From contig NZ_MOAL01000006.1 of assembly GCF_003731765.1 (NCBI RefSeq), positions 440,563-504,562 on the forward strand: DNA of 64,000 nt, given 5' to 3'. The DNA comes from Pseudomonas chlororaphis. Its GTDB lineage: Bacteria > Pseudomonadota > Gammaproteobacteria > Pseudomonadales > Pseudomonadaceae. Numbering within the stretch: the stretch's first letter is position 1; every line of letters begins with the position of its first letter. The notes under the pieces were generated by a model. It was given only the letters and a program-made list of their open reading frames with translations, was not told the origin of the DNA and did no database searches. This document shows, piece by piece, positions 1-64,000 of this stretch. The translations under genes were made by a program, and so were the position numbers.

Positions 1-192
1 CGAGTAGAAGCGGTCAGCACTGAACGGGTCCGAATCCGGACACCTCAGCGTAGGGCATTGCTCTGGCGGCATCACGCCGCGCACCCGGCAGGGTCGTGCC
101 TCAGCGCAAGCTGAGGGCCAGAACAATGGTCTGTCCGCAACCTGGGCATGCCTTGCCGGTGATATTCCCCGATCACCTATCAAGGGCCGTCC

Positions 193-1014
193 ATGAAAGC
201 ACTCCGCACCGCACAACCTACACGTTCACGCCTGCGCCGCAGCCTGCTGCCACTCTGCGCCTTGGCCAGCGTCGGCGCCGAAGCCAGCCCCCTGCTGTGG
301 AACGACAACAGCCTGAGCTACCTCTACGGCCAGCACTTCAAAGTCGACGGCACCGGCGACGACACCCAGCAAACCATCACCTTCGAACACGCCAGCGGCT
401 GGACCTGGGGCGACGTGTTCCTGTTCGTCGACAACAAATGGTCCAACGGCCTCTCCGGCAACGACGGCCACACCTACTACGGCGAATTCTCCCCACGCCT
501 GTCCCTGGGCAAAATCAGCGGCCAGCCCCTGCGCTACGGCATCGTCAAAGACGTGCTGATCGCCGCCACGTATGAGCGCGGCGAAAACCGCAACCGCAAA
601 TACCTCCTCGGCCCCGCCGTCGACCTCGACCTTCCGGGCTTCGACCGCTTCTCCCTCAACACCTACTACCGCCAACCCGACGGCATCACCGGCAAAGCCG
701 CCGGCCAATGGCAAATCAACCCCACTTGGGCCATGACCTTCCCCCTGGGCCGCTCCGACATCCTCTTCGACGGCTACCTGGAGTGGTACGTCAACGACGT
801 CGGCACCAAAGGCACCTCCAACTTCGTGGCCAAAAGCTTGCACATCAACCCGCAGCTTAAATACGACGTGGGCAAGGCGCTGGGGCAGACGGCCAAGCGG
901 TTTTATGCGGGGCTGGAGTGGGATTATTGGTCGGATAAATATGGGATCGAAGACAGCCCGGGGTTCAAGACGGATCAGAATGCGTTGAGTGTGTTGGTGA
1001 AGGTGCATTTTTGA
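193..1014 (+). CDS. Tsx/OmpK-like outer-membrane channel protein
   Basis: This 273-residue protein resembles the nucleoside-specific channel (Tsx/OmpK) family of outer-membrane beta-barrels. The N-terminus carries Arg/Lys residues and then a hydrophobic stretch ending near ASVGAEAS, a plausible Sec signal peptide. The mature part has alternating aromatic and polar strands (WTWGDVFLFVDNKW, TYYGEFSPRLSLGK) and ends in VKVHF with a terminal Phe, the usual BamA recognition pattern. It stands alone in a strongly GC-rich stretch, so it is core genome. The transported substrate cannot be read from the sequence; nucleoside uptake is inferred from the family. Confidence 0.8.
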   Translation: MKALRTAQPTRSRLRRSLLPLCALASVGAEASPLLWNDNSLSYLYGQHFKVDGTGDDTQQTITFEHASGWTWGDVFLFVDNKWSNGLSGNDGHTYYGEFSPRLSLGKISGQPLRYGIVKDVLIAATYERGENRNRKYLLGPAVDLDLPGFDRFSLNTYYRQPDGITGKAAGQWQINPTWAMTFPLGRSDILFDGYLEWYVNDVGTKGTSNFVAKSLHINPQLKYDVGKALGQTAKRFYAGLEWDYWSDKYGIEDSPGFKTDQNALSVLVKVHF

Positions 1015-1193
1015 GGGGGGCGTGAGGAGGGAGGGCTGGGGCGCGGTGCGCCCTGGTTGTCATATTGGTGTTGCTGGGGAATGTCAGTGGTTCGAACATG
1101 ACCTTTTTGACTAAAGGTGGACTAGTCAGTTTGATGGCTAACTGACATCATTTGGCGCCTAAGACAACACTCATCAAAAGGATATGGTTCGTA

Positions 1194-1865
1194 ATGAGCA
1201 AGGAATTAACAGCCGGCAAGCTCCAGCAAGCATTGGAATGGGCATACGACAAGGCAATGGACGGTATCCCAGGTACGGGAACGTCGAAAGAGTTCGCAGA
1301 TGAGTACCTCAGCAATAACGACAACGCAGTAGACGCGACCAACTCCCTTATCCGTTGGCAGAACACCAAAGCTGCGACGTCTGGATTTCTGACAGGTCTT
1401 GGTGGTGTGATCACCTTACCTGTGACCATCCCCGCTAACATCGCCAGTGTCATGTACGTTCAGTTGCGCATGATTACTGCTATTGCCTATATCGGAGGCC
1501 ACGATCCTCGTGATGACCGTGTCAAAGCGCTGGTTTACACCTGCCTGGCCGGTAACGCAGCGAAGGACATCCTCAAGGATGTAGGCATTTCATTTGCGAA
1601 TAAGCTTGCCATCAGCTCCATTCAAAAAATCAGTGGAGCAACCCTCACCAAAATCAACCAAGCAGTGGGCTTTCGCTTATTGACCAAGTTTGGCAGTACC
1701 GGCGTGATCAACCTTGGCAAAGCCGTTCCCCTATTGGGTGGACTGGTCGGTGCGACGTTTGACTCTGTGACTACAAACACGGTGGGCAACGTGGCTCGTG
1801 ACGTGTTTGTGGGGGATGGCAGTAAATCTAAGGCAGAAGTTGAGGTAAGGACGACTGCCGAATAA
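1194..1865 (+). CDS. EcsC family protein
   Basis: A 223-residue protein matching the EcsC family: an amphipathic N-terminus, then a Gly-rich hydrophobic core (TSGFLTGLGGVITLPVTIPANIASVMYVQLRMITAIAYIGG) and a second Gly-rich hydrophobic helix near the C-terminus (AVPLLGGLVGATFDSV). EcsC proteins are membrane-associated and their biochemical role is unclear; some sit in stress or defence neighbourhoods. I chose ATG 1194 because AAAAGGA precedes it; an in-frame TTG at 1152 has no ribosome-binding site. A hairpin terminator follows. Base composition is less GC-rich than the upstream gene, so this may be the edge of accessory DNA. Confidence 0.72.
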   Translation: MSKELTAGKLQQALEWAYDKAMDGIPGTGTSKEFADEYLSNNDNAVDATNSLIRWQNTKAATSGFLTGLGGVITLPVTIPANIASVMYVQLRMITAIAYIGGHDPRDDRVKALVYTCLAGNAAKDILKDVGISFANKLAISSIQKISGATLTKINQAVGFRLLTKFGSTGVINLGKAVPLLGGLVGATFDSVTTNTVGNVARDVFVGDGSKSKAEVEVRTTAE

Positions 1866-1967
1866 CCGCATCAGCTCCGGACCTGAGTCGATGCCAGTTG
1901 ATGTTGCGCCTGCCGCAAACTTGAGCGTTACAAACGTCACCAGATCGTCTGGTGTTTCACGGACTTG

Positions 1968-1998
1968 AAAACGGGGTACGCCAGTGGTGACCCCGTTT
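1968..1998 (+). terminator. Rho-independent terminator-like hairpin
   Basis: AAACGGGGT and ACCCCGTTT form a 9-bp stem around a short loop, followed by CCGGTTTTT. It lies after the EcsC gene and before the convergent DUF6124 gene, so it probably ends the EcsC transcript. Confidence 0.6.
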
Positions 1999-2030
1999 CC
2001 GGTTTTTCGGGCTTTCGAGCGTTTAGTCGA

Positions 2031-2414
2031 TTACCGAGGCTTCGCCGGTCTATTGGCATCCAGCAAAGAGTCCACGACCGCTCCAGCCATTTCCACTGAG
2101 TGGATCATCGACCAAATCAACCCTCGCTCTACACCGCTAGCGCATTCGGTGATTTCATCGCTGACTTGAACCGCGCAATCGAGCAGTAGCGAGACATGAA
2201 CCAAGGCTTCTTCGGCACTGATACCGGCGCGCACGCTGAACAGCGAGTCGCGGTCGATTGAGATGGGTGCCGTGTCTTTCAGGGAACTGAGGATGGATAC
2301 CTCGGCGTTGTTCGAGGCGAGGGCCAGGCGAATACGCTGGGTGTCGCGATCATGTTCGGGGGTTCTGAATTGCCCGGGTAAGGTCAGGGGCGGGTCGGGG
2401 ACAAGCTTTTTCAT
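2031..2414 (-). CDS. DUF6124 family small protein
   Basis: A 127-residue soluble protein beginning MKKLVPDPPL, a typical start for the small DUF6124-type proteins found in many copies in Pseudomonas genomes. The middle contains DSLFSVRAGISAEEALVHVSLLLDCA and ends in a helical stretch, so it is likely an all-alpha cytoplasmic protein. No catalytic motif is visible and the function is unknown. The start ATG has AGGAG upstream, and that site lies inside an elaborate structured leader (2415-2700), so translation is probably controlled by RNA folding. The family assignment is from memory of the N-terminal pattern and gene context. Confidence 0.65.
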   Translation of the reverse strand: MKKLVPDPPLTLPGQFRTPEHDRDTQRIRLALASNNAEVSILSSLKDTAPISIDRDSLFSVRAGISAEEALVHVSLLLDCAVQVSDEITECASGVERGLIWSMIHSVEMAGAVVDSLLDANRPAKPR

Positions 2415-2700
2415 GGTGCATCTCCTAGTACAGCTTTAGGAGCCATCACCGTCGCTGCTAAACGATAGGGTGGCGGCCGTTTGCAGGTTAGCAGACCGGT
2501 GTACTAGGAACCCGGCGCACCCGAAGGTGCCCTGCGCACGGCCACCATAAAACTGGGGCCGAAAAGAAGCGCCTCGTAAGAGGAGGCACTTTGCGCCTAG
2601 TACACGAGCTGCTAAACCCGGTCACTGATATGCAGTGACGAACCGAGCCTAGACAGCGCTTCTCATAGGCGCAAGCGGTTCGGATTCTCTAGGAAAAGTC
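2415..2700 (-). promoter_or_regulatory. Structured 5' leader of DUF6124 gene with alternative pairings
   Basis: Read as mRNA (minus strand), the leader has two direct copies of TTTAGCAG...TGTACTAGG (plus-strand 2609-2617/2596-2605 and 2455-2463/2423-2432). Between them lies an inverse copy, CCTAGTACAC...CTGCTAA (2499-2508/2488-2494). The middle copy can pair with either outer copy. The 3' copy contains the Shine-Dalgarno AGGAG, which can also close a local hairpin CTCCTA...TAGGAG (2422-2442). Further hairpins lie upstream (GTCACTG/CAGTGAC at 2621-2639; GAACCG...CGGTTC around 2640-2681). The pairings are seen directly; a switching role is inferred. Confidence 0.6.
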
Positions 2701-3067
2701 GCTTAATGGAAAGCGAAGCGCCTTACGCTGGTTGGCGAATTGGGGGCGGGTTTTGGGTTTCGGGATGTAATGCCCCGTTTGGATACTCAGAATGTCGAGG
2801 CACTGAGAGCTCGGTCGACGGTTTAAAAAATGCCCCGACGAAAGCGCAGTTTCAAAAAACTCTCAATCTGCTGGGACAAAATCGTCAGTGCTCGACAGCG
2901 GAGCGCCATTCAAACCTTGCACTTGATCCAATCGTCGGGTATCAGCTCTACGCACTAGAAAGGTCATGCCGTCGATCTGGGTGAGTGAGCCTATAGGTAT
3001 CAGTTAGCTTCGTTTGCGCGAATCAGCTCGAGAGCGGCTATGAACAAAACAACAGGGAGAAACACCA
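2701..3067. other. Intergenic stretch without a supported gene
   Basis: I see no convincing gene here. A 92-codon open frame (2706-2984, plus) has no ribosome-binding site and no recognisable protein character. The promoter of the leader on the minus strand and that of the Mrr-like gene on the plus strand should both lie here, but neither has clear consensus hexamers. Confidence 0.5.
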
Positions 3068-4111
3068 ATGGCCGTATGGCTAGTCCGGGCAGGATCGGGA
3101 GGCGAGTTTGAGGACAAATTCATTAGCGAGCGCCGCGTCTATGTGACGTGGGATGGGCTGAATGTCGATTTGAGTACCCTCAAGAATCGCGAACAAGTAC
3201 AGACAGAGTTGTCGGTACGTTACCCAGAATCGAAGCCGAAAACACTGCAAAATTGGAGCAGCCAGATTTGGCCCTTCGCTCAGCGTATGCAGGCTGGAGA
3301 TTTGATCGTACTGCCGCTCAAAACCCAGCCGGTGGTTTATATCGGCAAACTTGTCGAGGGCTATCATTTCTCTAGCGCTGGCCCTGATCCATTTTTTCAT
3401 TGGCGAGCGGTTGAGTGGATTGGCGAAGCAATTCCACGTTCCAACTTCTCCCAAGACCTGCTCTACAGCTTCGGCGCGTTTATGACCATTTGCCGCATTC
3501 AGCGCAATAACGCAGAAGAGCGCATTCGCTCCATGGCCAGCCACAATTGGCAGCCCGAGACGTTGCAGCAGTTGGTGTGTGACACCGCTACTGCATCGGA
3601 TGAGGTGGCTGTTGAAGAAGCCGAAACAGATCTAGAACGCACCGGTAAAGACCATATCGTTCGACTGATTGAACGGCGTTTCAAAGGGCACCGCCTGACC
3701 TCTCTGGTAGCGGCGATACTGCGTGCACAAGGCTTCAGCGTCTGGCAAAGCCCCGAAGGCGCCGATGGCGGCGTTGATATTTTGGCCAGTAACGGCGTGA
3801 TGGGTTTTGGCGGGCAAGCCATCTGCGTTGAAGTGAAGTCGGGCACGGGTTTGGTTGATCGACCAACTGTCGATAAATTGCTTGGCGCGATGACTAAGTT
3901 CAATGCTGGTCAGGGGCTATTCGTGGCATGGGGTGGTTATCGCGCGAATGTGCAAAAAGAGCTGGCGTCGAGCTTCTTCCGCCTGCGCTTGTGGAATCAG
4001 GATGATCTGCTGGAGCAGCTGTTTATGTATTACGACCGGCTGGATGAGGGGATCAAATCAGAGTTGCCATTGAAGCGGATTTGGACAGCGGCACTGTCGG
4101 AAGAAATTTGA
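3068..4111 (+). CDS. Mrr-like restriction endonuclease
   Basis: A 347-residue protein whose C-terminal half is an Mrr-type PD-(D/E)xK nuclease domain. Around residues 200-290 it reads GHRLTSLVAAILRAQGF, then GADGGVDILAS and ICVEVKSG, giving the catalytic Asp and Glu-x-Lys. The N-terminal ~150 residues (MAVWLVRAGSGGEFEDKF...) occur in other restriction-system proteins and probably sense or bind DNA. Mrr enzymes usually cut modified DNA (type IV restriction). The start has GGGAG at good spacing. It opens the defence island and is a single-gene unit. Specificity cannot be read. Confidence 0.8.
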   Translation: MAVWLVRAGSGGEFEDKFISERRVYVTWDGLNVDLSTLKNREQVQTELSVRYPESKPKTLQNWSSQIWPFAQRMQAGDLIVLPLKTQPVVYIGKLVEGYHFSSAGPDPFFHWRAVEWIGEAIPRSNFSQDLLYSFGAFMTICRIQRNNAEERIRSMASHNWQPETLQQLVCDTATASDEVAVEEAETDLERTGKDHIVRLIERRFKGHRLTSLVAAILRAQGFSVWQSPEGADGGVDILASNGVMGFGGQAICVEVKSGTGLVDRPTVDKLLGAMTKFNAGQGLFVAWGGYRANVQKELASSFFRLRLWNQDDLLEQLFMYYDRLDEGIKSELPLKRIWTAALSEEI

Positions 4112-4193
4112 TTGGGTTGGAAAAGCCGGCTTGTGGGTGGCGGTTTTTTTGAATTTTTGCCTTATTTTGCTAGGCATTGTGAAGCTAAATATT

Positions 4194-4217
4194 TTTGTCC
4201 CCCCATTTGTCCCCCCA
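4194..4217. repeat. Two tandem copies of TTTGTCCCCCCA
   Basis: An exact 12-bp direct repeat, head to tail, in the gap between the Mrr-like gene and the HNH gene. Function is unknown; it may mark an old junction or be a protein-binding site. Confidence 0.5.
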
Positions 4218-4319
4218 GGCTGACTTTGCGTGTTGGTTTTGAAGGGCAGAGTCAGAACCAGCTAGCGCTGAGCTTAACGTTCACATAGCTAAGTATCAAT
4301 GTAACCGCCCGGGCAGCAT

Positions 4320-5303
4320 TTAGGTTGCGAATAGCAAAAATGCTTCGAGCTTAATTCCGAATTTTTCCAAGGTCTCGAATTCGCCGCGCTCGTACGCCAC
4401 TCTCACCCATCCCCTTTTGGCTGCAATATAGACTGCCTCAGGGAGCATCATGGTTCTGATACCCATTACAGTCTTGGCAATATGGTCGAGATTCTCCGAT
4501 CGACCATCGTCGGGGAAGTCGGCCGAATTTGCCATTCGATTATGTTGGCGTACCAGCCTCTGCAAGTCATCGATCTTTGATCTGAGTTCATTGATCTGGT
4601 CTCGTCTAGCTTCCACCAGATCTTTACGTTGCAACGCATAAACGTCGATCGATGCTTTGCCCCGCGGACTTTCGACGCCGTTCACAACGGCCCGTACCAA
4701 GCCGGTCTCGTCGAATGCAAGGTGTTCCGTTGGCTGATCGACACAGGGATGCAGCAGTAGCCGCAGATCCGCCTCGGCGGCAATATTTCCACCATGTGCC
4801 CGCACTCGCTTGGATTCGTCCGATAGGGGAAATTGGCTGCCTTTCCCAAGGAGGGTATTTGCGCTTTGCCCTGGCACTTCATGGTTGCGTACACGATTGC
4901 AGTGTTGGCATGAAATCAAAAGATTATCCCAATCACCTGCGAGCCAGTAGTAACCTGGTTTGAGTTCGGTCGTGCCCGAGCCAATAGAAGCCTTGGGTCG
5001 ATAATGCTCAATATCGGCGGAGCTCACTGCTCCAAATTTGCTCTCGCAATAAGCGCATTTGCTTCGAAAATCTCTGGCTAAGACGTTCGCAAGCGCTTTG
5101 TCTTTGTAGACTTTAAAGCTGAAGGATTTCTCGCCTAATTTTTCGTTGTTGTGATAATTGGCGACGTTCGTGAAAAAGGTAATCGCAGCCGCGCGCTCGC
5201 GCTCAAAGCGGGTAACCTTTGTCTTTCCGTCCGCTGCTTTTACAGTCGTCTTTGTATAGAGAGGCAGCGTTTCCGCATCCGATGAGCGCGAAACGTAAAT
5301 CAT
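4320..5303 (-). CDS. HNH endonuclease, PtuB-like (Septu-type partner)
   Basis: A 327-residue HNH nuclease. Around residues 82-140 it shows CAYCESKF, then DIEHYRPKA with the catalytic His, then WDNLLISCQHCNRVRNH, the arrangement of the retron/Septu-type HNH family. The C-terminal half has a helical stretch (EARRDQINELRSKIDDLQRLV) that may form a coiled coil with a partner. Its ATG overlaps the stop of the upstream ATPase fusion gene by 4 bp (ATGA), so the two are translationally coupled. By analogy with PtuA/PtuB it is the effector nuclease of an ATPase-gated anti-phage system. The family is clear; the trigger and target are unknown. Confidence 0.8.
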   Translation of the reverse strand: MIYVSRSSDAETLPLYTKTTVKAADGKTKVTRFERERAAAITFFTNVANYHNNEKLGEKSFSFKVYKDKALANVLARDFRSKCAYCESKFGAVSSADIEHYRPKASIGSGTTELKPGYYWLAGDWDNLLISCQHCNRVRNHEVPGQSANTLLGKGSQFPLSDESKRVRAHGGNIAAEADLRLLLHPCVDQPTEHLAFDETGLVRAVVNGVESPRGKASIDVYALQRKDLVEARRDQINELRSKIDDLQRLVRQHNRMANSADFPDDGRSENLDHIAKTVMGIRTMMLPEAVYIAAKRGWVRVAYERGEFETLEKFGIKLEAFLLFAT

Positions 5304-7615
5304 ATCTGCTCCTCTCCAGTCTCTGCGATGTCACCGATTAGGTTGTCCCAGATTGCTGATATCTCACTAACCGCCTTCTCGCGAATTTCTTCGTGCGCGA
5401 GGTCTGGCAAAGATTTTTGCCTTGCCAGTAGTCGGTCGATCGCCTCAAGGTAAAGGCCTTCGCGCTGGCTCTCTCCGAACTGTTTGCGTCGTTCGAGTTG
5501 GTTGGTTAGCTCTGTGAGTTCGACCTCATTCTGTTCATCGCGCGTATCCATCGCAAGTAACGCATAGTAGCGATCGAAGAGCCGTTCGACGTCGGGATCC
5601 GTTGTAGAGTTGAGCCCGAAGAAAGGCGATGTGAGCAACTGATCGACCCGGAAGTCAGCCGGTGAAGGTAGATCCGTAATGATTTCGACTTCATGGTTCG
5701 CTCCACGATGCATCACTACAATTTCACCCTCTGACAGTCCTCGAAGGCACAGAGGTTGATGAGTAGTGGTGATGAACTGGACCCCAGGCAGGGCTTGTCT
5801 CAGGCTATTGACGATTTGCATCTGCCAGGTTGGATGCAAATGAGCATCAAGTTCGTCAATCATCACGATACCCTCGGCTTCCAATGGATTGCTCCAAACT
5901 CTAGAGAGGATCTCAAGCATGTCGACGGTTGCTGCAACGACGGTCTGATAGCCAACACTGAGGCTGCTCAGGCTGACATTCTCCCCTGAAGCATGAAGGA
6001 AAATGTTTCCTCGGCTTCGATCAAGATAGGCGTCTGGGTCAATCGCAAGTAAATCCTTGAGGATGATTGCGACGCGGTTGAAGTCTTTTCGAGTCAGACT
6101 GGCCAGCCATTTCTGTGCATCCATCAACGGGACGAAGGGATCAAAGAGGTTTTCCACCCGGGCAAAGTCGCCTCCTGGTGGTGAGTCGTTACTTATGCGT
6201 GGCGACAGGCGTGTAGCGCCATATCCTGCCATCACCGTCTGGGGCTCCCACGCAGTTCCTCTAACCTCGCCGTCAAGCATGATGCAGACGGTCTCTTTGG
6301 ATGGGCTAGTGAACTCGAGGTGGTCTTTGAATACCTTGAGTCGGTGTGGCGTGTCGAAGCCACTCATTTTCACGGCGATCTCACCGGAGCGGCAGCGGAA
6401 TCGCACAAGCTCGGGAATACGGATGCGCTGCTCTTTGATAAGCTTTGAGATGTAGGCTGATCCACCTAATACGAGCGCGATCGCTTGGAGCACAGTGCTC
6501 TTGCCGGTGCCATTCTCACCGAGCAGCATCAACCAGCGACCTGCGCCGCTACCTTGCGTCGCTAAATCCACATAAAAGGATCCTAGCGCCCGGATGTTTC
6601 GGATGGATATGGTCTCGATGGAGCGACGTTGAGACTTATACCGTTTGATCCCTTCTTCATCGGCCAGAGAGTAACTTGCCATTCGCTCTCGATAGGCCTT
6701 GGTCGTGCGAACTGCCCTCTTCACGCTTGCGGGGCCAGATACGGGGGCCTTACTTTCAAGTGATCGAAGGTTACGCTTAATGGCGTCGTCTTCTATCACC
6801 TCCGTCAATTTGTGGTTGTTTATTTGTTGCTCAAGCCGGGCTTTATCACGCCGCAGAAATTGTTGGATCATACCGGCATAACTGGCTTCGCTCGCCGCCA
6901 TCTCCAGAAGCTCATCGAGAAACTGCTTGCTTAAGTCGACATCCTTGTCCATCGCCCAAATGACTCTTTCGAACAAGTTTCGATAGTTCTTCGCTGTCTT
7001 ATGCCTTTCATTGGCGAGATTGGGTCGATTCAATCCCAGTATTGAGATCGTCGCATTTCCTCTTTCCGTTTCGCTGAAAACCAGCCCTTCATCTGAGAAC
7101 GTAAGATGTGAGATTGGGTCGTCGAAGGTGGGATTAAGCAGCAATGGTTGTTCCACCGACAAGTCCGTGCTCGGTGTAAAGGCGCGTTTGCTTTCATCAA
7201 TTAAGGGAAATCGATTGTGCTTACCGATCGGCCCCTGCCCCTCACTTTTGTTTGCAGCAGAAAGCGACTTTCGATTGCAAGACTGACAAGCTATCAGCAG
7301 ATTTTCCCAAGAATTGGCTAGCCACCAATAGCCCGGATGATCCCTGGCCTCGGAAACGCTCGCTTTCGGTCTGAACTGCTCGATGTCGGCAAAGGAACCC
7401 ACGATCCGCGTCTCGCAGTAGGCGCATTTATCATGAAAGAGAGCGGATAGCGCTGCTTTTACAGTCGGGTGCTTATAAGCCGTGAACAGAAGTCTCCTCT
7501 GAGAGGACGCTCCCATGACTTCAGCTCCGGCGCGTGCAACTTCTAATGCCGCTTTGCTCGCCAAAGCAGCGTCCTCGAAGGGATTTCGGACAGATTTGCG
7601 GTCAACGAAGATCAT
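5300..7615 (-). CDS. HNH-AAA ATPase fusion, Septu-like (PtuB-PtuA order)
   Basis: A 771-residue two-domain protein. Residues ~1-200 resemble the PtuB HNH fold (KCAYCET..., WENLLIACQSCNRKS). Residues ~340-680 are an SMC/OLD-like ABC ATPase with Walker A GENGTGKST near 365, signature LSSLSVGYQ, and Walker B IVMIDELDAHLHP near 582 followed by TTTHQP. In the HNH part the usual DIEH(F/Y)RPK reads ADIEQFRPK, so the catalytic His is Gln and the fused domain may be inactive. The downstream gene supplies an intact HNH. The layout is that of a Septu-type system, but with ATPase and HNH in one chain. No reverse transcriptase is nearby, so it is not a retron. Confidence 0.8.
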   Translation of the reverse strand: MIFVDRKSVRNPFEDAALASKAALEVARAGAEVMGASSQRRLLFTAYKHPTVKAALSALFHDKCAYCETRIVGSFADIEQFRPKASVSEARDHPGYWWLANSWENLLIACQSCNRKSLSAANKSEGQGPIGKHNRFPLIDESKRAFTPSTDLSVEQPLLLNPTFDDPISHLTFSDEGLVFSETERGNATISILGLNRPNLANERHKTAKNYRNLFERVIWAMDKDVDLSKQFLDELLEMAASEASYAGMIQQFLRRDKARLEQQINNHKLTEVIEDDAIKRNLRSLESKAPVSGPASVKRAVRTTKAYRERMASYSLADEEGIKRYKSQRRSIETISIRNIRALGSFYVDLATQGSGAGRWLMLLGENGTGKSTVLQAIALVLGGSAYISKLIKEQRIRIPELVRFRCRSGEIAVKMSGFDTPHRLKVFKDHLEFTSPSKETVCIMLDGEVRGTAWEPQTVMAGYGATRLSPRISNDSPPGGDFARVENLFDPFVPLMDAQKWLASLTRKDFNRVAIILKDLLAIDPDAYLDRSRGNIFLHASGENVSLSSLSVGYQTVVAATVDMLEILSRVWSNPLEAEGIVMIDELDAHLHPTWQMQIVNSLRQALPGVQFITTTHQPLCLRGLSEGEIVVMHRGANHEVEIITDLPSPADFRVDQLLTSPFFGLNSTTDPDVERLFDRYYALLAMDTRDEQNEVELTELTNQLERRKQFGESQREGLYLEAIDRLLARQKSLPDLAHEEIREKAVSEISAIWDNLIGDIAETGEEQI

Positions 7616-8218
7616 CAGTAAGGGCCATCCAAATACATATCAGCGTCCGCAACTATAGGTGAAATCGGCCAAAAATCAGAACTGTTTAGGCATGCCCTCG
7701 GCCTCGGATGAACGGTTGCAATAACGTCGCAGAGCTTCGATGTCTTTGTCCTTGTCGGTGAGCAGCCATCAGCGTTGCTTCGAAGATGTTTCCGCGCTCG
7801 CAGCGAGCACGGATTCGCATTCCTCTCAACGAAATATCTCAATATGCGATGATCTGGGCGTTGAGAGATTTGGAGTAGGGACAACGCTGTAGCTGCTTAG
7901 AGGACCCGCATAAGAGACTAGAAATGGTGGTCACTGAAAATTTAAGTGCCCACCATGTCTTGACTTCGCGGGATGCGCTAGATGCCCTGTGCCGGGCACA
8001 TGCGCCTCTTGCGTGGGGCTGTCAAAATATTCGGCAACGGATCGCGAGGCAAGAACAATCAGGCGTTGCTTAAGCCCTATTCTCTCTGAGGACCGCAGAA
8101 GTTTTCTAGTTTCTCGGGAGATGTTAATGCTCCAATGGTGGCGTATTGATATTTTCTATATTGTCCGGTTCTATCTTCGCGTATGTTGATACAAATGGAT
8201 GCTAGTTCTGGAGTGAAA
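7616..8218. other. Divergent intergenic region with possible IS remnant
   Basis: This region separates the Septu-like operon from the HNH gene. An 89-codon frame starting with TTG ends exactly at the ATPase start, but it has no ribosome-binding site or recognisable domain. GGTGGTCACTGAAAATTTAA followed by GTGCCCACC (around 7925-7955) resembles terminal DNA of IS21-type elements and may be a remnant. No conserved RNA gene was seen. Confidence 0.4.
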
Positions 8219-9088
8219 ATGTCTCCTTTTGTAATTGGTCAAGAGTACGAAAGACGCCGTCTCCTTGATTTTATTGGTAGTAGGCAAGCGCAGTCAGGTG
8301 TTCTTTGGGGGCGCGACGAGCCAGGATGTCTTATTTGTACATCAGGGGGGCGAGGTGGTAAGAAAGCTGGTTATTCAGATGAGCGACTTCCTGACGGTAC
8401 TTGGTGGTATTTTGGCCAGGGCCGTATGGGAGATCAAACTCTGAGCAATGCCGCGAACTCTAAGCTATCTTCTGGAAAGTATTCAGTTCTACTCTTCACT
8501 ACAAGAGAACCAACTGCGAGGGAAGTGGCCGATCGAGGAAATTATGGGAAATTGTTTTCCTATTGTGGACAGTTTAATGTCTCAGGATATGAGCAGTTCG
8601 TGCCGAATGATGGCGGTCGTCAAGGTGATAAGCTATGGCGTTTTCGTCTACTGCCTATTGGTGACGAGGGATATAATTACTACAGCGATGAAAGTGATCT
8701 GGATCTAGATTTATCCGGGGGCTTGCGAGAGATGCAGTATCGACTAACTTCTTTAGGCTCCAGAAAAATTGAGACTCGGACAAGTGTGGAAGAGTATCGG
8801 TTTAGGAGTGCTGCGGTTCACCTCTACGCCTCTCTTAGATCAACTGGAATATGCGAGGCATGCGGGCTTGTCGCTCCATTCGCTCGTCCTGATGGGCGAG
8901 GATTTCTTGAAGTGCATCATCTCACTCGGCTTGCCGATGAAGGACCAGATTTACCTTCAAATGTTGCTGCACTTTGTCCTAATTGTCATCGCCGTGCCCA
9001 CTATTCTGTTGATAGACAGGAATTCGGTAAGAAGCTTAAAGATGCTATAGCTTTAAAGGAAAATATTGTTTCGGGTGGGGAGGGTTGA
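8219..9088 (+). CDS. ScoMcrA-like HNH endonuclease (modification-dependent)
   Basis: A 289-residue protein. The C-terminal HNH domain is clear: CEACGLVAP, then EVHHLTRLADEGPD, then ALCPNCHRRAHY, giving four zinc cysteines and the catalytic HH. The N-terminal ~190 residues (FVIGQEYERRRLLDFIG, GRMGDQTLS, KLFSYCGQFNVSGYE) look like the SRA-like base-recognition domain of ScoMcrA-type enzymes, which cut 5-methylcytosine and phosphorothioate DNA. I chose ATG 8219 because CTGGAG precedes it. The gene is markedly AT-rich compared with the core genes, a sign of transfer. It stands alone and points away from the Septu-like pair. Confidence 0.75.
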   Translation: MSPFVIGQEYERRRLLDFIGSRQAQSGVLWGRDEPGCLICTSGGRGGKKAGYSDERLPDGTWWYFGQGRMGDQTLSNAANSKLSSGKYSVLLFTTREPTAREVADRGNYGKLFSYCGQFNVSGYEQFVPNDGGRQGDKLWRFRLLPIGDEGYNYYSDESDLDLDLSGGLREMQYRLTSLGSRKIETRTSVEEYRFRSAAVHLYASLRSTGICEACGLVAPFARPDGRGFLEVHHLTRLADEGPDLPSNVAALCPNCHRRAHYSVDRQEFGKKLKDAIALKENIVSGGEG

Positions 9089-9185
9089 TTGATAAGTTGT
9101 TTTTAATGAGTTGTCGCAAAAAAATATGTCGTTCGGGGGGCTAAGGATTAACGGTATTCTCATTATTTTGATGACAAGTTCTCTC

Positions 9186-9608
9186 CTACTTCTGGCGTAT
9201 TAAATCCGCAAGTCGCTTGCCGGTGGTATTTGCTTTTTTGGTAGAGCCTACCTCGCACTCCCAAACGATGAATACTTTCCAGCCTAATGTCTGTAGAGAC
9301 GACGTCACCCGATTGTCTCGGGCGACATTTTTTTCGAATTTCTCCACCCAAAATTCAGTGTTGCTTTTCGGTGTCGTGGCGATGTTGCAGTTGGAATGTC
9401 GATGCCAGAAGCATCCATGGACAAAAACAACGGCCTTGTATCGGGGAAACACAAGATCGGGCTTGCCGGGCAAGCCTAGCCCGTTCAGGCGGTAACGTAG
9501 GCCGAGGCTATGCAGCACTTTGCGCAGCGCTATTTCTGGACGGGTATTACTCCCTTTGATTCGGGCCATCCTTTCTGACCGCTCTTTAGGAGAAAGGAAG
9601 TCGGTCAT
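9186..9608 (-). CDS. vsr: Very short patch repair endonuclease Vsr
   Basis: A 140-residue Vsr protein, close to the family's usual length. It nicks 5' of the T in T:G mismatches that arise by deamination of 5-methylcytosine. Diagnostic parts are SKERSERMARIKGSNTRPEIALRKVLHSLGLRYR, the catalytic Asp in GKPDLVFPRYKAVVFVHGCFWH with the zinc Cys/His, and VIWECEV. It sits 214 bp downstream of the HerA-like gene on the same strand as the C5 methyltransferase, which implies that the local methyltransferase is active on the host chromosome. Confidence 0.93.
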   Translation of the reverse strand: MTDFLSPKERSERMARIKGSNTRPEIALRKVLHSLGLRYRLNGLGLPGKPDLVFPRYKAVVFVHGCFWHRHSNCNIATTPKSNTEFWVEKFEKNVARDNRVTSSLQTLGWKVFIVWECEVGSTKKANTTGKRLADLIRQK

Positions 9609-9821
9609 ATCTGGCCTCCAGTTTGAAATTTTCTCGGTAAGGGCTCTATTTTCATCCTTGACCAGTTCGTAGAGAGACAGTTCACGAGTTATCTCTTCTA
9701 AAGTATCGAAAACTTAAAAGGCTTACACATATTAAAATAACACCTCGAGTCGAACGCATAATGGCGATCGACATGAGGTATGTAGGCAAGAGGTCAGTTT
9801 ATTGCGCCTGTCACTTGCCAG

Positions 9822-12800
9822 TTAGTCAAGTTGATAGAAGGGGACCTCCTCGATGAACTCCCCGCTCCAATCAAGTGTCTTGCAGAGGGAGTTGAATTTC
9901 TCCAGACCTGATATGCGATTTACCATGCTGTCAGAGGCGGCAGGTAGGCCGATTTTGTCTAGGTCTCTCGCTGTTAATCCTGGTACTTGATGGATAAACC
10001 AGCTCCCGATCGGCTCTAGGTAATCTGTCCGCGTTGTTTTGAAATGGCTGAAATACTGGGAGGCAAGAATTACGCCGACTCCGAATGCTCGACCTTGTAC
10101 CAATAGTTTAGTTAGTACTTCAAACTCGTAAGGCATAATGTTGTGGGCCTCATCTACCAATAGGTAAGAGTCGATGAAGCGTGTTTGTGGGTCTGTACCC
10201 AGAAAAGGCTTCTTTTTTATCCTCAACATGTAGTCGAGATAGAGGTTAAGGAAAATAACAACTACCATTTTCTTCAGCTTCTCATCACTGAGGTCTTTCA
10301 AGTCAATGGCCACAACTCCTTCGAAAAATTCGTCGAAACTAACGATTTTTGTCGGGTCATCTTCAAAGATCTCGTAATCCACCATATCACTGATGATTCC
10401 AGTCACGGAGTCAGGCTTATCGACGATCGCTTCGTAGTGTTTGAAAACGTCGTAGATAGTAGGGTCCCGTCCTTCGTCTTCCCTCGTGTGATGATAAGCT
10501 GCCTTGATGGCCTCCTTAAGGTTTTTATCCTGAACCGGCGCGTTTACGGAGAAAATTTTGCGCAAGATGTCTCGGAAGAAGCCGATTTTGTCGAGCATCG
10601 TCCGATTGGAATTGTCTCCGCCCGTCGCGAATAAGTTCAGTGGTATCTTGTGTGGAGATACAACCTTAACCTTAGCCTTATTAATGAACTGGCAGTTATC
10701 TTCTTTGTCGCTGAAATCCCGCTTGTAATCCAGAATCAAGACCTTAGGAGCCACTCCTCGGTTTTGCTCTGGTTGCTTTACCATCTGGTAAACGAGTGAT
10801 TTTAGTAGTTGGGTTTTTCCAGTCCCTAGATCGCCTACTACTCCTATGTTGATATTGGTTAGCTCAGTATTGCCCGGGTAAAAAATGACTTCCTTACTTC
10901 CAATTAGGTCCTTGGTGCTGCCAATTTTGAAATTAAGTCCAGCTACAGCTTCGGGTGCAATGATTTCAGATTCATTGCTTGTAAGAACAGGCTCTTCTAA
11001 CTGCAAGGATGATTCGTTCGGCTCGGGAGAAATCTCGATGAGTCCGGAGGGCTCTTCTTTATCTTCGAGATACAGGTTTTTTTCCTCGGTTATTGGTTCC
11101 GCAGCGGAGCTGCTGACTGCCAGCAGCTTCCAGTTACCTACCTGCTTCACCATGTCTGCAACCACCTGTGGCTGATTCCCAGCCAACAGTGCTCCAGCTA
11201 ACTCTAAGCCGAGAATAGCAGTGTTTTTTAGAGGACTTTTTCCCGTGCACACCACTCGGCTCTTGGACGTGTTCTCAATAGATATCAGGCGCCCTTCAGG
11301 GTCGAGTTCGATTTCGAGCTTGTTCGACATCAATCTTGCGATAGTTTGCTGGTGATACTGAACCCAGCGAGGAGTAGCCTGAGCCACTTCAGTTTCACCG
11401 TAAACACGGAACCCATAATCCAGCCAGCTGGATATCAGGTCACGGTAAGCAATTCCCCAAAGGGCAGAATCTTTTCCACGTTCTTTCAAGTTATTGAGAA
11501 ATCCGGCGAACGATTTAGCCTGCGTTAACGCTTCGTCACGTTGTCTTTCTGTCATCTCGGTGGATCGGGCCTTCACCTCGATTGGCGTGATCTTGAGGGC
11601 ATTCGGCTCGAGTAAGTCGTCCCCTGCATCTATTCCGAAGGCGATGCTTAAAACAAGTAAGTCAGGCCGTTCTCTGGTCTCCGCACCTAGGGCTTTGCGT
11701 AACTCGTCGAAACGCGGCTGGAATACGTCCGCCGGGATCACGAGATTCACCATGCGGTTACCTATTGCAGGAACCAGACCCTTGCCTTCACTACCGCGTT
11801 GGAAGTCTGACTGAAGCAAGCGTGCAGCTATCAGCATGCCTACTTCACCCAGGCTGGCAGAGCCCCCGCTGGTCAGCTTTTTTAGAGTAGGGATCCCTCG
11901 CCGAGAAACCTCGTCAAGCAGCGAAGCCACTTGTTCGTCGCTAACGTTTCTTGTTCCGGGGAGCTGTTTCAGCACGTTCCTCACCGCCGTGACCATGGTT
12001 GGTGACTGTTTTGCCACCAAATAGAATCCGCTCGATTGCCCCGCACCAGGCGCATAACGTGGCAGTTCAAAGTCCCAGAGGTATGCGTCTTTGCCGGGGC
12101 TGTGGAAGCAGGTAGCGTCGACGGCAGAAGAAGAGATGGCGCTGTAGCGCGTATCCCTCAGTGAGTTGTTCAAAGTTTGTAAGTTAGGTGCGAAGCTAAG
12201 GCTGTCAAACTTTGCGTCATTGACACAAGCGGATTCGAGCAACTCCAGGGCTCGGGACAAGCTATCCTGCAGCACGTCACCAGTTGACTCACTAACGAAT
12301 TCGCCAGCTCTGGATAGAGATAAGTATTGCCTGTGGGCAGCCGCGTTTTTCTTGATGCTAACGCGGGATACGCAGGTAGGATCAACAGGGGAAAGTACGC
12401 CGTCTTTGCGGAATTCTTGGTCCATGGTCTGCAAGTGGTCGACGATGGAAAGATCCCGCACAGCGTGATCTCCTTTACTATTGGTATACCACCTAATCTT
12501 GGTGCCTGAGCGCTCTGTTAGGGAAGCAAGCACTGCTGGCCTAGGCTGCTCTATCCGAGGTCTCCTATCTATGATCTGAAGTGTTAAACCATGGGCAGGA
12601 GACCATTCGTCGGCATCGGGCCCAAGATTTTCCAGGCACCACTCATCTATTCCATCATTGCAGGAGCTGTACCCAGATGAGTCGCTGTGCAGGGAAATCC
12701 GGAGAGTGGACTTGGCAGGGTAGAGGTGGCGGATTTCGTCTAAGGAGCGCTTCACCTGCTGCCTATTGAAACCATTTACCATTCCCTCGATCTTCAATCC

Positions 12801-15230
12801 CAGATCATTGCCAAATACCCCTTCATCGTTGCCTTTGCTCACCTCGGCTATTAGATCGGCCCGCCACAGGACTGACCAGTAATCCGACGAGCTTTTAACG
12901 GCGACGTACCCTGCTGGATTAAAACGGCCATCCATATCCCTGCACTTCAGAGCCAGGCAGTCGGGAAAACTGTATGGCTCGATGATCCCGGCAACCGGAC
13001 AGGGTAATCCTGTATTGATCGAGTCCTGCATGAGTTGCTGGGCATTGCATTGCCAAGCCAACCGAACCGGGTGAAAGGGCGACAGTAGTACCGCGAGAGG
13101 TTTGGATTCTAGAAAGTGGCTTTGCTGCTGAGCCTTGTGAACTGTGATCAGGTCTGCCCAGGCTGCGAGGGAGTTAGGCGCAGATAGCCAGTCTACATAC
13201 TCGCAAACGTAACGCTCAATAATGCTGCGGTTATCCTTATCCAACATGAGCTGGCCCAGGCTGAGAGCCTCGATAGTGCATCCTTTATCGTCGCAAAGTT
13301 TTTTTAGAAGCTCCCGTGCTTGTTTCCTGGCTTGTAGGTAACCGGTAGGGGGGGCTAGCTCGTCCGTCCTTGGGCGCGGATCTAAGGACAGGTGACGGGT
13401 GGAAATACGGGGTTGCACGGTCCAATCTGGTTGATGCCAGCTCTCCTTAAAGCCGGGGCCAATAACCAATGGTTGGTATGACTCCTCACTCTCTAAAATC
13501 CATTGCTCAAGTAGAGTCAACATGGATTGCTCGACATCTGTCTTGGCCACGTTTTCAGAGCGAGTGCAGTTGTTGGTGACTAACCTATCGAACTCGCTAG
13601 AGGCCCCTTTGGCCGTAAATTCGTTGGCGCTAATATTAAGGGTATACGTGATCGGGTCGTCTAACTCTGAAAGGCTCATCTCGAAGCTGACTTGACAATC
13701 TTCGGTAATCTCAATAACGGCTAATGCGCGGCCCTCTTGTACCTCGGCGGTTGTTAATGGCCAAACCACTTCGCTAGCGTTTATCCCTTCGCCGAGTTGA
13801 CCGTGAATACTGTCAGGCAGGCTCACAGAATTACAATGAAAGAACTCGATAGTCTGGGTGCCGGTACCGTTAGTCACCAATTCACATTCGTATTGAACAG
13901 TAGTCTTCGCTCCACGGCCTACCCTTTTCTTTTTAAAAGGAGTTAGTTTCTGAGCTGATCGGCAGTTTAGTACCACTTTAGGTAGGTAAGACTCCAGTGA
14001 TATTAATTTGAATGTGGCAGGCTTTTCCTGCTTTTTGCAGGTGAATTCATAGCGAACGTACTGTTCATGATCACAAGGCCAAAAATTATCTTCCCACTGA
14101 GTTTTAAGATCACTAATGGTGATCGTATGAATCAGCTCAAGGGTTTTCCGACCTGAAGCACGGTACACAGAAAGTTCCTCGCCCAATAACTCCTCATCAA
14201 CGCGGAGTAGGAATTGGGGTGAGCTTTTTACAACTGCCAACTGGCTATTCAAGGTAGGGCGGAACAACTCATTGGCACAGATAACATTGACCGTGCCCAG
14301 ATCTTTACTTTCTTCCTGATTGAGCAGCTCAATCCACACGGATTGCGAAAGTACTTGCCACCATTGTGCCCCCTCAGCATTCCCGGCTTTGGCGTAGTTT
14401 CCGAGCGGGCGGGTAACGAATCTCTGTGGCGTCCGGTACAGCATCACGAAGTCTTGATTCAGAAGTTTCAGAGCTTCGGAAACCTCCTCTGAGCTGGCTT
14501 CCTCTTGCAGCAAGTTGATACCGGCCGTGAAGCCATGAGCTTGCATGTAGCTGGCAATGTTGTAGTTCAAATTTGGCTGGGGAGGTTCGCCTTCTTCCAG
14601 CTTTGGTACTCCAAGGGCGTGACATAGGTCCCGGCTGGTTTTTCCATTCCCCCCTAGGTCGTATAAGGCCCGGAGCAACTCCCAGGGTTCTTGCATGTCT
14701 CCGGTCTGCGCAGACTCGATGAAGGCCTCCTCCAGAGCTTCCCATGCTAGTTCTTTTACCTCAGGAGGCACTTCTTTAAACCGGCTCAAGACTGCTTTAA
14801 AGACATCCTCTACGAAAGGTTCATCTTTCCATGTAGAGAAAGAGACGTGATTTACCCGATTCAGACCCAGTTTGTTTGCTGTGGTATCTGTAGATAGTAA
14901 TGGGGGGGAATTGATAGTCGAAAGTGCCAAGTAAGAGCCATAGGAGGTTCTAATCGCCACTACATGGTTACTCGAACACCGGGTGGTGTTCTGGTGTGAG
15001 GGGTCCTCAACCCCTTCCTGAACCCGTAATACGGGCACCCGCATTACATGGCCATCAGACTCTAGCTCCAAACGGGGGCCCATTGCATCGAATCTGTCGT
15101 AGATCTCGTCGAGAATGCTACCTGGAGGGGCACAGAATGTGACCCTCAAGTCGTTAACTTCCGACGAGATAAAGTGTCCAGCTTCTGCTCGTATCTTCGA
15201 TACCAGATAGCCTATAAAGTCACCGATCAC
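9822..15230 (-). CDS. Giant HerA/FtsK-like translocase with embedded PD-(D/E)xK motif (DptH-like)
   Basis: About 1,802 residues. The C-terminal third is a HerA/FtsK-type ATPase: Walker A GDLGTGKTQ near residue 1463, Walker B YLLVDEAHNIMP near 1688, then GVGVILASQYFSHF. Just before it, around residues 1190-1220, RPDLLVLSIAF...ITPIEVKARS has the Asp and Glu-x-Lys spacing of a PD-(D/E)xK nuclease. The first ~1,150 residues are unassigned; they include SPFHPVRLAWQ. I prefer GTG 15230, which follows the stop of the previous gene (TAA-A-GTG) with AAGGA upstream; ATG 15293 would overlap by 62 bp. Size, position and ATPase resemble DptH of DptFGH, but no dnd modification genes are present. Confidence 0.7.
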   Translation of the reverse strand: MIGDFIGYLVSKIRAEAGHFISSEVNDLRVTFCAPPGSILDEIYDRFDAMGPRLELESDGHVMRVPVLRVQEGVEDPSHQNTTRCSSNHVVAIRTSYGSYLALSTINSPPLLSTDTTANKLGLNRVNHVSFSTWKDEPFVEDVFKAVLSRFKEVPPEVKELAWEALEEAFIESAQTGDMQEPWELLRALYDLGGNGKTSRDLCHALGVPKLEEGEPPQPNLNYNIASYMQAHGFTAGINLLQEEASSEEVSEALKLLNQDFVMLYRTPQRFVTRPLGNYAKAGNAEGAQWWQVLSQSVWIELLNQEESKDLGTVNVICANELFRPTLNSQLAVVKSSPQFLLRVDEELLGEELSVYRASGRKTLELIHTITISDLKTQWEDNFWPCDHEQYVRYEFTCKKQEKPATFKLISLESYLPKVVLNCRSAQKLTPFKKKRVGRGAKTTVQYECELVTNGTGTQTIEFFHCNSVSLPDSIHGQLGEGINASEVVWPLTTAEVQEGRALAVIEITEDCQVSFEMSLSELDDPITYTLNISANEFTAKGASSEFDRLVTNNCTRSENVAKTDVEQSMLTLLEQWILESEESYQPLVIGPGFKESWHQPDWTVQPRISTRHLSLDPRPRTDELAPPTGYLQARKQARELLKKLCDDKGCTIEALSLGQLMLDKDNRSIIERYVCEYVDWLSAPNSLAAWADLITVHKAQQQSHFLESKPLAVLLSPFHPVRLAWQCNAQQLMQDSINTGLPCPVAGIIEPYSFPDCLALKCRDMDGRFNPAGYVAVKSSSDYWSVLWRADLIAEVSKGNDEGVFGNDLGLKIEGMVNGFNRQQVKRSLDEIRHLYPAKSTLRISLHSDSSGYSSCNDGIDEWCLENLGPDADEWSPAHGLTLQIIDRRPRIEQPRPAVLASLTERSGTKIRWYTNSKGDHAVRDLSIVDHLQTMDQEFRKDGVLSPVDPTCVSRVSIKKNAAAHRQYLSLSRAGEFVSESTGDVLQDSLSRALELLESACVNDAKFDSLSFAPNLQTLNNSLRDTRYSAISSSAVDATCFHSPGKDAYLWDFELPRYAPGAGQSSGFYLVAKQSPTMVTAVRNVLKQLPGTRNVSDEQVASLLDEVSRRGIPTLKKLTSGGSASLGEVGMLIAARLLQSDFQRGSEGKGLVPAIGNRMVNLVIPADVFQPRFDELRKALGAETRERPDLLVLSIAFGIDAGDDLLEPNALKITPIEVKARSTEMTERQRDEALTQAKSFAGFLNNLKERGKDSALWGIAYRDLISSWLDYGFRVYGETEVAQATPRWVQYHQQTIARLMSNKLEIELDPEGRLISIENTSKSRVVCTGKSPLKNTAILGLELAGALLAGNQPQVVADMVKQVGNWKLLAVSSSAAEPITEEKNLYLEDKEEPSGLIEISPEPNESSLQLEEPVLTSNESEIIAPEAVAGLNFKIGSTKDLIGSKEVIFYPGNTELTNINIGVVGDLGTGKTQLLKSLVYQMVKQPEQNRGVAPKVLILDYKRDFSDKEDNCQFINKAKVKVVSPHKIPLNLFATGGDNSNRTMLDKIGFFRDILRKIFSVNAPVQDKNLKEAIKAAYHHTREDEGRDPTIYDVFKHYEAIVDKPDSVTGIISDMVDYEIFEDDPTKIVSFDEFFEGVVAIDLKDLSDEKLKKMVVVIFLNLYLDYMLRIKKKPFLGTDPQTRFIDSYLLVDEAHNIMPYEFEVLTKLLVQGRAFGVGVILASQYFSHFKTTRTDYLEPIGSWFIHQVPGLTARDLDKIGLPAASDSMVNRISGLEKFNSLCKTLDWSGEFIEEVPFYQLD

Positions 15231-15231
15231 T

Positions 15232-16770
15232 TTAGTTTCCTTCTTTGCCGGCTTTCGCCAAGGGGCTAGCGATAACCATGCCACCTTCGGCATCGGGGCT
15301 ATCGATGGCGATGGACATATCTCTTAGTCTCTTGTTCAAGCTTTCACCTTTCCCTAGGGCCATTTCGGCGCTGATACCATATCCGGCCAGCTGCTGGCAA
15401 AGATTCTGCACGGTGCAGGGGCCTGTTACCCGACTAGCTGCACAATGGACCATCAGCAACGTCGACAGGGGGCCGAGACCAACAACGCGCGGTGAGCTTT
15501 TGTGGTTGCTGCGTTTCTCCATGTAGTACCCCTGATCATAACCTTCGAGTCCGGCCTCGGAAGTTATGCGCTGGCGAGCAACATGTTCTAGAAACTCCAA
15601 CACGTTCTTCGACGAACCCTTCTTGCATTCTGCAATCTTGGGGTCGCTTTCTATTATTTGGTTAAAGTTATTAAGATACAGTTTGAAGTCAAATTTACCG
15701 CGATGTTTGGCTAGATAGTCCAGAGTTTCGGCAATCTCCACAATGGATCCTAAGCTGACCTGCGACATATCAAAACCGGAATCCTCCAGCATATACAGCA
15801 ACAAATTCAGGGCGCCACGCCCTTCGATGTAATGACGTGCTGCCTCCTTTATCGGTTTCGCTGTAAGTTGGCCAATACTCCAAAACCCTTTTCCTGTTGA
15901 TAGTTCTTCAGATACTTCGCCTTCGCTACGGGTCCTCCCTAGGCTCAACGCTTCCTCTATAAGTTCGCAGCATTTGTTGTTAGCGTGGCAACACCAGGTG
16001 ACATGAGCGGCGGTTCCAATCCGGCATAAAGACTCCAACATGCTTACCCATTGCCTACGGGTAAGGTCCTGCTTTAAATCGAGCACCACGTGAAGATCTT
16101 CAACAAAGCGCTTGGCTGGGCAATCAAGGTTTAACGCGCCGGGAAAGATGTCTTCGTCCTGTGGGAATTCGCTCGGCAATTGCCAGGCTTCACTTATCTT
16201 TTTTACACGCCAGGACTCGAATTCCGTTTGCAGCATTCTGGCCCAAACATCATCTTCTTCTGACGTGACGCTCAGCTTATAGAAAAGTTTCTGCCAGGTT
16301 GCCAAAGCTGTGCCGTAGTCATTGCTACCAAGGGCAATCATTCTTGCCACTAGTTTACCTGGGTTCCATGGATGTCCCGTGAGCCGCGCTGACATGGAAT
16401 ATAGCGTGGCGTCGGGTACGAGCGGGGCGATTTGACTTCCTCGTTGGCGGGATTGTCCCGAGAGATTCGGTGTCGCAATTACGCAATTTACTACTGTGTT
16501 CCACAGCTTGGTATCAAACGCCACCTCGCTTTGAGCGTTATCCGGGCGCTTCCCAGTTGCCAGCTGTTTTTTGAAAGGTGTTCCAAGCACCCAGACTGCT
16601 TCACCAGCTTTGCTATCTGCGAATCCTACGTTCCTATATAGAGACGCGAGCAGGATTTCGCCAGTTGTTACTTCAGGCGACGGTGTCAAATGCAAGAAGC
16701 TATTCTTGTAAGTCTTGTGCGAACTAGATTTTCCCCAGGGGTCGTTCAAGTAGTCCTTTAGCTTGTCCAT
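15232..16770 (-). CDS. Middle protein of DptFGH-like module, unknown function
   Basis: A 512-residue soluble protein I cannot assign to a named domain. It starts MDKLKDYLNDPWGK, has a Trp-rich helical middle (GTALATWQKLFYKLS), a Cys cluster (HVTWCCHANNKCCEL) and ends with a Lys/Gly-rich tail. It begins 3 bp after the stop of the upstream ATPase gene and ends 1 bp before the GTG of the HerA-like gene, so the three are one translational unit. By position and size it corresponds to DptG. It may bridge the two ATPases or bind DNA; both are inference. Confidence 0.6.
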   Translation of the reverse strand: MDKLKDYLNDPWGKSSSHKTYKNSFLHLTPSPEVTTGEILLASLYRNVGFADSKAGEAVWVLGTPFKKQLATGKRPDNAQSEVAFDTKLWNTVVNCVIATPNLSGQSRQRGSQIAPLVPDATLYSMSARLTGHPWNPGKLVARMIALGSNDYGTALATWQKLFYKLSVTSEEDDVWARMLQTEFESWRVKKISEAWQLPSEFPQDEDIFPGALNLDCPAKRFVEDLHVVLDLKQDLTRRQWVSMLESLCRIGTAAHVTWCCHANNKCCELIEEALSLGRTRSEGEVSEELSTGKGFWSIGQLTAKPIKEAARHYIEGRGALNLLLYMLEDSGFDMSQVSLGSIVEIAETLDYLAKHRGKFDFKLYLNNFNQIIESDPKIAECKKGSSKNVLEFLEHVARQRITSEAGLEGYDQGYYMEKRSNHKSSPRVVGLGPLSTLLMVHCAASRVTGPCTVQNLCQQLAGYGISAEMALGKGESLNKRLRDMSIAIDSPDAEGGMVIASPLAKAGKEGN

Positions 16771-16773
16771 GAC

Positions 16774-18888
16774 TCACCCTCTAAACCGGATAGATTTGCT
16801 AACTTTCACCGTGTAGGTGTCCTGGCCTATGGTCAGCTCAACGTTACCGTCTACGAAATTTTTATCCCTTGCAATTTGGCCAGCAGTTACCGATTTCACT
16901 TCGTCGAATAGGGCAAACACCTCCTGTGGAAGGGAGGCTGCGTCGAGCCCTTCCTCGAGCTCCACGAGAGCCTTGTAGAGCGCAAAAGTGACTGGTATAT
17001 ACCTGTTGTGAACTTTTATGAACGGGAAGCGATTTGCTGGCCGGGAAGCATCTCCTAGGAACATTTCCATTGAAGTTTTGACGCTGCGGACACGTAGCGA
17101 AACTTCCCTATCCCAGTGAGCAACAGGCTGACCAAAAGTAGTGGATAGGGGGATCTTAAAAATACGCCTGTCTTCGTTTACCAATTGTTCGACTAGGTCT
17201 TCGAGGTTTTCATGCTGAAAATCGCTCTGGTATAAACCGGCGTAATCCACGAATAGCTTTACGTCCTTGGATACCCCGTACTTTAATCCTAGGCTCCGTT
17301 TCACCAGCCTTCCTGCGAACTGTCTCATGGAGGACTGTAGCCGCCGCACTTGTCTGGATACCTTGGCAGGATGGTGTTGGTCCATCAGGACCTCGTCTGC
17401 TTCCGATAGCTGTGCAAGTAGCTTGCGTTCGCTCGGTGCCAGACGGTTAGATACCAATTCCAGCCCGTCTTTTATGGAGAGACTAAAGTGCTCATCCACA
17501 TCGTTGACGGTAACTATCTTTCCATCCTTCGTCTCGGTATACATCTTCTGTTCGCCGTATAAGAGCGCGGGGTCCAAGAAGGTGGCGAAATCACCTGACA
17601 GAAGTTCACTGATAGCAGTGTGTTCTTTCTCGGCTAGGACTTTAAGAGACCCGAAATGATACTTCGCCATGTTGAAGGCTTTTTCGTCAACCTGGTCTGG
17701 TACCTTTGACCCTGCGAACACTGCGTGGTGAGCCTCGAGATGCTTGCCTGAGGCTAGTCGGGGCCAGTTGGAGAACAGCCGGTGGTGATATAGCCGAGAG
17801 GTCAACAAGTAGCGAGCGCGAGCTCCTGCCAACGTGCTAGGGCCCTTCGTCTCCAGTTGGAGCATCTTGGCCGTCCAGTCGCAAGGCGTGTAAGACTTGC
17901 CGTCGATCGTCAAGGATCCTGGTTCCCCAATGAAAAGGTGAGACACCAGTGAATACAAGTCGCGAAACGTCCATCGTTTGCCAGATGCGAGCTCGTAGTA
18001 GTGAAGAAATTGGATCAGGTTATCGCGAGCTTTTTCGCTCGCCAGCAAAGTTTTGTTTTGACAAAACGGGCAGTCTGCCTTGTTGTTGCACGCTGGCTTC
18101 CACTTTTCCTCGGCCAGGGCCTTTTCTAGTACTAGGTGTGCAACTGTGCTGCCTGAATCACCATCTCGGGGGGCAACCAAAGAGTCCACGTCCATGGGCC
18201 ACAATGCAAGGTTGCTTTCTTGAAGGGGCCAGCAAGCTGGAGCATCTACGCCTCCACTCACGGCGGAGACGATTTTTGCGATAAATGAAGCCATCTCTGT
18301 GTCGCCGGTTCGGATGGCAAGCGCTGAAGTGTTTGCCAGAATTCCGCGATTTACACAGCCGATGTAAATACCTTTGTACTCGCCGTACCTAATTGCCCGC
18401 AGTTCTTTTAGTAGCAGCGACTCTGCTGTCTCACCTGGTTGCGCCGGGTCTTTTTCAGTGGCGTCTTGAACCAACTGGATAACAGGAATCATGCCACTAC
18501 CATCCGGTACGATTCCGTCGAATTCAACCTCGGTTCGTCGAGGGGGGAGGGACCCTGATGGGTTCTTGTACTGATTCGAGAACTTATTCAGCAGCTGCCC
18601 ACCCGCACCGCTTAGCCGATCAAAAGTCTCGATGGCCCCCTCAACCGCATCAGTTTTCCCATTTCCGGGCCCGCCGACCAGTAAGACGGCCGAAGGAGTT
18701 CCAGGGGTGCCTGCGATAATTGAGCCAACCCAGTTCGACAATTTTTCTACTAGGGGCGTTTTTAGTTGCTCTTTTACGGGTCTTCCAGACTCTTCTTGGA
18801 AGGGCTGCCTAACTCCTCCTTTTTTGGCCCCAGACCAGTTGATCAGCCCCTCTGGGTAAAGCAATTCATCTTGCCTTTCAAATTCCAT
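16774..18888 (-). CDS. AAA+ ATPase, first protein of DptFGH-like module
   Basis: 704 residues from ATG 18888, which has AAGGG upstream. A P-loop LLVGGPGNGKTDA lies near residues 70-80 and a probable zinc knuckle (CNNKADCPFCQ) near 280. The rest is helical, with a segment RKLLAQLSEADEVL. It is the upstream member of a three-gene unit with a DptG-sized and a DptH-sized protein, so a DptF-like role (ATP-dependent sensor or licensing factor in restriction) is inferred from layout, not from a confirmed match. The frame stays open for another 57 codons upstream, to a CTG with a good ribosome-binding site, so the true N-terminus may be longer. Confidence 0.65.
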   Translation of the reverse strand: MEFERQDELLYPEGLINWSGAKKGGVRQPFQEESGRPVKEQLKTPLVEKLSNWVGSIIAGTPGTPSAVLLVGGPGNGKTDAVEGAIETFDRLSGAGGQLLNKFSNQYKNPSGSLPPRRTEVEFDGIVPDGSGMIPVIQLVQDATEKDPAQPGETAESLLLKELRAIRYGEYKGIYIGCVNRGILANTSALAIRTGDTEMASFIAKIVSAVSGGVDAPACWPLQESNLALWPMDVDSLVAPRDGDSGSTVAHLVLEKALAEEKWKPACNNKADCPFCQNKTLLASEKARDNLIQFLHYYELASGKRWTFRDLYSLVSHLFIGEPGSLTIDGKSYTPCDWTAKMLQLETKGPSTLAGARARYLLTSRLYHHRLFSNWPRLASGKHLEAHHAVFAGSKVPDQVDEKAFNMAKYHFGSLKVLAEKEHTAISELLSGDFATFLDPALLYGEQKMYTETKDGKIVTVNDVDEHFSLSIKDGLELVSNRLAPSERKLLAQLSEADEVLMDQHHPAKVSRQVRRLQSSMRQFAGRLVKRSLGLKYGVSKDVKLFVDYAGLYQSDFQHENLEDLVEQLVNEDRRIFKIPLSTTFGQPVAHWDREVSLRVRSVKTSMEMFLGDASRPANRFPFIKVHNRYIPVTFALYKALVELEEGLDAASLPQEVFALFDEVKSVTAGQIARDKNFVDGNVELTIGQDTYTVKVSKSIRFRG

Positions 18889-19059
18889 GTTATCCCTTGA
18901 ATACAATTGCTTGAGCTGCTGCGACCTTCCGATGAGGTCGATTAAATTGCACAGAGTTGGAGCTGAAAAACTAAGCTGCTGATTGTTCCTTTGGCCGCTG
19001 TAGAGTCGAAGGATGGCCTGCCTAATAGAAAAGGTTGCGAGTTCGCGCTGCTCTTCCAG
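18889..19059 (-). other. Possible N-terminal extension of the ATPase gene (CTG start)
   Basis: In frame with the ATPase, codons from CTG 19059 to ATG 18888 contain no stop and encode a protein-like helical sequence (FSIRQAILRLY, LCNLIDLIGRSQQLKQLYS). AAGGA lies 9 nt before the CTG. Using it would leave only 33 nt after the methyltransferase stop, a normal operon gap. No ATG, GTG or TTG occurs in this extension; an in-frame TGA precedes it. Confidence 0.4.
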
Positions 19060-19092
19060 TGGGTGTCATCCTTTTTTCTCGAGTCCTTTGAT

Positions 19093-20784
19093 TTAAGCTA
19101 TGGCTAAGGTTTTCTGTTCTACTTCAGCGACTGCTTTTTGGCTAGCGGCCGCCACCGCTTCTTCTAGTACCGAACTGATGGCCATCCCGATGGCTCTCGC
19201 GAGGTAGGGAGGCACAGCGTTGCCCACTTGCGTGTAGCGCGGGCATTCCTTAGTTCGTTGGCTTCCGCCGGTTGTGAATTTGCCTCGGAACTGGAACCAA
19301 TCGGGAAACGACTGCAGACGCGCAGACTCTCGGACGGTCAGTATCCTGGGCTCGCTGTAGTGGAGCACATCGTCGGGCAAGGTTGTTATTGTTGGCGCGG
19401 GAATTTCCTCGTGCATTAGGCAAATTCGGTGCTTCTTGAGGCCGTATTTTTCCCTTTGGGCCAAACTCATCAAACCACCCCGATTGCACTCAGGATCATC
19501 AATGATTCTCATGAACCGCTCACTGATTTCGGGTTTGTGATTTGCTAAGCGTACGCTGTCCATAGGGGTGTCGCACCCCTGATGCATGAGGGCTTGGTAA
19601 TGTGTCCGAGGCCCCTTATATGCGATCTCTCTAAAGCCGGTACGTGAGGAGGGATCAGTGCATGGCCTGATTCCCGCGTGCTCAATCTCCAGATCAGAAA
19701 TTGCCTCCGAAGCGCTGACTACTTCTGGAAGGCGAAGCTCCTGCAGTTGATTCAGCCTGGCTTCCTCTAGAAGCTCGAAAGCTCTATTAGCGCCACCACG
19801 GAGATGGCGAGCGAGATCTTTGTGGATCCCTATTACGATTAGGCGTGGGCGCTTCTGGGGAACACCGAAGAGTGAGCAGTCCACTATTTTACCGAGGACC
19901 TCATAGCCAACCCCATTCAGGCTTTCGACAAGCTTGTCATAGTAGGAATGAGGCTTCACTTTCGTTAGGCCAAGTTCTTCTTTCCAAGATTTGGCTTTAT
20001 GCGCGACCTTCATGCCCGGTACGTTTTCCAGGACAATGGCCGCTGGCTGAATAGCCTTGACCATTTCCACGTACTTTTCAAACAGTTGATTTCGGGGGTC
20101 GGACTCTAGTCGCTTCCCTGCGAAACTGAATCCTTGGCAGGGAGGGCCACCGGCAAGTACATGCACTTTGCCCTTGAGCTCGGAAAGCCTAAGTGGGTGC
20201 TGTTCAAGAATTTCATCGATACCCCAGGCTTTTCTTTTCAGCCAATCAGGCCATTTGAATTGAGGTACAAGCTCGTCACGCCCTTCGAGCAGGTTTGCCG
20301 AAAGGGTGGAAAATGCCATTTTGTCGCGTTCGACGGCAAAAACGCCGTTTAGCCCTGCGAGCGATAGACCTAGAGATAGGCCTCCACAGCCCGCAAAAAG
20401 ATCTGCGAACATCAAAGGTTGCCCAGAGGCGGGTAGTGGGGGGAGGGTTTCGAGTTTTTTCATGGGCTCCTGCCCGGATACGGTTGTTTTCAGGGTAGGG
20501 AGCGTCTCGCGAAGCCCTTGGCTATAGCCTATACAGGCAGCACGATGGTGGTCTTTTTTCGCCACCGATGTTTGATTCTTAATCGGCATGCTGACTAGTG
20601 GTAGCTCGGTAGGCGCCGAGGGGGCAATAGTGATGGATAATGGATTGCCCCGCAAGCAAGCCCAATGCCTTGGGCTGCCTGGCTGCTGGCTTGGTTTGAG
20701 ACCACAGGCTTTACATATGTCGTTGAATTTGTCTAGAAATATTGCATCGGAAAAGCCTTGGGCTTTGCTAGGTGGTACCCACAT
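19093..20784 (-). CDS. C5-cytosine DNA methyltransferase
   Basis: A 563-residue DNA (cytosine-5) methyltransferase. Motif I is FADLFAGCGGLSLGL, motif IV is GGPPCQGFSFAGKR with the catalytic Cys, motif VI is IVLENVPGM, and motif X is YTQVGNAVPPYLARAI. About 120 extra residues precede motif I and include CXXC-like cysteines. The start has AGGAG seven nucleotides upstream. It heads a minus-strand series leading through the DptFGH-like genes to vsr. A LexA-like box overlapping a TATAAT lies ~150 bp upstream. The target sequence is unknown; whether it protects against the neighbouring ATPase module is the key open point. Confidence 0.92.
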   Translation of the reverse strand: MWVPPSKAQGFSDAIFLDKFNDICKACGLKPSQQPGSPRHWACLRGNPLSITIAPSAPTELPLVSMPIKNQTSVAKKDHHRAACIGYSQGLRETLPTLKTTVSGQEPMKKLETLPPLPASGQPLMFADLFAGCGGLSLGLSLAGLNGVFAVERDKMAFSTLSANLLEGRDELVPQFKWPDWLKRKAWGIDEILEQHPLRLSELKGKVHVLAGGPPCQGFSFAGKRLESDPRNQLFEKYVEMVKAIQPAAIVLENVPGMKVAHKAKSWKEELGLTKVKPHSYYDKLVESLNGVGYEVLGKIVDCSLFGVPQKRPRLIVIGIHKDLARHLRGGANRAFELLEEARLNQLQELRLPEVVSASEAISDLEIEHAGIRPCTDPSSRTGFREIAYKGPRTHYQALMHQGCDTPMDSVRLANHKPEISERFMRIIDDPECNRGGLMSLAQREKYGLKKHRICLMHEEIPAPTITTLPDDVLHYSEPRILTVRESARLQSFPDWFQFRGKFTTGGSQRTKECPRYTQVGNAVPPYLARAIGMAISSVLEEAVAAASQKAVAEVEQKTLAIA

Positions 20785-20925
20785 AGTTGAGCTCCTTAAG
20801 CCGCTTTGAACCCCGAGTAATTTCTCTCAAGCACAGCCCGATGCTGGTCTTTACAGGCGCTATCGAGGGATGGTACTGAAGAGTAAACAGATAGGTTCAG
20901 GTGTTTTGGACGTATGGTTTTGATG

Positions 20926-20941
20926 CTGTGATTATATACAG
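20926..20941 (-). promoter_or_regulatory. LexA (SOS) box overlapping a -10 element
   Basis: CTGT-N8-ACAG, within TACTGTATATAATCACAG on the minus strand, fits the LexA operator. It contains an exact TATAAT (20931-20936, minus) placed to transcribe the methyltransferase. Repressor binding would block this promoter, so SOS induction is inferred. Confidence 0.6.
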
Positions 20942-21122
20942 TATTTTTCGAGGGGCTATCCGTACCAGACGCATTCGTCGACTGGTGAGGGGTTCGCTAA
21001 TTAAGGGATCCTCTGTGCAGCACAGTTCGCGAGGGGTGCCGTGTGATCGACATGAGCGATCTGGCAGGAACAGATCCTAGGTTTTCGGTCGGACAGATAA
21101 AAAAAGCGAATTCAGGCAAACG

Positions 21123-21139
21123 GGAGGCGTTTCGCCTCC
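21123..21139 (-). terminator. Hairpin after the 58-residue membrane-protein gene
   Basis: GGAGGCG-TTT-CGCCTCC gives a strong 7-bp stem 15 bp downstream of the small gene. A run of seven T (minus strand) follows only ~20 nt later, so it is an imperfect terminator. Confidence 0.4.
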
Positions 21140-21154
21140 TGTCCAATTTCTGCC

Positions 21155-21331
21155 TTATCCGACGCAAGGAACGCGTTTGAGAAGCCATTGAAGGAGCAGT
21201 AAAGCGATGACAATGGCGATCAGGATCAGTGGAAATCGCAGTATCAGGATTACAGTCAGCACGACTGCTGAAGCACTTGCCAGTACACCGATGAAGGTGA
21301 AAAGTGTTTTCAGGAAACGTATCAATGCCAT
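21155..21331 (-). CDS. Small hydrophobic membrane protein (58 aa)
   Basis: ATG at 21331 with AGGAGA upstream encodes 58 residues: a short basic start (MALIRFLKTLF), a hydrophobic segment to about residue 31, RF-P, then a second hydrophobic segment to about residue 50 and a basic tail (LLKRVPCVG). Two membrane helices are likely. No family is recognised. It lies between the methyltransferase promoter and the radC-like gene in the mobile-element part of the island. Confidence 0.6.
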   Translation of the reverse strand: MALIRFLKTLFTFIGVLASASAVVLTVILILRFPLILIAIVIALLLLQWLLKRVPCVG

Positions 21332-21415
21332 GGGAGTCTCCTCGTTTTAAGGTAATTTGGCTCGGTGAAAGTTTTAGGTGCCACCTTCCGAATTGGCCGG
21401 GATCGTACGTGCCGC

Positions 21416-21913
21416 TTACGGATGTCCTCGCTCAGCCATTGATTTGCAGCCTTCCTGACCCACCACAACGTGATCCAAAATCTGGGTGCCAACCATGTTC
21501 AGAGCGTTTTTAAGGGGCGTGGTCAATGTACGATCTGCTTGGCTAGTTTCTTGGAAGGCGGAGGGTTGGTTATGAACCAGGATTAAAGCTGCAGCGTTGT
21601 GTTCCAGTACGATTTTCACCACTTCTCGTGGACACATGCTGAGCCCCTCTGGAGGACTTCTGAATAGCTCTTTGAAACCAATAACCCGGTGCTCGTTATC
21701 AAGCAGTAACAAAGCAAAGACTTCGTAATCATGAAATTGCAGCAGAGTTTGTAGGTGGCTGAATACGAGTCTGCGCTCAGTCAGCGCCCGTCCTTTTGAC
21801 AGGCGGTACATCGCGAGTTGTTGGGCCATTTGCAAGACGTCGGCCTCGGTGACAGGTGATTCCTTGGCATCGGTGGCTGGCGTTTCACCAGCTTTGAGCT
21901 TGGGATACTTCAT
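21416..21913 (-). CDS. RadC-like JAB/MPN domain protein with altered metal site
   Basis: A 165-residue RadC-family protein of the kind carried by genomic islands. The MPN core is seen in DYEVFALLLLDNEHRVIGFKELFR and SQADRTLTTPLKNALNMVGTQILDHVVVG. The metal motif, normally HNHPSG, reads HNQPSA, so one of the two zinc-binding His is Gln. ATG 21913 has AAGGA upstream; the frame upstream of it has no protein character. Island RadC proteins have no proven repair role. The substitution suggests it is not an active metalloprotease-fold enzyme. Confidence 0.85.
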   Translation of the reverse strand: MKYPKLKAGETPATDAKESPVTEADVLQMAQQLAMYRLSKGRALTERRLVFSHLQTLLQFHDYEVFALLLLDNEHRVIGFKELFRSPPEGLSMCPREVVKIVLEHNAAALILVHNQPSAFQETSQADRTLTTPLKNALNMVGTQILDHVVVGQEGCKSMAERGHP

Positions 21914-22005
21914 GGTGTATTCCTTTAGATGCAGGTCGGCATAAGGGCTACTTAGAGCGCAGCACGAAACGGAGTTAATTTGGACGAGATGAGAGGAGGC
22001 GCTGA

Positions 22006-22335
22006 TTAAGTGGGCAGGTTGAAGCGATGTCCGCAGACCAGGCATAGGTTGTTAGCCAATACATGGCGGTCCAGCTTTTCCCCGAGCTGAGCTCCAAGAG
22101 CGCAGCCGCCCACACTGCCTACGAGGCCGCCAAGGACTGCGCCTGAGACCCTGCCAATGCTAATGTCAATCGGACCGACAAGGGCGCCAACAGTGGCGCC
22201 TATTTGGCTGCCGATGAGCGCGGTACTTGCTCCTCGCGCTGCACCACCAACAGAGCCAACAACGGCACCGATTCTCATGGCTGTTCTAAGGAAAACTATT
22301 TTTCTGGAGGTACAGCAGGGGCACTGAAGTGACAT
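22006..22335 (-). CDS. Gly-zipper protein with zinc-ribbon cysteines
   Basis: A 109-residue protein starting MSLQCPCC. It has one CxxC-type pair at each end (CPCC and CLVCGHRF) and a Gly/Ala-rich middle with glycine-zipper spacing (GAVVGSVGGAARGASTALIGSQIGATVGALVG). The ends could form a zinc ribbon and the middle could insert into or line a membrane. GGAG precedes the chosen ATG. It lies just upstream of the radC-like gene on the same strand. Function unknown. Confidence 0.6.
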   Translation of the reverse strand: MSLQCPCCTSRKIVFLRTAMRIGAVVGSVGGAARGASTALIGSQIGATVGALVGPIDISIGRVSGAVLGGLVGSVGGCALGAQLGEKLDRHVLANNLCLVCGHRFNLPT

Positions 22336-22907
22336 GGTGTTGAGCTCCATGGTAGATATTCAGTGTCGTGATATAGGTATGAAATACGTTTCAATGTTGT
22401 TTGCGACGAACCTAAGCCCTTGTGAAGTCCTGAACGGTCATAGATTGCCAGCCAAAGTCATACGGAGTTAGTTCCTCCAGCTACAGAGTTAGTTCTTACG
22501 TAATGGAAAGGGTTTTTTCTGGGGTATTTCAGGTGCTTGTGCAGGGGGGGCAGATCGACTATGCGGTGGAAAACTACTCGAATAGCCAAGGGAGTGTCCG
22601 GTCCCTCATCAAATCGTCCCCCTTGTCCGATCAGCACCTACGAAAAAAGGGACTGGCTGCGGAGTTCAGTCCCAGAAACCACCGCAAGTCTTTCAGGCAA
22701 GCCAGACGAGTTGATGGCTGAAGAATAAGGCGACGTCGATGTAGGAGGGCGACGTATATCACTCCCGCGGATCGTAATGCAGCATGCCTCTCACGTTCAA
22801 GTAGCGTTGCCGATGCTCAGGAAAAAATACTTGTCGCTGCTGGGCTTATTGCTAGGGCACGCGCGTTTTAAAGTTGCCTCACTTCCAAACACATAACGAG
22901 CAGGCAA
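22336..22907. other. Intergenic stretch before alpA, no supported gene
   Basis: Two overlapping short open frames (22503-22721, 22537-22728) lack ribosome-binding sites and recognisable domains. AGTTAGTTC occurs twice near 22465-22497. An integrase gene, often next to alpA in islands, is not here. Confidence 0.4.
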
Positions 22908-23138
22908 GTGACAAACCCCCCAACTGTTTTCTACCCAAGGATTTTGCGCCTTAAGCAATTAACCGAGCGTATCGGTCTCGGGCGGTCAACGATCTATGAC
23001 CGCATGGACGTCCAGTCGCCGAGGTACGACGCTTCGTTCCCCAAACCGATCAAGCTGGGAGTCTCAGCCATTGGCTGGATCGACTCCGAAATCACTACGT
23101 GGATCGAGCAGCGCATGCCTGCCAAGGAGGCGTGCTAA
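22908..23138 (+). CDS. AlpA-family phage/island transcriptional regulator
   Basis: A 76-residue winged-helix protein of the AlpA family: ILRLKQLTERIGLGRSTIYDRM, then FPKPIKLGVSAIGWIDSEITTWIEQRM. AlpA proteins activate excision or integrase genes of P4-like islands. Its presence marks this region as a mobile island. No integrase lies downstream in this window; the IS insertion and the truncated gene that follow suggest decay of the excision module. Confidence 0.85.
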   Translation: MTNPPTVFYPRILRLKQLTERIGLGRSTIYDRMDVQSPRYDASFPKPIKLGVSAIGWIDSEITTWIEQRMPAKEAC

Positions 23139-23301
23139 TCATTAAAAGGCCTCTTCACCGGTGAGTAGGCTGAAATTTCTCTGACTATTTTGTGCTGAAT
23201 TCTAACACTAACTCTGTATAGAGTTTTAATTAATGTTTTTATCGCGAGGTGCGGCGCTGGCAGTACTTTGATCGGACTTGGCTTGTCTGAATATTTCTGG
23301 C

Positions 23302-23400
23302 TTATTGATACTGATTAGAAGTTAATGTTATCTATCTTGGTTATTGATAATAACTCTATTGATAATATAGCTCAATGCTAATCAATGTCATTTATTGATC
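23302..23400. repeat. AT-rich iteron-like TATTGAT repeats
   Basis: TATTGAT occurs at 23303, 23342, 23357 and 23393, with an inverted ATCAAT at 23381. The surrounding ~370 bp between alpA and the next gene are very AT-rich and hold no gene. Possible roles are binding of an excisionase/AlpA, an island origin, or MvaT/MvaU silencing. Confidence 0.45.
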
Positions 23401-23507
23401 GTCTGATAGGTGAAGGTATACCTGAAAAAAGTATAGGGAGATGTATTGACTTGATAGAGACAAGTCAATCGTTTATTAAAAAATGAAACTATTGAGTATC
23501 TAGGCGT

Positions 23508-23858
23508 ATGAAGGGTTATGTAAGCGTGTCTAATCAAGAGCGCTGTGAGGCACTCTTGAGCACGTGTCGAATGAAGCTAGAGAATGGTGGCATACAAGGC
23601 GAATTGGATATCGGGTTGGTCTGTGAGCTGAAACGAGCATCATTTTTGGCTCAGCAGCTTATCAAGTCGGAGGGGGATGCATTTGAGTTGTATATCGATA
23701 GCGAGGGTGGCGATGCTCTTAAGTTTAACAAGCCGGGTGATATATTGCGTAAACTGGTAAGGATGCATGTTTTCGGTGATAGCCGATTCGTTGAGCTTTA
23801 TAAGTTTGAGCCGTATGAATCGCCCCGCCCTCATAGACATTTTCCAGCTTCAAAGTGA
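23508..23858 (+). pseudogene. Hypothetical island gene truncated by the IS element
   Basis: The first ~102 codons (MKGYVSVSNQERCEALLS...DSRFVELYKFEPYE) belong to the island. From 23816 the frame runs into the IS left end, so the last ~14 codons (SPRPHRHFPASK) are IS-encoded and the original C-terminus is missing. No continuation is seen beyond the IS right end at 25086. No family recognised. The composition is AT-rich. Confidence 0.55.
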
Positions 23859-24704
23859 GGCACTTTCGAAGGCCTCAGGACTGACGCCGCCCAGGTAACT
23901 GTGACGACGCGTTCGGTTGTAAAACGCTTCAATGTAATCGAATACGTCGGCACGGGCCATGTTACGGGTTTTGTAGATCCTCTTGCGAATGCGTTCTTTT
24001 TTCAGGCTGCTGAAAAAAGACTCCGCCACGGCATTGTCCCAGCAGTTTCCACGGCGGCTCATACTCGGCTCTAGGTGGTTGGCCAAACAAAAACGTTTCC
24101 AGTCATCGCTGCCATATTGGCTACCCTGATCCGAATGCACGATGACTCTGGTTTTGGGTTTACGGCGCCATACCGCCATGAGCAGTGCATCCAATGCCAG
24201 CTCCTTGCCCAGCGTTGGCTTCATTGACCAGCCGACCACTTTGCGAGCATACAGATCCAGTACGACGGCCAGATATAACCAGCCCTGCCACGTCCGGATG
24301 TAAGTGATATCGGTCACCCAAGCCTTATTAGGGGCGTCGACAGTGAACGCCCGGTTGAGTCGATTGGGGGCAATGATCGATGGCCGCCCTTTGATTGCGC
24401 GCGGGGCTTTATAGCCTCTGAGCGCCTTGATTTTATTGGTGCGCATCAGTGCCGCGACACGGTGCTTGCCGCAACTTTCTCCAGCCTCGCGCAAGTCAGC
24501 AAACACCCTCCGTGCACCATACACACCTCGACTGGCCGCATAGGAGTCGCGGATCAGCCCTAACAGCCGACCATTCTCTTTTTCTCGATCAGAAACAGGC
24601 TTGTGTAGCCATTGATAGAACCCGGCACGAGCAACTTGCAAAACCCGACACAGCGTAGTGATCGCGTATTGATGTCGGTGCTCGTTCATAAAGCGGTATT
24701 TCAC
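23850..24704 (-). CDS. IS3-family transposase OrfB (DDE integrase core)
   Basis: A 284-residue DDE transposase: HTH_21-like start (CRVLQVARAGFYQWL), then the rve core with PNKAWVTDITYIRTWQGWLYLAVVLDL, HSDQGSQYGSDDW and the Glu in NCWDNAVAESFFSSLKKE. It starts with GTG overlapping the orfA stop (GTGA). The full-length enzyme is probably the OrfAB fusion made by -1 frameshifting at AAAAAAG in orfA. All catalytic residues are present, so it looks intact. Confidence 0.93.
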   Translation of the reverse strand: MKYRFMNEHRHQYAITTLCRVLQVARAGFYQWLHKPVSDREKENGRLLGLIRDSYAASRGVYGARRVFADLREAGESCGKHRVAALMRTNKIKALRGYKAPRAIKGRPSIIAPNRLNRAFTVDAPNKAWVTDITYIRTWQGWLYLAVVLDLYARKVVGWSMKPTLGKELALDALLMAVWRRKPKTRVIVHSDQGSQYGSDDWKRFCLANHLEPSMSRRGNCWDNAVAESFFSSLKKERIRKRIYKTRNMARADVFDYIEAFYNRTRRHSYLGGVSPEAFESASL

Positions 24705-24985
24705 TCGGGTTCCCTGGCGAAGTACCGCGCTGCCTTTTTTAAGATGTCGCGCTCTTCTTCCAAACGTCGCATTTGGGCTCGCAGCCGTAAAATCTCGCTT
24801 TTGGCTTCGAGCAGTTCGCTGGCCTGTTTCTCGGTTTTGTCAGGCGTCACGGCTTTGACCCATTTGTAGAGGCCGTGGGTCGAAACGCCGAGGCGCTCGG
24901 CTGTTTCCGCAACGGAGTATCCGCGCTCAATGACTTGCCTGACGGCTTCTGCCTTGAATTCCGGCGTGAATCGTTGGGTGCTCAT
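24701..24985 (-). CDS. IS3-family transposase OrfA (HTH_Tnp)
   Basis: A 94-residue DNA-binding subunit: TPEFKAEAVRQVIERGYSVAETAERLGVSTHGLYKWVK is the helix-turn-helix, followed by a leucine-zipper helix (LLEAKSEILRLRAQMRRLEEERDILKKA). ATG 24985 has AGGAGG upstream. The frame extends further upstream without protein character, so longer starts are rejected. Confidence 0.9.
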   Translation of the reverse strand: MSTQRFTPEFKAEAVRQVIERGYSVAETAERLGVSTHGLYKWVKAVTPDKTEKQASELLEAKSEILRLRAQMRRLEEERDILKKAARYFAREPE

Positions 24986-25166
24986 AAACTTCCTCCTATG
25001 CTCAAAGCATAGGCTGGAGATGTCTACGGTGTCGGGGGCAGTCCAGTTTAAGGCAAAGAGGTGTCTACGAAACCCGGGGCGATTCAGTTGCAGGGGACAG
25101 CTATCCATCTCATCAGTCCCGACTTTGCTATCCTGCGCCCCTTTTCCCCTAGCAAGGAGCGCAGGC

Positions 25167-26126
25167 ATGACCCAGTCCGTTGCCGACCGACCGCAACCAC
25201 CTGCGTGCAAGCGCATCTCTCTATCGCGCCTGCTAGCCCCAGCCCTCCTACTAGCCATCGCCCTTACCATCCCCACTACCTACGCCAACCCCACCACCAC
25301 CTACCGCGGCACCCTCGGTTCCACGCCGGTGGAGCTGGCTCTAACCTACGACTCGCAATACGGCGGTGGCTTCTCCGGTTATTGGTTCACCGAAGCCGAG
25401 CGCTTGCCCATTCCTTTGGAGCTGACGCCGTTTCGCCAGGGCGTGGGGTTGCTGATCAATATCATGGACAACCCGACCCTGCCGGCGGCGGCTGTGTCGT
25501 TGCTGCCTTTCACTGAAGGTGCTGATGCGCTGCAGGGCTCGTTTGTCGATCTGCGCACGGGCGCGCAGCAGCCGTTGCGGTTGCAGCGGGTAACGCGTTT
25601 TGGTGACAGTCAGCGGGATGCCTTTGACGGTGAGTTGTTGCAGCCGGTGCAGGACAAGGATTTCTATTTCAGTGTGCATGCCGCGCGTAAGGCCGGGGAG
25701 GAGGTGGCGCGGGTGGACCGTATTCGGGTGATGAGTCGTGTCACGGGGGCGCAGGTGCAGGAGATCAGTGGGTCGTGGTGCATGCCTGCGGTGGGCACCG
25801 GGACGCTGACTTTTGGGCATTTCCAGGCCGGGTCGCCGATGGATTTTCAGGCCCAGCGTTATCGCCTGGCTGAGTCGGACGGCCGGTTGTGGTGCGGGCC
25901 CACTCAGTACTACCTGTACAACCGTGAGAACCGGGAATACTTGCGCCATCCGCTGCTGGAGCAGTTCGCCGTGGACGGCACGTTGCGCTTTTCGCCCAGT
26001 GGCCAGATGGAGTTCAGCAAGCAGGACTTTATCAATTTCGATCAGCGCACGCGGCGTTGGGATTATTACCGGGTGGTCAGCCCGGATCGGCTGGAGTTTC
26101 TGTCGTCTGGCGAGGAGCGTTTCTGA
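25167..26126 (+). CDS. Secreted/periplasmic protein of unknown function (paralogue 1)
   Basis: A 319-residue protein with a clear signal peptide (LLAPALLLAIALTIPTTYA). The mature part opens YRGTLGSTPVELALTYDSQYGGGFSGYWF, a beta-rich pattern repeated in the next gene (YEGTLGKQAIVLTLG). ATG 25167 has AAGGAG upstream; any longer start would lie in the IS end. Its stop overlaps the ATG of the next gene (TGATG). No named family is recognised. It is the first core-like gene right of the island; the IS ends ~80 bp upstream and may have replaced its promoter. Confidence 0.65.
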   Translation: MTQSVADRPQPPACKRISLSRLLAPALLLAIALTIPTTYANPTTTYRGTLGSTPVELALTYDSQYGGGFSGYWFTEAERLPIPLELTPFRQGVGLLINIMDNPTLPAAAVSLLPFTEGADALQGSFVDLRTGAQQPLRLQRVTRFGDSQRDAFDGELLQPVQDKDFYFSVHAARKAGEEVARVDRIRVMSRVTGAQVQEISGSWCMPAVGTGTLTFGHFQAGSPMDFQAQRYRLAESDGRLWCGPTQYYLYNRENREYLRHPLLEQFAVDGTLRFSPSGQMEFSKQDFINFDQRTRRWDYYRVVSPDRLEFLSSGEERF

Positions 26127-26812
26127 TGGGTTGGGCTGATGTTTATCGGGCGGTGGCGGCGGGGCTGCTGGTGCTGTGGATGCTGCCGGCGCAGGCGGCC
26201 CATGGGGTGTATGAGGGCACGTTAGGCAAGCAGGCGATTGTGCTGACCCTGGGTAGCGAGAATGCCCTGTACCAGGTGACTTATGCCTACCAGCGCTATC
26301 GCACGCCGATCCGGCTCAAGCCGACCTTCAGTTTCAGCAATAAGGTGCTGGCCATGGATGAGCTGGACGAGCAGGGCTTGCCGGTGGCGCGTCTGCAGTT
26401 CAATGACTTGATGAACTCCCGCCAGCAGGAGCAGGTGCGCGGCAGTTGGACCAGTTATCGCACCGGCAAGACCCTGCCCATCAGCCTGAAGCTGGTGGCC
26501 CTGGTGAACTCGGATTATTCGTGGCCGCAGCCGAGCACGGCGCTGTTGCAGAGTGCATCGACCCCGCGTTGGTATTTCCAGTTGCCGATGCAGGGCAATG
26601 ATCGGCGGGTGACGGCCATTGAGGTGCTGAGCAAGGCCACCGGCAAGCCCTTGCAGACCCTGGCGCTCGCCGAGCCGGGCTGCCCGAACCAGGGCGTGGA
26701 TACGTTGCAGGTGCGGGCCGAGGGGGAGAGTGTGCGGATCAGTTTGAGTGGTTGCACGTTGCCGGGGTTTGCGTGGAATAAAGGCAGCGGACGGTTTGAG
26801 GCGTTGCCGTGA
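26126..26812 (+). CDS. Secreted/periplasmic protein of unknown function (paralogue 2)
   Basis: A 228-residue protein with a signal peptide (AAGLLVLWMLPAQAAHG), then YEGTLGKQAIVLTLGSENALYQVTYAYQRYRTPIRL, related to the preceding gene. Two cysteines in the C-terminal part (AEPGCPNQG, SLSGCTLPG) may form a disulphide. The start codon overlaps the upstream stop, so the two are co-translated and may form a complex. Function unknown. Confidence 0.65.
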   Translation: MGWADVYRAVAAGLLVLWMLPAQAAHGVYEGTLGKQAIVLTLGSENALYQVTYAYQRYRTPIRLKPTFSFSNKVLAMDELDEQGLPVARLQFNDLMNSRQQEQVRGSWTSYRTGKTLPISLKLVALVNSDYSWPQPSTALLQSASTPRWYFQLPMQGNDRRVTAIEVLSKATGKPLQTLALAEPGCPNQGVDTLQVRAEGESVRISLSGCTLPGFAWNKGSGRFEALP

Positions 26813-26851
26813 GTCGGGTCAGAACCTGCAAGTTAATGTGTGGAGCTCCCT

Positions 26852-27331
26852 ATGTTGGATAAACCATCACCGGTGCTGATTCAGGTGTACATGGCCGATG
26901 ACGGTGGCGCCGTTCGCGAGGAGCTGCTGGCGCGGCAGATCGATCAGGACACTTACGAGTTGCTGTCCTCACCCGGCCTGGCACAAAACCTGGCGCGGGG
27001 CGATATCGTTTCAATCCGCAATCCCGATGCACCGGCCGAAGTGCTGAAGCGGGGCGGTAATTTCTGTATTCAGATCTATGCCGATTACATCGATCCGGCG
27101 GTGATTACGGCGCTCGAAAATGATGTCATTCGTGAGCTCAACGGAACCTTGGATGGGGTGTGCCAGGGGACGCTAGCGTTGGCTGTTCCTGCCAAGAACG
27201 GCATGGAGAACATCAACAGGTTTTTCGACGGCTTCCGCGAAAAAACCGGCATCCAGTGGTACTACGCGAACGTCTATAAAAACCTCGATAACGATGAAGA
27301 CGAGACGCTGTTGAACTGGTGGTTGGACTGA
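26852..27331 (+). CDS. DUF4265 domain-containing protein
   Basis: A 159-residue cytoplasmic protein of the DUF4265 type (VREELLARQIDQDTYELLSSPGLAQNLARGDIVSIRN). Unknown function. GGAG precedes ATG 26852. It ends in acidic DNDEDETLLNWWLD and faces the MFS gene, with a REP between them. Confidence 0.6.
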   Translation: MLDKPSPVLIQVYMADDGGAVREELLARQIDQDTYELLSSPGLAQNLARGDIVSIRNPDAPAEVLKRGGNFCIQIYADYIDPAVITALENDVIRELNGTLDGVCQGTLALAVPAKNGMENINRFFDGFREKTGIQWYYANVYKNLDNDEDETLLNWWLD

Positions 27332-27382
27332 TTCAGGTGTTCGGCAATGGTGTCATTTCTGCCGGCGAGGGCGGGCTTAAGG

Positions 27383-27411
27383 CCGCTATCGCCGGCAAGC
27401 CGGCTCCTACA
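27383..27411. repeat. Single Pseudomonas REP element
   Basis: GCCGGCAAGCCGGCTCCTACA, one half of the REPINs seen at 31353 and 53664. It overlaps the 3' end of the MFS gene and supplies its TAG stop. Confidence 0.8.
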
Positions 27412-28729
27412 CGGAGGGCGCTAGTTGGGCCGTTTTGCGGACATGGTTGACCATCAGTCCCAGTCCGCCACCGATCAGCAGTATGGCCGCCATAAAGTAC
27501 ATCGCCGCCTGGGTATTCCCCGTCACTTGGGTCAGCCACCCCACCACAATAGTGCTGAAGAACCCCGCCACATTGCCCAGGGTATTGATCAACGCCACGC
27601 CGGCCGCGGCTGCGGCGCCGCCCACTACGGCGGTGGGCAAGCCCCAGAACACCGGCAGGCTGCTGATCATGGCGGCGGTGCCGATGATCAGGCCGAACAT
27701 GGCCAGCATCAGGTTGTCGCCGAAGAAGGTGCCGAAGGCCACGCCTAGCGCGCCAATCCCCGCGCACACCGCCAGGTGCCAGCGGTACTCGCCGTGGCGG
27801 TCGGAGCTGCGGCCCACGATGACCATGGTTACCGCTGCGGCGGCGTAGGGCAGGGCGGTGAGGACGCCGATGGCCCAGGGCTGCTGCACGCCGCTGTTGC
27901 GAATGATGGTGGGCAGCCAGAAGCTGATGACGTATTGGCCCAGTACCAGGCAGAAGTACACCGCGCCCAGTAGCCAGATCTGTGGGTTGAGCAGGCCGTC
28001 GCGCAGGCGGTGGCTTTGTTTGTTCGCGGCTTCGCGGTCGATGGCGGCTTGCATGCCGTGTCGTTCTTCCGGGGTAAGCCAGTGGGCGTCGGCAATGCGG
28101 TCGCGCAGGAGGAAGAACACCGCGGCGCCGAGGGCCACGGCGGGCAGGCCTTCGATGACGAACAGCCATTGCCAGCCGGCATAGCCGGAGACGCCGTTGA
28201 GGTGTTGCAGGATCAGCCCGGAGATCAGTGAGCCGAACAGGCTGGAAATCGGCAGGGCCATGATGAACAGGGCGGTCATCACCCCTCGGCGTTGGCTGGG
28301 GAACCAAGTGGTGAGGTAGAAGATGATGCCGGGGAAGAATCCGGCTTCGGCAATGCCGATCAATAGCCGCAAGACGTAGAAGGTCATGGGCGTTTCGATA
28401 AACATCATGGCCGCCGACAGCAGGCCCCAGGTGACCATGATCCGCGCGATCCAGCGCCGCGCGCCGAAGCGGTGCAGGGCGATGTTGCTGGGGATCTCGA
28501 ACAGCAGGTAGCCGACGAAGAAGATCCCGGCGCCGAGGCCGTACACCGCTTCGCTGAACTTGAGGTCGTCGAGCATTTGCAGTTTGGCGAAGCCGACGTT
28601 GACCCGGTCCAGGTAGGCCACCAGGTAGCACAGCACCAGCAGGGGGATGATGCGCCACGCGGTCTTGCGGTAGGCCGAGTGCAGGGCCGCGTCGTCGAGG
28701 GCCGTGGTCGGCGGGGAAGGTGGGTTCAT
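27407..28729 (-). CDS. MFS transporter, anion:cation symporter family
   Basis: A 440-residue, 12-helix major-facilitator protein. The ACS-family start is clear: RKTAWRIIPLLVLCYLVAYLDRVNVGFAKLQM, and later GIAEAGFFPGIIFYLTTWFPSQRRG. Such proteins import carboxylates or sugar acids with protons. It is the last gene of a co-directional group with a LysR regulator and an FAD-linked 2-hydroxyacid oxidase, so the substrate may be a hydroxy acid such as lactate or a related compound. An A-rich Crc/Hfq-type site lies just before the start. Its stop codon is inside a REP. Confidence 0.85.
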   Translation of the reverse strand: MNPPSPPTTALDDAALHSAYRKTAWRIIPLLVLCYLVAYLDRVNVGFAKLQMLDDLKFSEAVYGLGAGIFFVGYLLFEIPSNIALHRFGARRWIARIMVTWGLLSAAMMFIETPMTFYVLRLLIGIAEAGFFPGIIFYLTTWFPSQRRGVMTALFIMALPISSLFGSLISGLILQHLNGVSGYAGWQWLFVIEGLPAVALGAAVFFLLRDRIADAHWLTPEERHGMQAAIDREAANKQSHRLRDGLLNPQIWLLGAVYFCLVLGQYVISFWLPTIIRNSGVQQPWAIGVLTALPYAAAAVTMVIVGRSSDRHGEYRWHLAVCAGIGALGVAFGTFFGDNLMLAMFGLIIGTAAMISSLPVFWGLPTAVVGGAAAAAGVALINTLGNVAGFFSTIVVGWLTQVTGNTQAAMYFMAAILLIGGGLGLMVNHVRKTAQLAPSV

Positions 28730-28740
28730 GGCGAGCCTCT

Positions 28741-28753
28741 TTATTCTTGTTGT
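28741..28753 (-). promoter_or_regulatory. Crc/Hfq-type A-rich motif, MFS gene
   Basis: ACAACAAGAATAA on the mRNA, 12 nt before the MFS start, matches AAnAAnAA. Confidence 0.5.
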
Positions 28754-28777
28754 CGAAGCAATGGGTGAAACAGCGGT

Positions 28778-29725
28778 TCAGCCTTCGGGCAGCAGGCGGG
28801 TGGCGGGCCATTCGCCGGAGCGGCACATGTCGCGCACCACCTGGCCGATCAGGGCGGCGATCAGGGTTCGCAGGTTGCTGTTGGGCAGGGCTTCGCACAC
28901 GCAGATACCCAGGGTGCGGAACACCACGCGCGGGGTGATGGCGTGGGCCACCAGCCGGCCTTCGGCGACTTCGCGCAGGGCCAGGTTGAGCGGCATGATG
29001 CTCGGGCCGATGCCGGCCTCCACCGCGCTTTTAAGGATGTGCACCGAGTTGACTTCCATGGCCACGGTCGCCGGCGGCAACTGCTGCTGGGCCAGGGCCT
29101 GGTCGACAAAGGCACGGGTGCTGTGGCTGTGGGCGCGGCTGGGGAACACCAAAGGCTGCGCCACCGCCTGGGCCAGGGTCACGTCGCCGGGGGGCGGCAT
29201 GTGCGGGGCGTCGGCGCGGTGGATCAGGTAGAAGTCTTCTTCAATCAGCGGGCTGAAGCTCACTTCCGAGGGCAGGCCGATGGCGGTGAACAGGGCGATG
29301 TCGACCCGGCCGCGCACCAGTTGGTCCACCAGGTTGCCGGTGAGTTCTTCATTCAAGTGCAACTGCACCTGGGGGTAGGTGCGGGCCACGGCTTGCATCA
29401 GCGGCAGGGCGACGATATTGGCCACGCTTTGCGGCAGGGCCACCACGATTGAGCCGCTCAGGGCCGCCGGCTCCGGGTTGACCGCCGCCTTGGCCGCGCT
29501 CAGGTGTTTGAGAATGCCCTGGGCGTATTCATAGAACACCTTGCCCGCCTCGTTGGCGACGATGCCGCTGTTGCTGCGATGGAACAGCACCGCGCCGAGT
29601 TCGGCTTCCAGGGCCGACATTTGCTTGCTCAGGGCCGATTGGGCCACGTGCACGTCCCGCGAGGCCCGGGACAGGCTGCCGGCATCGACCACGGCGACGA
29701 AGTATTTGAGTTGCCTGATTTCCAT
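28778..29725 (-). CDS. LysR-family transcriptional regulator
   Basis: A 315-residue LTTR. The N-terminal winged helix is MEIRQLKYFVAVVDAGSLSRASRDVHVAQSALSKQMSALE, with the recognition helix at ~30-50; the remainder is a periplasmic-binding-like sensor domain. It lies 31 bp after the FAD-linked oxidase gene and 48 bp before the MFS gene, all on one strand, so it probably controls its own operon in response to the hydroxy acid. Confidence 0.9.
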   Translation of the reverse strand: MEIRQLKYFVAVVDAGSLSRASRDVHVAQSALSKQMSALEAELGAVLFHRSNSGIVANEAGKVFYEYAQGILKHLSAAKAAVNPEPAALSGSIVVALPQSVANIVALPLMQAVARTYPQVQLHLNEELTGNLVDQLVRGRVDIALFTAIGLPSEVSFSPLIEEDFYLIHRADAPHMPPPGDVTLAQAVAQPLVFPSRAHSHSTRAFVDQALAQQQLPPATVAMEVNSVHILKSAVEAGIGPSIMPLNLALREVAEGRLVAHAITPRVVFRTLGICVCEALPNSNLRTLIAALIGQVVRDMCRSGEWPATRLLPEG

Positions 29726-29756
29726 AAGCCTTCCTTGCGCGCTTGGGGGCCGGCGC

Positions 29757-31181
29757 CTACTCGGCTGGCGTGCCGCGGGCGAAGATCTTGCCCGGGTTCA
29801 TCAACTGCTGCGGGTCGAGGGCGGCTTTGATCGCGGCCATGATATCCACCGCGTTCTGCCCGTGCTCCAGGCTCATGAAACCTTGCTTGGTCAGGCCGAT
29901 GCCGTGCTCGCCGGTGCAGGAGCCGTTCATGGCGATGGCCCGTTCTGCCAACCGGTGGGCCACCTCTTCGGCGCGCTGCACTTCGGCCGGGTCCTCGGGG
30001 TTGACCAGGATCACCGCGTGGAAATTGCCATCGCCCACATGGCCGAAAATCGGCGCCAACAGGCCGTTTTGCTCCAGGTCGGCAGTCGTGGCTTCGATGC
30101 ATTCGGCCAGGCGCGAGATCGGCACCACGGCGTCGGTGGTCAAGGCCCGGCAGCCGGGACGCAGGGCGATGGCGGCAAAATAACCGTCGTGCCGTGCCTG
30201 CCACAGGCGGCTGCGGTCTTCCGGGTGCACAGCCCAGTCGAAGTCCTGGCCGCCGTGTTCGTCGGCCAGCAGGCGGACGGTTTCCACCTGCTCCTTAACG
30301 CTGGCTTCGGAGCCATGTAGCTCGAAAAACAGCGATGGCGCCTCGTGCAACTGGGTCTTGCTGTAGGCATTCAGGGCGCGCACGGTGAGGGCGTCGATCA
30401 GCTCGATACGGGCAATCGGTACCCCCAACTGGATGGCTTGGATCACCGTGCGCACCGCTTGGTCGACGCTGGGGAAATTGCACACCGCGGCGGAAATCGC
30501 TTCCGGGATCGGGTGCAGTTTCACCGTCAGTTCCGCCACCGTGGCCAGGGTGCCGCCGGAGCCGATCAGCAGATGGCCCAGGTCATAGCCGGCCGAGGAT
30601 TTACGCGCCCGGCCACCCGTCTGGATCACTCGACCATCGGCCAGCACCGCGGTCATAGCCAGGACGTTTTCGCGCATGGTGCCGTAGCGCACGGCGTTGG
30701 TGCCCGAGGCCCGGGTGGCGGCCATGCCGCCCAGGGACGCATCGGCACCGGGGTCGATGGGGAAGAACAGCCCGGTGCCGTGCAGCGCCGCGTTCAACTG
30801 CTTGCGGGTCACCCCGGGTTGCACGGTGACGTCCATGTCGTCGATGCGTACTTCCAGAATCTGGTTCATCGCCGACAGGTCAAGGCACACCCCGCCATGC
30901 AGTGCATGCACCCAACCCTCCAGGGAACTGCCGCTGCCGTAGGGGATGATCGGCACCCGATAACGGTGGCAGGCCTGCTGCACCGCGACGATTTCCTCCA
31001 GGTTGTGAACGAAGGCCACGGCTTGCGGCGGCATGGGGTCGAGGGCGGAGATATCGCTGCCATGGTGTTCACGAACACTGGCCGAGGTGCTGAGGCGCGG
31101 GCCCAGCAACTGGGTCAGCTCATCCAGCAAGGCACTGGGCAGCGTGGGCGTGGCAGGCGTAGCAAGGGCGGTGGGCAGCAT
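29757..31181 (-). CDS. FAD-linked oxidase, D-lactate/2-hydroxyacid dehydrogenase type
   Basis: A 474-residue GlcD/DLD-type flavoprotein that oxidises a D-2-hydroxyacid and passes electrons to a cytochrome or quinone. The FAD-binding PP-loop is PYGSGSSLEGWVHALHGGVCLDLS (~85-110). C-terminal signatures are FGHVGDGNFHAVI and NGSCTGEHGIGLTKQGFM. ATG 31181 was chosen because the preceding 24 codons have no protein character. An AACAATAA motif near the start suggests Crc control. It heads the oxidase-lysR-MFS operon. Confidence 0.85.
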   Translation of the reverse strand: MLPTALATPATPTLPSALLDELTQLLGPRLSTSASVREHHGSDISALDPMPPQAVAFVHNLEEIVAVQQACHRYRVPIIPYGSGSSLEGWVHALHGGVCLDLSAMNQILEVRIDDMDVTVQPGVTRKQLNAALHGTGLFFPIDPGADASLGGMAATRASGTNAVRYGTMRENVLAMTAVLADGRVIQTGGRARKSSAGYDLGHLLIGSGGTLATVAELTVKLHPIPEAISAAVCNFPSVDQAVRTVIQAIQLGVPIARIELIDALTVRALNAYSKTQLHEAPSLFFELHGSEASVKEQVETVRLLADEHGGQDFDWAVHPEDRSRLWQARHDGYFAAIALRPGCRALTTDAVVPISRLAECIEATTADLEQNGLLAPIFGHVGDGNFHAVILVNPEDPAEVQRAEEVAHRLAERAIAMNGSCTGEHGIGLTKQGFMSLEHGQNAVDIMAAIKAALDPQQLMNPGKIFARGTPAE

Positions 31182-31195
31182 CGGGCAGTCTCCGG

Positions 31196-31205
31196 TTTTA
31201 TTGTT
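31196..31205 (-). promoter_or_regulatory. Crc/Hfq-type A-rich motif, FAD-linked oxidase gene
   Basis: AACAATAA on the mRNA, about 15 nt before the start, matches AAnAAnAA. Confidence 0.45.
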
Positions 31206-31352
31206 CCTCGGGTTCGGCAGCGTGGCACCGGGCCCGGGCGGGGAGTTGCCCATATCCTAACTGCATACATTGGGGGGCGGTCGTGCAGATTCGAGATGGC
31301 GTTATCGCAAGGACAGATAGGCCCGTCCCCATTTCTCAAACCACCCCCCATC

Positions 31353-31418
31353 CGTAGGAGCTGGCTTGCCAGCGATAAAGCCCGCACGGCCGCCATCGCC
31401 GGCAAGCCGGCTCCTACA
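31353..31418. repeat. REPIN (inverted REP pair)
   Basis: GTAGGAGCTGGCTTGCCAGC and its inverted partner GCCGGCAAGCCGGCTCCTAC flank ~20 bp. The right arm overlaps the end of the next gene and contains its TAG stop. Confidence 0.85.
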
Positions 31419-32103
31419 GTGAGGTTTTACACCTGACCAACGCCAGATAAACCCCGGCGTCTTTCCCAGGCTCGATGTAATGCGCGCCTTCAAGGTCGGC
31501 GATCCGGGTCGGGACCATCACGCACGCCAGTGGCGGTGCGCCTTCGTACCAGTCGTCGTTGTCGTCCAGGCCGCGCAGGAAAGCGTCGAGGAAGTCCTGG
31601 CAACTGTCGAACTGGCCGTAGCTGTAGCCGCCTTGCTGGTCGCTGTAAAAGCGTGAATAGCTCAGCAGCACGATGCCCCAGCGTTCAATGGGTTCCTGGG
31701 GCGAGGTGCGCGGGATGGGTTTGACCATGTCCTTGCGGATTTCGCGGATTTTGTAGAAAGCATTCTTGTTGTTGTGCACCACCTTGAATTCGAGGGCCGT
31801 GGAGGGCTGTTCGGCGTAGCTGTCCTCGATCCAGATATCCACCTTGCGACGCTCGGCGGCGATTAGCCAGCGCGGGACATTAGCGCGTGCCGCCAGGTGG
31901 TTGGCGGGGCGGTAGTCGGCGCGTTCGTCGAGTTGGCCGCCGAGGCCGAAACGGTCGCGGTGAATGTCCAGCAATGCGGCCGATTCCAGGCTCAGCCACA
32001 GCTCGGGGGCGACGGTGACCATGATGGATTTGAGCATGCGCTGGCGTTCTTCCTGTTGCAGGTGCGTCAGCAGTAAATCGGTAAAGGCGGGGACAAAGGA
32101 CAT
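31414..32103 (-). CDS. Hypothetical protein, possible D...ExK nuclease-like fold
   Basis: A 229-residue protein without a family I recognise. The segment RRKVDIWIEDSY...TALEFKVVHNNKNAFYKIREI has an Asp followed ~17 residues later by Glu-x-Lys between hydrophobic strands, as in PD-(D/E)xK folds. The motif alone is weak evidence. An exact Anr-type box lies ~100 bp upstream and could control this gene or the divergent chemoreceptor. Confidence 0.5.
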   Translation of the reverse strand: MSFVPAFTDLLLTHLQQEERQRMLKSIMVTVAPELWLSLESAALLDIHRDRFGLGGQLDERADYRPANHLAARANVPRWLIAAERRKVDIWIEDSYAEQPSTALEFKVVHNNKNAFYKIREIRKDMVKPIPRTSPQEPIERWGIVLLSYSRFYSDQQGGYSYGQFDSCQDFLDAFLRGLDDNDDWYEGAPPLACVMVPTRIADLEGAHYIEPGKDAGVYLALVRCKTSL

Positions 32104-32199
32104 GGGATCTCCGTATCAGGTTTGAAAGGTCCGTCGTTTCATGTGTGGCGGCCGGGGGGCTTCCCTGCTCTCCAGGTGTTTAGGTGGCGCGACGTTTTA

Positions 32200-32213
32200 T
32201 TGATCCAGATCAA
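32200..32213. promoter_or_regulatory. Anr/Dnr (FNR-type) box
   Basis: TTGATCCAGATCAA is an exact TTGAT-N4-ATCAA palindrome between a hypothetical gene (minus) and the NIT-domain chemoreceptor (plus, start 32387). It implies oxygen- or NO-responsive control of one or both genes. Confidence 0.7.
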
Positions 32214-32386
32214 TGAAATGGCAGATTTCCGCTTCAGGAAAGGTATTGCAACGAAACAGTGGGGCGTCTTCAGTGCTGGCACTTGGCTATTAACGTACCA
32301 TCGCCGCCGCATGCGCAGGGACAACAAGGGACGGTTAGGAACATCGCGCGCCAATGAATTTAATGTGAAATGAGGCTTGAAGGGAA

Positions 32387-34348
32387 ATGCTCAAGAATGC
32401 ACCGCTGCGTCTGAAACTGCTGTTGATTCTGCTACTGCCGTTGCTGGGGTTTCTGATCCTGGCCGGGGTGTTTGTGGTGGACAACTACAAGACGCTGCGT
32501 GATATGAACGCGACGGTCACCGCCAGCGCCACGGCCCAGAAGTTGAGCCAATTGATCACCACCTTGCAGCGTGAGCGGGGCGCCAGCGGGGTGTTCCTGG
32601 GCAGCGGTGGCAAGTCCATGGGCGAACGCATGTCGCAGATGCGCCAGGACTCCAGCGCATCGGTCGAGGTGGTGCGCGGCCTGTCCGCGACGGGCAATGG
32701 GCAGTTGGACAAGGTGCTGAATGCATTGGATCAGTTGCCGGTCGTCCGCGGGCAGGTCGATAAGCTGAGCATCAACAGCACCGAGTCGGGCGCCCGTTAC
32801 ACCGAGATCATTCAAACCCTCATTGGCTACACCCACTCCCTGGAAGCCAGCGTCAACAACGCCACCATCGTTCACGCACTCGGCGCGTTGAATCAGTTCA
32901 TCGAGATGAAAGAGCGCGCCGGCCGCGAGCGGGTGGTGCTCGGCCTGGTGTTCAACCAGGGGCGTTTCGATGAGGCACTGCTGTCGCGCTTCAGTCGCAA
33001 TCTCGGCGAGTTCACCGCCTACTACGATGCTTTCCGGCGCAAGGCCCCGGCGGCGTCGCTGCAACAGTTCGACCAGCAAATGCAAAGCCCGGCGGCGGTT
33101 GAAGTCGGCAAGTTGCAGCGCCTGGGGTTCGAGGTGCCGATGGGCCAGGCGCTGGGCGTCAAGCCAGAAGCCTGGTTTGAACTCGCCACCCAGCGCATTG
33201 ACCTGATGGGCCAGGTGGAAGAGGCCCTGGGCCAAAGCGTCAGCGGCCTGGCGATGCACGAGCGCGATGATGCCAACCGTGCGCTGTGGCTGACCATCGG
33301 CGCGGTGATCGTGTCGCTGCTGGCGGTGTCGGTGCTGTCGTACCTGATCATCCGCATGATCGATTCGGCGGTGCAGGACCTCAACCGCGCACTCAACGAC
33401 CTGGCGCAACGCGACCTCACGGCCCGGGCTACCTACGAGAGCAAGGACGAGTTCGGCCAGATCTCGCGCAACCTCAACCGCATGGCCGATGAGATTCGCG
33501 GCATCGTCCAGGAAATCGGCAGTGCCACGGCGCAAGTGGCCACGGCGGCCGAAGAGTCGTCGGCGGTCACCCTGCAGACCAGCCAGAGTGTCGAGCGGCA
33601 ACGCCAGGGCACCGAGTTGGTGGCCACCGCCATCAGTGAAATGAGCGCCACCGTGCGCGAGGTGGCCCACAGCACCAACGACGCCGCGCAAATGTCGCAG
33701 CGGGTCAACACCAGCACGGCCCAAGGGCGCACCGAGATTGAAAGCACCATCGGGCTGATCCGGCAGCTGTCGGGCCAGGCCGAGGAAACGGCGCTGATCA
33801 TCGGCGACTTGAAGCACGAAAGTGATGCCATTTCTTCGGTGCTCGATGTGATTCGCGGCATCGCCGATCAAACCAACTTGCTGGCCCTGAACGCCGCCAT
33901 CGAAGCAGCGCGTGCTGGGGATCATGGCCGTGGTTTTGCGGTGGTGGCGTCCGAGGTGCGCACCCTGGCGCAGAAAACCCAGGAATCCACCGGCAACATT
34001 CAACTGATGATCGCCAACTTGCAGGCCGGCTCGGACCGGGCGGCCACCTCCATGCAAGAGACCTTGGTCAAGGCCCAGGATGGCGCGAGTAAGGTCGAGC
34101 GTGCCGGTGAATTGTTGGTGGAAATTGCCGAGGGCGTGGCGGGTATCAGTGACCGCAACATTCAAATCGCCTCGGCGGCGGAAGAGCAAAGCGCGGTGTC
34201 CGAAGACATCAACCGCAACGTCAATGAGATCAACGACCTGGTGATCCAGGTGAGTGCCGGTGCAGAGCAGACGGCGATCACCAGCCAGGAGCTGGCGCGC
34301 CTGGCCGAGTTCCAGCAGCAGTTGGTGGGCCGCTTCAAGATGGCCTAA
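32387..34348 (+). CDS. Methyl-accepting chemotaxis protein with NIT sensor
   Basis: A 653-residue chemoreceptor. TM1 is at ~11-31; the periplasmic ~50-290 region is an NIT-type (nitrate/nitrite-sensing) helical domain ([36 protein letters not shown]). TM2 is at ~304-326, followed by HAMP and the signalling hairpin [35 protein letters not shown]. There is no CheR-docking pentapeptide at the C-terminus. AAGGG precedes the ATG. The Anr-type box upstream fits a receptor for nitrate or nitrite made under low oxygen. A strong terminator follows. Confidence 0.88.
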
Positions 34349-34380
34349 AGCGCTGGCGACAATCGCCTGAGTGGTTTTGA

Positions 34381-34415
34381 GCCCCTCTGATGCTTGCGCA
34401 CCGAGGGGCTTTTTT
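34381..34415 (+). terminator. Rho-independent terminator
   Basis: GCCCCTC...GAGGGGC followed by T6, between convergent chemoreceptor and RND genes. Confidence 0.85.
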
Positions 34416-34433
34416 ACGCGCCGTGGTTACCCC

Positions 34434-36839
34434 TCAAGCCATGACCGGAACGCTGGCCTTGGGCTTGAACAGCACGCAGGCCAGGGCTGGGGTGAGGATC
34501 AGCGCGCCGAGCATGTTCCAGATAAACATGAAGGCCAGGAGGATGCCCATGTCGGCCTGGAACTTGATCGGCGACAGCACCCAGGTGGCCACCGCCACGC
34601 CCAGGGTGACGCCGGTCAGCACCACCACTTTGCCGGTGGAGAGCAGGGCGGTGTAGTAGGCGTTGGACAGGCTCGCGCCCTGGCGCAGGTGGGCCAGGGT
34701 GATGCTGAGGATGTACAGCGAGTAGTCCACGCCGATGCCTACGCCGAGGGCGATCACCGGCAGGGTCGCGACCTTGAGGCCGATGTCCAGGCCGACCATC
34801 AGCGCCTCGCAGAGGATCGAGGTGAGCATCAGCGGCAGCACCGTGCACACCACCGCACGCCAGGAGCGGAAGGTGATAAAGCACAGCACGATCACCGCCA
34901 GGTACACCACCAGCAGCATCTGCATATTGGCGCGCTTGACCACGATGTTGGTGGCGGCCTCGATCCCGGCGTTGCCGGCGGCGGACATGAATTGCAGCTC
35001 GGCGGTGTTGTGCGTCGCGGCAAAGGCTTCCACGGTGCTGGCCACCCGGGTCAGGGTGTCGGCCTTGTGGTCGGTGAGGAACACGTTGACCGTCAGCAAG
35101 TCGCAGTTCTGGTTGAACAGCTCCCGCGGGGCGCGGGTGATGATCGCGTTGAGCAGGCCCTGGTTACGCGGGATTTCATACCAGCGCAGGCTGCCTTCGT
35201 TCATCCCTGCTGCCGCCTGTTTGCTCAGGGCCGCCAGGGAGCTGGTGGAGACCACCCCGGGCAGTTGTTGCAGGCGCGCTTCCAAGGCATCGACGGTGAC
35301 CAGGGTGTTGTAGTTGGCGCAGTAGAAGGGCGGGGTCTTGACCATGACCACGTACTTGTCGCTGCTGGCCGCGTAGTTGCCCACCATAAAACCGTTGTCG
35401 CGGTTGTAGCGCGAATCGGCCCGCAGCTCCGGGGCCCCGGGGTTGAGGTCGCCGACCTTGACGTGCAGGCTCACGGCAAACCCGGCCACCCCCAGCACCG
35501 CCGCCACGGCAATCGCCAGGCGCGCCCATTTTTTCTGGGTGAAGCGGTCGAGGAACGACCACAGCGGGTGGCGCCGATGTTCCAGGTCGCTCAGGGCCAG
35601 GCGTTCGGCCTGGGCTTCACGCTCGGCGGCGCGGCGGCTGACACCGGTGTACGACAGCAGGATCGGCAGCAGCACCAGGTTGGTCAGCACCAGCACCATC
35701 ACCCCCAGGGTGGCGGTGATCGCCAGGTCCTGGATCACCGGGATGTTGATGATCATCAGCACGGCAAAACCCACGGCGTCGGCCATCAGCGCCATCAGCC
35801 CGGTGAGGAACAGGCGGCGGAAGGTAAAGCGCGCGGCCACCAGCTTGTCCGCGCCGCGGCCGATGTCCTGCATGATCCCGTTCATCTTCTGCGCGCCATG
35901 GCTCAGGCCGATGGCGAACACCAGGAACGGCACCAGGATCGAGTACGGGTCCAGCTGATAACCCAAGGTCGGCAACAGCCCCATCAACCACAGCACGGCG
36001 ATCATCGAGCAGGACAACACCAGCACCGTGCTGCGCAGGCAACGGGTGTACCACAGCAGCACCAGGCCGCAGATCAGCAGGGTGCCGGCAAAAAACACCT
36101 GCATCAGCAACAGGCCGTCCATCAAGTCGCCCACCACCTTGGCAAACCCGGTGATGGCGATGGAATAACGCTCGCTTTCATACTGCTGGCGCAGCTGTTC
36201 CAGGCGTTGGGACAGGGCGTGGTAATCCAGGGGCGCGGCGTCTTGCCCGCTGGTGTCCTGCAACGGCAGGAGGATCACGCTGGAGCGCAGGTTACCCGCC
36301 ACCAGGCGCCCCAGTTCACCGGAGCGTTCGACGTTCTGCCGCACTTGATCGATGCTCGCCGCCGAACCGTCGTAGTCGTCGGGGATCACCGGGCCGCCGT
36401 CGAAGCCTTCCTCGGTGACGCCGATCCAGCGGGTGGCCGGGGTCCACAGGGACTTCATGTAAGGCCGGTCCACGCCGTCGAGCAGGAACAGCTCATCGTT
36501 GATGCGCTTGAGGGTGTCCAGGTACTCGGCGTCGTAGATCGTGCCTTGCTTGGCCTCCAGGGCAATGCGCAGGGTGTTGCCGCCTTCCCCCAGTTGGCCC
36601 CGGTACTTGAAGTAGTTTTCGATGTAGGGATGGCCCACCGGGATCATCTTTTCGAAGGCCGCGCTGAGCTTGAGGTGGGTGGCCTGGTAGCCCAGCACCG
36701 CGCTGAGCAGCAGACACAGGGCTACCACCAGGCCGCGATGGTTGAACAGCAGGCGTTCCACCAGGCTGCCGGAGCGCTTGTCGAACAGCAGGAATTCCGC
36801 GGCCGTGTCGCTGTGAGGGTCGTGCACTTTACTGTTCAC
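34434..36839 (-). CDS. RND/MMPL-family transporter
   Basis: About 801 residues with the HAE3/MMPL layout: TM1 (RGLVVALCLLLSAVLGYQ), a periplasmic loop, a block of helices (LLICGLVLLWYTRCL...IGLSHGAQKMNGI) and a second copy of the same (LVVYLAVIVLCFITF...LGVGIGVDYSLYILSI). Such proteins move hydrophobic molecules such as hopanoids, lipids or sterols. GTG 36839 is preceded by GGAG at 8 nt; ATG 36863 is the alternative. It ends a four-gene operon with YCF48-, DUF1329- and DUF1302-type proteins, which together look like an envelope conduit for a hydrophobic substrate. Confidence 0.85.
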   Translation of the reverse strand: MNSKVHDPHSDTAAEFLLFDKRSGSLVERLLFNHRGLVVALCLLLSAVLGYQATHLKLSAAFEKMIPVGHPYIENYFKYRGQLGEGGNTLRIALEAKQGTIYDAEYLDTLKRINDELFLLDGVDRPYMKSLWTPATRWIGVTEEGFDGGPVIPDDYDGSAASIDQVRQNVERSGELGRLVAGNLRSSVILLPLQDTSGQDAAPLDYHALSQRLEQLRQQYESERYSIAITGFAKVVGDLMDGLLLMQVFFAGTLLICGLVLLWYTRCLRSTVLVLSCSMIAVLWLMGLLPTLGYQLDPYSILVPFLVFAIGLSHGAQKMNGIMQDIGRGADKLVAARFTFRRLFLTGLMALMADAVGFAVLMIINIPVIQDLAITATLGVMVLVLTNLVLLPILLSYTGVSRRAAEREAQAERLALSDLEHRRHPLWSFLDRFTQKKWARLAIAVAAVLGVAGFAVSLHVKVGDLNPGAPELRADSRYNRDNGFMVGNYAASSDKYVVMVKTPPFYCANYNTLVTVDALEARLQQLPGVVSTSSLAALSKQAAAGMNEGSLRWYEIPRNQGLLNAIITRAPRELFNQNCDLLTVNVFLTDHKADTLTRVASTVEAFAATHNTAELQFMSAAGNAGIEAATNIVVKRANMQMLLVVYLAVIVLCFITFRSWRAVVCTVLPLMLTSILCEALMVGLDIGLKVATLPVIALGVGIGVDYSLYILSITLAHLRQGASLSNAYYTALLSTGKVVVLTGVTLGVAVATWVLSPIKFQADMGILLAFMFIWNMLGALILTPALACVLFKPKASVPVMA

Positions 36840-38016
36840 GGGCGCTGCTCCGCTGGCTGTCATTCAAGGAAAAGGTGTTCAGGCCCCGAGCGCCGGCGGC
36901 CACCAGGTCACCGTCGGCGCTTTGCACCAAGGCGTTGAGCGCGGTGTTCTGGCCCAGGGCGGTGGCTTTGAAGCTGCGGCCGTCATCGTCGCTGCGCAAC
37001 ACGCGACCGGTTTCGTCCACCAGCAGCAGGCTGCCGTCATCGACCTGGAGGCCGGCGGTGAGGGTCACGGGCTGGTTGTTGGCGACGCTGCTCCAGCTCT
37101 CGCCCTGGTCATCGGAGCGGTAGATCTTGCCGCGCAGGCCGAACGCCAGCAGATGGTGCTGCTGGCTGGCGAGCAGGCCGAACAAGGTACCGTTGGCCGG
37201 GATCTCGACCCTGGCAAACGACCGGCCCTGGTCGGTGGAACGCAGCAGCAGGCCTTGCTCGGCGGCGATAAACAGCGTGCCCTGCAGGTCGAGAATGCCG
37301 TACAGGTGCAGCGCCGACGGGTTGTCTAGGCGGGCGCTGATGGGTTGCCAATGCTGGCCGCCATCCTGGGTCTCGAAAGCCAGGCCATAGGCACCCACCA
37401 CCAGGCCCTGCTGTTCATTGAAAAAATGCACGGCGAGGAAGGGTTTGTCCGGGCCGTCTTCCAGCAAGCGCTGGGCTTCGTCCACCCGCTGCTGGGCGTC
37501 GTCACCGGGGTTTTCGCTCAAGGCGCTTTTGGCCACGTCCAGCGACAGTTGCGCGGCCTGGTTGCCGTCCAGTTGCGTGGCCCAGGTCAGGCCGCCGTCG
37601 GTGCTGTGCAGGATCACCCCGGCGTGCCCGACGGCCCAGCCTTGGCGGGCCGAGGGGAAGGTCACTTGGGTCAGGGTCACGCTGACCGGCGAAGGCATCT
37701 GCTGCCAGGACTGGCCATTGTCCGTGGAACGCAGGATAAACCCGCGCTCGCCCACGGCCACCAGGGCCGTTCCGGCCCGGGCCACGCTGAGCATCAGCGA
37801 GCGCGGCGCCAGTTCGCTGTGCAGCGCCGGGCGTTGAAAGAGTTCGGCGTCGCCCGGTGCCTCGGCCAGGGCCAGGGGCGCCAGGCCGAGGCTCCCGCTC
37901 AGCCCCAGGCACAGGGCCAGGGCGCGGCCGGGGCGGGCGGCGAGGGTGGTGCTGAGGAGCGTTCGTATGACGAGCGCTGGTATCACGCAAGTACGTATGA
38001 ATAGCGGCTTGGACAT
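36829..38016 (-). CDS. YCF48-like beta-propeller exported protein
   Basis: A 395-residue protein with a signal peptide (ALALCLGLSGSLGLAPLALA) and repeated YCF48/BNR-like blades: ILRSTDNGQSWQQMP, ILHSTDGGLTWATQL, LLRSTDQGRSFARVE, IYRSDDQGESWSSVA, VLRSDDDGRSFKATA. It is a periplasmic propeller, likely a scaffold or lid for the RND pump, whose gene overlaps its 3' end. MSKPLF at 38016 is the chosen start; the 20 codons upstream have no protein character. Confidence 0.8.
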   Translation of the reverse strand: MSKPLFIRTCVIPALVIRTLLSTTLAARPGRALALCLGLSGSLGLAPLALAEAPGDAELFQRPALHSELAPRSLMLSVARAGTALVAVGERGFILRSTDNGQSWQQMPSPVSVTLTQVTFPSARQGWAVGHAGVILHSTDGGLTWATQLDGNQAAQLSLDVAKSALSENPGDDAQQRVDEAQRLLEDGPDKPFLAVHFFNEQQGLVVGAYGLAFETQDGGQHWQPISARLDNPSALHLYGILDLQGTLFIAAEQGLLLRSTDQGRSFARVEIPANGTLFGLLASQQHHLLAFGLRGKIYRSDDQGESWSSVANNQPVTLTAGLQVDDGSLLLVDETGRVLRSDDDGRSFKATALGQNTALNALVQSADGDLVAAGARGLNTFSLNDSQRSSAREQ

Positions 38017-38080
38017 CTTGACCTCGACAATCCGGAAATGGGGCCCGCCACGTGCGGGCCCCATGTGCTGCGTCACAGAG

Positions 38081-39433
38081 TCAGCGCACCGAGCCCGAGG
38101 CCACGGCGTTACCGGTGAAGAAGTTCTCCGACTTGCGTGGCACCACTTTGTAGGTCTCGCCGTTGAGGCCCTGGACCACGCTGTAGGTCTTGGCCTGCAA
38201 GTTGTAAATGACCACCGGCTTGACCACCACCGCCGGGATCGACGGCACCACGAACGGCAGCGCCTGGGTCACGCGCCACAACTTGCCTTGGGCGTCATAG
38301 CCGTCGGCCAGGGCGATGGTCCAGCTGTCCTCGTCGATGTAGAAGCGGCGCTTGGGCACGGCATGGCGCTTGCCCGGGGCGACGGTGGCTTCCACTTCCC
38401 AGACCCGGTGCAGTTCCCAGCGCATCTTGTCGGAGTTGAGGGTTTTCTCGGTGAATACATCGTCCGGTTTCTCGGCGTGGAACTTGTTCAGGTTGTAGGG
38501 GATGTACATCTCCTTCTTGCCGATCAGCTTCCACTCGTAACGGTCCGGGTGGCCGATAAAACCGTGCACTTCATCGAAGTAGTTGGCGCCCGAGGCCACG
38601 AAGTCCGGGGTGTCGTAACCCACGGTTGGCGCGCGCCGCACCCGGCGTTGGCCCACCAGGTATTGCCAGGCTTCACGGGGGTTGGCAGCGTCCACGCTGT
38701 CGTGGGTTACCAGGGATTCACCGGCCTTGAACGGCGGTTCGCTGGTGAGGAAACGCAGCAGCACGTACTGGCCGGACCACTTCTGCGCATCGCCGTCTTT
38801 GTAGTAGTAGGGGTATTGCCAGTTCTCCATACCGCGGCTGGCCAGGGTCCGCGAGCCGTCGGAGTTGCCGATCATGTTGCGGTAGCCATGCTCGATGGAC
38901 TCGGCCTCGGTGCGCAGCAGGAAGTTCCAGATCAGTTCGCTGCCGTTGGCTGGAATCGGGAACGGCACGCCGCCGTAGCAACCCTGGACCGAGAGGCCGT
39001 TCTGGGTCAGCTGGCACTGGGTGGCATTCTTCTGAGTGTTGTCGTAGGTCCACTGGGGCGCCGCGGCGCTGCGGTGGGTGGGGTAGACGTTGAGGTGGAA
39101 GTTATCCGGGTACTGGGCCAGCAGGGCGCGGGTGCCTTCACTGAGTTTGTCGGCGTACTGCGCGGCGTTTTTCGCATTGATCTGCAACAGCGGTTTTTCC
39201 CCGGGGAAGGGGTCGGCCGGCACGTCGCCGAACTTGGGCCCGGCCACGTCCTGGGTCAGGCCGCCGGTCCAGGCGGGGATGCTGTCGTCCTTGTTGCCGG
39301 CTTTTTCCGCCCCCATGGGGGTCAGGGTGGTTTTCAGGGTGGCGGCCTGGTCGGCGGACACCGCGGCCAGGGTCGGGCCCGAGACCAGGCCGAACAGGGC
39401 CAGGGCGCAAAGCGTGGGGGCGTGCTGTTTCAT
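38081..39433 (-). CDS. DUF1329 (LolB-like fold) exported protein
   Basis: A 450-residue protein with a signal peptide (LCALALFGLVSGPTLAAVS), then AATLKTTLTPMGAEKAGNKDDSIPAWTGGL, the usual DUF1329 opening. These periplasmic proteins share a lipid-binding LolB-like fold and occur beside DUF1302 barrels and RND pumps. ATG 39433 has GGAGA upstream. The gene is 26 bp downstream of the DUF1302 gene. A role in carrying hydrophobic compounds between membranes is inferred. Confidence 0.88.
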   Translation of the reverse strand: MKQHAPTLCALALFGLVSGPTLAAVSADQAATLKTTLTPMGAEKAGNKDDSIPAWTGGLTQDVAGPKFGDVPADPFPGEKPLLQINAKNAAQYADKLSEGTRALLAQYPDNFHLNVYPTHRSAAAPQWTYDNTQKNATQCQLTQNGLSVQGCYGGVPFPIPANGSELIWNFLLRTEAESIEHGYRNMIGNSDGSRTLASRGMENWQYPYYYKDGDAQKWSGQYVLLRFLTSEPPFKAGESLVTHDSVDAANPREAWQYLVGQRRVRRAPTVGYDTPDFVASGANYFDEVHGFIGHPDRYEWKLIGKKEMYIPYNLNKFHAEKPDDVFTEKTLNSDKMRWELHRVWEVEATVAPGKRHAVPKRRFYIDEDSWTIALADGYDAQGKLWRVTQALPFVVPSIPAVVVKPVVIYNLQAKTYSVVQGLNGETYKVVPRKSENFFTGNAVASGSVR

Positions 39434-39459
39434 GGGGGTTCTCCGGAGCATGGCAGGCA

Positions 39460-41115
39460 TCAGAACGTGCGCTGAAGCGAGAAGGACACGAAGTCGCGGT
39501 CCTTCATGTTTTGTTTGAAGGTGTAGGCATTGGTGGAGTCGATGATCGGCCCGCCATCACCAAAGAAATTGGTGTAGCTGAGGGAGGCGTACCAGGTCTT
39601 CTGGTAGTCGGCCTTGAGGCCCAGGGTGAAGTCGCCGCCGTGTTCCGGGGAGAACGCTTGCGGGGTCACCGACGAGCGACCGTAGGGCGTGTAGCCCACG
39701 GTGATCGGCACTTGCACATCGACCCCGGGCATCACCTGGAAGTACTGCGGCTCGAAGGTGAAGCGCAGCGAATAGGCGTCGCGGGTGGTGTTGGGGTCCA
39801 GTTGGTCTTCGTTTTTCTTCACGCTCAGGCGACGGTTGAAGGCCAGCTCGCCGACAAAGGACGCCGCGTCCCAGACCTGGTTGCCGCCGTAGATGTTGAT
39901 CATCGACACCTGGGCATGCAGCGAATCGCCGATCGGGTAGGCGGCGTTCTTGTCGTTGTCGGCACCCAAGCCTGCGATCACCACGCCACCGGTAGGCGCC
40001 AGCGGTGTATCGACGCGCATCGACACCTCACCGGCGACGTTGGCTTCGCCCACCAGGGTGCTGAAGCTGGCGCCGAACACCTTCACGTCCTCGGCATAGA
40101 CGTTGACGTAGCTGTCGTCGTTGCCGGGGATCAGGGCGGCCGGGCGGAAGTAGAAGATCGGGGTTTTCTCGTGGTACTTGGCGGCGTAGAGGCCGAATTC
40201 CCAGTCTTCGAGGCTGAACTTGAACTGCGCACCGAACTGCCCGGAATCCTTGGCATTGATGCTGGCGCCACGGGTCAGGCGGCCGGTGGGGAAGAACACG
40301 CTTTCAGCGCCATCACCGACAAAGTCACCGCCGCTGAAGTAGCTGCCGGAGCCGGGCAGGCGGGTCTTGTTCCACTCGAACTGGTAGTAGGCGCCGATGC
40401 TCACGGTGTCGCTCAGTTGCCAGTTGCCCGACACCTGTTTGGTCGGCAGGAGAATTTCCTTGAACTGCGAGCCGGGCACCGATTGCAGCTTCACCAGGTC
40501 AATGGTGGATTGGGCGTTGGCGATGCCGTTGGCACCGAAGAACAGGCTTTCACCGTAGATCTGGGTGAACTGGCCGAGGCGCCCGGACACCCGGGTTTCA
40601 CCCACGTCCCGCGAGCCGTAGACGAAGGCGTCGAGCAACTCGCCCTTGCGTCCATGAAGCTTGCGGGTGTCGTCGGTGAAGTGGTTGTTGCGCACGCTCA
40701 GGGCGTTGGCGGTGCCCGGCGAATCGTTGTCGTTGCTGTCGTTGTACACCGTGTCGTACCAGGCCGCGCCGCTGAGGCGGGCGCCGACATCCTTGTAGCG
40801 GATGTCCAGTTCCGAGAGCAGGTCGACGCGGTTGGAGATCAGGCCGCTGCTGAAATTGCGGTCACCGTCGTCCATGTTGGGGTTGGCCACCGAGGTGCCG
40901 GGGCCGCCGGACACGCTGCCCTCGCGCCCCTTGAGGCGAAAGGCGTTGCTGTACTTGAGGGTGTTGTCCCAACTGGTGCTGAGGTCGGGGATACCGGTGT
41001 CGAACTGGAAGGCGACGGCATTCACCGAGGTGCACAAGGCAATGGCGGCGCCGACGGTGCCGGTGGCGCGGGCGAAGCACTGGGGACGGCCCGGGCGGCT
41101 GTGGGGCATTTTCAT
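39460..41115 (-). CDS. DUF1302 outer-membrane beta-barrel protein
   Basis: A 551-residue DUF1302 protein with a signal peptide (GTVGAAIALCTSVNAVAF), then QFDTGIPDLSTSWDNTLKYSNAFRLKGRE and DGDRNFSSGLISNRVDLLSELDIRYKDVGARLS. It ends VSFSLQRTF, a barrel C-terminus. It is probably the outer-membrane pore of the conduit. It heads the operon; an A-rich CA motif sits before its start, and two GntR-type operator candidates lie in the divergent region shared with the second chemoreceptor. Confidence 0.88.
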   Translation of the reverse strand: MKMPHSRPGRPQCFARATGTVGAAIALCTSVNAVAFQFDTGIPDLSTSWDNTLKYSNAFRLKGREGSVSGGPGTSVANPNMDDGDRNFSSGLISNRVDLLSELDIRYKDVGARLSGAAWYDTVYNDSNDNDSPGTANALSVRNNHFTDDTRKLHGRKGELLDAFVYGSRDVGETRVSGRLGQFTQIYGESLFFGANGIANAQSTIDLVKLQSVPGSQFKEILLPTKQVSGNWQLSDTVSIGAYYQFEWNKTRLPGSGSYFSGGDFVGDGAESVFFPTGRLTRGASINAKDSGQFGAQFKFSLEDWEFGLYAAKYHEKTPIFYFRPAALIPGNDDSYVNVYAEDVKVFGASFSTLVGEANVAGEVSMRVDTPLAPTGGVVIAGLGADNDKNAAYPIGDSLHAQVSMINIYGGNQVWDAASFVGELAFNRRLSVKKNEDQLDPNTTRDAYSLRFTFEPQYFQVMPGVDVQVPITVGYTPYGRSSVTPQAFSPEHGGDFTLGLKADYQKTWYASLSYTNFFGDGGPIIDSTNAYTFKQNMKDRDFVSFSLQRTF

Positions 41116-41132
41116 GGAAACCTCTTCTGCTT

Positions 41133-41146
41133 TTTTATTGTTGTTG
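41133..41146 (-). promoter_or_regulatory. Crc/Hfq-type A-rich motif, DUF1302 gene
   Basis: CAACAACAATAAAA on the mRNA, ~18 nt before the start, matches AAnAAnAA. Confidence 0.5.
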
Positions 41147-41281
41147 AAGCGAATCGATTTATGGCTGGCAGCAAGCAACGGCGATCTGGCGTGGGGCGGC
41201 TCCTGTGGGGTTCAACGGCAAGGGGTCGAGGTGAAGCCAACGGCCTTGGCGCTGGCGCCGAGAACATGGCATGGATTATTA

Positions 41282-41333
41282 TTTTGTGCATGATTCATTT
41301 TAATTTGCCCTAAAAATGAATTTGTGCACAAAA
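41282..41333. promoter_or_regulatory. Two candidate GntR operators between DUF1302 operon and chemoreceptor
   Basis: TTTGTGCACAAA (41321-41332) is a perfect palindrome; TTTTGTGCATGAT (41282-41294) is a weaker copy. The same motif recurs before the GntR gene and in the FAH/AA_synth divergent promoter. Confidence 0.6.
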
Positions 41334-41420
41334 AGTAAATCCGCAAAAATCCAATGTCAAGGAAAACCGCAGGCGCTGCCACGCCAAGGGCGATTGCCTT
41401 GATTGCCGTTCTCAGCCCAG

Positions 41421-41431
41421 GAAAAACAACA
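41421..41431 (+). promoter_or_regulatory. Crc/Hfq-type A-rich motif, second chemoreceptor
   Basis: GAAAAACAACA lies directly before the ATG at 41432 and includes AAAAACAA, matching AAnAAnAA. Confidence 0.45.
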
Positions 41432-43372
41432 ATGAATAATCTGCCCGGTGCTTTTGCTCGTCCCCTGTCCATCAGCGCCTTGCTGATCACGGGGTTCAGT
41501 CTGTTGTGCGGCCTGACCGTGGTCCTTGCCGGGACCGCAGCCTATGCCTTGCAGGCGGTGTTGGAGGGACAGGCGCGGCTGCTGCACGTCAACGAATGGC
41601 ACGCCAGCGTGCTTGGGGCCCGCGCCGCGGAAAAAACCTATCGCGTGGACGCTGCAGACAGCGCTCGGGACCAGGTGCTGAGCAGCGTGCAGGGCCTGAT
41701 GCAAGAGCTGACCCAGGGCTTGCCGGGCGGCCTCGCCACAGACCCGGCCTTGTTGCGCGCCAGCCAGGACTACCTGGCCCGCTTCCAGGGGTTCAGTGCC
41801 ACGCGCCAGCGCACCCAGGCGACCCAGGCCAGCATGCAAAGCCAGGCCGAAGCGGCCAAGGGCGGTTTTGAAGGGGTGGAACAGGACCTGCTGGAAGCCC
41901 TGGGCGAGGCCATCGACCAGGGCCGCGCCAGCCTCGACCTGGTGACCCAGGCCGACAACGCCATGGCCCTGATGCGCAAGCTGATGGCGGTGCGCAGCAG
42001 CGAATGGGCCTTTGCCCGACAGCCCGATGGCGCCCGTTACGACCAGTGGCTGTTGCTGATGAGCGACTTGCAATCGTCCACCCAGGCCCTGGCCAACGGC
42101 GCCGCCGAAACCCAGCGCCAAACCCTGGAGGCGGCATTGCAAGCCCTGGGCGGCTATCGCCAGGCGTTCGAGGAATACCGCCTGCGCGCCGAGGAAAGCC
42201 GCGCCAGTGAGCAGTCCATGGACGGCCTGGCGCAGCAGATGCTCACGGACTTTGTCGCCTTGAAACAGCAGGTCCTGGCGCAGCAGCAGGCCCTGGATCG
42301 GCGCGCCTATGCCTGGCTGCTGGGCATGACCCTGCTGGCCCTGGTGTTAAGCGCCGCGGCAGCCTGGTTGATTCGCCGGCGGATTGTCACGCCGCTGCGC
42401 TACACCGCCCAGGTGGCCGGTGAGGTGGCGGCCGGGAGCCTCAGCCCATCCCTGGTGGTGACCCGCCAGGACGAACTGGGCCAGGTGTTGTTGGCCATGC
42501 AGGGCATGACCCGCAGCCTGCACCAGATCATGAGCCGCATCGACCAGGGCAGCCGTCGCCTGACCCTGGCGTGCGGCGAGCTGTCCACGGCCACGGCGGC
42601 CGCCGAGCAGGGTGCCCGCGAGCAGTCCCGGGAGGCCGACAGCACGGCGGCGGCCATGGAGCAGGTCAACGCCAGCCTGGCCCAGGTGGCCCGGCACACC
42701 GAGCACAGCCTGCAATCGGCCCAGGCCGCCCGCAGCGGTTACGAAGCCGGCGAGCGGGACGTGGCGGCGGTGGCCTTGCAGAGCCGCGAGCTGACCGGGC
42801 AGATGGACAGCGCCAGCCAGGCCATGCAACGCCTGGACGAAGAGAGCGGGCGCATCGCCGGGGTGCTGGCGGTGATCCACGCCCTGGCCGAACAGACCAA
42901 CCTGCTGGCGCTGAATGCGGCCATCGAGGCGGCCCGGGCCGGTGAGCAGGGCCGGGGCTTTTCGGTGGTGGCCGATGAAGTGCGGCACCTGGCCAACCGC
43001 ACCCAGGAAGCGGCGGCGCAGATCGGCGCCATGACCCAATCCCTGCAACGCCAGACCCAGGGCGCGGTGCACGATATCGAAAGTGCCCGGCAACAGGCGC
43101 AACTGACCCGGCAGCTCTCGGCCCAGGCCAGCGTGGCCCTGGCTCAGGTGGCGGAGAACCTGGGCATCATGCACGGCCTCAACCAGCAGATCGCCAGCGC
43201 CACCCAGGAACAGTGCCAGGTGGCTCAGGGCGTTGGGCGCAGCATGCTCAAAGTGCAGCAAACCTGTGAACGCAACCTCTCCAGCAACCAGCAATTGGAC
43301 AGCGCCAGTAAAGACCTGGAGCGTCTAGGGCAGGAGTTGCACGGCATCCTGCAGTTTTTCCGCTTGTCCTGA
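41432..43372 (+). CDS. Methyl-accepting chemotaxis protein with helical sensor
   Basis: A 646-residue chemoreceptor: TM1 at ~13-38 ([27 protein letters not shown]), a ~260-residue all-helical periplasmic domain resembling helical-bimodular sensors, TM2 near 290-312 ([23 protein letters not shown]), HAMP, and the hairpin [46 protein letters not shown] precedes ATG 41432. It lies between the envelope operon and the gntR gene and shares their operator motif, so it probably guides cells to the substrate of this locus. Confidence 0.85.
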
Positions 43373-43410
43373 GGTGTAGAAAGTCACGGAGTAAATTGCA
43401 CAAAGCCATT

Positions 43411-43422
43411 TTTGCGCATAAA
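43411..43422. promoter_or_regulatory. Candidate GntR autoregulatory operator
   Basis: TTTGCGCATAAA matches the TTTGYGCAYAAA motif 36 bp before the GntR start; ATTGCACAAA (43395-43404) adds a half site. Confidence 0.55.
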
Positions 43423-43458
43423 ATCGCCAGCAGTGCAATATCTATCAGGTCCATGAAC

Positions 43459-44145
43459 ATGCTCAGTAATCAAAGCGGGTCGTTGATTGAGGTGGCGTTG
43501 CAGCAGATGAAGAAGTCGATCATCTGCTGCGATCTGGCTCCCGGCGAAAAGCTTAAAGTGGCGGAATTGTCCAAGGCCTATGGCTTGAGCAGTTCGCCCA
43601 TCCGCGAGGCGCTCAACCGCCTGGCCCAGGAAGGCATCGTCGAAGCCAGCGAGAACAAGGGCTTTCGCGTCGCTGGCCTGTCGGTGGAGGATTTCGGTGA
43701 AATCACCCACCTGCGCTGCCTCCTGGAGCGCGAGGCCCTGGCCAATGCCATCGCCCATGGCGACGATGCCTGGGAGGCCGATATCCTCGGCGCCTACCAT
43801 CGCTTGAGCCTGGTGGAAAAGAAGCTCGGTAGCCTGCCGGTGGCCCTGGACGATGATTGGTCGGAGCGGCACAAAGCCTTTCACTTCGCCCTGTTCTCGG
43901 CCTGCCAGTCGTCCCTGTTGCTGCGCACCGTCGACTCGCTGTTCGACCGCGCCGAACGTTACCGGCGTTTCTCGGCCCTGCGGCGCAAGGTCGAGCGGCA
44001 TAAAGGCAACGAGCACAAGCGCCTGATGGATGCGGTATTGGCCCGGGACACTGAGAAGGCCGTGGCCTTGCTCGACAGCCATATCAGCGAAACCCTGAGC
44101 CGGGTCAGCGATGCCTTGCTGGGTCAGCATTCCACCCTGCAATAA
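43459..44145 (+). CDS. GntR/FadR-family regulator (FCD domain)
   Basis: A 228-residue regulator. The winged helix is LAPGEKLKVAELSKAYGLSSSPIREALNRLAQEGIVEASENKGFRVAGLS; the C-terminal FCD domain (LRCLLEREALANAI, RHKAFHFALFSAC, EHKRLMDAVLARD) binds a carboxylate ligand through a metal. ATG 43459 is placed 9 nt after AGG; ATG 43453 is an alternative. It lies between the envelope/chemoreceptor genes and the degradation operon, and copies of its likely operator flank all of them, so it is the probable regulator of the locus. Confidence 0.88.
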   Translation: MLSNQSGSLIEVALQQMKKSIICCDLAPGEKLKVAELSKAYGLSSSPIREALNRLAQEGIVEASENKGFRVAGLSVEDFGEITHLRCLLEREALANAIAHGDDAWEADILGAYHRLSLVEKKLGSLPVALDDDWSERHKAFHFALFSACQSSLLLRTVDSLFDRAERYRRFSALRRKVERHKGNEHKRLMDAVLARDTEKAVALLDSHISETLSRVSDALLGQHSTLQ

Positions 44146-44182
44146 GCCCCCGGTAACAAGCGCTCGGCAATAAGCACAGAGC

Positions 44183-44222
44183 AAAAAAACGCCGCGCCAG
44201 ATCACTCTGGCGCGGCGTTTTT
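44183..44222. terminator. Bidirectional Rho-independent terminator
   Basis: AACGCCGCGCCAGA and TCTGGCGCGGCGTT form a 14-bp stem with A and T runs on either side, between the convergent gntR and monooxygenase genes. Confidence 0.9.
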
Positions 44223-44234
44223 CATGGGGCGCGG

Positions 44235-45797
44235 TTAGCCATTCAGGCTGTGCAGCAAGCGGTTGATCAGGGCCAGGGCCTGGTCGTCGCTGATGGCGCT
44301 GCCGAACACATAGTGGTCAGGGCGCACCAGCAGCACCTTGCACTGGCGTTCGTTCATCCACTGCCCCAGCAGCCCGTCCTGTTCCTGATAGTGATCGATC
44401 GGGTCGCCGGCAGCGGGGGCCTGGTCCACCAGACGCACAACCTGCAGCGGCAGGCGTTGCAGGCCCTGGGGCAGCTGTTGCAGCAGGCGCTCGCCGTCAA
44501 AGTCGGCGGCCAGCACCAGGCGCAGGCTTTGCCCGGTGAAGCTGTCGAGCAGGCCTTGCTCGCCGTCACGGTTGCGCACCCGGGGCTGGGGGAACAGTTC
44601 GCCGGCCGCAGGTGAACTGTCGATCAGCCCGGCATTCAGGTGCGGAATCAGCGATTGGCGGATCATGCCGTTGGGCGTGGCGCGCATTTGTTCCAGCAGG
44701 CGCAGGTCACGCTCGGCGGCCCGCTGCGGGTCCCGCTCGCAGATGGTCTGGCCGAAGCTCTTGGCCACCTCGGTGGTGCGTCGCACATGGGGGGCGCGCT
44801 CGGCCTGGTAGCTGTCCAGCAGCCCCGGGGCGGCCAGGTCGCGGTTCACCAGGGCCAGCTTCCACACCAGGTTCAGGGCGTCGCGAATGCCTTGGCACAT
44901 GCCTTGGGCCAGGAACGGCGGGGTCATGTGTGCCGCGTCGCCAAGGAAGAAAATCCGTTCGGCGCGCCACTGGCGCAGGATCAGCGCATGGAAGCGGTAG
45001 CTGGACGCGCGCCAGATCTGATAGTCCTCGGCCGGCAGCCAACGGGCGATCAAGCAGCGGATCGACTCGGGGCGGGCGATGTCCACCGGCGACTCGTCGG
45101 GGTTGATCATGAACTCCCAGCGCCGATGGCGGCCCGGGCCCACCACGAAGGTGCAGGGGCGCTCGGTTTCGCAGTACTGCACGTTGGTCTCCGGCAGGGT
45201 TTCGCCGGCGCCCTCGTTGAGCAGCACGTCCACCACCAGCCACGGCTCGTCGAACGTCAGGTCTTCCATGCCGAGGTCGAGGCGAGTGCGGATCTGGCTG
45301 GTGCCGCCGTCGCAGGCCAGCACATGGCGGGCACTGTAGGTGTGCTCCTGGCCCTGGGCATCACGCACCAGGACTTCGGCCTGCTGCTCGCCGGAACGCA
45401 CATCCAGCACCTCGACGCCCAGTTGCACGCGCACATGGGCGTAGCTGTCGATGCGTGCGCGCAATGCACGCTCCACCGGCGGTTGCGAGAACACGTAGTT
45501 CGGCGACCAGCCCAGCAGGTGCGGCGGCTTGGCGGCGTCGATGCGCTTGATCAGGCGGGCGTCGCTGGACACATAGTGCGAGGCCCGATAGGGCATGGTG
45601 TGGCTGGCAATGGCGTCGGCCAGGCCGAGGTTGTCCAGGGTGCGCATCACTTCGTGGTCGAAGCCCATGGCCCGTGGGTTTTCATAGATGTCGGGGGCCT
45701 TGTCCAGGGCCAGGGTCTTGAGGCCCCAGAGCCCGGCGAGGTTGGCTGCCGTGGCGCCCACCGGGCCCATGCCGACAATGATCAGATCGTAATCCAT
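44235..45797 (-). CDS. FAD-dependent aromatic hydroxylase, MhpA-like
   Basis: A 520-residue class A flavoprotein monooxygenase close to 3-(3-hydroxyphenyl)propionate hydroxylase. The ADP-binding GxGxxG is at residues 9-14 (GMGPVGATAANLAGLWG), followed by RAMGFDHEVMRTLDNLGL. The GD motif is FFLGDAAHMTPPFLAQGMCQGIRDALNLVWKL. It hydroxylates a phenolic ring with NAD(P)H and O2. ATG 45797 has GGAGC upstream. It is the last gene of the FAH-VOC-ALDH-hydroxylase operon. The exact phenol is unknown. Confidence 0.82.
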   Translation of the reverse strand: MDYDLIIVGMGPVGATAANLAGLWGLKTLALDKAPDIYENPRAMGFDHEVMRTLDNLGLADAIASHTMPYRASHYVSSDARLIKRIDAAKPPHLLGWSPNYVFSQPPVERALRARIDSYAHVRVQLGVEVLDVRSGEQQAEVLVRDAQGQEHTYSARHVLACDGGTSQIRTRLDLGMEDLTFDEPWLVVDVLLNEGAGETLPETNVQYCETERPCTFVVGPGRHRRWEFMINPDESPVDIARPESIRCLIARWLPAEDYQIWRASSYRFHALILRQWRAERIFFLGDAAHMTPPFLAQGMCQGIRDALNLVWKLALVNRDLAAPGLLDSYQAERAPHVRRTTEVAKSFGQTICERDPQRAAERDLRLLEQMRATPNGMIRQSLIPHLNAGLIDSSPAAGELFPQPRVRNRDGEQGLLDSFTGQSLRLVLAADFDGERLLQQLPQGLQRLPLQVVRLVDQAPAAGDPIDHYQEQDGLLGQWMNERQCKVLLVRPDHYVFGSAISDDQALALINRLLHSLNG

Positions 45798-45810
45798 GCT
45801 GTGCTCCATC

Positions 45811-45820
45811 TTCTTGTTGT
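45811..45820 (-). promoter_or_regulatory. Crc/Hfq-type A-rich motif, monooxygenase gene
   Basis: ACAACAAGAA on the mRNA, ~13 nt before the start, contains AACAAGAA. Confidence 0.5.
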
Positions 45821-45851
45821 GGTGCCCGGCCGAGGGGAGTGTGGACACGCC

Positions 45852-47282
45852 TCAGGCCTGGGTGTAAGCGGTTTTGACCGTGGTGAAGAATTCCACCGCA
45901 TGGCTGCCCTGTTCCCGAGGGCCGTAGCTGGAAGCTTTGCTGCCGCCAAAGGGCACGTGGTAATCGACCCCGGCGGTGGGGGTGTTGACCATCACCATGC
46001 CGCTCTGCACTTCCTGCTTGAAGTGACTGGCGTGCTTCAGGGACGTGGTGCAGATCGCCGCCGAGAGGCCGAACGGCGTGTCATTGGCCAGTTGCAGGGC
46101 GTGTTCATAATGATCGGCGGCAATCAGGCAGGCCACCGGGCCGAAAATCTCCTCCCGGGCGATGCGCGCCTGGGGATCGGTGTCGACAAACAGTGCCGGG
46201 CTCATGAAGTAGCCGTCGGTGCCTCGCCGCAGCGGTTCGCCGCCCCAGGCCAGGGTCGCACCCTCGGCCTTGCCGATGGCCACGTAGTCCAGGTTCTGCC
46301 GCAGTTGCGCGGCATCGGCCACCGGGCCGATCTGGCTCTGCGGGTCCAGCGCGTGGCCCACCCGCAAGGCTTGCAAACGCTCAGTCAGGGCGGCGGCGAA
46401 GGCCGGGTAGATGGCCTTCTCGACAATCAACCGCGACGACGCCGTGCAGCGTTGCCCGGTGGAGAAGTAAGCGCCTTGTACTGCGCACTCCACCGCCTGA
46501 TCGAGGTCGGCATCGGCCAGCACCACCAGCGGGTTCTTGCCGCCCATTTCCAGTTGCAGCTTGGCGAAGCGCGCCCCAGCCACCTGCATCAACTGGCGCC
46601 CGGTGTCTTGCGAACCGGTGAAGCTGATGGCTTGCACCCGCGGTGCTTCGAGCAGGGCCTGGCCGACCACACTGCCGCGGCCCATCAACAGGTTGAAGGT
46701 GCCGTCCGGCAAGCCGGCGCGGCTGATGATTTCGGCCAGGGCCCAGGCACTGCCGGGCACCAGGTCGGCGGGCTTGAACACCACGCTGTTGCCGTAGGCC
46801 AGGGCCGGGGCGATTTTCCAGGCGGGGATGGCAATCGGGAAATTCCACGGGGTGATGATGCCGACCACGCCCACCGGCCGGCGCAGGATATCCACTTCGA
46901 TTCCCGGGCGTATCGAAGCCAGGTGCTCGCCACGGGCGCGCAGGGTTTCCCCGGCGAAAAACTTGAAGATCTGCCCGGCGCGCACCACTTCCGCCGTGGC
47001 TTCGACCAGGGTTTTGCCTTCTTCCCGGGCCAACAGATGGCCCAGTTCATCTCGGCGTGCGAGCAATTCGCTGCCGATGAAATCCAGGGCATCGGCCCTG
47101 GCTTGCGGGCTTTTGCCGGCCCAGATCGGTTGTGCGTCGCGCGCCGCCAGGATCGCCTGGTACGCGTCGTCGGCGCTGGCCTGGGCGTACAGCCCGACCA
47201 GGTCATGAATGTCCGAAGGGCTGAGGTTCTCCCTGATGCCGCTGCCTTCGACCCACTGTCCCGCTATCAGATTCTTGTGCAT
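45852..47282 (-). CDS. Aldehyde dehydrogenase, semialdehyde type (KGSADH-like)
   Basis: A 476-residue NAD(P)-dependent ALDH. Key parts are the cofactor region ITPWNFPIAIPAWKIAPALAYGNSVVFKPA, FTGSQDTGR, the general-base Glu in LEMGGKNPLVV and the catalytic Cys in FSTGQRCTASSRLIV. The latter strings resemble alpha-ketoglutaric semialdehyde dehydrogenases. In this operon it may oxidise a ring-cleavage semialdehyde (inference). ATG 47282 is preferred over a longer frame without protein character. Confidence 0.85.
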   Translation of the reverse strand: MHKNLIAGQWVEGSGIRENLSPSDIHDLVGLYAQASADDAYQAILAARDAQPIWAGKSPQARADALDFIGSELLARRDELGHLLAREEGKTLVEATAEVVRAGQIFKFFAGETLRARGEHLASIRPGIEVDILRRPVGVVGIITPWNFPIAIPAWKIAPALAYGNSVVFKPADLVPGSAWALAEIISRAGLPDGTFNLLMGRGSVVGQALLEAPRVQAISFTGSQDTGRQLMQVAGARFAKLQLEMGGKNPLVVLADADLDQAVECAVQGAYFSTGQRCTASSRLIVEKAIYPAFAAALTERLQALRVGHALDPQSQIGPVADAAQLRQNLDYVAIGKAEGATLAWGGEPLRRGTDGYFMSPALFVDTDPQARIAREEIFGPVACLIAADHYEHALQLANDTPFGLSAAICTTSLKHASHFKQEVQSGMVMVNTPTAGVDYHVPFGGSKASSYGPREQGSHAVEFFTTVKTAYTQA

Positions 47283-47341
47283 GGCATGACTCTGCGTGCA
47301 TGTGTGGGCGACCGGCCCGACGCCGGTCGCCGCCAAGGGGC

Positions 47342-47899
47342 TTACCAGCGCACGCGCTGTTGGGCGATGCGCTCACTGATCGATTGCATCCACTCGTCTC
47401 GGGTCTGGAAGCCCGGGCGACGCTTGCACATGGCCAGGGTCTGGGCCCGGATCTGCTCGGCGCTCTGCTCCAGGTCCAGGGGCTCGCGGCACGGCTGGTT
47501 GGTGTAGTAGGGCGCGTCGACGTACATCTCGATCGGGTTGCCTTCCGGGTCCTTGAAGTACAGGGACCAGGCATTGCCGTGGTCGACCTGGTCGATCGGC
47601 CCGATGCCGTTGGCCTTGGCGAACTGGTAGTAGCGCTGCAGGTCTTCGAGGGAGTCGAGGAGGAACGACAGCTGGTTGATCGGGTTGAAAGCCAGGTCCA
47701 CCGGCTTGCCGTCAAACAACACCAGTTGATGGTGGACCTCGGGGTTCTGGGTCATGAAGAACAGGCGGTGACCGGTGGAGGCCACGCCCTTGTCGCTGAC
47801 GATAAAGCCCAGCTTGCTGCAATAGAACTCGACCATGTTGTCCAGGTCGGCGCAGAAGGTCCCGGTGTGGGTGAAGTTGATTCGCGGAAGGGTGTTCAT
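47342..47899 (-). CDS. VOC-family extradiol dioxygenase-like protein
   Basis: A 185-residue single-domain vicinal oxygen chelate protein. Candidate metal ligands are His in NFTHTGTF, His in EVHHQLVLF and Glu in PEGNPIEMYVD, giving the 2-His-1-carboxylate set. The length fits a one-module extradiol enzyme. Together with the hydroxylase it suggests ring hydroxylation followed by meta cleavage. A lyase or isomerase role remains possible. Confidence 0.75.
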   Translation of the reverse strand: MNTLPRINFTHTGTFCADLDNMVEFYCSKLGFIVSDKGVASTGHRLFFMTQNPEVHHQLVLFDGKPVDLAFNPINQLSFLLDSLEDLQRYYQFAKANGIGPIDQVDHGNAWSLYFKDPEGNPIEMYVDAPYYTNQPCREPLDLEQSAEQIRAQTLAMCKRRPGFQTRDEWMQSISERIAQQRVRW

Positions 47900-47941
47900 G
47901 CTTGGCTCCTGATTATTGTCATTGTTTGCGCGAAGCGTGCT

Positions 47942-48793
47942 TCAGGCCTCGTCGGCCACGGGGTTGGACAGGGTGCCAATCTGCGTAATCACCACCTCGA
48001 ACACATCCCCCGGCTTGAGGAAAATCGGCGGCGTGCGCTTGAAGCCGATGCCGCTCGGGGTGCCGGTGGCGAGGATGTCTCCGGGGTTCCAGGTCAGGGC
48101 CTTGGACACGTAGGCGATCAGGGTCGGGATGTCGAACGCCAGCTCGTCCAGGGAACCTTCCTGCAACTGCTCGCCGTTGAGAATGCCGCGAACTTGCAGC
48201 GCGCGATAGTCGGCAATTTCATCGGCCGTCACCAGCCATGGGCCCAAGGCACCGGTGCTGCGGAAGGTCTTGCCCATGCCGTATTGGTGGGTGTGGAACT
48301 GCCAGTCGCGCACGCTGGCGTCGTTGAAGCAGGTGTAGCCCGCGACGTGGTCCATGGCGTCTTCGACGGCGATGTGGGCGCCGCCCTTGCCGATCACCAC
48401 CGCCAGCTCCGCCTCAAAGTCGAACTGCTCGGACACCACCGGGCGCAGCAGCGGTTCGCCGTGGGCCAGCAGGGTTTCGGCAAAGCGTTGGAAGATCACC
48501 GGGTACTGGCCGACCTTGCGCCCGGCTTCCTCGGCGTGGGCCACGTAGTTGATGCCGACGCAGATGACTTTGCCCGGCGCCGGGATCACCGGGGCCAGTT
48601 GCACGCTGCTCAACGGGTAGTCGGGCTGCACGTCGGCGACCCGCGAGCGGGCCTGTTGCAACAGTTCTGGATCGGCCAGCAGGGCCGCGAGGTTATCGAC
48701 ACCGGGGAACTGCTTGCCCAGGTCGATGACGTGGTCGTCGACCACGGCGCCGAAACAGGCTTGCTGGTTGTGGTGATAGGAGATCAGTTTCAT
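47942..48793 (-). CDS. Fumarylacetoacetate hydrolase family protein
   Basis: A 283-residue FAH-family enzyme: CVGINYVAHAEEAG, DFEAELAVVIGKGGAHI and ATGTPSGIGFKRTPPIFLKPGD are the family's metal and substrate regions. Members hydrolyse, hydrate or decarboxylate oxo-acids after ring cleavage. It heads the degradation operon and faces the AA_synth gene across a promoter region holding TTTGTGCATAAA. MKLISYHH at 48793 is the chosen start. Confidence 0.85.
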   Translation of the reverse strand: MKLISYHHNQQACFGAVVDDHVIDLGKQFPGVDNLAALLADPELLQQARSRVADVQPDYPLSSVQLAPVIPAPGKVICVGINYVAHAEEAGRKVGQYPVIFQRFAETLLAHGEPLLRPVVSEQFDFEAELAVVIGKGGAHIAVEDAMDHVAGYTCFNDASVRDWQFHTHQYGMGKTFRSTGALGPWLVTADEIADYRALQVRGILNGEQLQEGSLDELAFDIPTLIAYVSKALTWNPGDILATGTPSGIGFKRTPPIFLKPGDVFEVVITQIGTLSNPVADEA

Positions 48794-48808
48794 GGAGTGC
48801 ATTTCCTT

Positions 48809-48820
48809 TTTGTGCATAAA
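48809..48820. promoter_or_regulatory. Candidate GntR operator, FAH/AA_synth divergent promoter
   Basis: TTTGTGCATAAA, one base from the perfect palindrome at 41321, sits 16 bp from the FAH start. Confidence 0.6.
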
Positions 48821-48911
48821 ACATAATTTCTTGCACCATACATTACATAATGCATATTATGGAAGCCCGCCAAGCAACTTCTTACAGGCGGGTGTCTGCC
48901 GGAGATCAAGC

Positions 48912-49493
48912 ATGTCGTTGGTGAAGATCCGCAAATTCAAACTGGATATAGAAGAAGTGCATCACGAGGGCGGGCCGGTGGTGGCCGAGCCCCTGTTGAT
49001 CGCCGTGGCCGTGGCCGTGGTGGAGAACCCCTACGCCGGGCGCTATGAAGAAAACCTGCTGCCGTTCATGGAGCAGTTGCGGGCCCTGGGCAGCGAGTTG
49101 TCCCAGCGTTTGATCAGCGCCCTGGGCGGTGCGGATCGGGTCCAGGCCTATGGCAAGGGCGCCATCGTCGGTGAAGACGGCGAACTGGAGCACGGCGCGG
49201 TGTGGCACGAGGCCGGCGGCTGGGCCATGCGTGAAGCCCTGGGCAACCCCAAGGCGATTGTCCCGGCGGCCAAAAGCATTGCCGGGCCCGGCGCGCGAAT
49301 CATGATTCCCCTGGGGCATATCCAGGCCGCCTACGTGCGCAGCCACTTCGGCGTGGCCGAGATGACCCTGTGGGATGGCCCGCGGCGCAACGAAATTGCC
49401 TTCGGTTTGGCCATGGCCACCGGCGGCCGAATTCACGCGCGCATTGGCGGCCTGGCGGCCGAAGCGATTAAAGGTGAGGACGGCCTGCGCTGA
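48912..49493 (+). CDS. Amino acid synthesis (PF06684) family protein
   Basis: A 193-residue protein of the poorly defined 'amino acid synthesis' family: VENPYAGRYEENLLPFMEQLRALGSEL, then AVWHEAGGWAMREALGNPKAIVPAAKSIAGPGARIMIPLGHI. Despite the name, members sit in catabolic clusters beside flavin reductases and FAH proteins and have no firm activity. GGAGA precedes the ATG. It heads the divergent set with alcohol dehydrogenase, cupin and FMN reductase. Confidence 0.8.
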   Translation: MSLVKIRKFKLDIEEVHHEGGPVVAEPLLIAVAVAVVENPYAGRYEENLLPFMEQLRALGSELSQRLISALGGADRVQAYGKGAIVGEDGELEHGAVWHEAGGWAMREALGNPKAIVPAAKSIAGPGARIMIPLGHIQAAYVRSHFGVAEMTLWDGPRRNEIAFGLAMATGGRIHARIGGLAAEAIKGEDGLR

Positions 49494-49548
49494 GCCCCAT
49501 GAATTCTGTATAAAAGGCGTGCCTGCCCCCTGCAGGCCGCCGCCCGAG

Positions 49549-49562
49549 AACAACAACAAAAA
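49549..49562 (+). promoter_or_regulatory. Crc/Hfq-type A-rich motif, alcohol dehydrogenase gene
   Basis: AACAACAACAAAAA lies ~15 nt before the start, just before GGAG, and matches AAnAAnAA. Confidence 0.55.
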
Positions 49563-49576
49563 GTGTGGAGAATGTG

Positions 49577-50692
49577 ATGAGCCCGAAAATGATGCGTGCG
49601 GCACGGATGTACGAAGGCGGCCAGCCGATGCAAATCGAACAGGTGCCAGTCCCGGCGATTCGCCCCACCGAAGTGCTGGTCAAGGTCGCCGCTTGCGGCA
49701 TCGTGCCCAACCTGCACAACATCCTCACTAACTGGGTCAAATGGTTCCCCCATCTGCCGCTGCCTAAGCTGCCGGCAATCTTCGGCCTGGACCCGACCGG
49801 GGTGATCGAGGCGGTGGGCGACCAGGTCTACGACTTCAAGCCCGGTGACCGGGTCTACGTCAACCCGGCCCGCTACTGCGGTTCGTGCCGCGCCTGCCGC
49901 GCCGGCAACACCACTGGCTGCAGCGCCTACACCTTCAACGGTTACTTCGGCTTTACCCCGCGCAGCCCACGGATGTTCGAGGACTACCCCTACGGCGGCC
50001 TCTGTGAATACATGCCCGCGCCGCAGTACAGCCTGGTGCGCCTGCCCGACAACCTGAGCTTTGAAACCGCCGCGCGCCTGGGCTACCTGGGCACTGCCTA
50101 CCGGGCCTTGCTCAAGGCCAATGTCGGCCCGGGCAGCACCGTTTTGATCAACGGCATCACCGGCACCCTGGGCCTGGGCGCGGTGGCCCTGGCCTTGGCC
50201 ATGGGCGCGCGCAAGATCCTCGGCACCGCGCGCAACGAAACCCTGTTCCAGCGGGTCAAGGACCTGGCCGCGCCGGGGCGCATCGAGATCCTCTCCCTGG
50301 GCTCGTGCCCGACCTACGAGTGGACCGACCGCATCACCGGCGGCGAAGGCCTGGACGCGGTGATCGACGCTCTTGGCCCGGGCGCCCCGGCTGCCGGCCT
50401 GGTGGAGGCCATGCGTGGCCTGCACCGTGGTGGCGTGCTGGTGAACATCGGCGCGGTGTCCGGTGAAGTGCCCCTGGACCTGCACTGGATGATGGACAAC
50501 GACATCCAGCTCAGCGGCTCGGCCTGGTTCACCACCGGCCAGGGTCAGAACATGGCCGACATGGTCGAGTCCGGCGCCCTGGACTTGTCGTTTTTCGAGC
50601 ACAGCGTGTTTGCCCTGGAAGACGTCAACCAGGCCATCAGCGGCATCGAGAATCGCCAGGGCGGTTTTGGCAACTTCGTGATTCGTCCTTGA
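49577..50692 (+). CDS. Zinc-type MDR alcohol dehydrogenase
   Basis: A 371-residue medium-chain dehydrogenase/reductase. Seen are the GroES-like part (EVLVKVAACGIVP), a structural-zinc loop CGSCRACRAGNTTGC, and the Rossmann part STVLINGITGTLGLGAVALALAMGA. The catalytic-zinc segment is unusual (CGIVPNLHN). It oxidises an alcohol or reduces an aldehyde/enone with NAD(P). GGAG precedes ATG 49577. It lies downstream of the AA_synth gene in the same transcription direction. Confidence 0.82.
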   Translation: MSPKMMRAARMYEGGQPMQIEQVPVPAIRPTEVLVKVAACGIVPNLHNILTNWVKWFPHLPLPKLPAIFGLDPTGVIEAVGDQVYDFKPGDRVYVNPARYCGSCRACRAGNTTGCSAYTFNGYFGFTPRSPRMFEDYPYGGLCEYMPAPQYSLVRLPDNLSFETAARLGYLGTAYRALLKANVGPGSTVLINGITGTLGLGAVALALAMGARKILGTARNETLFQRVKDLAAPGRIEILSLGSCPTYEWTDRITGGEGLDAVIDALGPGAPAAGLVEAMRGLHRGGVLVNIGAVSGEVPLDLHWMMDNDIQLSGSAWFTTGQGQNMADMVESGALDLSFFEHSVFALEDVNQAISGIENRQGGFGNFVIRP

Positions 50693-50752
50693 ACCGAGGT
50701 CGGGGCCGCCGCCTGGCGCGCCCCGGTCAACGCCAGGGCAGGAGAGGGCAGT

Positions 50753-51283
50753 ATGCAGATTCGTAGAGTGGTAACCGGCCACGACGAGCAGGGTAAGTCG
50801 GTGTTTGTCAGCGACGCCAGTGCAGCGCGGGCCAAGGATTTCAGTGACATCCCGGGTTATGGCTTCAGTCAGGTGTGGAGCCGCGACGGTGCATCCGACG
50901 CCGACCAGAGCACCTTTGGCGGCTCGTTGCTGCCAGGGGTGGGCGGCTCGTCCTTATTGATGATCAGCCTGCCGCCGGATTCGGTGATGGCCGCGCCCCT
51001 GAACCCGCAGCGGGCCTTGGGCGAGATGGTCGAGGCGCTGCCGGGGCTGATCGAGTGTTTTGAACCCGAGGCGCCGGGCATGCACCGCACGCCGACCCTG
51101 GATTATGTGGTGATCCTCGAAGGCGAGTTGTGGCTGGAGCTGGACAATGGCGAGCAGCGCCTGGTGCGCAGCGGCGACGTGGTGATCCAGCAGGGCACCC
51201 GGCATGCCTGGCGCAACAAGTCCGAACGCCCGGCCCGGGCCGCGGTGTTTATGCAGGGCCTGGCCCAGGGAGGCCAGCCATGA
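50753..51283 (+). CDS. Cupin domain protein
   Basis: A 176-residue cupin. Motif 1 is around MHRTPTLDYVVILEGELWLELDNGE and motif 2 around GDVVIQQGTRHAWRN, with a His in each. It may be a dioxygenase, an isomerase or a small-molecule sensor. Its stop overlaps the FMN-reductase start (ATGA). Confidence 0.8.
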   Translation: MQIRRVVTGHDEQGKSVFVSDASAARAKDFSDIPGYGFSQVWSRDGASDADQSTFGGSLLPGVGGSSLLMISLPPDSVMAAPLNPQRALGEMVEALPGLIECFEPEAPGMHRTPTLDYVVILEGELWLELDNGEQRLVRSGDVVIQQGTRHAWRNKSERPARAAVFMQGLAQGGQP

Positions 51284-51831
51284 GCGCGACCCTGAACCTG
51301 CTGGGCCTGTCCGGCAGCCTGCGTCGGCACTCGGCCCACAGCGCGGTGCTGCTCAGCGTGGCTGAAGCGTTGCCGCCCGAGGTGCGCCTGACGCTGCACG
51401 GCTTGCAGGATGTGCCGCCCTACAACGAAGACCATGACGGCCCGAATGCACCGCCAGCCGTGCTGGCCTTGCGCGCGGCGGTGGCGGCGGCCGATGGCCT
51501 GTTGATCGGTTCGCCGGAGTACAACCACGGCATGTCCGGGGTGCTGAAAAACGCCCTCGACTGGTTGTCCCGGCCCCACGGTCGCTCGGTGCTGACCGGG
51601 CGTGCGGTGTTGACCTTTACCGCCTCGCCGGCCTTTACCGGCGGCGCCCGGGCCCATCAGCAATTGAATGAAACCCTGTGGGCGGTGCAGGCACGGCAGG
51701 TGGTCTATCCGCAGATCGTGATCGGCAGCGTGGCCGGCAAGATCGTCGACGGGCGCCTGGTGGACGAAGCGGCGCGCAGTTTCCTGATGGCCGGGGTCGG
51801 CCTGTTGATCGAGCAAGCCCAAGCCTCCTAA
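51280..51831 (+). CDS. NADPH-dependent FMN reductase
   Basis: A 183-residue flavodoxin-fold reductase: GLSGSLRRHSAHSAVLLSVAEAL binds the FMN phosphate, and GSPEYNHGMSGVLKNALDWL is the family signature. It can supply reduced flavin to a monooxygenase or reduce a quinone intermediate. Coupled by a 4-bp overlap to the cupin gene. Confidence 0.88.
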   Translation: MSATLNLLGLSGSLRRHSAHSAVLLSVAEALPPEVRLTLHGLQDVPPYNEDHDGPNAPPAVLALRAAVAAADGLLIGSPEYNHGMSGVLKNALDWLSRPHGRSVLTGRAVLTFTASPAFTGGARAHQQLNETLWAVQARQVVYPQIVIGSVAGKIVDGRLVDEAARSFLMAGVGLLIEQAQAS

Positions 51832-52128
51832 ACGCGCACGGTGCGGGTGAGGGCGCGGAGGTCGCCTTCGTCCGAGCCGCCGATGCGCCGGCAACACTTC
51901 ACCTCCCCAGCCCGGCGCAACATTCTTGGCCGCGGCGCATTACAGCAATCGACCGCGTTGCCGATAACAGCGATATGGAATCACTGGGCCGTGCGTGGCC
52001 AGTTTCCCAGGCAGGAGGGTGGCGGTTGCATGGGGCCGGAAAGAGCCCAATCACCGCAGCTTCGACGGCGTCGCCTATCCTGAGGTTTTCGGCTTATAGC
52101 TGCTCTTCCTGCTTTCGGTGCTGCCCCT

Positions 52129-53634
52129 TTGAAACGCGACCTTCGGCTTGCCTCATTGCTGACCTACCTGGTGTGCTCATCGGTCATTCTGATGACCCTG
52201 TGGCAGATCTGGACCGCTCGCCAGAACACCCTGAGTGATATCCAGACCGATACTGTCAACCTGACCAACGCCCTGAATACCTACACCGAAGGCATCTTCA
52301 AGCAGAGCGAGTTGGTGCTGATCGGGCTGACCGAGCGCATCGAGAACCTGGGCGATGACCCGAGTGACGTGCAACGCCTGAAGTCGGTGGTGGAGCAGGA
52401 GATGGCGGCGCTGCCGCAGCTGAACTCAATGGCCTGGTATGACGACCAGGGCAACTGGCGCTTCTCCACCCATCCCATCGCCAAGCGCACCAATGCCAGC
52501 GACCGTGAGTTTTTCACCTACCACCGCGACCATCCTTCGCGGGAGGTGTTTATCGGTCCGGCGATTCGCAGCCGGGTCACGGGCGCCTGGGTGATTTCCG
52601 TGAGCCGGCGGATCGACCATGGCGACGGCTCCTTTGCCGGTGTGCTGTCGGTCACGGTTGGCCTTGATTATTTGCTGAGCTTCTACAAGAGCATCGAGGT
52701 CGGGCAGACCGGGGTCATCAGCTTGACCTCGGACCAAGGGCGCCTGCTGCTGCGCTATCCGTTTCACGAGGAGGACATCGGTCGTGACCTGTCTTCGGCG
52801 CCGATCTTCGCTCAGGCCTTGGCAGACACCCGTTCGGGCACGGCGGACTTTATCTCCAAGGTCGACGGGGTACGGCGCCTCTACGCGTTCCGCAAAAGCG
52901 CCGAGTATCCGCTGGTGACCACCGTGGCAGTGGGACAGGACGAAGCCCTGGGTGCCTGGTGGAGCCAGTCCAAGCAATCGGCGGTGGTGGTCCTGTTGCT
53001 GTCGGGGTTGCTGCTGGTGCTGGGCCGGCGCTTGATCAATCACATCAACCGGCGCATCAGCGCCGAGCAGGCGTTGATGGACAGCCGGTCGCGCTTGCTG
53101 GAGTTGAACCAGACCCTGGAGGTGCTGGCCTCCGAGGACAAACTCACCGGCCTGGCCAACCGCCGGCGTTTCGATGCCTTTCTCGACGTCGAATTCCAAC
53201 GGGCCAAGCGCAGCGGCCTGCCGTTGTCGCTGATCCTCATCGATGTGGATTTTTTCAAGCGTTACAACGACCACTACGGGCACTTGGCGGGTGATGAATG
53301 TTTGAAAAACATCAGCCGCTTGATCCAGGCGTGCGTGGGGCGCCCGGGGGACATGGTGGCCCGTTATGGCGGTGAGGAAATTGCCGTGGTCCTGCCCAAC
53401 ACCGACGAGACGGGGGCCCGCAGAGTGGCCGAGGCCATCCGCCACGACATCGAACGCGCCGGGCTGCCGCACCAGGGCAGCCCATTGGGGATGATCACCG
53501 TCAGTGCCGGCGGCGCGACCTGCCTCGGGGCGGATGAAACCTGTCACCAGGAGCGCCTGATCGAGTTGGCGGACCAAGCGCTGTACGCCGCCAAATCCGC
53601 CGGCCGCAACCGCACGGCCTACACCACCCCCTAG
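52129..53634 (+). CDS. Diguanylate cyclase with periplasmic Cache sensor
   Basis: 501 residues: TM1 at ~8-26, a double-Cache-like periplasmic domain at ~40-270 (FFTYHRDHPSREVFIGPAIRSRVTGAWVISVSRR), TM2 at ~284-302, a short linker helix and a GGDEF domain. The active site reads GGEEI near 413 and an RxxD inhibitory site (RPGD) lies five residues before it, so it should make c-di-GMP under feedback control. The start is TTG at 52129 with no clear ribosome-binding site; an ATG at residue 22 would cut into TM1. It is monocistronic. Confidence 0.85.
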   Translation: MKRDLRLASLLTYLVCSSVILMTLWQIWTARQNTLSDIQTDTVNLTNALNTYTEGIFKQSELVLIGLTERIENLGDDPSDVQRLKSVVEQEMAALPQLNSMAWYDDQGNWRFSTHPIAKRTNASDREFFTYHRDHPSREVFIGPAIRSRVTGAWVISVSRRIDHGDGSFAGVLSVTVGLDYLLSFYKSIEVGQTGVISLTSDQGRLLLRYPFHEEDIGRDLSSAPIFAQALADTRSGTADFISKVDGVRRLYAFRKSAEYPLVTTVAVGQDEALGAWWSQSKQSAVVVLLLSGLLLVLGRRLINHINRRISAEQALMDSRSRLLELNQTLEVLASEDKLTGLANRRRFDAFLDVEFQRAKRSGLPLSLILIDVDFFKRYNDHYGHLAGDECLKNISRLIQACVGRPGDMVARYGGEEIAVVLPNTDETGARRVAEAIRHDIERAGLPHQGSPLGMITVSAGGATCLGADETCHQERLIELADQALYAAKSAGRNRTAYTTP

Positions 53635-53663
53635 ACGCCTGCTGTCTTTGTAGACGCTGCCTA

Positions 53664-54092
53664 TGTAGGAGCTGGCTTGCCAGCGATGAGGCCCTCGAAA
53701 TCGCCATCGCCGGCAAGCCGGCTCCTACAAGGGGCACTGAAGCTTGCGCCCATACCTGCCGCCATTTATGGCTAGCGCCCGCTGGCTTTGTAGGAGCTGG
53801 CTTGCCAGCGATAGGGCCCTCGAAATCGCCATCGCCGGCAAGCCGGTTCCTACAAGGGGCACTTAAGCTTGAGCCCACACCTGCCGCCAATTATGACCAG
53901 CGCCCGCTGTCTTTGTAGGAGCTGGCTTGCCAGCGATAGGGCCCTTGAAACCGCCATCGCCGGCAAGCCGGCTCCTACAAGGGGCACTGAAGCTTGCGCC
54001 CACACCTGCCGCCAATTATGGCCAGCGCCCGCTGCCTTTGTAGGAGCTGGCTTGCCAGCGATGAGGCCCTTGAAATCGTCATCGCCGGCAAG
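53664..54092. repeat. Tandem REPIN array, 125-bp period
   Basis: Four REPINs start at 53664, 53789, 53914 and 54039, exactly 125 bp apart. Each holds GTAGGAGCTGGCTTGCCAGC, ~20 bp, and GCCGGCAAGCCGG(C/T)TCCTAC, plus a shared spacer (CTGCCGCCA...GCGCCCGCTG). The fourth lacks its right arm, which ends in GCCGGCAAGGGGG. It lies between the convergent cyclase and soxG genes. Confidence 0.9.
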
Positions 54093-54117
54093 GGGGCGGG
54101 CCGCACGACCGCGATCG

Positions 54118-54699
54118 CTAGAGTGACCCGCCGTTGAATTCCTGCAGGGCATCGAGCAGCGCTTCGCGAAAATACGCCTTCGACGCTCGGTCGCAGAGCA
54201 GGTGCAGGCTCGCGTGTTGCGCGGTGCTGCTGTTGATCACGATCACGTTGATCCGCGCCGCCGAGGTCTGGGCCACGGCGCCCGGGCCAAACACCCGGGG
54301 GCTGAGGTCGACCCCGCAGAGCTTGGCCATGACTTCACCCAGGTACTCGCCGGCCAATTGGAAACAGGCGTGGCTGTCCTGGCGCGGCAACAGGTAGTTG
54401 GCCTGGTGGTCCAGCTCCCAGCGCGCCTCTTCATCGGCGATGTGCTGGCCCTGGTCCTCGGGGCTGCCCAGCAGCAGGTACTCGGTCTGTGACAACCGCG
54501 CCACCTGACCGCCATCGGCCTGAGCCACGGCGCGGTTCGGCGCGTCGGGCAAGGTAAATCCCCGACCACTCAGGTAAGTGGCACTGTGGGCGCCACGAAA
54601 ACCCACCCGGGGCAGGTCCGTCAGGTCGCTCAAGGTGCAGCTCGGCAAGGGCGCCAGGGCGCGTTGGCCAACGGGGTGTTGCTCATTCAGGCTGGTCAT
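54118..54699 (-). CDS. soxG: Sarcosine oxidase gamma-type subunit
   Basis: A 193-residue SoxG-family subunit (LSDLTDLPRVGFRGAHSATYLSGRGFTLP; CFQLAGEYLGEVMAKLCGVDLSPRVFGPGAVAQTSAARINVIVIN). It helps position folate-bound one-carbon units in the heterotetramer. It is the last gene of the purU-folD-soxBDAG operon, starting 3 bp after soxA. It may equally be the corresponding subunit of an N-methylglutamate dehydrogenase. Confidence 0.85.
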   Translation of the reverse strand: MTSLNEQHPVGQRALAPLPSCTLSDLTDLPRVGFRGAHSATYLSGRGFTLPDAPNRAVAQADGGQVARLSQTEYLLLGSPEDQGQHIADEEARWELDHQANYLLPRQDSHACFQLAGEYLGEVMAKLCGVDLSPRVFGPGAVAQTSAARINVIVINSSTAQHASLHLLCDRASKAYFREALLDALQEFNGGSL

Positions 54700-54702
54700 G
54701 AC

Positions 54703-57600
54703 TCAAAGCTCCTGGCGCTGGTTGTCGGGATCGAAAAAGGGCAGCTTCACCACCTCGGCCTGGACCACCACACCGCCTTCGACGCGGATCGGAATGCGCA
54801 TCCCCGGGGTGCTCTGGTCGATGCTGGCGTAGGCCAGGCCGATGACTTTGCCCAGGCTGGCGGAGTACTCGCAGGAGGTGACGTTGCCGCTGATGTCCGG
54901 GCCGTTGAGCACCAGGTGGCCCTCCAGCGGTTGAAGGCTGCCCTGGGGCAAGGTGAAGCCCACCAGTTTGCGCTTCAGCGGCTGGGCTTCGAGGATGTCC
55001 ACCGAGCGTCGACCGACGAAGAATGGCTTGTTGCGGCTGACCGCCCAGCCCATGTCGATCTCTGCCGGGTGGGTCATGCCGTCGGTGTCCTGGCTGATGA
55101 TCACGTGGCCTTTTTCCAGGCGCAGCAGGCGCTGGGTTTCCACGCCGAACGGGCGGATGTCGAAGGCTTTGCCGGCGGCCATCAAGGCGTCCCACAGGGC
55201 TAGGCCGTGACGCGCCGGCACGTGGATTTCATAACCCAGTTCGCCGACAAACCCGACCCGCAACAGCCGCGCCTTGATCCCGGCCACGGTGCCCTGGCGC
55301 ACGCCCAGATAGGGGAAGGCCTCGGCGCTCAAATCCAGGTCGCTGCACACCTGCTCCAGCACCTTGCGTGAGTCCGGCCCGGCCACGTTGACCGCACAGA
55401 TCGCGGCGGTGACGTTGGCCACGTCCACATCCAGGCGCCATTGAGCATTCCACTTGAGCATCTGTTGGTAGATGCGGTCCACGCCGCTGGTGGTGGCGGT
55501 GACGTAGAAGTGGTTCTCGGCAAACCGCGCGCACACGCCGTCGTCGATCACCACCCCGTGCTCGTTGGTCATCAAGGCGTACCGCGAGCGGCCAACCGGC
55601 TGCTTGAGGAAGGCAAAGGTGTACATGCGATTGAGCAGTTCGGCGGCGTCCGGGCCGCGCACGTCCAGGCCGCCGAGGGTCGAGACGTCGATGATGCCGA
55701 CCTTGTTGCGCACGTGCAGGGCCTCGTTCTGCATGCAGGTTTCGCGGTCTTTGGCCGGGCCGTAATAGGCCGGGCGCTGCCAGATACCGGCGGGCATCAT
55801 CTTCGCCCCGGCCTGCAGGTGGCGGGCGTGCATCGGCGTCTGTCGGTACGGGTCGAAGGCACGGCCGGCGACATGGGCCAGCTTCTCGGCAACAAACGGC
55901 GGCCGGGCGGTGGTGACCCCGGTCTCACTGATGTTGCGCTGGGTGGCCCAGGCCACCAGGCGCGCGGTGGGCAAGGCCGAATGCCGGCCCTGGGATGGGC
56001 CCATGCCCACCGTGGAGTAGCGCTTGACCAGCTGCACGTCGCGGTAGCCGATCTTGGTGGCGTTGACGATGTCGGCCACTTGCAGGTCTTCGTCGAAGTC
56101 GACGAAATCCTTGCCCTTGGGGTGGGGGAAGATTGGCCAGTTGAAGTTGACCCGGGCTTCGCCGGCCAGGGGCGCTCGCTGCGGGTTCACCTGCAGACCG
56201 AGGGCCAGGGCGGCGTCGGCGCCGGCATTGACGCCGTCGGCGATCACATTGTCCAGGCTGTGGCGGCCATTCACCGAGCCGGCCAGGGTCAGGTTCTGCG
56301 GCAGGCCGCTCAAGGTGAATTCGGCGCGCTGGTCATCGTAGGCCAGCTTGCCGCCAGCCTGGCACAGCAGTTGATAGACCGGCATGTAACCGGCGGACAT
56401 GCACAACAGGTCGCAGTCCAGGCGCTGGCCGCTGGCGGCGACCTGGCCTTGGGCGGTGATCTTGCGCACCTCGACGCCGTTCACATGGCGCAGGCCTTTT
56501 TCGTGCAGGGCTTCGTACACCGTGCTGTCGCTGAGGCAGGGGATCTTGCGGCCGGCCAGGGCGGTCAAGAGCCTGGAGTCGGCGGGGGCATTGCGCAGGT
56601 CCACCACGGCCGCCACGTCCACGCCCTGGTCGTGCAGGTCAAGGGCGGCCAGGTAGCCGTCGTCATTGCCGGTGAGCACCACCGCGCGTTTGCCCGGCTT
56701 GACCGCGTAGAGTTTCATCAGCCGCTGGGCGGCGCTGGTCAGCATCACCCCGGGCAGGTCGTTGTTGCGGAAAATCACCGGCTGGTCGAAGGCGCCACTG
56801 CACACCAGGCACTGCTGGGCACGGACCTTGTACAGGCGCTTGCCCTGGATCACCGGCAGGTAGTTGTCGGTGAACCAGGCGTTGCAGGTGGCGTCGGTCA
56901 GCACCTGGATATTGGCGTGTTGCTCAACCGCCGCGAGCAAGTCCTGGCGCAAGCGATCGGCTTTCTTGCCTTCAATGTCGAAGCGTGCGTAGGTCAGGGA
57001 GCCGCCGAGCAGCGGTTGCTGTTCGATCAGCAACACCCGGGCCCCGGTATTGGCCGCTGTCAGGGCCGCTTGCAGGCCGGCAGGCCCGGCGCCGATCACC
57101 GCCACGTCGGTAAACAGGTAGGCCTTGTCGTAGTACTCAGGCTGGAACTTCAGGTCGAGCACGCCGAGCCCGGCCTTTTTGCGGATGATCGGTTCCCAGA
57201 CCTTCCACATGCCCTTGGGCTTGTAGAAGGCGCGGTAGTAGAAACCCACCGGCATGAACTTGGAGAACTTGCCCATGTAGGCGTCGCGGTCGTTGTCCAG
57301 GGAGCCGTTGACGTTCTGCGCGCTGACCTGCAAGCCGGCGCTCAGCGGGTGGGCGTCAGCCAGCACATTGGGCTCCTGGGGCAGTTGCACCAGGCTGTTG
57401 GCGTCTTGCCCAGCCATGCTCAGCGGGCCCCGTGGGCGGTGGTATTTAAATGAACGCGACAGCAGGAAACGCCCGTTGGCGAGCAGGGCGCTGGCAATGC
57501 TATCGCCGTGGAAACCCTGGTAGCCGTGGCCGTCGAACGAAAAATCCAGGGGCTGGGCGCGGTCGATCAGCAAGCCCATGGGGGCGGGTAGGCGGTTCAT
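54703..57600 (-). CDS. soxA: Sarcosine oxidase alpha-type subunit
   Basis: A 965-residue alpha subunit. Residues ~1-110 are the Fer2-like domain (GDSIASALLANGRFLLSRSFKYHRPRGP). A NAD-binding Rossmann domain starts near 165 (VAVIGAGPAGLQAALTAANTGARVLLIEQQP). The C-terminal ~390 residues are a GcvT-like folate domain (GIIDVSTLGGLDVRGPDAAELLNRMY; GYEIHVPARHGLALWDALMAAG). Folate captures the methyl carbon as methylene-THF. The start overlaps the soxD stop (ATGA). Full length, no damage seen. Confidence 0.92.
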   Translation of the reverse strand: MNRLPAPMGLLIDRAQPLDFSFDGHGYQGFHGDSIASALLANGRFLLSRSFKYHRPRGPLSMAGQDANSLVQLPQEPNVLADAHPLSAGLQVSAQNVNGSLDNDRDAYMGKFSKFMPVGFYYRAFYKPKGMWKVWEPIIRKKAGLGVLDLKFQPEYYDKAYLFTDVAVIGAGPAGLQAALTAANTGARVLLIEQQPLLGGSLTYARFDIEGKKADRLRQDLLAAVEQHANIQVLTDATCNAWFTDNYLPVIQGKRLYKVRAQQCLVCSGAFDQPVIFRNNDLPGVMLTSAAQRLMKLYAVKPGKRAVVLTGNDDGYLAALDLHDQGVDVAAVVDLRNAPADSRLLTALAGRKIPCLSDSTVYEALHEKGLRHVNGVEVRKITAQGQVAASGQRLDCDLLCMSAGYMPVYQLLCQAGGKLAYDDQRAEFTLSGLPQNLTLAGSVNGRHSLDNVIADGVNAGADAALALGLQVNPQRAPLAGEARVNFNWPIFPHPKGKDFVDFDEDLQVADIVNATKIGYRDVQLVKRYSTVGMGPSQGRHSALPTARLVAWATQRNISETGVTTARPPFVAEKLAHVAGRAFDPYRQTPMHARHLQAGAKMMPAGIWQRPAYYGPAKDRETCMQNEALHVRNKVGIIDVSTLGGLDVRGPDAAELLNRMYTFAFLKQPVGRSRYALMTNEHGVVIDDGVCARFAENHFYVTATTSGVDRIYQQMLKWNAQWRLDVDVANVTAAICAVNVAGPDSRKVLEQVCSDLDLSAEAFPYLGVRQGTVAGIKARLLRVGFVGELGYEIHVPARHGLALWDALMAAGKAFDIRPFGVETQRLLRLEKGHVIISQDTDGMTHPAEIDMGWAVSRNKPFFVGRRSVDILEAQPLKRKLVGFTLPQGSLQPLEGHLVLNGPDISGNVTSCEYSASLGKVIGLAYASIDQSTPGMRIPIRVEGGVVVQAEVVKLPFFDPDNQRQEL

Positions 57601-57896
57601 CCGGCAATCTCCTGGGCGGCGCTGAATTCAACGCGGGTGCTGAACAGTTCCTTGGGGTCGAAGGTGCGCAGGATCTGGTCGCTCACCGTGTGGCGCTCGG
57701 CCAGGAACCAGTAGCTGGAGGGGGTGTGCATCCACCACTCGCGCACCACGCCGGCCAGGTTGTCGCTGTTGAACACGTAGTCGGCCCATTCGGCGTCGCT
57801 GCAGTTGACCGGGTCGGGCATGGCCTTGAACTCGCCGCCGTAGGTGAACTCGCTGATATTGCGGGGCCCGTTGAGCGGGCACATCATGATTTTCAT
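57597..57896 (-). CDS. soxD: Sarcosine oxidase delta-type subunit
   Basis: A 99-residue SoxD: MCPLNGPRNISEFTYGGE at the start and CSDAEWADYVFNSDNLAGVVREWWMHTPSSYWFLAERHT after it. Cys and His residues bind structural zinc. Typical length. Lies 13 bp after soxB and overlaps soxA. Confidence 0.9.
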   Translation of the reverse strand: MKIMMCPLNGPRNISEFTYGGEFKAMPDPVNCSDAEWADYVFNSDNLAGVVREWWMHTPSSYWFLAERHTVSDQILRTFDPKELFSTRVEFSAAQEIAG

Positions 57897-57909
57897 CCGT
57901 CGCTCTCCG

Positions 57910-59151
57910 TCAGTGGCTGGCCGCCGTGGCGCCCATTTCGTTGACTTGCTGGAAGGTCGAAAAGCGCTCCAGGCCGAAGGGCTTGATCAGCTCCGGCACC
58001 TGGCCGCCGCTGGCCACCAGTTCGGCCATGGTCTTGCCGCAGATCGGCGTGGCCTTGAACCCCCAGGTGCCCCAACCGGCGTCGAGGTAGTAATTCTTCA
58101 CCGGTGACAGGCCCATGATCGGGCTGTAGTCCGGGGTCATGTCGGTGATCCCGGCCCATTGACGCATCAGCTTGGCGTTGGCCAGGAACGGGAACATTTC
58201 GATGGCGTGGGCCAGCAGGCTTTCCTTGAGGTCCAGGGTGGAGCGGGTGTTGAACAGCGGGTAGGGGTCGGACCCGCCGCCAAACACCACTTCGCCGCGG
58301 CTGGTCTGCTGCACGTAGCAATGCAGGGCCGAGGAACTCACCAGCGGGTCGAGGAACGGCTTGAACGGCTGGGTGACCATCGCCTGCAGAGGGAAGGTCT
58401 GGATCGGCGAGCGAATCCCTGCCTTGGCCATCAGCAGCGAGCTGTGGCCGGCCACGGCCTGGACCACGCAACCGCACTGGATGGTGCCGCGATTGGTTTT
58501 CACCGCGGTGATGGCACCGTGTTCGATCACCAGGTCCTGCACTTCGGTGAGCTGATGGATTTCCACCCCACGCTTGGCCGCCTGCTTGGCGTAGCCCCAG
58601 GCCACGGCGTCGTGCCGTGCAGTGGCGCCGTCGATGTGCCAGAGCCCAGCGAGCACCGGCAGGTGGCCGGGGTCGAGGTTGAGGCTGGGCACCAGTTCGC
58701 GGATCTGTTGGCGGTCGATCATCTCGGTGCGCCCGCCAAAGTGCTTGTTCACTTCCGCCCGCTGGCGGAACGAGCGCACGGTGGCGTCGGTGTGGGCCAG
58801 GGTCAGTTGGCCGCGCTCGGAATACATGATGTTGAAATCGAATTCGTTGGACAGGTTCTGGAACATCCGCACCGACTCAGCGTAGAACTTCACGCCTTCG
58901 CTGGTCAGGTAGTTGGAGCGGATCACCGCGGTGTTGCGGGCGGTGTTGCCGCCGCCCAGGTAGGCTTTTTCCAGCACTGCGATGTGGGTCACGCCGTGGT
59001 ACTTGGCCAGGTAATAGGCGGTGGCCAGGCCATGGCCGCCAGCGCCGATGATCACCACGTCATAGCGTGCCTTGAGGTCCTTGGGCGGCGGCAAATCGAC
59101 TTCCACCGGGTACTCCGAACTCAGGCCGTATTTCAATAGATTGAATGGCAT
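57910..59151 (-). CDS. soxB: Sarcosine oxidase beta-type (or N-methylglutamate dehydrogenase) subunit
   Basis: A 413-residue DAO-family flavoprotein that oxidises the N-methyl amino acid. The FAD-binding site is [24 protein letters not shown] (~30-53), then [17 protein letters not shown]. The His in [15 protein letters not shown] (~180) corresponds to the covalent FMN site of heterotetrameric sarcosine oxidase. The N-terminus ([18 protein letters not shown]) is unlike that of classical SoxB (FSGFGL...SLS), which fits a different substrate. ATG 59151 gives a 19-bp overlap with folD. Confidence 0.88.
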
Positions 59152-60038
59152 AGGGCCTCCGATTGGCTGCGTTGTGCCTGGTGCTGCATAAGGGCTGCGG
59201 TGACGGTGTTTTTCATCAGGAAGGCGATGGTCATGGGGCCGACGCCGCCGGGCACCGGGGTGATGGCGGACACGGTGGACAGGGCGCTGGCAAAGTCCAC
59301 ATCGCCCACCAGGCGGCTGCGGCCATCGTCGTCGATGCGGTTGATGCCGACGTCGATCACCACCGCCCCGGGTTTCAGCCAGTGGGCGTCGACCAAGTGC
59401 GGGCGGCCGACGGCGGCAATCACGATGTCGGCTTGGCGGCACAGGGCCTGCGGGTTGTGGCTGCGGGAATGCAGCACCGTCACCGAACAGTCGGCTTGCA
59501 GCAGCAGGGCGGCCATGGGTTTGCCGACGATGTTCGAACGGCCGATCACCACCGCGTGCTTGCCGGCCAGGCTGCCCAGGGTCTGCTGCAACAGGTACAG
59601 GCAGCCGCTGGGGGTGCAGGGCGTCAGCACTTCGCGACCCTGGCTCAGGCCGCCGACGTTGTCACTGTGAAAACCGTCGACGTCCTTGGCCGGCTCGATG
59701 GCTTGCAAGGCGCGCAGTTCATCCATGTGGGCCGGCAACGGCAGTTGCAGGAGGATGCCGTGCACCGAGCGGTCGGCATTCAGGTTGGCGATCAGGTTGA
59801 GCAGTTGTTCGGTGCTGGTGTCGCTGGGCAGGCGATGTTCCAGGGAGCGGATGCCGACCTCTTCGGCGCGCAGGATCTTGTTGCGCACATAGACCTGGCT
59901 GGCCGGGTCATGGCCCACCAGGATCACCGCCAGGGTCGGCTGGATGTCCATCTGCTGCAGGCCTGCAACCTGATCTCGGACCTCCAGCAGCACCCGGGCC
60001 GAGGCGGCCTTGCCGTCAATCAACGTGGGGCTGTTCAC
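59133..60038 (-). CDS. folD: Methylene-THF dehydrogenase/cyclohydrolase FolD
   Basis: A 301-residue bifunctional enzyme that oxidises methylene-THF to formyl-THF. Seen are [32 protein letters not shown], the NADP loop [18 protein letters not shown] and [16 protein letters not shown]. The GTG start overlaps the purU stop (GTGA). A dedicated copy in this operon processes the one-carbon unit released by the Sox-like complex. Confidence 0.95.
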
Positions 60039-60901
60039 CGGAAAATCACCGTTCTGTCCTGGTTGAGGAAAACCCGGTGCTCCAGGTGGTATTTCACCGC
60101 CTTGGACAGGGCCACGGTTTCGGTATTGCGCCCGATGGCCACTAGGTCATCGGGCAGGTAGACGTGGTCCACCCGCTGCACTTCCTGCTCGATGATCGGA
60201 CCCTCGTCGAGGTCGCTGGTGACGTAGTGGGCGGTGGCGCCAATCAGCTTCACCCCACGTTGGTACGCCTGGTGATAAGGCTTGGCGCCCTTGAAGCCGG
60301 GCAGGAACGAGTGATGGATATTGATCGCCCGGCCTGAGAGTTGCTTGCACAGGTCGTCGGAGAGGATTTGCATGTAGCGCGCCAGCACCACCAGTTCGGT
60401 GCGGGTGTCATCGACGATGCGCATCAGCTCGGCCTCCTGCTGGGCCTTGCTGTCCTTAGTCACCGGCAGGTAGATAAAGCGAATGCCCTCGCGCTCGGCC
60501 ATCGGCCGCAGTTCCAGGTGGTTGGAAACGATGGCGGTGATGGTCATGTCCATCTCGCCTTTCTGATGGCGGTACAACAGGTCGCTGAGGCAGTGGTCGT
60601 ATTTGCTCACCATCAACAGCACGCGCATCGGTTCGCGGGTGTCGTGCAATTCCCAGGTCATGTCAAAGGCCTCGGCCACCGCTTCGAAACTGGCCTTGAG
60701 CTGCTGGATATCGCCAACATGGCCGCTGTTGAAACGGAACACCGCACGCATGAAAAAGCGCCCGTTGAACTCGTCGTCGAATTGCGCCATCTCCCCGATG
60801 TAGCAACCGTTATCCGCCAGGTAAGTGGTCACGGCGGCGACAATACCGGACACCGCGGGACAGGTGATCTTGATGATGAAAGGGTTGTTCGCGTGTTGCA
60901 T
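60035..60901 (-). CDS. purU: Formyltetrahydrofolate deformylase
   Basis: A 288-residue PurU: an N-terminal ACT domain ([36 protein letters not shown]) and a formyltransferase-like catalytic domain ([46 protein letters not shown]) with the Asn-His-Asp triad. It releases formate from formyl-THF and recycles THF. It heads the operon; ATG 60901 was chosen over upstream codons without protein character. Confidence 0.93.
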
Positions 60902-61144
60902 GACACGTCCTCGGGAAGGTGGCGGCAGCACTTCGCAGGGCGAAAAAAGACAACGAGGGGAAACCCGGCTCATCCATGGCGAGGTTTCTTATGGGGAATA
61001 AAATATTCCTGTGTGTCGGCTTTATAAAGCCAATGCCCGGTTCGCGTCCAGGGTTTTTGTGAAAGTTTTTTAACTGAGGGGAATTTATTGCGGGGGGCTA
61101 AAGGGGGGAGGCTCAAGCTGGACGTGGAGCGTCCGGGGCGGCAT

Positions 61145-61165
61145 TCCCACGCAGAGCGTGGGAAC
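61145..61165. repeat. Short palindromic repeat TTCCCACGC-AGA-GCGTGGGAA
   Basis: A perfect 9-bp-arm palindrome typical of dispersed Pseudomonas repeats, in the 367-bp gap between purU and the XRE-cupin gene, which holds nothing else recognisable. Confidence 0.7.
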
Positions 61166-61268
61166 GAGAGGTCTTGGTCTGGCTGGTGATCTTGATCGTC
61201 GTCCCGTTAACCCCGCTGGCCGGAGAGCGGGCATGCCGAGCCTGGGCGAGGCCCCGCCCCCGAGCGCT

Positions 61269-61874
61269 TCACTCCTTATCCGTCCCATAATTCATGATCG
61301 ACAACAACCGAATCGGCACCTGCACCAACTGCTCCGGCCCATGGGGAATTTCCCCCTCAAACGTCAAACTGTCCCCGGCCTCCATCCGATACAACTGATT
61401 GCCATGACGGTAAATCAGCTCACCTTCGAGTAAATGCAAAAACTCCGTTCCCGGGTGGGAAAAGGTCGGAAATTCCTCACTGGCGTCATCCATGCTCACC
61501 ATGTACGCCTCGAAACTCTTCTTCGGCCCCCGGGTGTGGTTGAGCAAGTGATAGGTATGGCCCTTCTCGGTGCCACGGCGCACCACCTCCATGCCCTGGT
61601 CAGCCTTGACCAGCAAGGCGCTGCCGCCCTGGCGATCGTATTCACTGAACAACTTGGACATGGGCAGGCCCAGCACATCGCACAGACGGCTGAGGGTGTC
61701 GAGGCTGGTGGAGACCTGGGCATTCTCGATCTTGCTCAACATGCCCTGGCTGATATCGGCAATCTTCGCCACGTCGGACAGCTTCAAGTCCTGGGCCAGG
61801 CGCTGGCGCTTGATCTGCATGCCCAAGTACTGCTCGAGCTTGAGGCGGGGTTCGGGTTCGGTCGGCATGGTCAT
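61269..61874 (-). CDS. XRE-family regulator with cupin domain
   Basis: About 201 residues: an HTH_3 domain (LGMQIKRQRLAQDLKLSDVAKIADISQGMLSKIENAQVSTSLDTLSRLCDVLGL) and a C-terminal cupin (FPTFSHPGTEFLHLLEGELIYRHGNQLYRMEAGDSLTFEGEIPHGPE). Such regulators sense small amines or amino acids. It lies between the sox-like operon and glnT and probably controls both. ATG 61874 is the chosen start; GTG 61886 is possible. Confidence 0.88.
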   Translation of the reverse strand: MTMPTEPEPRLKLEQYLGMQIKRQRLAQDLKLSDVAKIADISQGMLSKIENAQVSTSLDTLSRLCDVLGLPMSKLFSEYDRQGGSALLVKADQGMEVVRRGTEKGHTYHLLNHTRGPKKSFEAYMVSMDDASEEFPTFSHPGTEFLHLLEGELIYRHGNQLYRMEAGDSLTFEGEIPHGPEQLVQVPIRLLSIMNYGTDKE

Positions 61875-62043
61875 CAGGCTCTGCACAATTTCTGTTCGGT
61901 AATATTAGTTTCGCACTAGGAAAGTGCAATCCGTCGCTGCCACCCAACACGGTTCGGGCGGTATTCCCACAGGGAAAAGAATTTTCCCATATATACAGCA
62001 CAAAAGCGCAGGGCTCTGGGTATCTCTGGCGATTGGGCAACTC

Positions 62044-62059
62044 TGGCAAGGGCTTTGCA
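62044..62059 (+). promoter_or_regulatory. Sigma-54 promoter of glnT
   Basis: TGGCAAGGGCTTTGCA has GG and GC exactly 10 bp apart, the -24/-12 pattern, 90 bp before the glnT start. Control by nitrogen status (NtrC) or a dedicated activator is expected. Confidence 0.7.
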
Positions 62060-62148
62060 TTCTCTACAGGAAACTAACTTTCTTTTAGGGAATAAAGACG
62101 GTTATAGCCCTTCCACAATGGTTTGCCTTTCGCGAGGAGTGACGAGCA

Positions 62149-63483
62149 ATGTTGCCAGCAGAAACCCAGCGCATCATCGACAAGCACGGCATCAAATACG
62201 TGCTCGCGCAGTTTGTCGATATTCATGGTGCGGCCAAGACCAAATCGGTACCGGTGTGCGGGCTCAAGGCGGTGGCCGAGGAGGGCGCGGGCTTTGCCGG
62301 GTTCGCCATCAGCGGCATGGGCATGCAACCCCACGGGCCGGACTTCATGGCCCGCGGCGACCTGTCGACCCTGACCCCGGTGCCTTGGCAACCCGGTTAC
62401 GGCCGCGTGGTCTGCATCGGTCACGTGGATGGCCAACCCCATCCCTATGACAGCCGCTACGTGTTGCAGCAACAGGTCGAACGCCTGGCGGAAAAGGGCT
62501 GGACCCTGAACACCGGCCTGGAGCCGGAATTCAACCTGATGCGCCGCGACGAAGGCGGCAAGCTGCAACTGGTGGACCCCAGCGACAACCTTGACAAGCC
62601 TTGCTACGACTACAAGGGCCTGTCCCGTTCGCGGGTGTTCCTGGAGCGCCTGACCGAAGCTCTGCAGCAGGTGGATTTCGAGATTTACCAAATCGACCAT
62701 GAAGACGCCAACGGCCAGTTCGAGATCAACTACACCTACAGCGACGCCATGACCTCGGCGGACCGCTTCACCTTCTTCCGCATGGCCGCCGGCGAGATCG
62801 CCAACGACCTGGGGATGATCTGCTCCTTTATGCCCAAGCCGGACCCGAAACGCGCCGGCAACGGCATGCACTTCCACCTGTCCATCAGCAGCGCCGAGAG
62901 CAAGAACCTGTTCCATGACGCCAGCGACCCGAGCGGCATGGGCCTGTCGAAACTGGCCTACCACTTCGCCGCTGGCCTGCTGGCCCACGGCCCGGCCCTG
63001 TGTGCCTTTGCCGCACCCACGGTCAACTCCTACAAGCGCCTGGTGGTCGGCAACTCGCTGTCCGGCGCCACCTGGGCCCCGGCCTTTATCGCCTTCGGCG
63101 CCAACAACCGTTCGGCCATGGTTCGCGTGCCCTACGGCCGCCTGGAATTCCGCCTGCCGGACGCCGGTTGCAACCCCTACCTGGTGACCGCCGCGATCAT
63201 CGCCGCCGGCCTGGACGGCATCGACCGCCAGCTGGAAATCGACCACGTCTGCAACGAAAACCTCTACAGCCTGAGCCTGGAGCAGATCGCCGCACGCGGC
63301 ATCAAGACCCTGCCGCAATCCCTCAAGGAAGCCTGCGACGCCCTGGAAGCCGACCCCCTGTTCGCCGAAGTCCTGGGCCCGCAGATCGTCGGCGAATTCA
63401 TCAAGCTCAAAAGGATGGAATGGGTGGAGTACAGCCGGCATGTGAGTGATTGGGAGGTTGCGCGGTACACGGAATTTTTCTGA
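62149..63483 (+). CDS. glnT: Type III glutamine synthetase-like / gamma-glutamylmethylamide synthetase
   Basis: A 444-residue GS-family ligase. Core motifs are [77 protein letters not shown]. Relatives include GmaS, which joins methylamine to glutamate. Next to glxB and a divergent Sox-like operon with folD and purU, a GmaS role is likely but not proven. The start has GAGGAG. The upstream region carries a sigma-54 promoter. Confidence 0.88.
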
Positions 63484-63614
63484 GAAACAGCGGCAAGCGT
63501 CAAGCCGCAAGTCACGGCGGTTTGGCGGCGTATCACCCATCTGTATTCCACGCGGTTTGCTTGCAGCTCAAAGCTCGCAGCTCACCGCTCCCAAACAAAG
63601 TGAGGACTCTTTCT

Positions 63615-64000
63615 ATGTGCGGAATCGTTGGTCTTTATCTGAAAAACCCGCAGTTGGAATCCCAGCTCGGCAAGCTGTTTGAACCGATGCTGCAGGCCAT
63701 GACCGACCGCGGCCCGGACAGTGCCGGGTTTGCGATCTACGGCGATGAAGTGGCCGACGGTTGGGTCAAGTTGACCCTGCAAGCCACCACCGAAGGCTTC
63801 GACTGGAAAGCCCTGATGGGCGAGTTGGAAGGGCGCCTGGGCTGCTCCCTGGACTGGTTCCAGAACGCCAGCGCCGCAGTGTTGAAGATTCACGCCGAGG
63901 AGGCGCCGGTGCGCCTGGCCCTGGCTGAGTTGGCACCGAGCGTGCGGATCATGAGCGCCGGGCAGAGCATCGAAATCCTCAAGGGCATGGGCTTGCCCCA
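63615..64000 (+). CDS. glxB: Class II glutamine amidotransferase domain protein GlxB (partial)
   Basis: The first 128 residues, cut by the window end. MCGIVGLYLK gives the N-terminal nucleophile Cys2, followed by MTDRGPDSAGFAIYG, the Ntn-type amidotransferase pattern. In N-methylglutamate synthase (MgsABC) the matching subunit is MgsA. GAGGA precedes the ATG. glxC and glxD are expected just beyond the window. Confidence 0.85.
   Translation, partial: MCGIVGLYLKNPQLESQLGKLFEPMLQAMTDRGPDSAGFAIYGDEVADGWVKLTLQATTEGFDWKALMGELEGRLGCSLDWFQNASAAVLKIHAEEAPVRLALAELAPSVRIMSAGQSIEILKGMGLP

What the first reader, a model, noticed from the sequence alone, without database searches (positions are those of the whole stretch)
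9186..20784. DptFGH-like ATPase/HerA module wired to a C5-cytosine methyltransferase and Vsr
Three coupled genes (704 aa ATPase, 512 aa unknown, 1,802 aa HerA with a nuclease-like motif) have the order and sizes of DptF-DptG-DptH, which restrict DNA lacking phosphorothioate. Here the expected dnd genes are absent; instead a C5-cytosine methyltransferase precedes them and vsr follows on the same strand. This suggests a restriction system that reads 5-methylcytosine as the self mark. I do not know a named system with this exact content.
Basis: partly seen in the sequence, partly recalled or inferred. Interest (0 to 1): 0.8.

Follow-up and report, generated by a model that had tools for sequence, protein, structure and literature searches.

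The report
Dnd-type restriction machine with cytosine methyltransferase
A Pseudomonas defence island carries a distant cousin of the bacterial DndFGH DNA-restriction machine that, instead of the usual sulphur-tagging genes, sits beside a gene for methylating cytosines, so it probably uses cytosine methylation to tell the cell's own DNA from invading DNA.

Summary
In detail: five same-strand genes (M, F, G, H, vsr) fill 9186-20784. F and G match no curated family; H matches DndH models only in its C-terminal part. Profile comparison pairs F, G and H with DptF, DptG and DptH. A model of G matches the solved DndG (Z 15.7; next entry 3.6); a model of H matches the DndH motor (Z 24.5). This is a remote DndFGH module.

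In 14 of 14 F-bearing loci read, a C5-cytosine methyltransferase adjoins the F-G-H block; in 8 canonical DptFGH plasmid loci none was found. DndC passes its cut-off in 0 of 12 genomes or plasmids searched.

The halves recombine. Window and L008 share M and Vsr at 85-86% but F/G/H at 31-33%; L018 and L028 share F/G at 75-79% but M at 37%. In seven other Pseudomonas genomes a related M stands beside a GHKL-ATPase pair (6) or Druantia-like genes (1).

Most likely M marks self and FGH attacks unmarked DNA; that function is inferred, not shown. Canonical DndFGH was reported not to be blocked by Dam methylation. I found no paper describing DndFGH with a C5 methyltransferase. New variant of a known kind.

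The parts
19093..20784 (-). M: C5-cytosine DNA methyltransferase, 563 aa; catalytic domain from about residue 125; the first ~100 residues are absent from several homologues, so the true start may lie further in
   Evidence: PF00145 3.1e-56; PPCQGFS, ENVP, QKRPR and GNAV motifs (motif names recalled)
16774..18906 (-). F: DndF/DptF-like P-loop protein with a C-x5-C-P-x-x-C cluster; 710 aa, or 704 aa from the ATG at 18888
   Evidence: no curated family; profile match to DptF; GGPGNGKT, VQDAT, NRGIL
15232..16770 (-). G: DndG-like DNA-binding protein, 512 aa
   Evidence: no curated family; model matches DndG 7exx, Z 15.7
9822..15293 (-). H: DndH-like protein, 1823 aa (1802 aa from the GTG at 15230): PD-(D/E)XK-like nuclease motif at residues 1209-1241, HerA/FtsK-type motor from about 1450
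   Evidence: PADLOC DndH 3.3e-62; 7es4 2.6e-36; model Z 24.5 to 7es4; motifs
9186..9608 (-). vsr: very-short-patch-repair endonuclease, 140 aa, accessory to M
   Evidence: TIGR00632 155.8 bits, cut-off 97.85; GKPD and FVHGCFWHRH

Best explanation
A restriction system gated by C5-cytosine methylation and built from two exchangeable halves. M methylates cytosines at its site across the host genome (inferred from family and intact motifs). F, G and H are divergent homologues of DndF, DndG and DndH (shown by profiles and, for G and the H motor, by structure) and probably form the same kind of machine: G binds DNA, H translocates with its HerA/FtsK motor and nicks or cuts with its PD-(D/E)XK-like domain, F binds nucleotide and regulates (activities carried over from published DndFGH). 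DNA without M's mark lets the motor run and is damaged; DNA with the mark stalls or silences it, as phosphorothioate does for DndFGH (inferred). Vsr repairs the T:G mismatches that M's methylcytosines give rise to (inferred from family). FGH cassettes have been exchanged between M and vsr, and different M genes have come to stand beside related FGH (shown), as expected of a defence that diversifies while it must keep a self mark.
For: Homology: hhalign F 55.8, G 33.0, H front 49.2 against shuffle maxima 22.9, 23.2, 26.1; G model Z 15.7 to DndG, next 3.6; H motor Z 24.5 to DndH. Linkage: C5 MTase beside F-G-H in 14 of 14 F-bearing loci read; the M profile finds it in 13 of 13 non-window FGH loci and in 0 of 8 canonical DptFGH loci. 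In 72,556 plasmid records the four best M matches are the four records that hold F. Exchange with the MTase kept: identities, DNA breakpoints, AU tests. DndC over cut-off in 0 of 12. The M clade also stands beside other ATP-driven modules. Published DndFGH: translocates and nicks, PT represses its ATPase, harmful without the mark (passages).
Against: No activity is shown. Dam methylation did not protect from a canonical DndFGH, and its authors suggest exclusive PT sensing (passages of PMC10470545). Rakesh et al. argue that DndFGH acts alone. A review says that single deletions of dndF, dndG or dndH did not fully abolish restriction (passages). H residues 1-640 alone have no significant match to DptH 1-560 (score 22.7, p 0.12). 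A 'SAM-dependent methyltransferase' gene also lies beside canonical dptFGH with dnd genes in Erwinia amylovora (passages), and a Dam-family adenine MTase with AlwI lies upstream of dptF in L042, so a methyltransferase near DptFGH need not be its mark. The 14 loci are related, not independent.
Confidence: 0.6

Rival explanations
1. FGH is a stand-alone counter-invader machine, as Rakesh et al. propose for DndFGH, and M with Vsr is a separate passenger of the same defence islands.
For: DndFGH is commonly decoupled from modification genes (abstract and section 25 of PMC10853773); the window is a defence island with Septu-like and Mrr-type genes.
Against: C5 MTase adjoins F-G-H in 14 of 14 loci read; canonical DptFGH controls 0 of 8; a C5 MTase is kept when either half is exchanged.
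Confidence: 0.15
2. 5mC is the activating signal rather than the shield: FGH is stimulated on methylated host DNA, for example at stalled or invaded forks, in the way PT stimulates DndI or SspE.
For: PT enhances the NTPase of DndI and SspE (passages of PMC11662687; PMC8092258); my genomic data do not fix the sign of the control.
Against: For DndFGH itself PT represses the ATPase, and cells without PT are harmed.
Confidence: 0.1
3. M protects the host from another nuclease of the island (the HNH gene at 8183-9088 or the Mrr-type gene at 3068-4111) and the FGH linkage is indirect.
For: Both nuclease genes lie within 16 kb; the HNH gene is also beside vsr in L002/L010.
Against: In the blastp comparison of the other FGH loci that HNH protein was found only in L002/L010; M beside F-G-H is the constant. 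The Mrr-type gene was not among the probes.
Confidence: 0.06

Closest known systems
DndBCDE-DndFGH (DptFGH), phosphorothioate-based restriction
   Same: Gene order and sizes; F P-loop with DA[TS] motif; G fold; H nuclease motif and HerA/FtsK motor.
   Different: No curated DptF/G/H match; no DndC over cut-off; a C5 MTase in place of the PT genes.
SspBCD-SspFGH
   Same: Three-gene restriction block harmful to unmarked DNA, with a Walker-A protein and a translocase-like protein (passages of PMC8092258); F of the distant locus L025 has a weak SspF hit (3.3e-8).
   Different: Its mark is single-stranded PT; the window's F has no SspF hit at E 0.01; no SspF/G/H sequence was in hand for a profile test.
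CxC-DndE systems with cytosine methylases (Rakesh et al. 2024, PMC10853773)
   Same: Precedent for cytosine methylases in place of PT genes in Dnd-related loci (passages).
   Different: There the methylase goes with the DndDE-like core; the sections and passages I read do not report DndFGH with a C5 MTase, and 'vsr' occurs 0 times in the main text.
C5 MTase, GHKL (paraMORC-like) ATPase and Vsr loci (PMC2292703, PMC8011034)
   Same: A related M stands beside a GHKL ATPase pair in 6 Pseudomonas loci; the papers describe C5 MTase and Vsr neighbours (passages).
   Different: Unrelated effector proteins; Pfam did not report HEF_HK or Response_reg_2 in the pair, so the match to PMC8011034 rests on architecture.
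Druantia with a DruM cytosine methylase
   Same: A related M stands beside DruE and DruF homologues in L059.
   Different: No DruE or DruF in the window set.

Membership tests
DndFGH (DptFGH) | Three genes in order F-G-H with the known sizes | tested here: met
   Window and L002, L007-L009, L019-L021, L024, L028, L034
DndFGH (DptFGH) | Curated models TIGR03238, TIGR03236, TIGR03237 | tested here: not met
   No such hit for F, G or H at E 0.01, while canonical DptF/G/H hit them
DndFGH (DptFGH) | DndG fold | tested here: met
   7exx Z 15.7, 316 aligned, next entry 3.6; Foldseek rank 1, E 0.02, TM-score only 0.26-0.30
DndFGH (DptFGH) | DndH C-terminal HerA/FtsK motor | tested here: met
   7es4: phmmer 2.6e-36, model Z 24.5
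DndFGH (DptFGH) | DndH restriction nuclease domain | tested here: met
   E and K of the EVK motif invariant in 8 of 8 H, P[IV]EVK in 10 of 11 H by pattern; weak structural hits to McrC 6.0, PaqCI 5.2, Bse634I 5.1
DndFGH (DptFGH) | DndH N-terminal SWI2/SNF2-like, beta-sandwich, TRD and inactive methyltransferase domains | tested here: inconclusive
   H 640-1440 profile score 49.1, H 1-640 score 22.7; H model of low confidence there
DndFGH (DptFGH) | DndF derived P-loop kinase | tested here: met
   Profile score 55.8; P-loop and DA[TS] in 13 of 13 F and 8 of 8 canonical DptF; N-x-G-x-L in 13 of 13 and 4 of 8. No structure model
DndFGH (DptFGH) | Discrimination by phosphorothioate, with DndC in the genome | tested here: not met
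   DndC over cut-off in 0 of 12 (8 genomes, 4 plasmid records); one sub-cut-off match in G084, 130.1 of 290.4 bits, other contig
Restriction-modification with C5 methyltransferase | Intact C5 MTase adjoining a nuclease-bearing module | tested here: met
   14 of 14 loci; PPCQ motif in 14 of 14 M
Restriction-modification with C5 methyltransferase | Methylation protects DNA from the module | not testable with these tools
   Needs experiment
SspFGH | SspF/G/H homology | tested here: inconclusive
   No SspF hit for window F; weak hit for F of L025
Druantia, DISARM, BREX, MADS | Signature proteins | tested here: not met
   PADLOC scan of nine proteins of 3068-20784: only C5 MTase resemblance to DruM and DrmMII and ATPase resemblance to mad8 among the rows shown

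The most novel reading that the evidence does not exclude
FGH is a DndFGH machine that reads 5-methylcytosine without a fixed recognition sequence, so that different C5 methyltransferases can license it. This would explain why F and G stay 75-79% identical beside methyltransferases only 37% identical (26% in the target-recognition region), why no block of F, G or the comparable part of H changes with M, and why FGH, GHKL and Druantia-like modules can stand beside one methyltransferase clade.
Probability: 0.25. Interest if true: 0.85.

Novelty: new variant of a known kind. Interest (0 to 1): 0.68.

Why it matters
DndFGH is known as a machine held back by phosphorothioate, and whether it can obey another mark, or none, is debated. 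This clade offers natural DndFGH machines with a base-methylation partner, in locus pairs where one half is conserved and the other exchanged, so that what FGH reads can be tested directly by mixing M and FGH. It also shows a slot beside one C5 methyltransferase clade that unlike ATP-driven defence modules occupy, and a clade that curated models miss (F, G) or would label plain DndH from the motor alone.

Tried and rejected
Led nowhere or weak: PADLOC, NCBIfam, Pfam and PHROGs give no family for F and G. A first profile comparison with two DptF and two DptG sequences failed (p 0.018 and 0.51); with 8 and 7 sequences F became clear and G suggestive, and G was settled by structure. The model of H 640-1823 is poor (mean pLDDT 49), so the inactive-methyltransferase and recognition domains of DndH were not tested. 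No blastn match to F and part of G in E. coli genomes. The one genome-contig scan gave one near-identical locus. F of L025 has no plasmid match.

Considered and rejected: Druantia, DISARM, BREX or MADS; a block of H, F or G that changes with M (none seen besides a linker near H 1410-1440 that varies in every pair; the first ~180 residues of H could not be compared because H of L018 is split); a phage gene (the phage record L029 is an unverified 10.8 kb faecal scaffold).

Rows dropped before counts: four of the seven matches (G477, G653, G703, G707; short stretches at E 1e-3 to 1e-5); all four rows (one cut contig, three sub-threshold); L029 (F not held); L010 (same genome as L002); L036 (same contig as L034); CP002245.1 (63% of H, named as the same strain as L020); the SspF row. 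Control loci L038 and L039 carry no annotation and were checked by ORFs only; no long H frame was found in L039. The groups for the AU tests were chosen after I had seen the identity table.

Literature: looked for DndFGH or DptFGH with cytosine methylation or Vsr. One search lists 30 of 917 papers; the others list all that they found. In what I saw, none describes DndFGH with a C5 methyltransferase. The nearest is a 'SAM-dependent methyltransferase' of unstated kind beside dptFGH and dnd genes in Erwinia amylovora (PMC10587187, passages). Of PMC10853773 I read outline, abstract, sections 12, 19-22 and 25, and passages; of PMC12839542, PMC12948488, PMC12926258, PMC8011034, PMC2292703, PMC10470545, PMC8092258, PMC11662687, PMC10587187, PMC12707154 and PMC3226654 passages only. 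Supplementary files were not read. The library holds no bioRxiv preprints as such and lacks most subscription journals.

Full report
What is there. The - strand of 9186-20784 carries M (C5-cytosine methyltransferase), F, G, H and vsr, in that order of transcription. M and Vsr pass curated models. F and G match nothing in PADLOC, NCBIfam or Pfam at E 0.01; H matches PADLOC DndH models only from residue 1233 on, and the solved DptH C-domain 7es4. The genome is a Pseudomonas of 7.0 Mb (the genus follows from the relative in L002, a named Pseudomonas). All five genes are under purifying selection against L002 (dN/dS M 0.17, F 0.11, G 0.11, H 0.11, Vsr 0.07).

F, G and H are remote DndF, DndG and DndH. 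With eight canonical DptF, seven DptG and six DptH sequences, hhalign gives the right partner the best score: F-DptF 55.8 (best wrong partner 36.5), G-DptG 33.0 (best wrong partner 19.9), H whole 459.5. Without the motor, H 1-1440 scores 49.2 against DptH 1-1345, carried by the middle (640-1440: 49.1); H 1-640 alone scores 22.7, p 0.12, which is no evidence. The best of 40 column-shuffled profiles reached 22.9 (F), 23.2 (G) and 26.1 (H 1-1440). An AlphaFold2 model of G (mean pLDDT 63) has the solved DndG 7exx as first Foldseek match (E 0.02, TM-score 0.26-0.30) and as the only entry above Z 5 in the second look (Z 15.7, 316 aligned, rmsd 4.7; next 3.6). A model of H 640-1823 is poor, but its motor matches 7es4 at Z 24.5, ahead of VirB4 at 16.2; the nuclease region has weak matches to restriction enzymes (McrC 6.0, PaqCI 5.2, Bse634I 5.1). 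F shares with DptF the P-loop and a following DA[TS] (13 of 13 F, 8 of 8 DptF) and an N-x-G-x-L motif (13 of 13 and 4 of 8).

The methyltransferase is constant. F-bearing loci read: window, L002, L007, L008, L009, L018, L019, L020, L021, L024, L025, L028, L034, L035. In 14 of 14 a C5 methyltransferase gene adjoins the F-G-H block, 3 to 390 bp away: upstream of F on the same strand in 12, downstream of H in L018, divergent from F in L025 (coordinates). The three least like the window's are PF00145 at 3.8e-60 or better. As a control, a profile of five M proteins finds the methyltransferase in 13 of 13 non-window FGH loci (weakest 6.8e-57) and nothing at E 1e-3 in the 8 plasmid loci with a canonical DptF. 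Dnd modification genes stand near three of those eight (L022, L037, L040); L042 has a Dam-family adenine methyltransferase and an AlwI gene upstream of dptF. In the plasmid collection 612 of 72,556 records match M at E 1e-5; the four best are exactly the four records that hold F. DndC is over its cut-off in 0 of 12 FGH-bearing genomes or plasmid records; G084 has one match well under it (130.1 of 290.4 bits) on another contig. The loci are related, so 14 of 14 is not 14 independent events; the swaps are the stronger argument.

How rare it is. F matches at E 1e-3 in 5 of 398 Pseudomonas genomes. In the class sample 7 of 369 match, of which two besides the window's genome were read as FGH loci (L024; L025, a weak match) and four short ones were left. 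In the phylum sample 2 of 398 match at E 1e-8, one being the window's genome.

Two kinds of swap. Window and L008 share M at 85% and Vsr at 86%, but F, G and H at 33, 32 and 31%. Their DNA is 80-92% identical along M to about 19,160 and 70-75% over its last hundred bases, drops to 65% or less in the stretch of F and in the end of H that were compared, and returns to 62-90% over vsr: the FGH cassette has been exchanged between M and vsr. The other way round, L018 and L028 share F at 75% and G at 79%, while their methyltransferases are 37% identical (26% in the target-recognition region, L028's about 140 residues longer) and lie on different sides of FGH. Trees agree: F data reject grouping the window with the loci that share its M (p-AU 3.9e-5); M data reject grouping by F (p-AU 2e-27; for L018 with L028 p-AU 0.017, long branches present).

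The same methyltransferase clade stands beside other modules. In 398 Pseudomonas genomes 12 have M at E 1e-80 or better. Five are the FGH genomes. Of the other seven, six have a conserved pair of about 770 and 310 residues beside M, and one (L059) has DruE and DruF homologues. Three of the six 770-residue proteins were scanned and have HATPase_c_3 and HATPase_c domains; one 310-residue protein has a sub-threshold receiver match. [quoted passage not shown] In the M tree the FGH-, GHKL- and Druantia-linked genes are interleaved. L024 carries FGH and, right after H, a GHKL protein of the same kind.

Vsr follows M, not FGH. It is found in 8 of the 13 F-bearing loci whose downstream side is held, and in the partial locus L029; all eight have M of one clade (58% identity or more among themselves). 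It was not found in the stretches held of L009, L018, L024, L025 and L028, nor in the seven M-only loci. In L025 the gene after H is an HhH-GPD glycosylase that matches a PADLOC model called type II nicking endonuclease; I read it as a possible stand-in for Vsr in T:G repair (inference).

How it most likely works. Published DndFGH forms a 2:2:1 complex that translocates and nicks DNA; phosphorothioate represses its ATPase, and without the mark it harms its host (passages of PMC10470545 and PMC11662687). By homology FGH is the same sort of machine, and by constant linkage its mark is methylation by M. Shown: homology, linkage, exchange. Inferred: that M methylates the genome, that methylation restrains FGH, that FGH damages unmarked DNA. 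Against it: Dam methylation did not protect from a canonical DndFGH; stand-alone action has been argued; single dndF, dndG or dndH deletions are said not to abolish restriction fully; methyltransferases of other kinds also occur near canonical dptFGH. My data do not fix the sign of the control: a 5mC-activated machine remains possible.

An unexplained point. If FGH recognised M's sequence, some part of F, G or H should differ between L018 and L028 as sharply as their methyltransferases do. In the parts that could be compared none does. Either the two enzymes share a site, or FGH reads methylation without a fixed sequence.

Novelty. The searches gave no paper seen to describe DndFGH with a C5 methyltransferase. 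Rakesh et al. [quoted passage not shown] Supplementary tables were not read, so such loci may already be listed there. I rate it a new variant of a known kind.

Noticed in passing
window 4320-7615 (-): Septu-like pair: PtuB homologue (PADLOC 1.2e-117) and a PtuA homologue (1.6e-257) that also matches PtuB models in its first ~260 residues.
   Followed up: no
window 3068-4111 (+): PADLOC candidate PDC-S02 (5.6e-155) with an Mrr-type nuclease domain.
   Followed up: no
window 8183-9088 (+): HNH gene with Type IV restriction resemblance (8.3e-19), facing vsr; 84% identical copy in the same place in L002/L010.
   Followed up: partly
L025 635-1330 (-): HhH-GPD glycosylase after H where other loci have vsr: a possible substitute in T:G repair.
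   Followed up: partly
L024 3-2312 (-): GHKL (HATPase_c_3 + HATPase_c) protein right after H, cut by the end of the stretch: two effector modules beside one C5 methyltransferase.
   Followed up: partly
L059 8666-19807 (+): A relative of M (45%) beside DruF-like and DruE genes: a Druantia-like locus.
   Followed up: no
L018 8992-14365 (+): H is split into two open frames (164 and 1623 aa) while M is open.
   Followed up: no
L019 14916-16676 (+), also L020 and L029: Gene of about 586 residues after vsr, 88-95% identical in the three loci; the L019 copy has no Pfam or PADLOC match.
   Followed up: partly
L028 869-2197 (-): 443-residue protein after H with weak PADLOC hits to LmuA (2.4e-11) and PDC-M48B.
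   Followed up: no
L025 8411-10483 (-): F of the most distant locus has a weak SspF hit (3.3e-8), a hint that DndF- and SspF-type proteins may be linked through this clade.
   Followed up: partly
window 23508-25276: By my reading of the translations (no call): an IS3-like pair of frames on the - strand beside a 116-residue frame that looks like the first part of a 360-residue gene open in L002 (3204-4286).
   Followed up: no
L062 (G059:C5:69915-70862): Frame of 1387 residues with a partial match to the SspF model (3.8e-18).
   Followed up: no
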